NCBI GenBank assembly: GCA_026986355.1
Contig: JALSOO010000105.1
Location: 1 to 40,926 of the forward strand
DNA: 40,926 bases
Reading direction: 5' to 3'
DNA from: Campylobacteraceae bacterium
GTDB lineage: Bacteria; Campylobacterota; Campylobacteria; Campylobacterales; Sulfurovaceae
Part shown: positions 1 through 40,926 of the stretch, one piece after another
Position numbering within the stretch: position 1 is the first letter of the stretch
Layout: the number at the start of each line of letters is the position of its first letter
Position numbers and translations under genes: made by a program
Notes under the pieces: generated by a model
Told to the model about the DNA's origin: nothing
Databases searched by the model: none
What the model saw: only the letters and a program-made list of their open reading frames with translations

Positions 1-219
1 TGCAAGTATAAATCTCAAACAAGTGGCTACATGTTCAAGAGACACTATAAACGACTGTGGAGAATCAATCATTAGATATTCGGTGAAGCAGTAATATTGT
101 TAACTATTAACAACAATTTATGAACGGATAAACCTTCCCCCTACTTTAAAATCAGAGATTATCTCTATACCCCTTCAAACTGCTACTTTTATAACTATTT
201 TTCTATAAAAGGAGACCCT
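1..219. other. Left-edge region without a supportable gene; leader of the ABC fragment
   Basis: No complete gene is visible. Two plus-strand frames are open from the window edge, one to a TAG at 73-75 and one to a TAA at 92-94. Either could be the tail of a gene starting outside the window, but neither peptide is recognisable. The right part looks like a promoter and leader for the following fragment: a small odd palindrome AGAGAT-T-ATCTCT at 154-166, a -10-like TATAAC at 190-195 and a strong GGAG at 211-214. Confidence 0.4.
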
Positions 220-447
220 ATGATTACATTTAATTATCTGTTGGAGCAAGTTAAGCTCTATAGAAATCCTATTATTCTTGCTAATGTTTTAGCCTTAATT
301 GTCACATTTATCTCTGTTCCTATTCCTCTGTTTATTCCATTTTTAGTTGATGAAGTCCTACTTGGAAAAGAGGGTAAGTTTATCGCTTTTATAAACCAAT
401 TTGTGCAGATAAATTCTGCTAATTCTAGCATCCAAATATGGATATAA
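220..447 (+). pseudogene. Truncated ABC exporter (N-terminal transmembrane fragment)
   Basis: This 75-codon ORF starts like an MsbA-type ABC exporter: a short amphipathic lead, then one hydrophobic segment (about residues 18-45, VLALIVTFISVPIPLFIPFL), then VDEVLLGKEGKF, which fits the first extracytoplasmic loop of such proteins. A complete exporter is about 550-600 residues and would carry a Walker A, signature and Walker B; none is present here. The start is well supported by AAAGGAG five bases before the ATG. Homology appears to stop near base 400-430, where sequence resembling a transposase tail begins in another frame. I read it as the 5' remnant of a gene cut by a rearrangement. A functional short peptide is unlikely but cannot be excluded. 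Confidence 0.65.
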
Positions 448-511
448 GCAAGTTGAGATTGCTCAATACCTTGGTTTGTCTAAATCTCATGTTTCTAAGG
501 TATTGAAATAA
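431..511 (+). pseudogene. C-terminal remnant of a REP-associated (Y1/RAYT-type) transposase
   Basis: One frame from about base 431 to a TAA at 509-511 reads SKYGYKQVEIAQYLGLSKSH followed by VSKVLK. This fits the helix-turn-helix-like tail (GYxQxEIAxYLGxSxSxVSKxxK) that I associate with the C-terminus of REP-associated tyrosine transposases in Campylobacterota. The catalytic HUH and Tyr regions are absent, so this is only a scar. It directly abuts the truncated ABC gene and is in a different frame. The family assignment rests on the motif alone. Confidence 0.55.
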
Positions 512-529
512 GTGGAGATTTAACCACTG

Positions 530-553
530 GGGTGTAAAGTTGGGTGTAAAGTT
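530..553. repeat. Perfect 12-bp tandem duplication
   Basis: GGGTGTAAAGTT occurs twice back to back (530-541 and 542-553). It lies between the transposase remnant and the promoter of the nuclease gene, and may be a footprint of the same rearrangement or a repeated regulatory half-site. Confidence 0.8.
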
Positions 554-580
554 GTTTAATGATTTTTTGCTAAGGTGTTC

Positions 581-601
581 TAAAATATGCTACAATAATA
601 T
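581..601 (+). promoter_or_regulatory. Candidate -10 elements for the nuclease gene, no ribosome binding site
   Basis: TAAAAT (581-586) and TACAAT (591-596) are both acceptable sigma70 -10 boxes. The second would start transcription almost on the ATG at 602. No Shine-Dalgarno sequence precedes that ATG, so a leaderless or nearly leaderless message is possible. Confidence 0.35.
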
Positions 602-1324
602 ATGAAAAAAACAAAGAATCAGATAGCACTATTGCTACTACTAATATTTACAGGTTGTGGGGAAGTCACTAAGTTAGGAAATAACAGTATAGACGATACA
701 AATACAAATGTAGATGTAGATATTGTTAATAGTTTTATTAATCGTGAAAAGTGTAATCAAATTATTGATAATGAGTTTATCAAGATATGTTATGACTATA
801 AATTAAAAGGGGCAAAAGCAGTATCTTACACTTTAGATGGAGATTTGGTTAATGAGACAAATATAGTTAAACGACCAAACTTCTATGCAGAGAAGAGTTT
901 GGATAAAAAGTATAGAATCTACACAACTGATTATACAAATTCAGGATATGATAGAGGTCATTTAGCTCCAGATGCTTCATTTGACTGGTCACAAGAGAGT
1001 TTAAATGCTGTCTATACTTTGGCAAATATCATACCCCAAGCTCCACAAGTCAATCGTAATATGTGGTCAAAATTAGAGAAGTTTGCTCGTGATAAAGCTG
1101 TAGAGCTTGGAGAGTTAGATGTGATTAATGTCGTTAAATACTCTAAAAATAGTAAAAAAATAGGAGAGCATAAGATGTCTGTCTCTAGGGGATTTTATAA
1201 AATGCTCTATAATAACAATCTAGGATACCAAGAGTGTTTCTACTACTCTAACCGTTTGAATCTATCTGCTCGTGATGATAGTGTTGATAAACATAAAGTC
1301 TCTTGTGCAGAAGTTGCCTATTGA
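602..1324 (+). CDS. Secreted DNA/RNA non-specific endonuclease (NUC1 family), probable lipoprotein
   Basis: The 240-residue product carries the NUC1 (DNA/RNA non-specific endonuclease) signature: DRGHLAPDAS at residues 117-126 with the general-base histidine at 120, followed by a metal-ligand segment NIIPQAPQVNRNMW (142-155). This family hydrolyses DNA and RNA with a single Mg2+. The N-terminus has a charged start, a Leu/Ile-rich core and FTGC at 16-19, so it is probably exported and lipid-anchored at Cys19; Phe at -3 is not the ideal lipobox residue. Length matches small secreted nucleases. No ribosome binding site precedes the ATG, but no better in-frame start would retain the signal peptide. 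It could serve nutrient scavenging, self-DNA processing or competition; no immunity gene is visible beside it, and periplasmic or surface location would itself protect the cell. Confidence 0.88.
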   Translation: MKKTKNQIALLLLLIFTGCGEVTKLGNNSIDDTNTNVDVDIVNSFINREKCNQIIDNEFIKICYDYKLKGAKAVSYTLDGDLVNETNIVKRPNFYAEKSLDKKYRIYTTDYTNSGYDRGHLAPDASFDWSQESLNAVYTLANIIPQAPQVNRNMWSKLEKFARDKAVELGELDVINVVKYSKNSKKIGEHKMSVSRGFYKMLYNNNLGYQECFYYSNRLNLSARDDSVDKHKVSCAEVAY

Positions 1325-1445
1325 TTTCTTAAATATATCTTCTATGTAGATAAAAAATAGTACCTTTTAGAATAAATTACAATATTATAAAACAATATTT
1401 ATCATATTTTAGATAAAATAGTATTATATTATTACAAGAGGTATT

Positions 1446-3029
1446 ATGTCTATCAATACAAATAAACAAGAGGATATCTATTTACAAGAGTTTTTTAAAA
1501 CTATTTTTGTATATAGAAGCTCTATTGCCTTAACTACTCTATTTTTTATAATTATGGGTGGTATCTACTTCTATATGCAAGTGCCGATTTATAGTGCCTA
1601 CTCTATTTTAAAAGTAAAAGAGTCTCCTGATATAAAGAGTAGAAAATCAATTTTTAACCTTTTTACACTTGGAGTTAATAATAATGTTAAAGAGGATATA
1701 ACTCTTCTTAAGACTTATTATATGAACAATAAAGCAATTAACATATCAAAAGTTGATTTTAAAGTACAATACTACAATAATGGGAGAGAAATCTATAAAA
1801 ATATTCCAATTAAGATAGACAATATAGAGATATTAGATAAAAGATTTTTAGAAGAAAAATTAACTCTTTTTCCTGAAAAAGATGGTTATAAGCTTAAGTT
1901 TAACTACTCATTTATATCAAAACAGAAAAATAAAATTTTAAAAAGAGATATTTTAAGAATAGAACAAAATAGATTATTTAAATATAATGAAGTGATTACA
2001 ACAAAATATTTTAAAATTAGAGTAAATAAATTACTTGATTTTAATATGCCAATAGGTATAAAGATTAATGGAGATAGTAGATATATCTATGAAAATTTTA
2101 TTAAACATAATCTTAAAATATCTCAAATTGAAGAAGAAGTTCCACTTATTAAGATAATATATAAAGACAATATCCAAAAAAGAGCTATTGATTATGTGAA
2201 CTCTTTAACAAATAGTTTTATTAAAGAGAGTATTATAAATAAGAATGAAGAGAACAATAAAATTTTAGATTTTATTAGAGAACAACTTGATATTATGAAA
2301 AATAGATTATCAAAATCTGAAAAAAACTTAGAGAAGTATCGTATATCAAATGAAGTTATTCAACCATCGGTTCAGGCATCTACAATTATCAAAGAGTTAA
2401 GTAATATAGATATTGAAATCTCTAAGAATCAATTAAAAGAGAAGCTTGTTTTAAATCTTATTAAGCTTATAAATCGAAACTACTCTCTTGCTACTATTGC
2501 ACCTTCACTTATGGAGCTTGGAGAAAAACCTACCATAAAACTCGTAGAGACATTACAAGATGCCCAATTAAAGAGAAGTTTACTTCTTACAGAGCTTACA
2601 GAAAATCATCCAAATGTCATATCTATAGAGAGAAAGATAAACGTTACTAGACGTAAAATTAGATTAAATATAAGAAATCTACAAAGATATATAGCACAGA
2701 GAAATAGAGATTTAAAAAAGTTAAAAATTAATTACGAAAAAAGATTAAAAACCCTTCCTTCTAAAGAGAGAAAACTTATCAATATTAAACGTAATGATGT
2801 AGTTAGTTCAAAAATGTATAATTTCCTTTTAGAGAAACAGACAGAAAATGAGATGGCAAAAGTTGCGACTCTATCTAATTATAAAATAATAGACTCTGCA
2901 TATAGTAGTGATATACCAATTAGTCCGAAATTTACAATAATTATTGTAGCATTTACACTTTTAGGACTTATTTTAGGAATAATTATCGCATTTATACGCA
3001 AAGGGATTAAAAAAAACTCTAGCTTTTAG
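1446..3029 (+). CDS. Wzz-like polysaccharide chain-length determinant (co-polymerase)
   Basis: The 527-residue protein has the architecture of polysaccharide co-polymerases: a short cytoplasmic N-terminus, a membrane helix at about 25-44, a long extracytoplasmic part with strongly charged heptad-like helices (about 255-450), and a second membrane helix at about 496-517 preceded by the Pro/Ser-rich PISPKF motif typical of Wzz. No Walker A/B or Tyr-rich tail follows, so it is a PCP without a fused BY-kinase. It should set chain length by acting on the Wzy polymerase in the inner membrane, and the facing polysaccharide cluster holds a Wzy-like gene. AAGAGG precedes the ATG. Transcription is convergent with that cluster, so it is controlled separately. 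Its TAG stop is immediately followed by the stop codon of the opposite-strand gene. Confidence 0.85.
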   Translation: MSINTNKQEDIYLQEFFKTIFVYRSSIALTTLFFIIMGGIYFYMQVPIYSAYSILKVKESPDIKSRKSIFNLFTLGVNNNVKEDITLLKTYYMNNKAINISKVDFKVQYYNNGREIYKNIPIKIDNIEILDKRFLEEKLTLFPEKDGYKLKFNYSFISKQKNKILKRDILRIEQNRLFKYNEVITTKYFKIRVNKLLDFNMPIGIKINGDSRYIYENFIKHNLKISQIEEEVPLIKIIYKDNIQKRAIDYVNSLTNSFIKESIINKNEENNKILDFIREQLDIMKNRLSKSEKNLEKYRISNEVIQPSVQASTIIKELSNIDIEISKNQLKEKLVLNLIKLINRNYSLATIAPSLMELGEKPTIKLVETLQDAQLKRSLLLTELTENHPNVISIERKINVTRRKIRLNIRNLQRYIAQRNRDLKKLKINYEKRLKTLPSKERKLINIKRNDVVSSKMYNFLLEKQTENEMAKVATLSNYKIIDSAYSSDIPISPKFTIIIVAFTLLGLILGIIIAFIRKGIKKNSSF

Positions 3030-3035
3030 CTAGAG
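3017..3035 (-). terminator. Hairpin terminator shared by the two convergent stop codons
   Basis: CTCTAGCT-TTT-AGCTAGAG is an 8-bp stem with a 3-base loop. On the minus strand it is followed by a run of T (complement of the A tract at 3008-3016), which makes a good intrinsic terminator for the polysaccharide cluster. On the plus strand the T tract is poor. Both stop codons (3027-3029 and 3030-3032) lie within the hairpin. Confidence 0.7.
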
Positions 3036-3695
3036 ATAACTCTTTAGCTCTTTTGAAACTTTTGGTAAGTCAGAAAAAATATTTTTATATATTTTACTTT
3101 TTGGAAAAATAACAACCCATGCAGTTATACCTATCAATGTAAAATAGGTCAATATGCTTTGATGCTTAACATACCACTGCTCTAACTCTCCTTTGTATGG
3201 AGCTATTACTTTATCATAAAATTTTAATCTATTTACTTTGTTGTCTAGCATAGACTCCTCATCTCTAAAAACAATTGAACCTATCCCTGATAGACCTGGT
3301 TTTACTTTTAATATGGCTAATTGTGATTTATTTGGAAAGGCAAGAAAACATCTTGATGTTTGTGGTCTTGGCCCTATAATACTCATATCTCCTTTTAAAA
3401 TATTTAGAAGCTGAGGGAGTTCATTTATCTTAGTTTTTCTTAAAAATTTACCAAAAGGTAATACTCTTGGGTCATCTTTGATGGTAACTGTTTGAGTTCC
3501 AATATTTGAACTATTTTTTAACATTGTAGCAAATTTTAGAAGTTCAAATATTTTACCATCTTTCCCAACTCTTCTCTGTTTATAAAAAATCTCTCCTTCT
3601 CCTGTTAATTTTAGAATAATAATTATAGGTATCATTAATGGAGATAAAATCAGTAGTGCTAACCCTGAAAAAATAATATCAAAAAATCTCTGCAT
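3030..3695 (-). CDS. Initiating sugar transferase (monotopic phosphoglycosyl transferase, PglC/WcaJ type)
   Basis: The 221-residue protein matches the bacterial sugar transferase domain: an N-terminal membrane re-entrant segment (about 5-29, with SPLMIP), a KFATM segment, DDPRVLPFGKFLRKT, then ELPQLLNILKGDMSIIGPRP. Family members transfer a sugar-1-phosphate from UDP-sugar to undecaprenyl phosphate and so start a glycan repeat unit. A second hydrophobic stretch at about 180-198 is an addition near the C-terminus. The usual catalytic Asp-Glu pair (SLDELPQ) reads KINELPQ here, with Asn91-Glu92. It is the last gene of the cluster; AAAGGA precedes its ATG and it lies one base after the dehydratase stop. 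With the dehydratase and aminotransferase upstream, its substrate could be a diamino- or amino-dideoxy sugar, by analogy to PglC (inference). Confidence 0.87.
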   Translation of the reverse strand: MQRFFDIIFSGLALLILSPLMIPIIIILKLTGEGEIFYKQRRVGKDGKIFELLKFATMLKNSSNIGTQTVTIKDDPRVLPFGKFLRKTKINELPQLLNILKGDMSIIGPRPQTSRCFLAFPNKSQLAILKVKPGLSGIGSIVFRDEESMLDNKVNRLKFYDKVIAPYKGELEQWYVKHQSILTYFTLIGITAWVVIFPKSKIYKNIFSDLPKVSKELKSYL

Positions 3696-3696
3696 A

Positions 3697-4884
3697 TTAC
3701 ATCCTTTGGTCTAAATATTTACCAGTCTCTTTATGTCCAAAGTCTGGTATCATCTTAAAAAATAGTTTGACAATATCCTCTTTTGACCACTCTCTATTAG
3801 ATTTATACTCTTTTATCGTCTCTATAAACATAGTTAACTTCTCTTCATCATAAATTGGTTTATTTTTTATGACACCTAGATTTTTAAATCTATCCATATC
3901 TAAATTCTCATTATTAGTAAAAAACTCTTCAAAATCCTTCTCTCCTGTGGTATCACTCTCAAAAAAGTAGCATGGCCACTGCTTTGAATCTGGATTTTGT
4001 ATTAAAAACTCTCTTGCCTCTTGTTCACTTTTGCATATATATGGTTCATACCCTAAATAGTTTAAATATTTTATAGCAATATCTGCAAAGGTTATAAGGT
4101 GAAGTTTTTCACTAAGTTTGGGAAAGAATATATCTCTATTTTCACCAAGTAGACAACTCATCAAGCATAACTCTCCACTCTCTTTTGGTGTAACAAAATA
4201 TCGTTTTATATCACTTGGTGCAGAGATAGGTTGTCTTTTTTCTATTCTCTGATTAAATCCATGAAGTAAACTACCATCACTAAATGCCACATTTGCAAAC
4301 CGTGCTGTAGAGATAGGCATCTGTAGACTTCGTTTCATCAAAAACATCTCCATTATTCTTTTACTAGCACCCATCATATTTACAGGATTGGCAGCTTTAT
4401 CAGTAGAGACACAAAAGTATTTTTTTGTACCATTTTCTATAGATTGCCCTATGGTTTTATCTGTATTTTCGATATTTACCTCTATCATTCTCATTAGAGT
4501 AAAGGGGTCTTTTTCACTTCGCACATGTTTTAGTGCTGAAAGATTCAAAACATAATCATATTTTCCATCAGATTTTATAAAAGCATCATACTCAATACTT
4601 CCAATATCAAGTGCAAAAGTTTTAAACTCCCCATCTATATATCCAAAAGAGCTTCGTATATCTCGTACAAGCTCAACCATATTATTTTCACTTATATCTA
4701 CCACATGTAACTTTTTGGGATTTCGTTTAAATATCTCTTTGGTTACAGCTTGACCAATACTACCAGCTCCACCTAGTACTAAAAAAGATGAACTCTCTAC
4801 TATATTATTTAACTCACTCTTATATTTTTCTATATCATCAGCAAAAAGTTCACTATCTCTACCTATTAATTTTAATATATTCAT
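3697..4884 (-). CDS. CapD/PglF-like nucleotide-sugar 4,6-dehydratase
   Basis: The 395-residue protein is a short-chain dehydrogenase of the polysaccharide CapD/FlaA1/PglF group. It has a Rossmann nucleotide-binding loop GGAGSIG (38-44), NLSALKHVRSEKDP in the active-site strand, STDKAANP (160-167) and MGASKR (171-176). In this group the SDR Tyr is replaced by Met (here Met171) and the Lys (175) is kept. Such enzymes convert UDP-GlcNAc to a UDP-4-keto-6-deoxy sugar in the cytoplasm. It lacks the N-terminal membrane helices of PglF and WbpM, and has a C-terminal extension of about 100 residues beyond the core. Start and stop overlap the aminotransferase by ATGA, with AGGAG before the ATG. The next enzyme probably aminates its product. 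The exact stereochemistry (inverting or retaining) cannot be read from sequence. Confidence 0.85.
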   Translation of the reverse strand: MNILKLIGRDSELFADDIEKYKSELNNIVESSSFLVLGGAGSIGQAVTKEIFKRNPKKLHVVDISENNMVELVRDIRSSFGYIDGEFKTFALDIGSIEYDAFIKSDGKYDYVLNLSALKHVRSEKDPFTLMRMIEVNIENTDKTIGQSIENGTKKYFCVSTDKAANPVNMMGASKRIMEMFLMKRSLQMPISTARFANVAFSDGSLLHGFNQRIEKRQPISAPSDIKRYFVTPKESGELCLMSCLLGENRDIFFPKLSEKLHLITFADIAIKYLNYLGYEPYICKSEQEAREFLIQNPDSKQWPCYFFESDTTGEKDFEEFFTNNENLDMDRFKNLGVIKNKPIYDEEKLTMFIETIKEYKSNREWSKEDIVKLFFKMIPDFGHKETGKYLDQRM

Positions 4885-6020
4885 TTTAATTCTCCTAAAT
4901 TTTTTATTAAACTATCACAAACCAAATCTACCTCATCATGTGTCATGGTAGGATATAGTGGCAAGGTTAACTCTCGTGTAGCAATATCCTCTGCGATTGG
5001 TGCTTCATTTAGTCCTATATCTCTAAATGCTGTAAAATCTTTAAATGCAGGGTAGTGTATAGAGGATTGAATACCGTCATCTTTTAGCTTCCCTATAAGT
5101 GCTACTCTATCTATTTCATTATCGAGTAAAATAGGAAAAATATGATAAACAGACTCAATATTTACAATATTAATAAAAGGAATAGTTAACCCCTCAACTC
5201 CTATAAGTCTATCGTGATAGTGTTCTACCAACTCTTCTCTTTTGGCATTGGCTTTTGCTAATTTATCTAGTTGCACTAGACCAAGTGCTGAACGCATCTC
5301 ATCTATACGGTAGTTGAGTCCTGATTGTGCTACATCATATGTTATTGCTCGTCCTTTATGTCTATCTAACGTAAGAGCAGTCATTCCATGGCTTCTAAAA
5401 TATTTTGCTTCTCTATCATATTTTTCACTTTTAGTTATAAGCATTCCACCCTCACCCACTGAAAGGTTTTTATTGGTAAAAAAACTAAAACAGCCATACT
5501 CTCCAAAAGTTCCAACAGCTTTGCCTTTATATCTAGCTTCTGGAGCATGGGCACAATCTTCTATCAAAGCGATATCTCTCTCTTTACAAAGAGCTACTAT
5601 CTCGTCCATCTGACATGGATAACCTGCAAAATGAACTAAAATTACTGCTTTTGTCTTTGGTGTGATAACTTTCTCTATAGTTCTTGCCGAAATATTCCAA
5701 TCATTATAGCTTTCGCAATCTGCTAATATAGGAGTCGCTCCCACCATTCGCACGACATTAATATCTGCTACAAATGTCAAAGCAGGGATAATAACCTCAT
5801 CTCCTTTTTGAATATCTAGTGATAAGAGTGCTATATGAAGTGAAGCAGTTGCACTAGATAGTGCAGTGGCATAAATAGTACCTCCTAGCATCTCTTCAAA
5901 ACTATTTTCAAACTTTTTTGTATTCTCTCCCATTGTTATCCAACCACTATCGACTACATCTTTAACTGCTTGGGATTCTCTCTTATCGTAATTTAATTTA
6001 AATAGTTGTACTTTCCACAT
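4881..6020 (-). CDS. DegT/DnrJ/EryC1 family PLP-dependent sugar aminotransferase
   Basis: At 379 residues this is a normal-length DegT/DnrJ/EryC1/StrS aminotransferase. Visible features are SSATASLHIAL (55-65) binding the PLP phosphate, GDEVIIPALTFVA (73-85), EDCAHA (154-159) with the Asp that contacts the pyridine nitrogen, and FFTNKNLSVGEGGM (180-193) with the Schiff-base lysine at 184. The family aminates a keto-sugar nucleotide using glutamate. Its position directly before the CapD/PglF-like dehydratase suggests formation of a UDP-4-amino-4,6-dideoxy-HexNAc, as by PglE in bacillosamine synthesis or LegC/PseC-like enzymes. The start overlaps the GT4 stop by TAATG, with AGGAG eleven bases upstream of the ATG. 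No acetyltransferase is in the cluster, so either the amine stays free or the acetyltransferase is elsewhere. Confidence 0.88.
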   Translation of the reverse strand: MWKVQLFKLNYDKRESQAVKDVVDSGWITMGENTKKFENSFEEMLGGTIYATALSSATASLHIALLSLDIQKGDEVIIPALTFVADINVVRMVGATPILADCESYNDWNISARTIEKVITPKTKAVILVHFAGYPCQMDEIVALCKERDIALIEDCAHAPEARYKGKAVGTFGEYGCFSFFTNKNLSVGEGGMLITKSEKYDREAKYFRSHGMTALTLDRHKGRAITYDVAQSGLNYRIDEMRSALGLVQLDKLAKANAKREELVEHYHDRLIGVEGLTIPFINIVNIESVYHIFPILLDNEIDRVALIGKLKDDGIQSSIHYPAFKDFTAFRDIGLNEAPIAEDIATRELTLPLYPTMTHDEVDLVCDSLIKNLGELK

Positions 6021-7153
6021 TACTCTTCTCCTAATTTTTGGTATATATCATGATAGTTTTTGACGACTAGATTTAGGTCAAACTCTTTTACTTTCTCTTT
6101 GCTATTTCTTTTAAATCTTTTTAGTCTCTCTTCATCTTCAGCCATATAAATCATAATAGATGAGAGGTCTATGGCATTCTCTACCTCTATAAGTTTTCCA
6201 TTATACTCATCAGATACAACATCTTTGCACCCTGGCATATTTGTTGTAATGAGTGCAAGACCCATGGCAGAGGCTTCAAGTAACACTCTAGGAACACCCT
6301 CTCTATAATAAGTAGGTAATACAAAAACATCAGAGATAGCCATAAGCTCTTTGACATCTTCTCTTCGTCCAAGATAGGTTACAAAACCCTTATATTTATC
6401 TATCTCCTCTTTGGATATAGATTTATCTGTATCTAGTTGACCAACAAGTAGAAAGTTATATTTATAACCCTCTTCATAGCAAAGCTTTGCAGACTTTAGA
6501 TAGTTTATAATTCCTTTCTGTTTTATCATACGACTAACAAGAATAAATGTTTTTCTATCAGAATAGATATTTAGTTCTCTTTTAAGTTTTTCTATCTTCT
6601 TTTTATCTACTTTAGTAGAAAATGATGAGAGGTCTATACCACTACTTTTAATAGTTTTTGATTTATTATCTTCTGATAGTTGATATTTATGAAAATATTT
6701 AGCATCATCATCATTTTGAAATACAGTAAAATTGACCTTATCTTTAATTGATTTTTGAATAAGGTTATAAACTCTCTTTAATAGACTATTTTTGAGGGTA
6801 TCTTCTGTAAAAATACGTCCCATTCCTGTTATAGTTCTGCTTATTTTTATATTGTTTAATCCAATTGAAGCAAGTGGTAGGAATAGTGTTGGTTTGGTAT
6901 CAAAAGCATGAACAATTGTTCCACTCTCTTTTGTTTTTAAAATTTTTCTAAGATTCAAAATAGATTTTATATCAGAAAAAGCTCCAAGCTCTCTTTTAAA
7001 ATTGTACTTTTCATAAGGTATACTATTTTGAATAAACTTATCCTCTCTCTCTGTTCCTATAATATTTATGTTGTATCCTAGCTTTTTAAATTTCTTAGAA
7101 ATCTCTATACGGCTACTAACATCTTCTCCTCCAAGAAAGATTAAATTTCTCAT
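6020..7153 (-). CDS. GT4-family glycosyltransferase
   Basis: This is a GT-B fold glycosyltransferase of about 377 residues. The N-terminal half has the acceptor-domain start MRNLIFLGGEDVSSRI. The C-terminal half has LVSRMIKQKGI (donor domain entry), then YYREGVPRVLLEASAMGL, the E-x7-E motif region that holds the nucleotide sugar in GT4 enzymes. Its role is probably to add a sugar to the lipid-linked primer on the cytoplasmic face. The ORF track begins four codons earlier (MENIM); I prefer the internal ATG because it forms an ATGA overlap with the preceding stop and has GGAGA at good spacing. It is the only recognisable glycosyltransferase besides the initiating enzyme, so the repeat unit is either very short or needs enzymes encoded elsewhere. 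Confidence 0.86.
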   Translation of the reverse strand: MRNLIFLGGEDVSSRIEISKKFKKLGYNINIIGTEREDKFIQNSIPYEKYNFKRELGAFSDIKSILNLRKILKTKESGTIVHAFDTKPTLFLPLASIGLNNIKISRTITGMGRIFTEDTLKNSLLKRVYNLIQKSIKDKVNFTVFQNDDDAKYFHKYQLSEDNKSKTIKSSGIDLSSFSTKVDKKKIEKLKRELNIYSDRKTFILVSRMIKQKGIINYLKSAKLCYEEGYKYNFLLVGQLDTDKSISKEEIDKYKGFVTYLGRREDVKELMAISDVFVLPTYYREGVPRVLLEASAMGLALITTNMPGCKDVVSDEYNGKLIEVENAIDLSSIMIYMAEDEERLKRFKRNSKEKVKEFDLNLVVKNYHDIYQKLGEE

Positions 7154-8586
7154 AATATTCTCCATATTTTAGATTTAATATCTCTTATCTCATCTTTATA
7201 ATCTTGGTCTGTATCTATCTTATAGTTATATTTAGCTATATAAGTTAGGTCTCTATTTTGTGTATGACGAACTCTTATGAACTCTTCACTCTCTTTTCCC
7301 TCTTTTATTCTATCTCTGTTTCGTATTACGGCAACTTCTACAGGAACAGTGAGGTAAAAAAGTATATCTGGTATAGGCATTTTGTCATAGATACTATTTT
7401 CAAATTTTGCTAATGCTCTTTTGATACCTCTATACTCATTTGGATTTACTCTTTTACTATCCATTACACCATAGTTTTCAGATTTATAACGGTCGACTAA
7501 TACAATCTCTCCCATAGATACCTTTTTATAATATTTTTTTACAAGCGTGTATCTATCATATGCTAGAACAATTTGACGCAGTATATAAAGAAGTGATTTA
7601 GGTTTTTCATCTCTTTTGATACTCGATTTTAGAGTGCTATCTTTATATCTTTTACGCATCAATTTTATTAAAAAGTTAAAAGGATAGGTTAATATAGTTG
7701 AATTAGGTTTTCCAAAATGAAAAAGAGATACAGTTAGGTTCTTACCTAACCAATTTTTCAGTTCATCTGTAACGGTTGTTTTTCCTGTTGCATCTAGTCC
7801 TGCAATAACAATCATTGCTCCTGCTGAGTGTAATTTTTTCTTCTCTTTATAAAAAAGTTTATTAGATACTCTATAGCTAAGCTGTAATATATTATTACGA
7901 TAATCCTCTACAAAACTTAGATATTTATAGTTTTTTAATCTATTTTTTAATTTTTTTCCATCTCTATATCTCTTTAATTTTGTTCCATTGATAATAGTAT
8001 CAATATAGCTATAGAACTCATCTAGGCTAATATTTGGAAAGTACTGTTTTAGAAACTCTTCAACTCTTTTTTTATCAACACTATTTTGAAGATAGGCTAT
8101 CTCTTTAATAGTTCGTTGATGTTCTCTATTAACTAAAATAAACTCATTTATTTTTGAATACTTCAACATTACCCTAAAGATAAAAATAGGCAACTCAATA
8201 TATTTTTGAGGTATAGGCATACCACTTTCATGGATTGTTAAGTTATTTAAAATATACTCTTCAAAGTTAAAATGTATAGATTTTGTCCAACTAGGACCCG
8301 TCTTTATCTGATAATAGATATGAAGATGTAGAATCTCTCCACTCTCATTATCATAACCGTAAAAATGTTTGATACTTGAAAAACTTATTTTATTATTTGA
8401 TGCCTCTTTGAAGCCAAGTGACAATAGTACTATTTCAAACTCTGTTATATCTGCTCGACTTACAAGCAAATCAAGGTCATCATAACCATCTAGTGCTTCA
8501 TTTAGTAGTAGATTACTTTTCCAATGACAATAGTTTATAGAGTGTTCTTTTAGCTCTTTAATTAGTTCTTGTGATAATTTGTACAT
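7150..8586 (-). CDS. Fusion of a nucleotidyltransferase-like domain and a thymidylate-kinase-like P-loop domain
   Basis: The 478-residue product has two parts. Residues about 1-130 carry YCHWKSN (19-25) and GYDDLDLLV (34-42), which resemble the fold and acidic metal site of a minimal nucleotidyltransferase (NTP_transf_5-like). After a helical linker, residues about 255-478 form a P-loop kinase: Walker A GLDATGKT at 263-270, then VDRYKSE and RNRDRIKEGKESEEF, resembling thymidylate kinase lid and DRY/H motifs. It is unlikely to be the housekeeping dTMP kinase, being fused and embedded among glycan genes; a sugar, glycan or phospho-donor modification is more plausible but unproven. Its start has AAGGAA eight bases upstream and overlaps the Wzy gene by 29 bases, so the two are probably translationally linked. 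Confidence 0.7.
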   Translation of the reverse strand: MYKLSQELIKELKEHSINYCHWKSNLLLNEALDGYDDLDLLVSRADITEFEIVLLSLGFKEASNNKISFSSIKHFYGYDNESGEILHLHIYYQIKTGPSWTKSIHFNFEEYILNNLTIHESGMPIPQKYIELPIFIFRVMLKYSKINEFILVNREHQRTIKEIAYLQNSVDKKRVEEFLKQYFPNISLDEFYSYIDTIINGTKLKRYRDGKKLKNRLKNYKYLSFVEDYRNNILQLSYRVSNKLFYKEKKKLHSAGAMIVIAGLDATGKTTVTDELKNWLGKNLTVSLFHFGKPNSTILTYPFNFLIKLMRKRYKDSTLKSSIKRDEKPKSLLYILRQIVLAYDRYTLVKKYYKKVSMGEIVLVDRYKSENYGVMDSKRVNPNEYRGIKRALAKFENSIYDKMPIPDILFYLTVPVEVAVIRNRDRIKEGKESEEFIRVRHTQNRDLTYIAKYNYKIDTDQDYKDEIRDIKSKIWRIL

Positions 8587-9709
8587 TATTATTTTCCTTT
8601 TTTGAATAGACTAAAGATAGGGCAAGAGCTATCCAGAATAGTGGACTGCGTATGCCGTTATGGCTTAAACCATAGATTAAAATTGGTGACATATAAAACA
8701 ATATCCTCCTTATATAGAATTGTTTAGAATTTGTGAAAATTAGTATAAATATAAAAAATCCAACTAGCCCATAAGAGAAAAATATATTGGCTATAGTAGA
8801 GTGAAGCTCTCCTTTATGATGAGAGAGTGGAAATCTCTCAAAATCTCCCTCTCCTGCACCCAATATTGTATACTCTTGATATTGAATAATACGGTCATAA
8901 CCTCTTCCTGCAAGTGAATCATCACTCTCTGTACCTACATTTGCTGTTCTATTAAATAGCTCCGTATTTTCACTAAATTTTATAATAGTTTGCATATTTA
9001 TAAATATAAAAGCAACTAAAACAAGAGTAATAAGGGAGCTTATAAAGAGTTTCCAATAGGAGAATCGTTGTATAAGTTCAATATATAAAATGAACATAAC
9101 TATTATCACATAGGATACCAGTGAGGCTTTTGATGAAGAGAAGAGTAATAAAATAAAAGCAAAGCTATATACCATTATATTTTGAACTATATCTATCATA
9201 TCTCTTTTGATATTTTGTGGTTGATTTACTCCTAATATAAAGTATATATTAATAACAGCAATAGCAAAATATCCTAACTGATTTGGATTATTAAAAAATA
9301 GCATATTTCTTGTATTAAAATTTAAACCAGAAGAGAGTAAAAATCCAAATTGCAAAAGTAGTGTAAAAAATATTGACAATCTTATCGTTTTGACATCTAT
9401 AAGATTTTCACTATAGAGCATATAGGTTGTATAAAATAATAGAATATTAAAGAGATAAAAGAGTGTATAAGTTATAAATGAACTGTTGTATGTCAAAATC
9501 AACCAAGAGGTATTGACATAGATGATATATAGCATAAATACCATAACTATTTTATTCTCTCTTATCGTATTAAAAAATTTAGGAAACATAAGCAAGAATA
9601 CAAATCCAAAAATAATAATAAGTATAATATGTGATATTTGGGGTTGACCACTACTAGAAAAATAGAATGGAAATAGCATCATAAATGCAAAGTATAAAAA
9701 ATTAAACAT
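8558..9709 (-). CDS. Wzy/O-antigen ligase-like membrane polymerase
   Basis: The 383-residue protein is almost entirely hydrophobic, with roughly ten membrane helices. It has one larger soluble loop in the second half containing DSLAGRGYDRI, GAGEGDFERF and a histidine-containing HSTIANIFFSYGLVGF. That pattern (Arg-rich loop, GxGxG, then H/N before a helix with GxxG) is typical of the O-antigen ligase/polymerase (Wzy_C) superfamily. In a Wzx/Wzy system it would join flipped repeat units on the periplasmic side. Neighbouring flippase, chain-length protein and initiating transferase support polymerase over ligase, but sequence alone does not separate the two. It sits two bases after the upstream kinase-like gene and overlaps the downstream fusion gene. 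Confidence 0.8.
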   Translation of the reverse strand: MFNFLYFAFMMLFPFYFSSSGQPQISHIILIIIFGFVFLLMFPKFFNTIRENKIVMVFMLYIIYVNTSWLILTYNSSFITYTLFYLFNILLFYTTYMLYSENLIDVKTIRLSIFFTLLLQFGFLLSSGLNFNTRNMLFFNNPNQLGYFAIAVINIYFILGVNQPQNIKRDMIDIVQNIMVYSFAFILLLFSSSKASLVSYVIIVMFILYIELIQRFSYWKLFISSLITLVLVAFIFINMQTIIKFSENTELFNRTANVGTESDDSLAGRGYDRIIQYQEYTILGAGEGDFERFPLSHHKGELHSTIANIFFSYGLVGFFIFILIFTNSKQFYIRRILFYMSPILIYGLSHNGIRSPLFWIALALSLVYSKKENNNVQIITRTN

Positions 9710-9711
9710 CT

Positions 9712-10332
9712 CTACACCTCATCAATACTCTTTTCATTTGAGATTTCTATACTATTTATAAATCTCTTCTTCATCTCTATTAGATTCTGTTTACTCTGTT
9801 TTACAAAAGTTTTAATCTCTTCTAAGTTTTTTACTCTTCCATGTCCACGTTGATGAAGTCTCTTTATGATAATATCTGAAGAGGCATCAACAATAACTAC
9901 CTCCAAAGAGAGCCTCATATTTGATATAATTTGATTGACAAGAGATAGAATATATGGGTTGTTTTGTCTATTTGTAGTGATGATATTTTGATATAGATGC
10001 GAAATCCCTTCATCTACTAAAACTATTCTATCTTCATTATATATATGAGTTAGAAAGTACTCTTTAGCCACTTTTTTAATGCTATTTCTAACAAAATTTA
10101 CTCTATTGTAGAGAGGCATATTTAACTCATAGGCAATTTTTATAATAAGCTTTAGAATTTTAAAAGAGTTTTTAACTTTAAAAAAAAGATAAAAGAGATA
10201 GAAATCATTTAAATTATACTTCTCTATTATCTCTATATCTAAAACAATATTATCACTATTTTTAACTAATTTATCTATTATGTAACTCTTGCCTACACCT
10301 GCTACTCCTGTTACTTCTATCACTCTTTTCAT
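9712..10332 (-). CDS. Small P-loop kinase-like protein of unknown substrate
   Basis: About 206 residues, starting MKRVIEVTGVAGVGKSYI, so a Walker A motif GVAGVGKS lies at the very N-terminus, as in deoxynucleoside and shikimate-type kinases and other AAA-like NTPases. A later RIVLVDEGISHLYQ may hold the Walker B Asp, and RLHQRGHGR looks like a lid with several Arg residues. I do not recognise the family more precisely. The ORF track start (MGYPM) is four codons upstream; the internal ATG overlaps the wzx stop as ATGA and is more likely. It is the second P-loop kinase-like gene in the polysaccharide cluster, which points to phosphorylation of a glycan intermediate or a precursor, without proof. 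Confidence 0.6.
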   Translation of the reverse strand: MKRVIEVTGVAGVGKSYIIDKLVKNSDNIVLDIEIIEKYNLNDFYLFYLFFKVKNSFKILKLIIKIAYELNMPLYNRVNFVRNSIKKVAKEYFLTHIYNEDRIVLVDEGISHLYQNIITTNRQNNPYILSLVNQIISNMRLSLEVVIVDASSDIIIKRLHQRGHGRVKNLEEIKTFVKQSKQNLIEMKKRFINSIEISNEKSIDEV

Positions 10333-11585
10333 CGGATACCCCATTTAAAAGATATAAAAAAAGTTCCTGTAAAGTATTTCACTTGAATCATCTGTAGACA
10401 ATTACCTATAATAAGAGCTACAGAGGTAGCAATTGATGCTCCTACTACTCCCTCTTTTGGTATTAGTATAATATTTAGTACGATAGCCAAAAGTAGGACA
10501 ATAAAGTTATTAAAATACTCCATCTTCTGTTTATGTATATATATCAGGATATTTCCATAAAAGCTCATGGCAGAGTAGAATATTTGTGTTATTGCAAGAA
10601 TAATAAATACATCATATAAACTATCTCTATTTTTAATATTTAGTAGCTCAAAAAGCGTAAAATAGTTTATGGCAATAAAAAGTGCTAAACTTACTATGGT
10701 AACCGATATAAAAGAGAGTAGTACAAATTTTGTATTGTATGAAGCTATTTGCGATATATCTCTTTTATCTGCAAACATTTTTGCTAATCTAGGGTAGTAG
10801 TAGGAGACAATAACTTGGTTAAAAAAGAGAACTTGTAGAGTAACTCTTGCTATAATATTATACTCTCCCACAAGCTCTAAGCTAACATATTTTTCTAACA
10901 TAATAATATCAATTCTTGATATAACTAGATAGGTTAAACCTGTAAAAAGTACAGGTAGTGAGTGGCTTGTGATATATTTTATCTTTTCATACGAAATTTT
11001 AGATACAAGATTTATATTTCGTTTAAATCGAAGATATAAAATTATAGATAGTGAAGCTACTATAGTAGATAATGTATATATATTTAAGATAAAACCGATA
11101 TTTAACTCTTGAGTTTGAGTGATATATAGGATACCTAAAAGAGAGAAATAGATAACATATATTTGAATATCTTGGAAATATATCCAAGATTTAATCTCTT
11201 TAATACTTCGTAAATAGGTTGAGTATAAAATAGTAAATGAGTTTAATAAAAATATAATAAATATTATAGGATAGTATCTAATATAGTCAAAAGAGAATAT
11301 ATTAAGGGCTATAAAAAGCAATATAGCTACAGCAAAAATAGTAATAGCAGAGTTAAAAAATATATAAGATATATACTTTTTATTTGAATACTTTTGTACA
11401 TCTCTAACCATAATATTTTGTATACCAAAAGATGATATTTTTGTAAAAATCATTATATAACTTAGTATCAAAGCAAATTGACCATAGGTCTCTTTGCTTA
11501 CAAAAAATGATGTCCCAAGTTCAAAAAAGAACTTGAGAAGTTTTGCAATTAGATTAATAACTGATATTTGAATTAAATCTAACAT
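10329..11585 (-). CDS. Wzx-type polysaccharide flippase (MOP superfamily)
   Basis: The 418-residue protein is hydrophobic throughout, with about twelve predicted membrane helices separated by short charged loops. It begins QISVINLIAKLLKFFFELGT, which resembles the N-terminal helix of oligosaccharide flippases. RDIDIIMLEKYVSLELVGEYN-like sequence in the middle (SRIDIIMLEKYVS, LVGEYNI) matches the conserved second-half start of Wzx proteins. The role is to translocate undecaprenyl-diphosphate-linked repeat units across the inner membrane using an ion gradient. It is followed by the small kinase with an ATGA overlap and preceded by the large secreted protein after two bases. Confidence 0.85.
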   Translation of the reverse strand: MLDLIQISVINLIAKLLKFFFELGTSFFVSKETYGQFALILSYIMIFTKISSFGIQNIMVRDVQKYSNKKYISYIFFNSAITIFAVAILLFIALNIFSFDYIRYYPIIFIIFLLNSFTILYSTYLRSIKEIKSWIYFQDIQIYVIYFSLLGILYITQTQELNIGFILNIYTLSTIVASLSIILYLRFKRNINLVSKISYEKIKYITSHSLPVLFTGLTYLVISRIDIIMLEKYVSLELVGEYNIIARVTLQVLFFNQVIVSYYYPRLAKMFADKRDISQIASYNTKFVLLSFISVTIVSLALFIAINYFTLFELLNIKNRDSLYDVFIILAITQIFYSAMSFYGNILIYIHKQKMEYFNNFIVLLLAIVLNIILIPKEGVVGASIATSVALIIGNCLQMIQVKYFTGTFFISFKWGIR

Positions 11586-11587
11586 TG

Positions 11588-14377
11588 TTATTGTGGTATA
11601 TTATAAATATGAATTGCATTTTTAAGAGCATGACCAATAGGAGCAACAAAATCACTACCTGTGTTATTTACCCCTTCTAATATATGAAGTTTTCCATTAA
11701 CAACCTCTATACCACGAGGGTCATATACACCATTGTCTCTCATCTGATAGGTAGCCTCTGTTGTTTTTGTTGTCCAATTAACTTTATGGAGTTCAAAGTT
11801 TGAAGTTGTAACCCAAAGAGTATCTCCATCAATTGCTAAACCAACAATTTTTCCAGTAGGAGTGGTATAGAGAGAGTTATTCATATCTACGCTATTGGTA
11901 TCAAAATCATAATTGTAGAGTGTTTTACCAATAGCTATAACAAATTGACCATTAATAAATTGTGTTGCAGGATACTCTATATTATCTAGTTTTCTATAAT
12001 CACTTAAAGCAAATGATTCATTCACACTATTTCTAGTTAATTTAAATATAGCAGGAGTTCCTGGTGCGAGTCCTGTAAAAATATATAAGCTATCTGAAGC
12101 TACATCATAGGCAACCGACTCTGTATCACATGCACCTTTATGATATTCATATCCACAAACACCAATTTCAGGGGCAAAAGTTCCTAAATCAATATCTGAA
12201 AATGTTGATTTTATAACATGAGTATCATAATCCATCTCATATATATGATGAGAATCATCATCTGTTATCCATAAGCTATTGTTTTGTGGAATAAAAAGTA
12301 TTGATTCTGCATCTCTTAATGCTTCAAGTCCTGCAATGTTAGATAAAACTATTCCACCTGTCTCAACTAAATCTTTATTGTTTCTAACAGTAAATTGCTG
12401 TGTTTTCTCAACTCCACTACTATCAAGCCATCTATTTGCTGAGTTAAATGTACTTATGACTGTTGTATTTAAATCATCACCATAACTATCTGAAAAAGGG
12501 GATACTGTAGCGTTTGGTTCAGATTTGAGTTTATAAACCTCTTGGTCATCTACTACTTCACTCCAAATACCCTCTCCACTATTTGCAAGTAGTATATTTG
12601 TACCATTACTATCAACAATAGAGACATCTATCTTATTATCATTTAGATTAAAGAGTCCACTTTTATTTGTCAAATCATTAATATTGATATTAAGCTTCCA
12701 ATCTCCACTATTTGGGGCAAATGGCGAGTAGGTCATATCTGTTGGTTCATTTGATATAGTTACAACTGTACCTTTTCTAAGATAGGCTAATGATAACAAT
12801 TCTGGTATTTTTGCAGAGAATGTTTCGTTACAATTCTCTTTGATTTTGATTGTAGCATTTTGAAGATTTAGATAATCTCTTGTTACTACCATCTCTAACC
12901 AAGAGCCACCATTTCCCTCTACATATCCAAAATAATCATCATGACCACTACCTTTTAGATACTTATTAGAAGCTACGGCATTATATTCATTTAAAACTAA
13001 AGAGGTTTTTTTTCTTCTAAAATTCTCTCTCATTGCAATTAGTCTAAGATTAATAAAGTTCTGTTTTATCAATGTACCATTTGAGTCTCTCCAATGATTT
13101 TCTATTCCAAAAGTACTTAATGCCATTGAGTTATTATCATCGCCATAAGTAGTATCAGTTGGAGTTACAGCAAATGAAGGGTCTTTTTTAAGTTTGAAAA
13201 CCTCTCTTCTACCTACATTTCCACCTGCGACTCCTTCCCCACTCTTTGGCATAATAGTTATATCTCCTCTACCTGATTTTAGAGATACAACCAAATCTTT
13301 ATGAGTTGTTTTAAACTTGCCCTCTAATATGGTTAAATCATCTATATTTATATTTATATTCCAATCTGGATTACATTGGTTAAAGGGGTCATAGCTTAAA
13401 TCAGTTGCTACCTTATTAGATATAGTCAAAATAGTTCCACTTCTCACTTCTGATAGCTGTTGGATATTTGGAAGTGTTGCTCTAAATATCTTATTACCAT
13501 CTCTAACAATTTTAATCTCTGATTGACGTAAATCTGTTTTATCTTTTAAAACTACTAACTCAACCCATGATTTACCATTTCCTTTTATCCGTCCAAAGTA
13601 TGTATCATATCCCTTCTTTTTAAGTTTTAAATCTTTTCTTACGGCATCATATTCATTAAGAAGAACCATTTGATGTACGCTACTATTTATATCTCTTAAA
13701 TTAGTAAAATCTTGTATATGAGTTACATCATTAGAATCAATCCATTGATTTGGTGAGCCATAAGTACTAATAATCTGTTTATTGGAAGCATCATCTCCAT
13801 AAGCTGGGTCATTTGGTTGGATATTGGAGTTTGGGTCTTTTTTTAGTTTAAATACCTCTTGGTTATCAATACCCCACCCCTTGACAATCTCTCCAGAGTT
13901 TTGCATTAAAACTGTTCCATCAAGTGATTTAATAGAGATATCCATTGTTCTATCAGAGATTTCAAAAGCACCATCAATATCTACTAAATCATTAGAGTTA
14001 AGATTAATAGTCCAATCAGGATTAGTTGAATCAAGTGGTGAATAGGAGAGGTCAGTAGGCTCATTTGATATTGTAAGAATAGTTCCTTTTCGTAGATAAG
14101 CCAACTCTGTTAAGTTTGGAAAAGATGCTGTTAGTTGATGTACACCTTTACTCCTTTTTATCTCTATTATAGAGCCTCTTAAATCAATAAAATCTTCATT
14201 GACTACAAGCTCTATCCATGAGCCTCCATTTCCAAGTATAGTTTGAAAATGGGTATCATATCCACTGTTTTTGAGTAGTTTATCCTCTGCTACGGCATTA
14301 TATTCATTTAAAAGTATAGAATCTGCATGGATAAATTCAAAACTTAATAACATTAGAAATAGTATATTTCGTCTCAT
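11588..14377 (-). CDS. Large secreted protein: three lamin-tail-like repeats plus C-terminal beta-propeller-like domain
   Basis: The 929-residue protein has a signal peptide (RRNILFLMLLSFEFIHADS). It then has three copies of a ~220-residue unit starting LLNEYNAV (22), LLNEYDAV (239) and VLNEYNAV (461). Each unit has the order xNEYxAV, GNGxSWxELVV, PTDLSY, NPDW, SGEG, EVFKLKKDP, YGDD and STFG. The opening (NEY...W-x-E) is typical of lamin-tail domains, which in secreted bacterial proteins bind surfaces or nucleic acid or accompany nucleases. From about 675 the sequence changes to repeated beta blades (AESILFIPQNNSLWITDDDS, ESVAYDVASDSLYIFTG, IVGLAIDGDTLWVTTSN), suggesting a six- or seven-bladed propeller of the SdiA-regulated/phytase-like kind. 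No membrane anchor or sorting motif is seen at the C-terminus. AAGGAC precedes the ATG. It is the first gene of the polysaccharide cluster, so it may bind or remain attached to the polymer. No catalytic site was recognised. Confidence 0.7.
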   Translation of the reverse strand: MRRNILFLMLLSFEFIHADSILLNEYNAVAEDKLLKNSGYDTHFQTILGNGGSWIELVVNEDFIDLRGSIIEIKRSKGVHQLTASFPNLTELAYLRKGTILTISNEPTDLSYSPLDSTNPDWTINLNSNDLVDIDGAFEISDRTMDISIKSLDGTVLMQNSGEIVKGWGIDNQEVFKLKKDPNSNIQPNDPAYGDDASNKQIISTYGSPNQWIDSNDVTHIQDFTNLRDINSSVHQMVLLNEYDAVRKDLKLKKKGYDTYFGRIKGNGKSWVELVVLKDKTDLRQSEIKIVRDGNKIFRATLPNIQQLSEVRSGTILTISNKVATDLSYDPFNQCNPDWNININIDDLTILEGKFKTTHKDLVVSLKSGRGDITIMPKSGEGVAGGNVGRREVFKLKKDPSFAVTPTDTTYGDDNNSMALSTFGIENHWRDSNGTLIKQNFINLRLIAMRENFRRKKTSLVLNEYNAVASNKYLKGSGHDDYFGYVEGNGGSWLEMVVTRDYLNLQNATIKIKENCNETFSAKIPELLSLAYLRKGTVVTISNEPTDMTYSPFAPNSGDWKLNININDLTNKSGLFNLNDNKIDVSIVDSNGTNILLANSGEGIWSEVVDDQEVYKLKSEPNATVSPFSDSYGDDLNTTVISTFNSANRWLDSSGVEKTQQFTVRNNKDLVETGGIVLSNIAGLEALRDAESILFIPQNNSLWITDDDSHHIYEMDYDTHVIKSTFSDIDLGTFAPEIGVCGYEYHKGACDTESVAYDVASDSLYIFTGLAPGTPAIFKLTRNSVNESFALSDYRKLDNIEYPATQFINGQFVIAIGKTLYNYDFDTNSVDMNNSLYTTPTGKIVGLAIDGDTLWVTTSNFELHKVNWTTKTTEATYQMRDNGVYDPRGIEVVNGKLHILEGVNNTGSDFVAPIGHALKNAIHIYNIPQ

Positions 14378-14425
14378 CTTATTGTCCTTTTTATTAAGAT
14401 GAGGTATTCTATATTTTTTTATATT

Positions 14426-14452
14426 AAAATATACTAAAAAAAAGTATATTTT
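14426..14452. other. AT-only hairpin between the GMC gene and the polysaccharide cluster
   Basis: AAAATATACT, seven A, then AGTATATTTT forms a perfect 10-bp stem. It lies downstream of the GMC oxidoreductase stop and upstream of the first polysaccharide gene, both on the minus strand. No T tract follows on the minus strand, so terminator function is doubtful; it could be part of the promoter region of the polysaccharide cluster. Confidence 0.4.
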
Positions 14453-14483
14453 GTTATATTGTATTTTATAAAAATAAAAAGAG

Positions 14484-16127
14484 TTAATATTTGTTCAAAA
14501 TATACTCCCCAACTCTAAAAGAGTTTGCATAGATAGTCCATGTATATGTCACTGAACCACCTGTGGGCATAAAGCTACCATCGGTTACAAATAGATTATC
14601 TACTTCATGTGCTTGACAATATCTATTCAATACAGAGGTTTTTGGGTCATCTCCAAATCTACACCCTCCTGCTTGTAGGTTAGCAGGTGGATAGGCAGAG
14701 ATAGAGCTGTATATATCTTTTGCTCCCATCTCTCTCATAACTGCTTCAGCTTTTTTGGCTAAAAGTCGTCCTATCTTTAGGTCATGAGGGTGTGCTCCTA
14801 TACGGATATTTGCTACGGGTACACCATAAATATCTCGATACTTCTCATCAACAGATACAAAGCAGTTATCAGTAGGTAGCCAATCATTAAATATCTCGAA
14901 ATTTAACTGTTTTTTCATAGTAAATTTTTTGAAAATTCTATCTTGTAGCTCCTCTCCCCATATTAATTTACCACTTTTCCACTTCTGTTTACTCGCTTTT
15001 GATATAGGATTTGCATGTTCAAATAGGAAATCTATAACACCACCTTTCATACCATCTATCTCATACCAATCACATAGACTTCTATTGACAAATAACCCCT
15101 CAACCATTAGCTCATTTAACGGAATAGAGTTAGCATCAAATTGACCAGAACCAACTCCTCCTGCTGAAAAGAGTAGATTTTTACCAACTTGATTACTATT
15201 GTTTGCTAAACCATTTGGAAAATTTTTCGATTTTGAGTTTAGAAGTAGTCGTGAACTCTCAACAGCTTGACCTGCTACTACAAAAATATCTGCTTCTATC
15301 TTATGCTCTTTTTTTGTCTGGGTATCTATATAGATAGCTTGAGTTACCTTTTTATCTTTTTCATTAAGCTTTTTGACAAAGGCATGAGTAATAATCGTTA
15401 GATTTCCTGTTTTTAGAGCAGGTTGTAGAAGTGATGCTCTAGCACTCCCTTTTGCTCCACTACTACATGGATATGAACCACAATAGTTGGAGTAGTAGCA
15501 ACTGTTACGTTCATCTTTGGATTGTGACAATATAGCTCTAGGTGTTTTATATGGCGTAAAATTCAATTTTTTACACGCTTTATCTATATATTTAGATATA
15601 GGGTGTTCATCTAAAGGTGGATAGGGGAACTCTTTTGTACTTCTTGGTTCATGATACATATAGGGTGTAACCTCTCCACTAACCCCTACTAATCGTTCTA
15701 CCTTCTCATAATATGGTTCTAACTCACTATAATCAATACACCAATCAACAACATTTGCCCCCTCTATTGCTCCAAAGGTAGATTTTAGTTTAAAATCAAC
15801 AGGTTTGAGACGATGGAAATAGCCACTCATAAAGTTAGATGAACCACCTACAATATTTCCATTAAAAAATGAGTTTTCAGTTTTAGTTGTGGTAGTTTTA
15901 ACCCATTTATCATCTTCTAAATCTTCTATAGTGTGGTAGCACTCCTCTAAATTAGGAGTAACAATATCTCGTTTACAGTAGGCTACCTCATCTTTACTAA
16001 AATCCTTCTCTCGTAAAAATCCTCCACGCTCCAATATAACCACATTTTTACCTGCATGAACAAGAGTATGTGCTACACCTGATGCTCCTGCTCCTGAACC
16101 AATTATACATACATCATATTTTTTCAT
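14484..16127 (-). CDS. GMC-family FAD oxidoreductase (gluconate 2-dehydrogenase-like large subunit)
   Basis: The 547-residue protein begins with an FAD-binding Rossmann fold, CIIGSGAGASGVAHTL with the glycine cluster at about 10-17 and ILERGG at 29-34. It also has GNIVGGSSNFMSGYFHR, the GMC signature-like substrate/FAD loop. The C-terminal segment VTDGSFMPTGGSVTYTWTIY ends the FAD domain. GMC enzymes oxidise alcohols or sugars. The partner gene directly upstream is a gluconate-2-dehydrogenase subunit 3 family protein, the same pair arrangement as the gluconate dehydrogenase of Campylobacter jejuni (Cj0414/Cj0415). Start and stop of the two genes overlap (ATGA). No cytochrome c subunit follows, so electrons may go to another periplasmic carrier or to quinone. 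The protein has no signal peptide of its own and is probably exported with its partner. The sugar substrate is uncertain. Confidence 0.82.
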   Translation of the reverse strand: MKKYDVCIIGSGAGASGVAHTLVHAGKNVVILERGGFLREKDFSKDEVAYCKRDIVTPNLEECYHTIEDLEDDKWVKTTTTKTENSFFNGNIVGGSSNFMSGYFHRLKPVDFKLKSTFGAIEGANVVDWCIDYSELEPYYEKVERLVGVSGEVTPYMYHEPRSTKEFPYPPLDEHPISKYIDKACKKLNFTPYKTPRAILSQSKDERNSCYYSNYCGSYPCSSGAKGSARASLLQPALKTGNLTIITHAFVKKLNEKDKKVTQAIYIDTQTKKEHKIEADIFVVAGQAVESSRLLLNSKSKNFPNGLANNSNQVGKNLLFSAGGVGSGQFDANSIPLNELMVEGLFVNRSLCDWYEIDGMKGGVIDFLFEHANPISKASKQKWKSGKLIWGEELQDRIFKKFTMKKQLNFEIFNDWLPTDNCFVSVDEKYRDIYGVPVANIRIGAHPHDLKIGRLLAKKAEAVMREMGAKDIYSSISAYPPANLQAGGCRFGDDPKTSVLNRYCQAHEVDNLFVTDGSFMPTGGSVTYTWTIYANSFRVGEYILNKY

Positions 16128-16624
16128 GATACTACTCCTGCAAATTTAACTTTTGGTTGTGGTTGCCCTGTATGGTGACCCAACCATCTCCAACCTAACT
16201 CATCTCTATTTCCACCATAGATAGGGTCGCTAAGTAGTGCTTCTAATGTATAATAGAGTAAAAGAGATACCCAATTTTCTGCCTTTGATGAGCTGTTTAC
16301 AAATGCTCTTAATGCTCTATCTCTCTCTTTGATACTCATAGTTATAAAACCATTCTCTCTATTTATTAGTAGGTCTGCTCCATAGAGTAAAAATTTTAAA
16401 TCACTCTTGACAAAAGAGGAGTGAGAGGAGACCTTTAAAAGATAATTGGTAGCTCCAAACTCAAAAGCAGAGGGAGCTTTTAACCCTTTTGGGAAAAATG
16501 TCTCTTGTACGGCTTGTATCACTTTAAATGGGGCAATATCTATATGAGTTTTACTGTTTTGAGGAAGTAGAGCCAAGGCAGTTCCTGCACCAATAGCTCC
16601 TAGAATAAAGATACGTCTTGTCAT
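16124..16624 (-). CDS. Gluconate 2-dehydrogenase subunit 3 family protein with Tat-like leader
   Basis: The 166-residue protein has an N-terminal TRRIFILGAIGAGTALALLP, a twin-arginine-type leader (RR followed by a hydrophobic stretch). The remainder resembles the gluconate_2-dh3 family: AVQETFFPKG near the start of the mature part, a central helical region, and the C-terminal DPIYGGNRDELGWRWLGH, which is a strong family signature. It is thought to act as the small subunit that chaperones and carries the GMC flavoprotein through the Tat system. The ATG follows AAAGGA by eight bases, but that sequence lies in one arm of a perfect 13-bp inverted repeat that also contains TATAAT, so expression may be controlled there. 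Confidence 0.85.
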   Translation of the reverse strand: MTRRIFILGAIGAGTALALLPQNSKTHIDIAPFKVIQAVQETFFPKGLKAPSAFEFGATNYLLKVSSHSSFVKSDLKFLLYGADLLINRENGFITMSIKERDRALRAFVNSSSKAENWVSLLLYYTLEALLSDPIYGGNRDELGWRWLGHHTGQPQPKVKFAGVVS

Positions 16625-16625
16625 G

Positions 16626-16655
16626 GTTATAATCCTTTAAAAAAAGGATTATAAC
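16626..16655 (-). promoter_or_regulatory. Perfect 13-bp inverted repeat covering the -10 box and ribosome binding site of the GMC operon
   Basis: GTTATAATCCTTT and AAAGGATTATAAC are exact inverted copies separated by AAAA. On the minus strand the first arm supplies TATAAT (16653-16648), a perfect -10 box, and the second arm supplies AAAGGA, the ribosome binding site of the gene starting at 16624. It could be an operator, or, in longer transcripts from upstream, a hairpin that hides the ribosome binding site. A transcript starting at the local -10 would lack the upstream arm and be open. Confidence 0.55.
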
Positions 16656-16693
16656 ATTATATTAGCGATGTTAAATGTATAAGATGTTCCATT

Positions 16694-16780
16694 TTAATCA
16701 ACACTTTTAACACTAATTTGAATATTGTTTAAATTAGCATGTTTTTTTGTAAATAGAAATTGTAGTAGTTCTATAAACAT
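16694..16780 (-). CDS. Possible 28-residue small protein
   Basis: A short minus-strand ORF, MFIELLQFLFTKKHANLNNI then QISVKSVD, is preceded by AAAGGAG five bases before the ATG, one of the best ribosome binding sites in the window. It is too short for the ORF track. The first half is amphipathic and hydrophobic (IELLQFLF), the second half polar. It lies in the otherwise empty 228-bp gap between the yihY-like gene and the GMC pair, with the same direction as both. It could be a small membrane-associated peptide or a leader peptide affecting the downstream operon. No homologue is known to me and chance is possible. Confidence 0.4.
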   Translation of the reverse strand: MFIELLQFLFTKKHANLNNIQISVKSVD

Positions 16781-16852
16781 TGTTTCTCCTTTTATTAATT
16801 TTTTATTAAAAATTTATTCTACTTTATTTTATTAATATTGTCAATATAAACT

Positions 16853-17689
16853 CTACTTAATCTCTTTAATCTCTTCATCTTTTTCTAGTAGAGAACAAAA
16901 TTTTAGACCATGTAGAAATATAGCCCAAGATATATATATCCACAAAAAGAAAAAGAGTAAGATACTAAATCCTCCATAGATGCTTAGGTATGTTTTATTG
17001 TGCATTACATAAAAGACAAATATACTCTTGGCTATATACCAAGCTAGAGAGGCGATAAAGGAGCTAATCGTTGCCGACTTATTACTGATATTTATATTGG
17101 CTGATATTTTATAGGTGAGAAAAAAGATAGACCAAATAATAAAAAATGGTAAGAGTTGCAAGGTATGAATAGTTGAGGTGACGCTATTTTTATCAAGTAA
17201 CTCTTGAATCTCTGTCGATAGATAAAACGATAAAACTAACATAATAGGTGTCAAAGTAACTAGTGTCCAATAGACTGTAACCGAAGCCCAAAAGCTACGC
17301 CGTTTAGTCTCAAAAATATCATTAACAATATAATCATAGTTCTTAAAAAACATCATAGAGGCAAATAGAACATAGATAACTCCTACCATTCCTAACTTAC
17401 CAGAGTTTTCTATAAATGTATTGATATAATGCAAAACCTCTTTTGAGTGTGTAGGCATCAAGTTCTTAAAAATAAGGGATTGTATCTCTTGATAAATATC
17501 ATCAAATATAGGAAGATTTGTAAAGATAGATAAGACAATAACCAATAGAGGAATAATAGAAAATAGAGTATAAAAACTCAAACTAGCAGAGTAATAAGAG
17601 AGTTTATCTGCAAAGAGTTCAGATAGAAAATCTCTTATAAATATATAATACTCTTTAATAAGTTGACGTATATTAATTTGATTTTTCAT
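16853..17689 (-). CDS. YihY/BrkB family inner-membrane protein
   Basis: The 278-residue protein has about six membrane helices. It matches the YihY (UPF0761, BrkB) family: DKLSYYSASLSFYTLFSIIPLL near the N-terminus (family pattern of A/S-rich helix ending in SxxPLL), a central GMVGVIYVLFASMMFF, and the C-terminal SIYGGFSILLFFFLWIYISW with the conserved YG-x4-F/L-x-F-LWIY pattern. Older databases call it ribonuclease BN, which is wrong for this family. The biochemical role is not established; transport has been proposed. It stands alone downstream of the nuo operon, separated by a 167-bp gap containing a strong hairpin, with weak AAAGAG before the ATG. Confidence 0.85.
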   Translation of the reverse strand: MKNQINIRQLIKEYYIFIRDFLSELFADKLSYYSASLSFYTLFSIIPLLVIVLSIFTNLPIFDDIYQEIQSLIFKNLMPTHSKEVLHYINTFIENSGKLGMVGVIYVLFASMMFFKNYDYIVNDIFETKRRSFWASVTVYWTLVTLTPIMLVLSFYLSTEIQELLDKNSVTSTIHTLQLLPFFIIWSIFFLTYKISANINISNKSATISSFIASLAWYIAKSIFVFYVMHNKTYLSIYGGFSILLFFFLWIYISWAIFLHGLKFCSLLEKDEEIKEIK

Positions 17690-17790
17690 AAAACTCTTTT
17701 TTTAGTCAAATAATAGCTAAAATCAAATTAAAATTTATAACCAAAAAAATTTTAAAGACTCAAGTGTCAAATGAATTTTAGAGTTAAATA

Positions 17791-17824
17791 TGTAGGGTGT
17801 AGTAGTCGATGACTACACCCTACA
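17791..17824. repeat. REP-like perfect inverted repeat downstream of nuoN (possible terminator)
   Basis: TGTAGGGTGTAGT and ACTACACCCTACA form a perfect 13-bp, relatively GC-rich stem around an eight-base loop, unlike the surrounding AT-rich sequence. It follows the end of the nuo operon on the minus strand. The base composition and the presence of a RAYT-like transposase remnant elsewhere in the window suggest a REP/REPIN-type element; it could also end nuo transcription, although only a weak T-rich stretch (TATTTAAC) follows. Confidence 0.6.
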
Positions 17825-17856
17825 CATACACGCATAAAGGGTATCACTATAAAAGA

Positions 17857-19371
17857 TTAATTAAATCCAATACCTGACTGTTTAATCATCTCTGTAATTG
17901 TCTCTAAAAGAGGGTCAACATAGAACATTGAACCTACTGTTACAAATACAGCAAGACCGAGAATAGTCAATAGAGGTTTAGAAACATTGTAATAGGTAAT
18001 CTCTTTAGTTACCATATCTGTTGGCTCTTTTAGGAACATATATACGATTAGTTTCAAGTAATAATATGCAGAAATAGCAGAGTTTAGACCCATTACTACA
18101 GCTAACCATAGATAACCAGAGTCAACGGATGCAGACATAATATATATTTTACCCCAAAAGACAGAAAATGGTGGAACACCTGCTAATGATAGCATAAAGA
18201 GTGCCATTACCACAGCACCTACAGGCATAATTTTAATCATTCCTGCAAACTTCTCATAAGGGTGGTCAAAACGTGTATGGTGTACTGTATCTTTGTGACG
18301 ACTAACCCATAACATTGTAAATGCACCAAGGTTTGTAAACATAAAGAGTCCATAGTACAAGAAGATACTAGAGTTTGCTTTGACAGTTGCAAGAGCAACA
18401 GCAGCCATTACAAAACCTGCATGAGAGATTGATGAGTATGCCAACATTCTTTTTACATCTTCTTGGACGAGTGCCATAATATTGGCAATAGTCATAGTCA
18501 CAACAGATAGACAGAGAATAATCTCTTGAACTCCATCAATATTAAGAGCGATAAACATCTCAAAAATTCTCATAGAGACTACAAATGCAGCTAATTTAGG
18601 TACAACCGACATAAATCCTGCTAATGGAGATGACGCACCCTCATAAACATCTGGAGCCCATGTATGAAATGGAAAGAGTGAAAGCTTAAAGGCAAATGCT
18701 ACGAGTAACATTGATGCTCCACCTAAAATCAGAAACATAACTCCTGCTTCGTCCATTCTACTCTGAAGTGCTACACTAATCTGATTTAACTCTAAACTTC
18801 CTGACAATCCATAAAGAACAGCAGACCCCATAGCAAAGAAACCAGCAGATAATGCACCCATTGTAAAGTACTTAACAGAAGCCTCAAATGAGTTTGCTCT
18901 ATTGTGCAGAGCGATAAGTGTATATAGTGATAATGAAGCTGTCTCTAAACCAACAAAGATAAGAATCAAGTTATCTGAACTTACCATAAATTGGAATCCT
19001 GCAACCATAAACAAGAAGAGAGCAAAGAACTCAGGATATGAGTACTCATGGAATCTCTTTGAGGTCAATGCCAAAGGTATAAATAGCATTGAACCTACCA
19101 ATATAGTCACTTGTGCTAGTATAGCTAAACCATCAATAAGAAGAACATCAAAAAAACCATTTTGATACTCAAGACCAAGAACTGAACCTAAATCAACTAA
19201 TAGAATTAAGATAGTAAACATTACATAGAGAGACTTATCTAGTTTATCTTTCATCAAATCTAAAACTAAGATAAGTAAACCACCACCAATTGCAATTAAC
19301 ATTGGCATTAATGTTGCTATATGCAGTTCAGCGAAACCGATATTTACAGGCTCTAATAGAGGTGTTCCCAT
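17857..19371 (-). CDS. nuoN: NADH-quinone oxidoreductase subunit N
   Basis: The 504-residue membrane protein is an antiporter-like proton channel subunit of complex I. The E of FVGLETASLSLYTL corresponds to the conserved TM5 glutamate, K in ASVKYFTMGALSAGFF to the TM7 lysine, and FPFHTWAPDVYEGA to the broken-helix loop. About fourteen membrane helices are visible. It is the last gene of the nuo operon; the ATG overlaps the nuoM stop (TAATG). It pumps protons in the membrane arm next to NuoM, NuoJ, NuoK and NuoA. Confidence 0.95.
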   Translation of the reverse strand: MGTPLLEPVNIGFAELHIATLMPMLIAIGGGLLILVLDLMKDKLDKSLYVMFTILILLVDLGSVLGLEYQNGFFDVLLIDGLAILAQVTILVGSMLFIPLALTSKRFHEYSYPEFFALFLFMVAGFQFMVSSDNLILIFVGLETASLSLYTLIALHNRANSFEASVKYFTMGALSAGFFAMGSAVLYGLSGSLELNQISVALQSRMDEAGVMFLILGGASMLLVAFAFKLSLFPFHTWAPDVYEGASSPLAGFMSVVPKLAAFVVSMRIFEMFIALNIDGVQEIILCLSVVTMTIANIMALVQEDVKRMLAYSSISHAGFVMAAVALATVKANSSIFLYYGLFMFTNLGAFTMLWVSRHKDTVHHTRFDHPYEKFAGMIKIMPVGAVVMALFMLSLAGVPPFSVFWGKIYIMSASVDSGYLWLAVVMGLNSAISAYYYLKLIVYMFLKEPTDMVTKEITYYNVSKPLLTILGLAVFVTVGSMFYVDPLLETITEMIKQSGIGFN

Positions 19372-20894
19372 TATTCTGCCTCCTTTTTACTAATTATAAT
19401 AGCATCTTTTGTTGTTTGTAACTCTGCATGTTCTTCCATCTGAACCAATAACGCTTTAACCGAGTTATCAATTGGATCAAGAACAGGTTTTGGATAGATT
19501 CCTAACCAAACAACAATCGCTACCAATGGGAGAAGTGCTGTAAGCTCTCTACCATCTAAATCTTTTAAACTTAAGTTCTTTTTATGTGTAACAGGACCAA
19601 AAAATGATTTTTTGAAAAGTGCCAACATATATACAGAACCGATAATAATCGTAGACCCTGCAATAATAGTACCTATAACAGAAACTTTATAGAATCCGAG
19701 TAGGACTAAGAACTCTCCAACAAATCCGATAGTTAGTGGAAGACCCACAGATGCCATCAACATTACACCAAATACGGTTGCATAAACAGGCATTACAGCT
19801 GCTAATCCACCAAATTCTGACATTATTTTTGTACCTGTACGTTCATAGATGACACCTACCAACATAAACAACGCTCCCGATACAATACCGTGAGACAACA
19901 TTAAAAATACAGAACCACCAAGACCTTCAGCATTCATAGCAAAAACACCCAGCATAATAACACCCATGTGTGAAACAGATGAGTACGCAATCACTTGTTT
20001 CATATCTTTTTGTGCAAAAGCTACCATTGCTGTAAAGACAACCATAATGATTGATAAGACCATCATAAATGGTGTAAAGTATACAGATGCATCAGGTAAG
20101 ATTGGTAGAGAGAATCGTACAAAACCATATGTACCCATTTTTAGAAGTACAGCAGCAAGGATTACAGAACCGATAGTTGGTGCTTGTCCATGAGCGTGTG
20201 GCAACCATGTATGGAATGGAAACATTGGTACTTTGATAGCAAAACCAGCAAAAAATGCCAAGAACAACCAAAACTGTTGGTCTGTGGTAAGATGTAGTTG
20301 ATACCAATCTAAGATATTAAATGTCCATACTCCATTATCTAAATGATATAGATATGCCATTGCCAAAAGACCAACTAACATGATTAGTGACCCTGCAAAG
20401 GTATAGAGGAAGAATTTAACAGCTGCGTAGACTCTAGTTGGTCCACCCCATGCACCAATAATATAGAGCATTGGTACTAATGAAAGTTCCCAAAATAGAT
20501 AGAATATTATCGCATCTAATGCAACAAATACACCAACCATTGTCATCTCTAGGAAAAGAAGAGATATAATCATATTCTTCATATTTGGAGTATCATCTCT
20601 AAGAGAGATAATTCCTAAAAGTGTAATAAGTGTTGCCATAATGACAATAAAGAGTGATATACCATCAACACCTAAGTTGTATGAGATACCAAACTGTGAA
20701 ATAATAGGGCTAAACTCTGTAAATTGCATTCCTGCATTGACATTATCAAAGCCTACCCATAACCATAATGACAAGACAAACTCTACAGAAGCTACGGCGA
20801 TACCGTAAGCTTTTGCAGAACGCTTATCTACAACAAAACCAAGAACACCTGCTAGTGCAGGGAAAAATATTAAGATACTTAATATATGCGTCAT
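19371..20894 (-). CDS. nuoM: NADH-quinone oxidoreductase subunit M
   Basis: The 507-residue antiporter-like subunit has FWELSLVPMLYIIGAWGG with the conserved TM5 glutamate, AVKFFLYTFAGSLIMLVG with the TM7 lysine, and FPFHTWLPHAHGQAPTIGSV, the strongly conserved half-channel loop of NuoM. Its length is normal. It forms the middle proton channel of the membrane arm between NuoN and NuoL. It begins nine bases after the nuoL stop and is expressed from the operon promoter upstream of nuoA. Confidence 0.96.
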   Translation of the reverse strand: MTHILSILIFFPALAGVLGFVVDKRSAKAYGIAVASVEFVLSLWLWVGFDNVNAGMQFTEFSPIISQFGISYNLGVDGISLFIVIMATLITLLGIISLRDDTPNMKNMIISLLFLEMTMVGVFVALDAIIFYLFWELSLVPMLYIIGAWGGPTRVYAAVKFFLYTFAGSLIMLVGLLAMAYLYHLDNGVWTFNILDWYQLHLTTDQQFWLFLAFFAGFAIKVPMFPFHTWLPHAHGQAPTIGSVILAAVLLKMGTYGFVRFSLPILPDASVYFTPFMMVLSIIMVVFTAMVAFAQKDMKQVIAYSSVSHMGVIMLGVFAMNAEGLGGSVFLMLSHGIVSGALFMLVGVIYERTGTKIMSEFGGLAAVMPVYATVFGVMLMASVGLPLTIGFVGEFLVLLGFYKVSVIGTIIAGSTIIIGSVYMLALFKKSFFGPVTHKKNLSLKDLDGRELTALLPLVAIVVWLGIYPKPVLDPIDNSVKALLVQMEEHAELQTTKDAIIISKKEAE

Positions 20895-20903
20895 AACCCC
20901 TCC

Positions 20904-22814
20904 TTAACCAATGAATGCAGATATACCTGCACCCAATACTAATAATAATGCACCAACACCCATCCAATTAAGGTACGATGATAGGTTACCATTTTGCATA
21001 CCTCTTGATACATCTCCTGATACATAGATTACTTTTGCAATAAAGTCAACTGTGCCATCAACGATAGCTTTATCCATTTCCCAAAACTTATCTGATGCAA
21101 CAGTATATGGCTGAACAATAAACTCATCATAGAACTTTGGAACATAGTATTGGTTTGCAACCAATTTATAGATAAATGAGTTCTCTTTTTTCTCATTTCT
21201 CTTCCAAGCTTTATCCCCTTTACCTGCATATTTTATATAAGCAATACAGATACCTATTAGAGCTAGAACAATAACGATTGTTCCTAAATATGGAGCTAAA
21301 TGATGTGTCTCATGACTCATCTCATAATCTGGAAGGTTTTTGGTAATAAACTCATGGAAATTATCCATAAACCAACCAAATGAGATAGCAAGAACAGCTA
21401 ATGGAGCCATTGCTACAAGTACATATTTGTACATATCGTGTGGGTGGAAACCTAACGCTTTATAACGCTCTTCACCATGGAAAGTAAAGAATACTTGTCT
21501 AAAGCTATAGAATGCTGTCATTCCTGCTGTAATAACCAAAATACCCCAAATGATAAATGAGCCATCATTAAATGCTGTCTCGATAATCGCATCTTTTGAG
21601 TAGAACCCTGCCATAATAGGAAGACCTGCTAGTGCAAATGAAGCGATACCCATATAGATATATGAACCTCTCATCACTTTTTTCATACCACCCATTTTAA
21701 ATATGTCAAGTTCATCATCCATAGCGTGCATTACGTTACCTGCACCCAAGAATAGAAGTGCTTTAAAGAACGCATGTGCTGCTAAGTGGAAAAGTGCAAT
21801 CCAGTAAGCTCCAAGTCCAGCTGCTGCAAACATATAGCCAAGTTGAGAGAGTGTAGAGAGTGCAACAATACGTTTAATATCTCTAGCACTTAGTGCCATA
21901 GATGCAGCATAGAATGCCACAAATGCACCAAGTGATGCGATAAACATAGAGACACCATGAACAGCATCTAAACTAAATAGAGGGTTAGCTCTAATTACCA
22001 AGAAAACCCCTGCTGTAACCATTGTAGCTGCGTGAATAAGAGCAGAAACAGGTGTAGGACCTTCCATTGCATCTGTCAACCATGTATGTAGTGGAAATTG
22101 TGCTGATTTACCCATTGCACCAATAAAGAGTGCCATAGCAATAGCTACGAGAAGTCCATCTGCCAAATGAGGAAGAGCCTTAAATACTACATCATATTGA
22201 AGTGAACCAACATTCCAGTATATAAGGAAAATTCCTACCAACATACCAAGGTCAGCTATACGGTTCATAATAAACGCTTCGTTTGCTGCCCAAGATGGAG
22301 AGATTGATGGATTCTCTTCAAATGTTTTATCCTCTTTATGATACCAAAAACCAATTAGTAACCAAGAACAGACACCAACGCCTTCCCAACCAATAAAGAG
22401 TCCAGCAAAGTTATCACTCATAACCAAAATCATCATGGAAAATACAAATGCAGATAGGTATGAGAAGAATCTATTATACCCTTTATCGTGATTCATATAT
22501 CCTGTAGAGTAGATATGAACAATAGTTGAGACTAAAGTAACAACCAACATCATTGTTACTGATACTTCATCAACCAAGAAACCAAAAGGAATATTTAAAT
22601 CCCCAACAGCAATCCATGTCATCATCTGAACATGAACGGCTCCATGTTCTGCTACATGTAGAGCCAATGTAACAGCAGAGACAAATGCCACTGCAATAAG
22701 GCTTGAATTAACAATACCAACTAGATGTGTTTTGGGACTCCTAGCAAAAAAGAGTCCAGCAAACAATGCACCAACAAAAGGAGCAAAGAGTGCTATATAT
22801 ACAAATTTTTCCAT
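20904..22814 (-). CDS. nuoL: NADH-quinone oxidoreductase subunit L
   Basis: The 636-residue subunit has the NuoL features GWEGVGVCSWLLIGFW (TM5 glutamate), FPLHTWLTDAMEGPTPVSAL (conserved loop), and a C-terminal extension (about 500-636) that includes charged sequence and a final membrane helix, which fits the lateral helix HL and TM16. NuoL is the distal proton channel of complex I. It sits five bases after nuoK. Nothing is missing from the key residues that I can see. Confidence 0.96.
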   Translation of the reverse strand: MEKFVYIALFAPFVGALFAGLFFARSPKTHLVGIVNSSLIAVAFVSAVTLALHVAEHGAVHVQMMTWIAVGDLNIPFGFLVDEVSVTMMLVVTLVSTIVHIYSTGYMNHDKGYNRFFSYLSAFVFSMMILVMSDNFAGLFIGWEGVGVCSWLLIGFWYHKEDKTFEENPSISPSWAANEAFIMNRIADLGMLVGIFLIYWNVGSLQYDVVFKALPHLADGLLVAIAMALFIGAMGKSAQFPLHTWLTDAMEGPTPVSALIHAATMVTAGVFLVIRANPLFSLDAVHGVSMFIASLGAFVAFYAASMALSARDIKRIVALSTLSQLGYMFAAAGLGAYWIALFHLAAHAFFKALLFLGAGNVMHAMDDELDIFKMGGMKKVMRGSYIYMGIASFALAGLPIMAGFYSKDAIIETAFNDGSFIIWGILVITAGMTAFYSFRQVFFTFHGEERYKALGFHPHDMYKYVLVAMAPLAVLAISFGWFMDNFHEFITKNLPDYEMSHETHHLAPYLGTIVIVLALIGICIAYIKYAGKGDKAWKRNEKKENSFIYKLVANQYYVPKFYDEFIVQPYTVASDKFWEMDKAIVDGTVDFIAKVIYVSGDVSRGMQNGNLSSYLNWMGVGALLLVLGAGISAFIG

Positions 22815-22819
22815 TCTTA

Positions 22820-23125
22820 CTATCCTTTCATTGATGAAATTACTTCAAGGTCTAATGAACCATATCTCTTATGGAGTAAGATTAAAAGACCTAAACCAAC
22901 AGCCACTTCAGAGGCTGCAACTGCAATAATGAAGAATGCGAACATCTGTCCTGATAAATCTCCATAATAGTTTCCTATCGCTGCAAATGCAACATTTACA
23001 GCATTCAACATGATTTCCGTAGCAAAGAAGAGCATCAAAAGATTTTTTCTTCTAAGTACGCCTACAAATCCTATACTAAACAGAATCCCTGAAAGTATAA
23101 GATAATGACTAATACCTATCTCCAT
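22820..23125 (-). CDS. nuoK: NADH-quinone oxidoreductase subunit K
   Basis: At 101 residues with three membrane helices, this is a normal NuoK. The two conserved membrane glutamates are visible in FFATEIMLNAVNVAF and AASEVAVGLGLLILL. They form part of the proton path linking the quinone site to the antiporter subunits. The ATG is two bases beyond the nuoJ stop. Confidence 0.95.
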   Translation of the reverse strand: MEIGISHYLILSGILFSIGFVGVLRRKNLLMLFFATEIMLNAVNVAFAAIGNYYGDLSGQMFAFFIIAVAASEVAVGLGLLILLHKRYGSLDLEVISSMKG

Positions 23126-23127
23126 TG

Positions 23128-23733
23128 TTAAGCCTCCTCTTTTTTTAGTTTTTCAGCAATATCAAGCTCTTCAACTTTAAGCTCTTCATCACTCACTTCA
23201 CACTCTGTTAGAGAGTAATCCATCTTTTTACCTGCCAAGATAATACCTGCAATCATTGCAACTAATAACATAACAGCAGCTACTTCAAACGGTATAAGAT
23301 ATTTAGTAAATAGAATCATACCTACATACTCTGCATTTTTAATAGAGTTTCCAAACTCATCTACTGCATATGGATAGAGTGCTTGGATATTGTCTCCAAT
23401 AATTGGTGCAGAGAACATAACTACAAAAAGAACAGCCATCAATCCACCAAGTAGAAATACTAATGGTGCATTTTGATGTCTCTCTTTAATATCTTTGGTT
23501 GCATCAAAGAACATCATTGCAAATGCGTAGAGAGCCATTACAGCACCTACATATACAATCAACTGAACCACACCCAAGAAGTCTGCTCCCAAAAGGAAGA
23601 AGAGTCCTGAAATCATTACCATTCCTGCTGCCAATGAACTCATGGCATAAAGAACATTTTTACTCATCGCCGTAATCGTAAACAGTATCGTAGTCGATAC
23701 TGCAAAGACATAAAAGGCTATCACTTCATACAT
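23128..23733 (-). CDS. nuoJ: NADH-quinone oxidoreductase subunit J
   Basis: The 201-residue protein has about five membrane helices and the NuoJ signature FLGVVQLIVYVGAVMALYAF, the pi-bulge helix TM3 involved in coupling. The C-terminal 35 residues are a charged soluble tail (EVSDEELKVEELDIAEKLKK) that is longer than in minimal NuoJ proteins. It lies between nuoI and nuoK in the standard order. Confidence 0.94.
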   Translation of the reverse strand: MYEVIAFYVFAVSTTILFTITAMSKNVLYAMSSLAAGMVMISGLFFLLGADFLGVVQLIVYVGAVMALYAFAMMFFDATKDIKERHQNAPLVFLLGGLMAVLFVVMFSAPIIGDNIQALYPYAVDEFGNSIKNAEYVGMILFTKYLIPFEVAAVMLLVAMIAGIILAGKKMDYSLTECEVSDEELKVEELDIAEKLKKEEA

Positions 23734-23745
23734 TTTCTTCTCCTT

Positions 23746-24369
23746 TTAGTACGCTAGAGGCGTTGGTTTAATATTCTCATCAGCATTTGGACTGATTGCA
23801 CCAAACCCATCATACTCTTGTTGAAGATTGAGCTTGTCAATTGGTGTCAACATATCTTCAAAGAGTGAGAAACTAGCTCTCTGCTCTGATGCTGTCTCAT
23901 ATCGTGGACCATGTACGATTGCCAACTCAGGACAAACCTCTGCACAATATCCACAAAAGATACAACGTCCAAAGTTGATGGTATACTCTGAAACCTCTTT
24001 TCTTTGGTTTTCATCATATTTTGTCTCCATAGAGATACAATTAGAGATACAAATCTTTTCACAAAGTCCACAACCGATACATCGGTAGTTACCTGACTCC
24101 ATCAATCGAAGCATATCATGAATCGCTCTATATCGTGGAGAGATGGGTAACTTCTCAAATGGATATTGAGTAGTGTGCATTTTGCCACCAACAAGAGCAT
24201 TTCCCATCTCTCTAAAGGTTACCCAAAGCCCTACAAAAAGCTCTGGTTTAAAGGTTCTACCTACAACTTGTTTAAATTGACCCCAGCCTGTAGTCGGAGT
24301 ATGTGCTAAATCAAGTTTTACGTAATTTTGTGTTCCAACATTTCTGTTTTTAAACTGTTCTAAACTCAT
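23746..24369 (-). CDS. nuoI: NADH-quinone oxidoreductase subunit I (2x[4Fe-4S])
   Basis: The 207-residue protein carries two tetranuclear cluster motifs: CIGCGLCEKIC (first, with Ile in place of the usual Pro after the fourth Cys) and CIFCGYCAEVCPELAI (second), corresponding to N6a and N6b. It passes electrons from NuoG to NuoB. The N-terminal part is amphipathic and would contact NuoH. The C-terminal ~40 residues after the clusters are species-specific. Standard position between nuoH and nuoJ. Confidence 0.95.
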   Translation of the reverse strand: MSLEQFKNRNVGTQNYVKLDLAHTPTTGWGQFKQVVGRTFKPELFVGLWVTFREMGNALVGGKMHTTQYPFEKLPISPRYRAIHDMLRLMESGNYRCIGCGLCEKICISNCISMETKYDENQRKEVSEYTINFGRCIFCGYCAEVCPELAIVHGPRYETASEQRASFSLFEDMLTPIDKLNLQQEYDGFGAISPNADENIKPTPLAY

Positions 24370-24382
24370 CGTTACTCCTTCC

Positions 24383-25393
24383 TTAAATTATCATCATCAC
24401 GAGACCCGTGATAACTACATTGATTACTGCCAATGGCATTAATACTTTCCAACACAACCACATAAGTTGGTCTGGTCTAACGTGTGGCCACGCAGCTCTT
24501 ACCCATAGCATAAAGAAGAATGAAAATGCAATTTTACCGATAATCATCAACCAACCTGGGAAAATCCAAAAGTCATTATATCCACCAAGGAAGACAACAG
24601 AAGCAATAACACCAATAGTAATCATATTGGCATACTCTCCAATAAAGAATAGCCCCCATCTCATACCACTGTACTCTGTTACATATCCAGAGATAACCTC
24701 TGCTTCATGCTCCAAAAGGTCAAATGGTGTTCTGTTGGTCTCTGCAAATCCTGCAATCAAAAATAGGACAAATGCTACTGGTTGATAGACAACCAACCAT
24801 GTTCCATCTGCTTGGTAATCATTAAAATCAACAAAAGATAGAGAACCAACCATCATAATAGGAGCTAAAATAGAAAGCCCTGTTACAACCTCATATGATA
24901 AGAATTGGATTGCTGTTCTTGCACTCCCCAAGATACCCCATTTATTCGCTTGTGCCATACCTGCAAGAAGTGGACCATAAAGCCCTGCTGCCATCATTCC
25001 AAGTACAAATAGGATTCCTACATTAATATCAGATGCAATTGATGGAACATAAACATCAACAAGAGGGATAGTAAACCCAGGGAAAACAGGTACTGCTGCT
25101 AGAGCAATAAATGCTGTTGCTGCTGTAATAACAGGAGCTACTGCAAATATAATTTTATTTGCATGTTGAGGTATAATATCCTCTTTGGTAAAGAGTTTGA
25201 TACCATCGGCTGCTAACTGTAACAACCCATAAGGACCTACATGTTGTGGTCCAAGCCTTCTCTGCATAAATGCAAGAATCTTTCTCTCAATATAAGTACC
25301 AAATCCAGCAATAGCTGCGATTACTGCTAAAATCAAAACTGCTTTTATAATAACCCCAACAGCCGTGACTTCTGGTAACATTGTTGAATCCAT
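24383..25393 (-). CDS. nuoH: NADH-quinone oxidoreductase subunit H
   Basis: The 336-residue membrane subunit forms the quinone-access chamber. Conserved stretches are ERKILAFMQRRLGPQHVGPYGLLQ after the first helix, LADGIKLFTKEDI-like AADGIKLFTKED, and AETNRTPFDLLEHEAEVISG with the acidic cluster that links the quinone site to the proton channels. Eight membrane helices fit. The gene starts two bases after the second NuoG. Confidence 0.96.
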   Translation of the reverse strand: MDSTMLPEVTAVGVIIKAVLILAVIAAIAGFGTYIERKILAFMQRRLGPQHVGPYGLLQLAADGIKLFTKEDIIPQHANKIIFAVAPVITAATAFIALAAVPVFPGFTIPLVDVYVPSIASDINVGILFVLGMMAAGLYGPLLAGMAQANKWGILGSARTAIQFLSYEVVTGLSILAPIMMVGSLSFVDFNDYQADGTWLVVYQPVAFVLFLIAGFAETNRTPFDLLEHEAEVISGYVTEYSGMRWGLFFIGEYANMITIGVIASVVFLGGYNDFWIFPGWLMIIGKIAFSFFFMLWVRAAWPHVRPDQLMWLCWKVLMPLAVINVVITGLVMMII

Positions 25394-25394
25394 A

Positions 25395-27743
25395 TTACAC
25401 CTCCTTTATAGTTACTGAAGCATATCTTGAACCATCAAATAGCCCATAAACATTTTCAGCAGATTTAAAATCTGAAAGAGCCATAATATCGCCCTCCATC
25501 TTTTTATCTTCAATTACATCAACAACGATTGTTCCGTTATCAAATACCACCTCTACCTTTTTACCTAAACTCTCTGCCTTAGATGAACTAACATATAGTC
25601 CAAACGGTTCAAAAATCTGATGTGCTTTTGCAGAAAAATCATTGAACTGTCTAGGAGGATTACATCTATAGACAATATCTCCATCTAAAAGAGTATCATC
25701 ATAGAACTTCTCAACTTTTGGAGTATCTCTCTCTTCAAATAGAACATTGAGTAGATAACCTCTATGCTCATTTCCTGCATTATCATAATAGTTATCTAAA
25801 CTATCAAACTCAACAGCTCTGTACCCTCTATCAGTTGGTAGTCGTTTTGTCCAATCTATGGTCTCTTCTGGAGCATCATCAATAAGCTCTTTCATAAGGT
25901 CATTTAACTCATATCCACCATAATCTAACGCAACATTGGTAGGAACAACTCTTTTTGAGAGATTAGTTACTGTTCCCTCTTGTTGGTTAAATGCAGGAAT
26001 ATCCAAATCGCCATCTCCAAGTGCAGAGAGTCTAAAATCTCCAATCTCGTTATAACCAACTGTATAACCCTCTGCATTATCATCAAGGTCACATATAATG
26101 GCTACCCCTAACGCATTTGATTTTGGTGGGTTCATAACAACATTAAATCCTGCTGTCTGCTCAATAAGTGCGATAAGTTTAGCAAGATTATCGGCTCTAT
26201 CATGATAGTAGTAATCCTCTCCTACCATTAGAGTAAATCTCTCTTTTTTCTTCATCATCTTATCGAAGCCTTTAATAAATTTCTTGGAGTCTCCACCTAC
26301 TAAATCTATCAATCCCTCTTTTCCACCAAGCTCTGTAATATAATCTTTGACACTACTATCAAGCTTATCTTGGTCTGAAAATAGTGCAAGAACTAGATAT
26401 AGAGTAGCCTCTTCAAGACCAACTTTATGGGTAAATGTAGAGACACTTTTACCAAATGATGGAATCAGAGTATCTCCTACGGGGTGGAAATATAACCCTG
26501 CACCTTTGTTCATCTTTTGAACATTATTAAATGCGTATTTTAACCCTGGGCTATCGTTTCTCAATGCACCACCTACTGATACGATAAAGTCACTCTTCAT
26601 ACTATCCTCCATAGATGAGGTGTAGAGTGAGTGACCTGACGCATCAGCATAGAGAGTTAAGAACTTTTGAAATGCTCTAACTTCTGGGTTATACAATTTA
26701 ATACCCATCTTCTCTTTGAGTGTCTGAAGCATCATCGCCTCTTCATTGGTAATCATGGAGTTAAATCGGATAGTTTTAGCTTTTTTAAATGCTTCAATAG
26801 CCAAATCAAAAGCTTTTTTATCTTTTGTAACTCCTCTATTCTCATAGTCATAACCAAATCTAGCAGAACCATCAAGAGATACATAGTTCCACTCATTAGT
26901 TACACGATAAATCTTCTCATCTCGATTATCTATAGAGATTGGTTTAACCTCATAATAGATTTGAAAACCATCTGAAGAGTGAGCCGATACAGCAGGAATC
27001 TTTCTCAAATCCCATGCATTTGATGTATAGACAAAATCTCTTGATACCAATGCACCAACAGGACATACTGCGATACACTCTCCACAATCAGAACAATCGG
27101 TAGAACCTGTACCGTTACTTGGAGCAATAACAGATTTTTGAAGCTTATTCCACATAGCATAAGCATCTTTTGGCATCTCATCTTTCCAAGCTTTATCTAG
27201 TGATGCACCACCACGTTTAGTGGTTTTAATCGCTGCATCTCCAATCATATCTTTACATACTGTAGTACAACGTTCACATACGATACATAATCCTGCATCA
27301 TAATGTAAAACACTACTCCAATCGCTTGTCTCTCGTTTTGTATCTGGGATAGAGTACGATTGAGAATCTACTTGTAGTTCTAGTGTGTAGTTTTGTAACT
27401 CACACTCTCCACTCTGGTCACATACACCACACTGTAGTGGGTGGTTAACATCATAAACTTCCATCATTGCTCTACGCTCTGCTAGAATATTTGGAGTGTT
27501 AACGGTAACCTCCATGCCCTCTTTGACCTTAGTATTACAAGAATAAACCTGCTTCCCATTAGCTTCAACTAGACATATCCTACACGCTAGTGTGGGAGAA
27601 CATCTCGTTAAGTAACAGATTGCAGGAATAAAAATATCGTTGGCACGAGCAGCATTGAGGATATATTCACCCTCTTTTGCTTTATACTCTTTACCATCAA
27701 TAGTAATACTTACCATATTTTCTACTGTTTGTACTTCGCTCAT
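25395..27743 (-). CDS. nuoG: Second NuoG-like iron-sulfur subunit (NuoG2), with an extra ferredoxin-type cluster
   Basis: The 782-residue protein starts with a [2Fe-2S] domain (CYLTRCSPTLACRIC and VYSC, N1b-type), then HPLQCGVCDQSGEC (N4-type with His ligand). Next come CIVCERCTTVC and CSDCGECIAVCPVGAL, eight cysteines for two [4Fe-4S] clusters where NuoG normally has one at this point. The two Cys groups are separated by about 60 residues not found in the first NuoG of this operon. The CxxCxxxC site for cluster N7 at the start of the molybdopterin-like domain is absent (IPAVSAHSSDGFQ). The C-terminal half is a degenerate molybdopterin-oxidoreductase fold without cofactor ligands that I can identify. 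It lies one base after NuoG1 and before nuoH. It conducts electrons in the peripheral arm. How two NuoG proteins fit into one complex, or whether they alternate, is not known from sequence. Confidence 0.88.
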   Translation of the reverse strand: MSEVQTVENMVSITIDGKEYKAKEGEYILNAARANDIFIPAICYLTRCSPTLACRICLVEANGKQVYSCNTKVKEGMEVTVNTPNILAERRAMMEVYDVNHPLQCGVCDQSGECELQNYTLELQVDSQSYSIPDTKRETSDWSSVLHYDAGLCIVCERCTTVCKDMIGDAAIKTTKRGGASLDKAWKDEMPKDAYAMWNKLQKSVIAPSNGTGSTDCSDCGECIAVCPVGALVSRDFVYTSNAWDLRKIPAVSAHSSDGFQIYYEVKPISIDNRDEKIYRVTNEWNYVSLDGSARFGYDYENRGVTKDKKAFDLAIEAFKKAKTIRFNSMITNEEAMMLQTLKEKMGIKLYNPEVRAFQKFLTLYADASGHSLYTSSMEDSMKSDFIVSVGGALRNDSPGLKYAFNNVQKMNKGAGLYFHPVGDTLIPSFGKSVSTFTHKVGLEEATLYLVLALFSDQDKLDSSVKDYITELGGKEGLIDLVGGDSKKFIKGFDKMMKKKERFTLMVGEDYYYHDRADNLAKLIALIEQTAGFNVVMNPPKSNALGVAIICDLDDNAEGYTVGYNEIGDFRLSALGDGDLDIPAFNQQEGTVTNLSKRVVPTNVALDYGGYELNDLMKELIDDAPEETIDWTKRLPTDRGYRAVEFDSLDNYYDNAGNEHRGYLLNVLFEERDTPKVEKFYDDTLLDGDIVYRCNPPRQFNDFSAKAHQIFEPFGLYVSSSKAESLGKKVEVVFDNGTIVVDVIEDKKMEGDIMALSDFKSAENVYGLFDGSRYASVTIKEV

Positions 27744-27744
27744 A

Positions 27745-30003
27745 TTAGCTTCCTACTCTTTCTAAATCTACTTTACTAAATCTATAAGAGGATAGCAAAG
27801 CCGTACTTAAGCCCATATCAAATAATGGGTTAAGGGCTATTGTACCCTTTAAAGATGTATCAATCTTAAACACTCTCTCAAATTTAACGGAATCTATGGT
27901 GTAACGTATAGTATCACCATCTTTTAACTTTGATGCAGTTGCAAACTGCTGTGAACCCAAAAGATAGGCATCTTTTATAAGATTATCTGACAATGCCGTT
28001 AACGGGGAGAAGTGTTCTTGTGGGTTACAATTATAGACAACTGTTCCATCAAAAGCACTCATCTCTGCTATATCTTCTATAGATGTATCTAGCCCCACTT
28101 CTACCTCATCAAGAATATAACCTCTATGCTCATTACCTTTTGCATCAAAATAGTTTGTTAAACTATCAAACTCAATTGCTTTAAAGCCTTTGAATAGAGG
28201 TAAATCTTTTGTATAATCAATCGTATACTCTGAGTTTAATCCTAAACTATTTGCTAAATCATTTAGAACATAACCACCATAATCTAATACAACATTTAGA
28301 GAAGTAACTCTCTTATCAAGTGAGGTTAATGTACCCTCTTGTTGTGTAAAGCTTGGCATATCTAAATCACCATCTCCAAATGATGATAAAGTAAAGTCTC
28401 CTTTTACGTTATAACCAATCGTTGAACCCTCTATATCATCATCTAAATCACAAATTTGTGAGATACCCATACCGTTACCAGCAGGAGGAATACAGATAAC
28501 ATTAAATCCTGCATACTTCTCTAGTAGAGCCAGAAGTTTAGCGATATTTTCAGCTCTTGGGTGTGCATATAAATCAGCTCCTACAACTAAAGAGAATCGA
28601 CTCTTTTTAAGAAGTGATTTCTCTAAAGCCTCAAGCTCCTCTTCGCCTACATTGCATTCAGCAGAGAGATTTCCAATATCAAGCTCATCAAGTATATCTC
28701 TAATGTTTTGAGGGAGTTCACACTCTTTTAGTAGAGTATCTGCTAGGAGTGCTACTACACCCTCTTCTGAACCTGCTTCATATTTGATAAATTGAGTTAC
28801 AATATTTTTAAGTTCACTATCTTCTATAGGGTGCATATAGGCAACTCTAGCTCTATGCCACTTAGAAGCCATATTGATATGATACTTAACAATAGGTGCA
28901 TCATCATTTACACGTGTTCCTACTACAATTACAGCTCTTGAGTTAGATAACTCTTTTAGAGAGCCACCATAGAGAGATTTACCTGTAATAGTCCCATACG
29001 AATTCATAAACTTCTGAAATGCTCTTGCCTCATGAGAGATAAGCTTATAACCTCTACTCTCTTTTAGCTTTTGTAAAATATACGCCTCTTCATTTGATAC
29101 TTCATTAGAAAAGATAATAGTTTTAGCAGACTCAAACGCTTTTAGTGCAGATTGAAATGCTATTTCATCTTTTACAACATCTCTATTGGCAATATCAAAT
29201 CCATAACGAGAAGCCGAACATAGAGTAGAGAATTCAGCCGTATTGCTTACACGGTAAATCTCTCCTTTTTTAACTTCATAAATCACATCATGCCCACCCC
29301 CACAGTGAGGACAAGTTGATGGTATCTGTGTTAGCTCCCAAGCATTTGAACTATATTTGAAACGACTATCAACCAATGCCCCAACAGGACATACAGCTGC
29401 GGCCTCGCCAAGTGTTTTATAGTTTTTATCTTGTTTTACATTTTCGATAGTTGAAGAGTATCCACCAAATTTTACTTTGAGTGCTTCATCTCCTGTAATC
29501 TCTGTAGATACTCTTACACACTTCTCACACATAATACACAGAGCTGGGTCATAAGAGATAACACCCCAGTTCTGAACAGGTCTATGTGGCTCTTTGGTAG
29601 TAAAGTTTTGTCCACTTACACCAAACTCCATTGTCTTGTTTTGGAGGTCACACTCTCCACTCTTGTCACATACTCCACACTCTAAAGGGTGGTTTACATT
29701 ATAGAGTTTCATAATGCTTTGACGCTCTTTAAATAACTCTTGATTGTTGGTTGTAATAACAGCACCATCTGTTGCTTTCTCTTGACAAGATAATATTGCT
29801 CCATCAACACCCTCTACATCAACAATACACATTCTACATGATGCAATTGGTAATGTTTTGGTTAGATAACACATGGTTGGAATATATATCTCATTTTCAC
29901 GAGCAATCTCCAAAATTGTTTGACCATAAATAGCCGAACAGCTTTTCCCATCAATAGTTACATTGATAGCTTTTGCTTCTATATCTCTTATACTGCTCAT
30001 CAT
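27745..30003 (-). CDS. nuoG: First NuoG-like iron-sulfur subunit (NuoG1)
   Basis: About 752 residues. Cluster motifs in order are CYLTKTLPIASCRMC plus ILSC (N1b [2Fe-2S]), HPLECGVCDKSGEC (N4), CIMCEKCVRV with the distant CPVGAL (N5-type, single [4Fe-4S]), and CPHCGGGH followed 24 residues later by Cys, which sits where N7 occurs but has His for the third Cys. The C-terminal molybdopterin-like domain resembles NuoG2 in many stretches (GYNVKGDFTLSSFGDGDLDM, EFDSLTNYFDAKGNEHRGY), so the two arose by duplication. The ORF track starts 12 codons earlier inside the preceding gene; the ATGATG at 30003-29998 overlaps the preceding TGA stop and is preceded by GGTGG, so I place the start at 30003. It accepts electrons from the NuoF substitute, or takes its place, in the peripheral arm. 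Confidence 0.87.
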   Translation of the reverse strand: MMSSIRDIEAKAINVTIDGKSCSAIYGQTILEIARENEIYIPTMCYLTKTLPIASCRMCIVDVEGVDGAILSCQEKATDGAVITTNNQELFKERQSIMKLYNVNHPLECGVCDKSGECDLQNKTMEFGVSGQNFTTKEPHRPVQNWGVISYDPALCIMCEKCVRVSTEITGDEALKVKFGGYSSTIENVKQDKNYKTLGEAAAVCPVGALVDSRFKYSSNAWELTQIPSTCPHCGGGHDVIYEVKKGEIYRVSNTAEFSTLCSASRYGFDIANRDVVKDEIAFQSALKAFESAKTIIFSNEVSNEEAYILQKLKESRGYKLISHEARAFQKFMNSYGTITGKSLYGGSLKELSNSRAVIVVGTRVNDDAPIVKYHINMASKWHRARVAYMHPIEDSELKNIVTQFIKYEAGSEEGVVALLADTLLKECELPQNIRDILDELDIGNLSAECNVGEEELEALEKSLLKKSRFSLVVGADLYAHPRAENIAKLLALLEKYAGFNVICIPPAGNGMGISQICDLDDDIEGSTIGYNVKGDFTLSSFGDGDLDMPSFTQQEGTLTSLDKRVTSLNVVLDYGGYVLNDLANSLGLNSEYTIDYTKDLPLFKGFKAIEFDSLTNYFDAKGNEHRGYILDEVEVGLDTSIEDIAEMSAFDGTVVYNCNPQEHFSPLTALSDNLIKDAYLLGSQQFATASKLKDGDTIRYTIDSVKFERVFKIDTSLKGTIALNPLFDMGLSTALLSSYRFSKVDLERVGS

Positions 30004-32009
30004 ACAGCCACCATCGATATATAGTAACATCGCATACAACGCTCTGCTTCTGCTATCGCCTCTTCTCCAGTAAATCCAAGATTTACCTCTCTTTGGTTAT
30101 CTTTACGCTCATCAACTCCAAGTTTTTCACTCTCTTGACGTGGAATACCTGGCATCCACCCTGTAATCTTCTCATTTTTATTATAAACTCTTAAACGAGA
30201 TAAGTGGTCTTCCATAATCTCATCATCAAGAAGTGTACATTTACCATCATAGATATAACGACTTATTACTGAGGCAGCACGTCTTGCTTGACCTACTGCA
30301 TTTACAATAGTCATTGGTCCATACTCACAATCTCCAGCAGCAAAAAGTCCATCTTTTGAGGTCATATAATCTTTACCGTTAGTAGCAATTGAGTTCCAAC
30401 TTGTCATTTTAATATCCCACTCTTCAGGAATAATCTGTAAATCTAGTGATTGAGAGACAGCAGGGATTAGATAGTCAATATCTAACTCAAAATCTGCACC
30501 CTCTATCTTAACAAGTTGAGGTCGTCCACCATTTGGGTCTGGAACAAGTTCAAACTTATTAACTTTAAGCTTTGTAAGTTTATCTCCATCATCAAAAATC
30601 TCTTCAATAGACGAGTAGAAGATAAACTCAACACCCTCTTCAAGAGCCTCATGATACTCTTCATAAGTTGTATTTCTAATAATAGTTTTTTCATCACGAC
30701 GGTAAAGCATAATAACTTTTTTAGCACCCTCACGAATCGAACAACGTACAACGTCCATAGAGGTAAATCCACCACCGACACAGACAACTGTTTTGTCTTT
30801 AAGTTCATTTGATGCAGGGCTACCGATACCATATTTATGCCATAGGTTAACCTTGTCAAGCATATCTATAGCACCCCAATAACCCTGTTTAGTTGGGTCT
30901 TCATTTTTAGCACGAACTTTTTTAGAGAGTCTAGCACCAAATCCAAGTAGTGTCGCATCATACTCTTCATAAATATCTTTAAGCATCTCTGCTGTTACTC
31001 GGCAGTTATTGGTAATAGTTACAGCTTCCATCTCTAAAACAAGGTCAATATCTTTGTTGTACTTATCAACAGGCATTCTATACTCTGGAACACCTACAGC
31101 AACCTCTCCACCATTTACTGGTAGCTCTTCAAAGATATGAACCTTTATACCCTCTAGTGCCAAGTAGTACGCTGCTGTTAGACCTGCAGGTCCTGCACCA
31201 ATAATGGCTACTTTTTTACCATCATTTCGTAGAGGTTTTGGCTCAAATGGGTGCAACCAAGGAACTTCATGGTCTGTCTCATAATCAGCACCTAATCGTT
31301 TAAGCTCCATAATAGAGATAGGTTCATCAAGATTCATACGTCTACACGCATCTTCACAAGGGTGTGGACATACACGACCACAAGTGTGTGCTAATGGCAT
31401 TGTTTGACGAGTTGCAGACAATGAATCTGTAAATACCATATCTCTAACACCCTCAATATAAGCAGGAATATCAACACTTGCAGGACACATATCCGTACAT
31501 GGTGCTGTTACTTTTGCAATATAAGAGATGTCTGAATTGTAGTGGATAGAAGGTATTTGAGCATCAATACAGGTATCAAACTGCTCTTTGTAATGCTCCA
31601 TTAAATCTAATATAGGTTTAGGAACGGTCTTTCCAATCTCACATTTTGATGTAACCATCATAGTTTGTGAAATCTCTTTGAGGTGGTCTACATCTGCATG
31701 TGTACCCTCTCCTCGTGCTATTTTGTCGAGTAAGTCATAAAGAATCCTACCTCCCCAACGACCAGGAGCACAACGACCACACGCTTCTGAGTACTCTTGG
31801 TACTGTGCTGCGTATTGTGTTGCCAAAATAACAGCATCTATATCTTCGTCAAAGATGGCAACACCATCCCAACCAATAAATGCTTTGCTATCTCGCTCTC
31901 CATGATAGGTTTCAGGAAGTTTAAAACCCGACTCACTCCACTCTTCTGATGGTTTACCACGATTGTCGATAAACTCATCACGCCAAGTAGAGAACAGTAA
32001 CCTAGACAT
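30000..32009 (-). CDS. NuoF substitute: NuoF C-terminal-like cluster region fused to a GltD/NfnL-like FAD oxidoreductase
   Basis: The 669-residue protein sits exactly where nuoF belongs but has no NADH/FMN Rossmann-like NuoF domain and no SLBB ubiquitin-like domain. Residues about 70-145 resemble the NuoF four-helix N3 region: SEACGRCAPGRWGGRIL (C77, C80, with Gly in the place of the third Cys) and SKCEIGKTVPKPI (C123). From about 165 it is GltD/NfnL-like: CTDMCPASVDIPAYI and CGRVCPHPCEDAC (two [4Fe-4S] clusters), GAGPAGLTAAYYLA (FAD), VVCVGGGFTSMDV and LYRRDEK (second dinucleotide, NAD(P)H), and AAGDCEYGPMTIVNA (FAD ribityl). It ends with ERCMRC. Such flavoproteins oxidise NAD(P)H and pass electrons to iron-sulfur partners. 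It is probably the electron-entry flavoprotein of this complex I, in the cytoplasm. Which pyridine nucleotide (or ferredoxin) is used is undecided. Confidence 0.85.
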   Translation of the reverse strand: MSRLLFSTWRDEFIDNRGKPSEEWSESGFKLPETYHGERDSKAFIGWDGVAIFDEDIDAVILATQYAAQYQEYSEACGRCAPGRWGGRILYDLLDKIARGEGTHADVDHLKEISQTMMVTSKCEIGKTVPKPILDLMEHYKEQFDTCIDAQIPSIHYNSDISYIAKVTAPCTDMCPASVDIPAYIEGVRDMVFTDSLSATRQTMPLAHTCGRVCPHPCEDACRRMNLDEPISIMELKRLGADYETDHEVPWLHPFEPKPLRNDGKKVAIIGAGPAGLTAAYYLALEGIKVHIFEELPVNGGEVAVGVPEYRMPVDKYNKDIDLVLEMEAVTITNNCRVTAEMLKDIYEEYDATLLGFGARLSKKVRAKNEDPTKQGYWGAIDMLDKVNLWHKYGIGSPASNELKDKTVVCVGGGFTSMDVVRCSIREGAKKVIMLYRRDEKTIIRNTTYEEYHEALEEGVEFIFYSSIEEIFDDGDKLTKLKVNKFELVPDPNGGRPQLVKIEGADFELDIDYLIPAVSQSLDLQIIPEEWDIKMTSWNSIATNGKDYMTSKDGLFAAGDCEYGPMTIVNAVGQARRAASVISRYIYDGKCTLLDDEIMEDHLSRLRVYNKNEKITGWMPGIPRQESEKLGVDERKDNQREVNLGFTGEEAIAEAERCMRCYYISMVAV

Positions 32010-32773
32010 TATTTACCCTTTTTTCTAGCAGGAGCTTTTTTTGTAGATGTTTTCTTGAGAGGTGCTTTTTTAAGAGGAGCTTTTTTTGCTGGAGCTTTCT
32101 TTGCTTCTTCTTTTGTTTCAGCAACAAACTTTTCTGTCTCCTCTTTTATTTTTGCTTCAGCTTCAGCTTTTTCTGCTTCGTCTCTTGCTTTCGCTTCAGA
32201 AGCAACTTTTTTAGCCTCCTCTTTTGCTTTTGCTTCAGCAATAGCCTTCTTTTCAGCTTCCTCTTTTGCTTTTTTCTCTGCATCAGCTTTAGCTTTGGCT
32301 TCGGCTTTCTCTTTTGCTAATTTTTCAGCCTCCTCTTTTGCTTTTTTCTCTGCATCAGCTTTAGCTTTAGCTTCTGCCTCCTCTTTAGCTAATTTTTCAG
32401 CCTCCTCTTTTGCTTTTTTCTCTGCATCAGCTTTAGCTTTAGCTTCAGCTTTCTCTTTTGCTAATTTTTCAGCTTCGATTCGTTTCTCTTCTGCTATTTT
32501 TTTAGCTTTGATTGCATCTTCTTTACGTTTAGCTCTCTCTTCATCTGAAACTTTTTTAACAACAATAGTCCAATCAACTTCATTAAATTTCAATGAATTC
32601 ATCAAATCATGTTGTAAATCTCTAATAAAGTCAGCAGACTTTTGAATATGAGAGAAATCTCCTACTTCAAAAAGGAATATACCCACTTCACCAACTTTTA
32701 GTCCAGAGTCAATAAGCTCTTCCATTCTATTATAAAAATCATCTTTAAGATGTCTTAAATCATATCTTTTCAT
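32009..32773 (-). CDS. NuoE substitute: HP1264-like domain with TolA-like repeat helix and histone-like tail
   Basis: Residues 1-75 resemble the short protein that replaces NuoE in Helicobacter and Campylobacter (HP1264/Cj1575c type; about 76 residues there), with DLRHLKDDFYNRMEELI, VGEVGIFLFEVGDF and NEVDWTIVVKK. There are no NuoE [2Fe-2S] cysteines, and the 254-residue protein contains no Cys at all. Residues 76-225 are almost only Ala, Lys and Glu in a probable single long helix, with three 24-residue units EKLAKEKAEAKAKADAEKKA (102-125, 126-149, 150-173). Residues 225-254 are a basic KKAPAKKAPLKKAPLKK tail like the C-terminus of histone H1 or Hc1. It overlaps nuoD by one base and the NuoF substitute by one base. 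The domain probably anchors on complex I; the helix and tail may reach membrane, nucleic acid or another protein. Nothing in it looks catalytic. Confidence 0.8.
   Translation of the reverse strand: MKRYDLRHLKDDFYNRMEELIDSGLKVGEVGIFLFEVGDFSHIQKSADFIRDLQHDLMNSLKFNEVDWTIVVKKVSDEERAKRKEDAIKAKKIAEEKRIEAEKLAKEKAEAKAKADAEKKAKEEAEKLAKEEAEAKAKADAEKKAKEEAEKLAKEKAEAKAKADAEKKAKEEAEKKAIAEAKAKEEAKKVASEAKARDEAEKAEAEAKIKEETEKFVAETKEEAKKAPAKKAPLKKAPLKKTSTKKAPARKKGK
32255..32470 (-). repeat. Three 72-bp tandem repeats inside the NuoE-like gene
   Basis: TGCATCAGCTTTAGCTTT recurs at 32279, 32351 and 32423, an exact 72-bp period, with the flanking sequence nearly identical in all three units. They encode three nearly identical 24-residue blocks. 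Codons differ at a few positions (for example gcttcg, gcttct, gcttca), so the array is not brand new. In-frame slippage would change helix length by multiples of 24 residues. Confidence 0.9.
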
Positions 32774-34002
32774 TATCTATCCACCTCTCCAAATACAATA
32801 TTTGTTGAACCAATAATAGTTACAACATCTGCAATATAAGTACCAACTAAAATCTCTTGAAGCAGTCCTGTATGGAAGAATGATGGTGCTCTACACTTAA
32901 GTCTATAAGCATATGGCTCTCCCTCTGATTTGATATAGAATCCAAGCTCTCCTTTTGGAGACTCTGTTGGAACATATACCTCCCCTTTTGGTGGTCTCAT
33001 TCCTTGTGTGACTAATACAAAATGTTGCATCAATGCATAGTTTTGTGTCATTATCTCCTCTTTTGGAGCAGATATATATTGTGGTGCATGTGCCATTAAT
33101 TGAGGTTCGGTCTCATCATATTTCAAGATAAGTTGACGAATCATCTTTGTTGACTCTTTCATCTCTGCCATATAGAGTCTATATCTACCATAAGAGTCAT
33201 TAGTATCAGCTACAGGTATATCAAAATCCAATTCTGAATAGAGTTCATAAGGCTCTTCTTTACGAACATCATAAGCAACTCCTGAACCTCTAAGCATAGG
33301 ACCTGTACAACCCCAACTAAGCGCATCTTCAGTAGAGATTACACCAACATCTTCCAAACGCATTTTCCAAATTCTATTCTCTTGTAGAAGTGCATTATAG
33401 GTATGTTCTAACTCATAATCAACAGCATTACAGAAGTTTCTCATTTGTGCTAACCAACCTGCTGGTAAATCCAATGGAACACCACCAATTCTAACAGATG
33501 AGTGAGTCAATCTAGCTCCACAGTAATCTTCCATCAAGTCCATTGCAAACTCACGCTCACGGAAAGCATAAAGGAATACAGACATTGCACCAACGTCTAG
33601 TGCATGTGTTGCGATAAAAAATAGATGAGAGATAATTCGGTTAAGTTCAAGTAGCATAGTTCTAATAACTTGTGCTCGTCTAGGTGCTTCTATTCCCAAC
33701 AGCTTTTCTACAGCTAATGCATACGCATAGTTGTTTGAGGTAGAAGCGATATAATCAAGTCTATCTGTTGTAGGTAGAAACTCATTATATGTCATATTTT
33801 CAGCCATCTTTTCGATACCACGGTGTAGATAACCAATATCTGGATAGGCTTTTACTACCTGCTCTCCATCAAGTTCGAGTACAAGTCTTAACTGTCCATG
33901 TGCTGATGGGTGTTGTGGTCCAAAGTTGATAACCATAGTATTGTCATCACGCTCAAAATTTAGGTTTTCAAAAAATGGGGATAATTTATTTGGTTGTTGC
34001 AT
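32773..34002 (-). CDS. nuoD: NADH-quinone oxidoreductase subunit D
   Basis: The 409-residue subunit has the NuoD hallmarks [20 protein letters not shown] near the N-terminus, [27 protein letters not shown], the [10 protein letters not shown] motif and the ending [19 protein letters not shown]. It forms the quinone-binding pocket with NuoB and carries the His and Asp near the headgroup (in GPQHPSAHG and the C-terminal region). Separate NuoC and NuoD genes are used, not a fusion. The next gene upstream is 13 bases away. Confidence 0.96.
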
Positions 34003-34015
34003 AGTTCTCCTCCCT

Positions 34016-34810
34016 CTACTTTCTATCTTCTGCTGGTTTTACACCATCAGCTTCTTGATAATCAACCAAGAACGTTTTAGAGTACTCAATTGCTGTTTTA
34101 GTTTCGCCTTGTGAAATATCTGCACCAAACTCAACCTCATATCCTACTCTTGAGAATCGTTTTGTGTCGTGTCTATCGACTCTAGCAGGGTCTCTATTTT
34201 CTGGTCCAATAGCTTCACGAGCATCTTTTCCAAATATCCTATCTACCTCATACCATGAAGCAAACTCATCTCCTTGTAGAGGATAAGTTTTAAGAAGTGG
34301 ATATCCTTCCCAATCATCTGGCATCAAAATTCTTCTCATATATGGGTGGTTATTTGATACAATCCCAAACATATCAAACATCTCACGCTCTGCAAAGTTA
34401 GCAGATTTGTAGAGAGGAACAACAGACTCCACAGCTACCCCCTGCTCTATTCTCATTACTAGACGCATTCTTTTAACATCTTTAAGATTTAACATCTGAT
34501 AAAAGACCTCAAAGTTCCCATCTTTTGCCAAGTAATCTACAGCACTCATCTCTGTAAGTTGAGCATAGCCACACTCATTTTTTAAAATCTCTAAAGCTTT
34601 AAAGTTATCTTCGTGATTAATCTCCACAATCATAGAGCCTAATTGTATCTCTGCTCTATTTACTTCAACTTTAGAACTTAAAATCTCTAAATGCTTTACA
34701 AATACCTCATCACTACTCACATCTTCTCTAGGAGTTGATGGAACAACATGGTATCTATCCGTATAGTATGCTTTGCCTTGAACATTATCTTTTGGTACAT
34801 ATTTTCTCAT
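34016..34810 (-). CDS. nuoC: NADH-quinone oxidoreductase subunit C
   Basis: The 264-residue protein ends in the conserved 30-kDa subunit block [38 protein letters not shown]. The N-terminal ~60 residues ([20 protein letters not shown]) extend beyond the minimal family domain, as is common in Campylobacterota. It is structural, binding NuoD and NuoI. The ATG overlaps the nuoB stop (TAATG). Confidence 0.94.
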
Positions 34811-35328
34811 TATATTAACCTTAAGTTCTGTTTTTTATTATTGTTCATATTTGCTGACTCTCTTCTAATCTTCTTTTGAAGCATCATCAACGCATACTGT
34901 AAAGTTTCAGGACGAGGTGCACACCCAGGAAGATATATATCAACAGGAATAATTCTATCAACTCCTTGAACCGTAGCATAGGTATTAAACATACCACCTG
35001 TATTGGCACATGACCCCATAGAGATAACCCATTTTGGTTCTGTCATCTGGTCATAGAGTCGTCTAGCAAACTCCGAGTGCTTTTTAGAGAGTGTTCCTGC
35101 TAAAATCATAACATCTGATTGTCGTGGACTAGCTCTAAAGATAGTTCCCATTCTATCAAAGTCATAACGTGATGCACCAGATGCCATCATCTCAATAGCA
35201 CAACATGCTAATCCATAAGTTAAAGGCCAAAGTGAGTTACTTCGCCCCCAGTTAATTAAGTGGTCAACGGTAGTCAATGCTACAGGTAAGCCCCCAGATG
35301 AGGCGTAATTTACTTGATGCTGTGCCAT
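34810..35328 (-). CDS. nuoB: NADH-quinone oxidoreductase subunit B
   Basis: The 172-residue protein carries the N2 cluster ligands [10 protein letters not shown] (tandem Cys), [12 protein letters not shown] and [16 protein letters not shown]2 is the terminal [4Fe-4S] cluster that reduces the quinone. The gene overlaps nuoA by 19 bases, so the two are probably translationally coupled. Nothing is unusual. Confidence 0.96.
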
Positions 35329-35699
35329 TCAAGTGCTCCTTTTTTCCATGCGTAAATAAATCCAATTGTTAAAAGTAATATAAACAAAACCATCTCTGTA
35401 AATCCGAACCAACCAAGTAGTTTAAAATCAATAGCCCAAGGGAACATAAAGATTATCTCTACATCAAATAGAATAAATAGAAGTGCTATAAGATAAAATT
35501 GAGTCGAAATAGTATTCGGCTGTTTTGTTACCTCTGGTCCACACTCATAGATGGTTAGCTTCAACTTTTCAGTATCGAGCTTTGCTAATTTCCTACTTAC
35601 AAATCGTGCAGCCATTAATGTTGCATTAAATGCTAATACTGTCACAACAAACAAGAAGAAAATACCTAGATAGGGGTGTTCGTTAATCACATGAGTCAT
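35310..35699 (-). CDS. nuoA: NADH-quinone oxidoreductase subunit A
   Basis: The 129-residue subunit has three membrane helices and the signature [13 protein letters not shown], followed by [20 protein letters not shown] with the conserved acidic residues of the second helix. It is the first gene of the operon; AAGGAG lies five bases before the ATG. The upstream 250-bp gap should hold the operon promoter. Confidence 0.95.
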
Positions 35700-35717
35700 T
35701 AGAACTCCTTTTTTTCA

Positions 35718-35763
35718 AGATGTTATTCTATGTTACTATTTTTCACAAAAAAGTGAGAAATAG
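35718..35763 (-). promoter_or_regulatory. Candidate nuo operon promoter with an inverted repeat
   Basis: On the minus strand TAGAAT (35730-35725) could be a -10 box for nuoA. Just upstream, in the -35 area, lies an 11-bp near-perfect inverted repeat (CTATTTTTCAC at 35736-35746 and GTGAGAAATAG at 35753-35763, one G-T pair). Its place is right for a repressor or activator site. The transcription start is not determinable by reading alone. Confidence 0.3.
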
Positions 35764-35837
35764 AAGAATATTACATTTATAGTATCTAAAATTGATTAAG
35801 ATAGATTGTCTATTTAGCGTGTTTTAAAAGTAGTATA

Positions 35838-35866
35838 AAGCTTTGTAACTAAGTGTTACAAAGCTT
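35838..35866 (-). terminator. Hairpin terminator downstream of miaA
   Basis: AAGCTTTGTAAC, loop TAAGT, GTTACAAAGCTT is a perfect 12-bp stem. It follows miaA on the minus strand, and continues with TTTATACTACTTTT, a moderate T tract. It separates miaA transcription from nuo. Confidence 0.55.
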
Positions 35867-35949
35867 ATTTTAAGATAGAAGAGATATTAGAAATATAGTT
35901 AACTATAACAAATCTTTATAAAAAAATTTCAACTATATTAATATAGATT

Positions 35950-36846
35950 TTATTTGAGTAGAAGATTTTCTAATTCATGTAGAGGTAGAGAGACTTTATC
36001 CTTAAATTTTGAATTATTAAATGTACGTTGACGTTTGGCTAACTGTGTTGTATGGGTGATTATCTTGGTTTTCATCTCAAACTTTGTATCGTATCCATCG
36101 AGATAACTCAAAACCTCTTTGATACCGATTGAACGCATAGGATTTGGTTTACGAGAGTAGTTTTTTTCTAAATAAAAGACTTCATCTATCAATCCTGCTT
36201 TTAGCATATTAGAAGTGCGTCTTGTGATACGTTTTCTAAGAGTATCTCTATCTACATCAATCTCATAGATAGGAGGTCTCTCCTCTATTATTGGTTTTGG
36301 AGGATTGGCACTGAAATATTCAGTAGGGGTCATTCCTGTCTCAAAATATAGATTTAACATCTTTTCAAGTCGATAACGGTCATGAATAGTTATCCTTTTT
36401 AGATACTCTTTATCCTTGTCATATAAAAATTTATGTGCCTCCTCTACATTTTGCAATAAAGCGTTACTCTTTTGCTTCGTTTTCCAAGATATAGAAGGCA
36501 GTTGAGATATTCCCTCAAGAAGCATATTGAGATAAAAACTTGTACCACCTACAATAATCAAATTTTTATTATGCTCTATTGCACTCTTTTTAGCACTATT
36601 ATAAAGTTCAATAAAGGTAGTTACATCAAAAGGCTCATCAGGGAAGATAACATCAACTCCAAAATGTTTAATCTTATGACGCTCCTCTAAAGAGGGTTTT
36701 GCCGAAGCGATATTAATCTCTTTATAGATAGATAAAGAGTCTAATGAGAGGATATAGGCATTTCTCTCTTCTGCTAATTTAATAGCCAAAGAACTTTTAC
36801 CTGAAGCCGTAGCTCCAATTAATGCTACCTGTTTAAAATCACTCAT
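35950..36846 (-). CDS. miaA: tRNA dimethylallyltransferase
   Basis: The 298-residue protein begins VALIGATASGKSSLAIKLAE, the MiaA P-loop. It then has LSLDSLSIYKEINIASAKPS (the usual D-S-x-Q-x-Y segment, here with Leu-Ser-Ile-Tyr), HFGVDVIFPDEPFDVT, IIVGGTSFYLNMLLEGI (the conserved GGTG/S-x-Y motif) and the C-terminal QLAKRQRTF, a strong family signature. It transfers dimethylallyl to A37 of tRNAs reading UNN codons. Length is close to the family norm. GAGGAATAG before the ATG is a good ribosome binding site. It stands alone, divergent from pssA. Confidence 0.95.
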   Translation of the reverse strand: MSDFKQVALIGATASGKSSLAIKLAEERNAYILSLDSLSIYKEINIASAKPSLEERHKIKHFGVDVIFPDEPFDVTTFIELYNSAKKSAIEHNKNLIIVGGTSFYLNMLLEGISQLPSISWKTKQKSNALLQNVEEAHKFLYDKDKEYLKRITIHDRYRLEKMLNLYFETGMTPTEYFSANPPKPIIEERPPIYEIDVDRDTLRKRITRRTSNMLKAGLIDEVFYLEKNYSRKPNPMRSIGIKEVLSYLDGYDTKFEMKTKIITHTTQLAKRQRTFNNSKFKDKVSLPLHELENLLLK

Positions 36847-37060
36847 TCTATTCCTCAGAGATATTTTTATAAAAAATTGAATAGAATTTTACCATACAAT
36901 TGTGTACTAATAATGTATCAAAAATAATATTTCTTTTTTAAAAATATTTTTAAATAAATAAAAATAAAAAGAGTTCTAAAATATTGGAAAAGCTCACAAT
37001 CTATATAAACAACTACTTATCACTAATAGGGTAAAATTACATTTTTTATAAAGGAAACAG
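36847..37060. promoter_or_regulatory. Divergent promoter region of miaA and pssA
   Basis: Plus strand: GGGTAAAATTAC gives a -10-like TAAAAT at 37032-37037, then AAAGGAAACAG before the pssA ATG. Minus strand: GGTAAAATTC gives a similar TAAAAT for miaA (about 36893-36888). The two boxes share the context GGTAAAATT. The middle is very AT-rich and shows no ORF or strong hairpin. Confidence 0.4.
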
Positions 37061-37612
37061 ATGTTATTTGATAAAAACAACCGTTTTAATTTAGCCAATT
37101 TGATTACATTTGCTAATATCTCTGCTGGATTAATTGCTATCCATTTTATCGTTCATGGGGACTACTTCACAGCTATTATTTTAGCATGGATTGGTGGGGC
37201 ATTGGATATTGCAGATGGAAAAGTTGCACGAAGATATAATCTATCTACCGAGTTTGGAATACAGGTAGACTCTTATGCTGATTTTATCTCTTTTGTGGTT
37301 ATGCCATCGTTTTTGCTCTATTATGCAATGACGGAACAAGCAACGATTCTACAAGAGTTAATCTTGGGATTGATTTTTCTCTTTTATATAATCTCGGGTC
37401 TTAGACGGTTGATTGAGTTTAATATGAAATCAGAAGAGGGAGAAGTAGCTAAGTTTTTTGAAGGTGTTCCTACCCCATTGGGTGCAATACTTCTTTGGAT
37501 TCTATATCTGATATTCTCTTATGGTATTATTGCTAATCCTTGGGTTATCTCTATCTTTGTAGCTATTATTGCTTGGTCATTGAATAGTAAAATAAAAATT
37601 CCTCACCCATAA
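37061..37612 (+). CDS. pssA: CDP-alcohol phosphatidyltransferase, probable CDP-diacylglycerol-serine O-phosphatidyltransferase
   Basis: The 183-residue membrane protein has the CDP-alcohol phosphatidyltransferase motif DG-x2-AR-x8-G-x3-D-x3-D, seen as ADGKVARRYN, then FGIQVDSYAD. It starts NLANLITFANISAGLIAIHF, with about five hydrophobic helices, and has EGVPTPLGA, which is characteristic of PssA. It should make phosphatidylserine, the precursor of phosphatidylethanolamine, in the inner membrane. It is shorter than the roughly 240-residue PssA I expect in Helicobacter and Campylobacter but close to the Bacillus type. It ends with a short basic tail (SKIKIPHP), so a late truncation is possible. 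It is followed after three bases by the prenyltransferase gene. Confidence 0.82.
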   Translation: MLFDKNNRFNLANLITFANISAGLIAIHFIVHGDYFTAIILAWIGGALDIADGKVARRYNLSTEFGIQVDSYADFISFVVMPSFLLYYAMTEQATILQELILGLIFLFYIISGLRRLIEFNMKSEEGEVAKFFEGVPTPLGAILLWILYLIFSYGIIANPWVISIFVAIIAWSLNSKIKIPHP

Positions 37613-37615
37613 GAT

Positions 37616-38470
37616 ATGAATAATATTAAAACAAAATTAGCCCATCTTTCTGAGATGGTTATGCTTAAACACTCTATTTTTTCACTACCTTTTATTTTTA
37701 TAGCTATGTTGGTTGCCTCTAATGGGTGGTTTGGCTGGAAACTTTTAGTTTTGGGTACATTAGCAGCTATATCAGCTAGAAATTTTGCAATGGGTGTAAA
37801 TCGTTATCTTGATAGAGATATTGATATATTAAATCCAAGAACCAAAGATAGACCATCTGTTGATGGACGGATAAGTAATCTTACAATGCAGATTTTTATA
37901 TTAGTAAATGGAGTTATCTTTATAGCTGTTGCATATTTTATTAATCCTTTGGCATTTAAACTCTCTTTTCCTATATTGGCTATACTTGGTGCATATACAC
38001 TATTTAAACGTTTCTCATCAATGGCACATCTTATTTTAGGCTTAACATTAGGATTAGCACCTATTGCAGGTGTAGTTGCTGTCTTGGGAGATATTACTAT
38101 ATGGTCACTCTATCTTGCAGGTGGCGTTCTCTTTTGGGTTGCAGGTTTTGATTTGCTCTACTCACTCCAAGATATTGAATTTGATAAGAAAAATGGATTA
38201 CACTCAATACCCTCACAATTTGGGGTAAAAAATACCATGCTTATTGCAAAACTGTTTCATACTATAACGATTATGTTGTGGGCTATGTTTGTTATTAGTG
38301 CAAACCTTGGAATTTGGGCATATATTGCAATCTTTCTAAGTGCTGTTATGCTAACCTATGAACACTATTTAGTAAATAGAGATTTTACAAAAATAGATAA
38401 AGCATTTTTTACGGTTAATGGTTACTTAGGAATAATGTTTTTTATATTAATAGTTTTGGAGGTAATATAA
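37616..38470 (+). CDS. mqnP: UbiA-family prenyltransferase, probable menaquinone (futalosine pathway) enzyme MqnP
   Basis: The 284-residue membrane protein has both aspartate-rich motifs of UbiA prenyltransferases: NRYLDRDIDILNPRTKDRP (NxxxDxxxD) and DLLYSLQDIEFDKKNGLHSI (DxxxD). About nine membrane helices fit the rest. The family joins a polyprenyl diphosphate to an aromatic acceptor. Campylobacterota use menaquinone made through futalosine, not ubiquinone, so MqnP is the likely role (known for the group, not shown here); databases often label it 4-hydroxybenzoate octaprenyltransferase. It is in an operon-like row with pssA and the next small gene, and no good separate promoter is visible. 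Confidence 0.85.
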   Translation: MNNIKTKLAHLSEMVMLKHSIFSLPFIFIAMLVASNGWFGWKLLVLGTLAAISARNFAMGVNRYLDRDIDILNPRTKDRPSVDGRISNLTMQIFILVNGVIFIAVAYFINPLAFKLSFPILAILGAYTLFKRFSSMAHLILGLTLGLAPIAGVVAVLGDITIWSLYLAGGVLFWVAGFDLLYSLQDIEFDKKNGLHSIPSQFGVKNTMLIAKLFHTITIMLWAMFVISANLGIWAYIAIFLSAVMLTYEHYLVNRDFTKIDKAFFTVNGYLGIMFFILIVLEVI

Positions 38471-38812
38471 ATGGGTGCTAATGAGTTACAGTTTATTTTT
38501 GCTCTATTCTCTTTTGTAGCAGTAATAGGAATTATATTTTATATTTTGATAGAGAAGACAAAAATAGAGAGTTTAGAAGAGAATATAGATATATTAAATC
38601 ACAATCTAATATCTCTACAAGAGTATATCTATGAATTAGAAGAGAAAATTGACAATATCAAAAAAATATCTCAAAAAGATGAAATAAAAGAGAAAATTAT
38701 AGAGATGTATAAAGATGGAAAAGATGTTCTTCTTATAGAAAATACACTTGGTGTATCCCGTGCTAAGGTAGAGATGGTGTTAAAATTTCATAAATTACAA
38801 ACAGAAAGATAA
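38471..38812 (+). CDS. Small membrane-anchored coiled-coil protein with C-terminal HTH-like segment
   Basis: The 113-residue protein has an N-terminal membrane helix (about 7-27, FIFALFSFVAVIGIIFYIL) and a charged helix of coiled-coil type (about 30-75). It ends with IIEMYKDGKDVLLIENTLGV then SRAKVEMVLKFH, which looks like a short helix-turn-helix (KxGKdxxxIAxxLGvSxxxVexxL). This resembles the DUF6115-type proteins of Campylobacterota; I am not certain of the number. It starts immediately after the mqnP stop (GGAGGTAATATAA overlaps the end of that gene). Function unknown: possibly a membrane-tethered DNA-binding or scaffolding protein. Confidence 0.65.
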   Translation: MGANELQFIFALFSFVAVIGIIFYILIEKTKIESLEENIDILNHNLISLQEYIYELEEKIDNIKKISQKDEIKEKIIEMYKDGKDVLLIENTLGVSRAKVEMVLKFHKLQTER

Positions 38813-38828
38813 AACCGTATCTTTTCTC

Positions 38829-38857
38829 TTGAAATTACAGCATAAATAAGCTATAAT
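38829..38857 (+). promoter_or_regulatory. sigma70 promoter of tRNA-Arg
   Basis: TTGAAA (38829-38834) and TATAAT (38852-38857) are separated by exactly 17 bases. Transcription would start near 38864, about 14 bases before the mature tRNA. Confidence 0.8.
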
Positions 38858-38877
38858 TTCAGCCTTTCAACATTGTT

Positions 38878-38954
38878 GCACTCATAGCTCAGCTGGATAG
38901 AGCATCGGTTTGCGGTACCGAAGGTCACAGGTTCGAATCCTGTTGGGTGTACCA
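38878..38954 (+). tRNA. tRNA-Arg, anticodon GCG, CCA encoded
   Basis: A full cloverleaf folds. The acceptor stem is GCACTCA/TGGGTGT with one G-T pair, the D arm is GCTC/GAGC, and the anticodon stem is TCGGT/ACCGA with loop TTGCGGT (anticodon GCG at 38912-38914). The T arm is ACAGG/CCTGT with TTCGAAT, the discriminator is A, and CCA is encoded. A20 in the D loop (GGAT) and C35 are arginine identity elements. GCG reads CGC and CGU by G-U wobble; most bacteria use ACG (inosine) here. Confidence 0.93.
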
Positions 38955-39026
38955 CACTTAAATCATAGAAAAAAGATGTTATACTAAAAGATTCTAATTT
39001 ACAAATGAACGGATTGAATCAAATAG

Positions 39027-40926
39027 ATGTTTAACCTCACTATATTTCAAAAAACAACTCTTATATTTTTCTCTGTATTTCTCTTTTTTATCTTCTATTT
39101 TATAGAAAGCTACTTCTATACAAAAAATAGTGATAAACAGATTAAGAATATACAAAATACCCTATTCCCAATTATTACAATTCACGATAAAAATATAAAA
39201 CTATTAGAAAATCTACAAGAGTCTTTTCAAAATATAATGGAAGAAGAGGAGATAGATAGATTAAAAAAAACCATTAATATTAAAGAAGAAATTTTAGATA
39301 ACTTATATAAAATTAAAAAAATTAAAGATATAGAATCAATAGATAGAGAGATTAAACTATTTAAAGAGTATTTTGACTACAACTATAATTTAGTAAAAAG
39401 AGTTATCGAAAATAATGATTCTATAGAGGATAATGCTCTAAAAGAAGTAAGAGTTTTATTAAAAAATGTCAAAGATATATTTAAATCTCAAAATGAGATT
39501 ATATCTAATCTATTTATAGATTCTCTAAATCAACTCTCGATAGATGCAAATAGATTTTTCTATTTTACTTTAATATGCTCTATTTTTAGTCTATTTATAG
39601 TCTTATCTGTTGCACTATATCTATATTTCTCAATTAAACGTAGATTTATGAAAATAACCTCTGCATTGGAGAATTTACGCACAGAAAAGCCTAATTTCAA
39701 TAGGAAAATGGTGGCAGAACAGAATGATGAGATAGGTAGATTGGTTGAAGGGTTTAATCATCTACAAGATAAATTCAAAAATCATAATAATAAACTATAT
39801 AGTATGAAGAAAAAAGCAGAAAAAAACTCTCAATTAAAATCTGAATTTTTAGCAAATATGTCTCATGAGATACGAACACCTATGAATGGGATTATTGGTA
39901 TGTGTTATCTAACACTAAAAACCGATTTGGATAGTAAACAGAGAGCTTATATAGAGAAGATTGATAACTCTGCAAAGATGCTACTTGCTATTATTAATGA
40001 TATTTTAGATGTATCCAAAATGGAGTCAGAAAAACTGATAATTGATAAACATAACTTTAATGTCTATAAGATGTTAAAAACATCTATGGATTTAGTACGA
40101 TTCAGTGCAAAAGAGAAAGGGTTAAAGATAACCTTGGATTATCCAAAAGAGTTACCCAAAAGACTCTATGGAGATAGTTTGCGAATATCACAAGTATTAA
40201 CCAATCTATTGTCTAATGCTGTTAAATTTACCAACAAAGGAGAAGTTGCACTATATATTAATAGAGTTAATAGTAAAAGATTTCGTTTTGAAGTCAAAGA
40301 TACAGGTAGAGGACTTAAAAAAGAGGAGCAGAAAAAACTCTTTAAACCTTTCTCTCAAGCTGATGGGAGTACCACTCGCAACTATGGAGGTACAGGTTTA
40401 GGGCTTACCATCTCTAAAAAGCTTGTCGAACTAATGAATGGTAAGATTTGGGTAGAGAGTGTATATCAAAAGGGGAGTAGCTTTATATTTGAGATTGAAC
40501 TCAAAGAGGTCAAAGAGAGTAAAGAGCATATTCCAGATTATGGTTATAGAGATACACAACCTATAGTTTTAGAAACTAATATAAATCTATTAAAAGAGAC
40601 AAAAATACTATTGGTAGAAGATAATAGTGTTAATCAAGAGATTATCAAAGGTCTATTGGAGAACTCTAATATAAAAATAGATATTGCAAATAATGGAGAA
40701 GAGGGTATAGCCTTATTTGAGAAAAACAGCTATGCTCTAATTCTGATGGATATACAGATGCCTGTTATGGACGGATATAAAGCTAGTAGAATTATTCGAC
40801 AAAAAGATAGAGATATTCCTATCATTGCACTATCAGCCAATGCGATGAAAGAGGATATGAAAAAGAGTAAAGCCCATGGTATGAACACTCATCTAAACAA
40901 ACCTATTGATGTAGAGAAACTATATA
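39027..40926 (+). CDS. Hybrid sensor histidine kinase, cut by the window edge
   Basis: This frame is open from 39027 to the end of the window (633 codons, no stop), so the ORF track missed it. It has an N-terminal membrane helix (about 10-26), a helical extracytoplasmic sensor region (about 27-182), a second helix (about 183-205) and a HAMP-like linker. HisKA follows with [10 protein letters not shown] (phospho-acceptor H280), then HATPase_c with N box [17 protein letters not shown] and [13 protein letters not shown]. The receiver domain begins at [10 protein letters not shown], with the phospho-acceptor in [10 protein letters not shown] (Asp575) and the conserved lysine in LNKPI. It probably continues into an Hpt or a second receiver domain outside the window. 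The in-frame TAG at 39024-39026 just before the ATG fixes the start, but the ribosome binding site is weak. The signal sensed is unknown. Confidence 0.92.

Follow-up and report, generated by a model that had tools for sequence, protein, structure and literature searches.

A GltD-type flavoprotein with a NuoF-type cluster stub as the predicted NADPH entry of a long-form complex I in Campylobacterota

Complex I is normally defined by its NADH input, with the known exceptions dropping the input module or using ferredoxin. A stretch of 40,926 nucleotides (the window) from a Sulfurovaceae MAG (1.57 Mb, 95.7% complete) raises the question of what enters a complex I in which the place of NuoF is held by another flavoprotein, here called FLAV. 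The nuo operon in the window is intact, with the gene order nuoA-B-C-D-nuoX-FLAV-nuoG1-nuoG2-H-I-J-K-L-M-N (Table 1), such that nuoA-D and nuoH-N are all present around FLAV. The stop codon of nuoX overlaps the FLAV start by 1 nt (TAATG) and the FLAV stop overlaps the nuoG1 start by four bases (ATGA), indicating that the listed TTG start of nuoG1 (30039) is probably wrong and the ATG the likelier start. NuoX belongs to PF16514 with no thioredoxin-like NuoE match in Pfam. In the window its Lys/Ala/Glu-rich tail forms heptad-like repeats of about 175 aa, while nuoX encodes 74-100 aa in most relatives, with open frames of 170-205 aa in four genomes (G219, G221, G225, and G264).

Table 1. Features of the nuo operon, with positions counted from the first nucleotide of the window.
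Feature	Position	Strand	Basis and remarks
nuoH, I, J, K, L, M, N	17857..25393	-	ORF list and operon comparison
nuoG2, second NuoG	25395..27743	-	Two-cluster ferredoxin motif (CxxCxxCxxxC + CxxCxxCxxxCP); N7 cysteines gone
nuoG1, first NuoG	27745..30003	-	N1b, N5, and N4 motifs retained; probable ATG start at 30003
FLAV, NuoF-type N3 stub + GltD/StnC-type FAD-NAD(P)H domain	30000..32009	-	669 aa; ORF, profile, and structure-homology searches
FLAV: C-terminal R-C-M-R-C pair (Cys658, Cys661)	30027..30041	-	Predicted to complete the distal [4Fe-4S] cluster; conservation; StnC and the Collinsella protein have the pair in this position too
FLAV: FAD and NAD(P)H Rossmann domains, residues 264-588	30246..31220	-	PF07992; conservation; GAGPAG 271-276, GGGFTS 412-417, YRR 436-438
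FLAV: GltD/DPYD-type Fe-S helical domain, residues 166-247	31269..31514	-	PF14691; Cys171, 175, 214, 218, 222, Lys237; alignment columns; Lys ligand predicted by analogy to StnC K170
FLAV: NuoF C-terminal helical [4Fe-4S] (N3) region, residues 43-146	31572..31883	-	PF10589; Cys77, Cys80, Cys123 retained, Gly83 as third Cys; invariant in 114 homologues
nuoX (NuoE position)	32009..32773	-	PF16514; homologue of H. pylori HP1264 (PDB 2lxr); Lys/Ala/Glu-rich tail
nuoA, nuoB, nuoC, nuoD	32773..35699	-	ORF list and profile searches

Profile searches with NuoF, SLBB and GltD-type domains, as suggested in an earlier note on this DNA, defined the architecture of FLAV. Pfam matches were obtained to NADH_4Fe-4S (PF10589; residues 74-145, 8e-20), Fer4_20 (PF14691; residues 168-247, 5e-22) and Pyr_redox_2 (PF07992; residues 265-575, 3e-25), with none to Complex1_51K (PF01512) or SLBB. 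In keeping with this the TIGR01959 nuoF model aligned only through its C-terminal positions 298-408 of 410, on residues 34-146. FLAV thus shares the C-terminal N3 helical region with NuoF/Nqo1 of canonical complex I but has no FMN/NADH fold, no SLBB and a Gly as the third N3 Cys, while Fer4_20 plus the FAD and NAD(P) Rossmann domains are the features of a GltD-type protein. Together with the operon position these matches bear out the claims of the note that the NADH/FMN fold of NuoF is gone and that its position is taken by a GltD/Nfn-like flavoprotein carrying a NuoF-type cluster stub. The closest solved homologues by sequence are the large subunits of NfnABC and StnABC followed by NfnL and GltD, and Foldseek returned the same list from an AF2 model built on 38 close homologues (mean pLDDT 67.6, with cluster segments below 50). 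The PDB matches listed included none with the stub and GltD domain in a single stretch of one chain. In a tree of GltD-type proteins FLAV forms one clade, with deeper branches so weak and long that the clade has no placement within the tree.

No PF01512 domain was detected in the host genome (95.7% complete), which likewise leaves it with no StnA/StnB-type (NuoE-like plus NuoF-like) bifurcating subunits, and the single copy of PF10589 is the FLAV stub. In a sample of 298 Campylobacterota genomes FLAV was found in 81, accompanied by nuoX in 80 (the exception being a fragment), with PF01512 absent from 66 of the 81 and present in 15. Ten NuoF copies from nine of these fifteen genomes were inspected, six of which adjoin hydrogenase-type genes (HoxF/HoxU-like) with the others lying in separate canonical nuo operons or remnants with their own nuoABCD/G. 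A complete NuoF serving the FLAV complex, the finding that the note had named beforehand as decisive against it, was therefore seen neither in the host nor among these copies, which belong to other operons.

The order X-FLAV-G1-G2 is identical, over the length covered by the contigs, in 20 operons that represent many genera and families. Full-length FLAV homologues are 53-93% identical and keep the same operon position, arguing that the fusion did not arise by chance. The earlier reading was in this respect incomplete, since the phylum-wide form, the accompanying second NuoG and the existence of the fusion elsewhere all lay beyond it. In some f2 genomes (L112, L115, and L117) FLAV reaches 927-962 aa; the extra 240-300 aa between the stub and the GltD domain were considered as a new domain, which was rejected as they read as a low-complexity linker, suggesting that stub and GltD domain can tolerate a flexible tether. 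One Sulfurovaceae genome (G208) has two separate short-form nuo operons (L146 and L147) and no FLAV, and the other sampled genomes of its family carry the long form.

Residue conservation was read from an alignment of 114 FLAV homologues. The N3 motif of FLAV is CGRCAPGR...KCEIG with Gly83 in the position of the third Cys, and this position is Gly in 114 of 114 homologues so that none has the four-Cys N3 site of NuoF, whereas Cys77, Cys80 and Cys123 show no variation. The replacement of the third Cys of CxxCxxC, correctly pointed out in the note, is thus a fixed family trait and not a sequencing error. Cys171, 175, 210, 214, 218, 222 and Lys237 are likewise invariant, as are Cys658 and Cys661 in all rows extending to the C-terminus. 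Apart from Cys210 these residues support the two further clusters that had been proposed. By alignment to DPYD and StnC the proximal cluster would be held by Cys175, Cys214, Cys218 and Lys237, and the distal cluster by Cys171, Cys222, Cys658 and Cys661, an assignment that in part follows the ligands of DPYD.

The proximal ligand set bears on both the nucleotide and the chemistry at the FAD. Cryo-EM of Stn showed that the proximal cluster of StnC is bound by three Cys and Lys170 (Cys3Lys), with NADPH oxidised at the FAD next to this cluster and bifurcation lost there (PMC10482914). At the aligned site GltD and NfnL rows have Glu, while FLAV (114/114) and StnC-like rows have Lys. YRR (436-438) and Arg311, equivalent to StnC R239, are also retained in FLAV; the NAD(P)H motif is GGGFTS as against GGGNTA in the closest NADPH enzymes. 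No NfnS/NfnA partner gene adjoins FLAV, the neighbours being nuoX and nuoG1. Of the electron entries that the note had offered, NADPH appears the likely nucleotide, judging from the StnC-like residues and from NADPH-using relatives, but bifurcation at the FAD of FLAV loses its support as the predicted ligand is Lys and not the Glu of NfnL. A converter of two-electron NADPH to one-electron carriers is favoured over a bifurcating FAD on these residue comparisons.

The probable role of FLAV is that of the nucleotide-entry subunit, an NADPH/NADP+ port, of a variant ('long form') complex I. An entry role is suggested by the position of FLAV, which every full operon inspected has between nuoX and nuoG1 (with overlapping codons in the window), by occurrence only with nuoX save for the one fragment, by the lack of PF01512 in most FLAV genomes, and by the same fusion in Collinsella, where the neighbour is an [FeFe]-hydrogenase whose N-terminus is NuoG-like. 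A role for NADPH is suggested by the best solved homologues, which serve StnABC and NfnABC as NADPH subunits, and by the Lys at the StnC-aligned site with YRR and the R239 equivalent. Against NADPH entry count GGGFTS in place of GGGNTA and the absence of one of the four N3 ligands.

The domain make-up, invariant ligands, absence of NuoF and conserved operon are established from sequence, and from them we infer cofactors, NADPH specificity, docking and direction as follows. The FAD of the GltD-like domain would be the site where NADPH is oxidised or NADP+ is reduced, and single electrons would pass from this FAD to the proximal cluster, on to the distal cluster and then to the altered N3 cluster of the stub, which would dock on NuoG1 as NuoF docks on NuoG. 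From N3 electrons would continue through NuoG1, possibly NuoG2, NuoI and NuoB and reach menaquinone, protons being translocated on the way. Sulfur oxidisers that fix CO2 may run the complex in reverse with the proton gradient driving NADPH formation. PntB transhydrogenase was not found in the host genome (95.7% complete), and ATP-citrate lyase and 2-oxoacid:ferredoxin oxidoreductases are present, which fits an rTCA autotroph needing NADPH from quinol-level donors. On general values the step from menaquinol to NADP+ is uphill by about 0.3 V per electron, which is reachable at about 180 mV if four protons are moved for each electron pair, ferredoxin being harder to reach. The long form is also present in G167 and other f2 genomes, so that a complex of this kind does not require autotrophy, and forward operation has also to be considered. 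If NADPH-type input from a different flavoprotein proves true, the input module of complex I is exchangeable and sulfur oxidisers using the rTCA cycle can obtain NADPH through reverse electron flow.

It is also conceivable, but unlikely, that the long form is a dual-entry or confurcating complex I in which NADP(H) reacts at FLAV and ferredoxin or flavodoxin at NuoG2 and NuoX, the two being thermodynamically coupled. In keeping with this NuoG2 retains the two-cluster ferredoxin motif (N7 being lost in the window copy), and HP1264, the H. pylori NuoX, is said to bind FMN. For the short form, which has no FLAV, use of flavodoxin or ferredoxin has been reported (PMC6682613, PMC4585668), with NuoX and NuoG2 both retained in the long form. 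Two points count against the coupling: the Lys at the proximal cluster, as at the non-bifurcating FAD of StnC and not the Glu of NfnL, and the lack of a NuoF/FMN bifurcating core of the StnAB/HydBC type in the host genome. Simple dual entry without coupling is possible.

The two NuoG copies and the short form bear on whether FLAV belongs to the complex at all. NuoG1 of relatives carries N1b, N5 and N4 together with N7-like cysteines and a further CxxCxxC...CP set. In the window NuoG1 several of the relatives' ligands are gone (second ferredoxin cluster), and His replaces the third N7 Cys. Where FLAV is missing, nuoX is followed by a gene (L135-L150) for a protein of 231-339 aa, which matches NuoG1 from about residue 340 through to its C-terminus, with hhalign giving a probability of 100, E 3.4e-59 and 34% identity to NuoG1 compared to E 7.5e-22 and 21% identity to NuoG2. 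Its place in the gene order identifies it as the 'NuoY' described in the literature (PMC6682613). On these alignments NuoY is an N-terminally truncated NuoG1, the cluster-bearing half having been lost together with FLAV.

FLAV and NuoG1 could instead form a separate soluble NADPH oxidoreductase like SfrAB, co-transcribed but not docked on complex I, which is very unlikely. GltD-like and NuoG-like parts do occur together without a complex I in SfrAB (PMC7483475) and in the Collinsella pair, FLAV has its natural partner in NuoG1, and full-length NuoG1 disappears together with FLAV. Nevertheless the C-terminal part of NuoG1 is kept in short-form nuo operons without FLAV, indicating a role of that part in the complex itself, and all families examined have the same gene order. 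Highly improbable, too, is that FLAV is specific for NADH and replaces NuoEF by another NADH dehydrogenase fold: position and partner are those of NuoF and GGGFTS is not the GGGNTA found in the closest NADPH enzymes, but YRR is invariant as in the NADPH enzyme StnC and the nearest characterised relatives use NADPH. A degenerate, redox-inactive FLAV with a structural role is barely credible, since for all the loss of one N3 ligand and of cluster ligands in NuoG1 and NuoG2 of the window, all other predicted ligands and the flavin and nucleotide motifs are invariant in 114 proteins down to about 53% identity.

Returning to FLAV as the NADPH entry of complex I, the identity of NuoY suggests that the flavodoxin-type complex I of Campylobacter and Helicobacter probably derives from the long form. 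In a NuoB/C/D/H tree 8 changes between long and short forms are needed, counting strongly supported branches only, and a single clade of short forms is rejected. In a tree of the G1/Y segment NuoY is also broken up, but a single origin is not rejected (p-AU 0.069). These trees are read most simply if short forms arose repeatedly by loss from a long-form ancestor, with exchange of operons between lineages a possible alternative. A wider scheme, offered tentatively, would have a phylum-wide ancestral reversible NADP(H):menaquinone proton-pumping complex I, possibly ferredoxin-coupled, which gave rise to the Campylobacter/Helicobacter flavodoxin type as the NADPH module was lost repeatedly and NuoG1 was shortened to NuoY. 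If true this would explain the identity and origin of NuoY.

The nuoXY-type complex I of C. jejuni and H. pylori shares the nuoABCD-X-...-G-HIJKLMN frame, NuoX (HP1264 family) for NuoE and the lack of NuoF, but the long form has FLAV and a full-length second NuoG in addition. The large subunits of StnC/NfnABC type (S. ovata, C. saccharolyticus, and T. sibiricus) share the GltD-like FAD domain, the proximal Lys, the C-terminal RCxxC and a link to NuoG-like clusters, with NADPH as substrate in StnC. In StnC, however, GltD is fused into NuoG and feeds a NuoF-like bifurcating core, whereas FLAV has a NuoF stub, a separate NuoG1 and the operon of a membrane complex, with Ile at the position of StnC C114.

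The nearest precedent for the fusion is WP_195568673.1 of Collinsella aerofaciens (NCBIfam PRK12771), 30% identical to FLAV over 602 columns, which has the same layout of stub and GltD domain, the C-terminal RCxxC and a neighbour with a NuoG-like N-terminus, but differs in retaining all four N3 cysteines and in its [FeFe]-hydrogenase context. Against PRK12771 (NF009410) it scores 592 bits and FLAV 358, the latter below the cut-off of 516. The Collinsella cluster (L132:4755-9494) comprises a 4Fe-4S protein, the stub plus GltD protein and an [FeFe]-hydrogenase, and is likely an NADPH-linked hydrogenase. In Geobacter the NADPH:Fe(III) oxidoreductase SfrAB pairs GltD-like SfrB with NuoG-like SfrA (PMC7483475). 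FLAV and NuoG1 are a neighbouring pair of this kind, a parallel drawn from the literature. SfrB presumably carries a NuoF-type stub, and would then probably be a further precedent for the fusion; to our knowledge SfrAB does not lie in a nuo operon. The fusion is thus a known module in a new place, and within the literature searched what is new is its place on complex I and the altered N3 site. No description of the long form was found in the open-access literature searched, which covered nuoXY and Stn, while subscription-only papers may mention it.

Two minor observations concern neighbouring genes. In the single-contig 2.11-Mb genome G167 nuoG2 is not one frame but two, which overlap and have 309 and 537 aa (L120, 11681-14051). 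Outside the nuo operon of the window, positions 14484-16624 encode a flavin-dependent oxidoreductase beside a small protein with a twin-arginine-like start.
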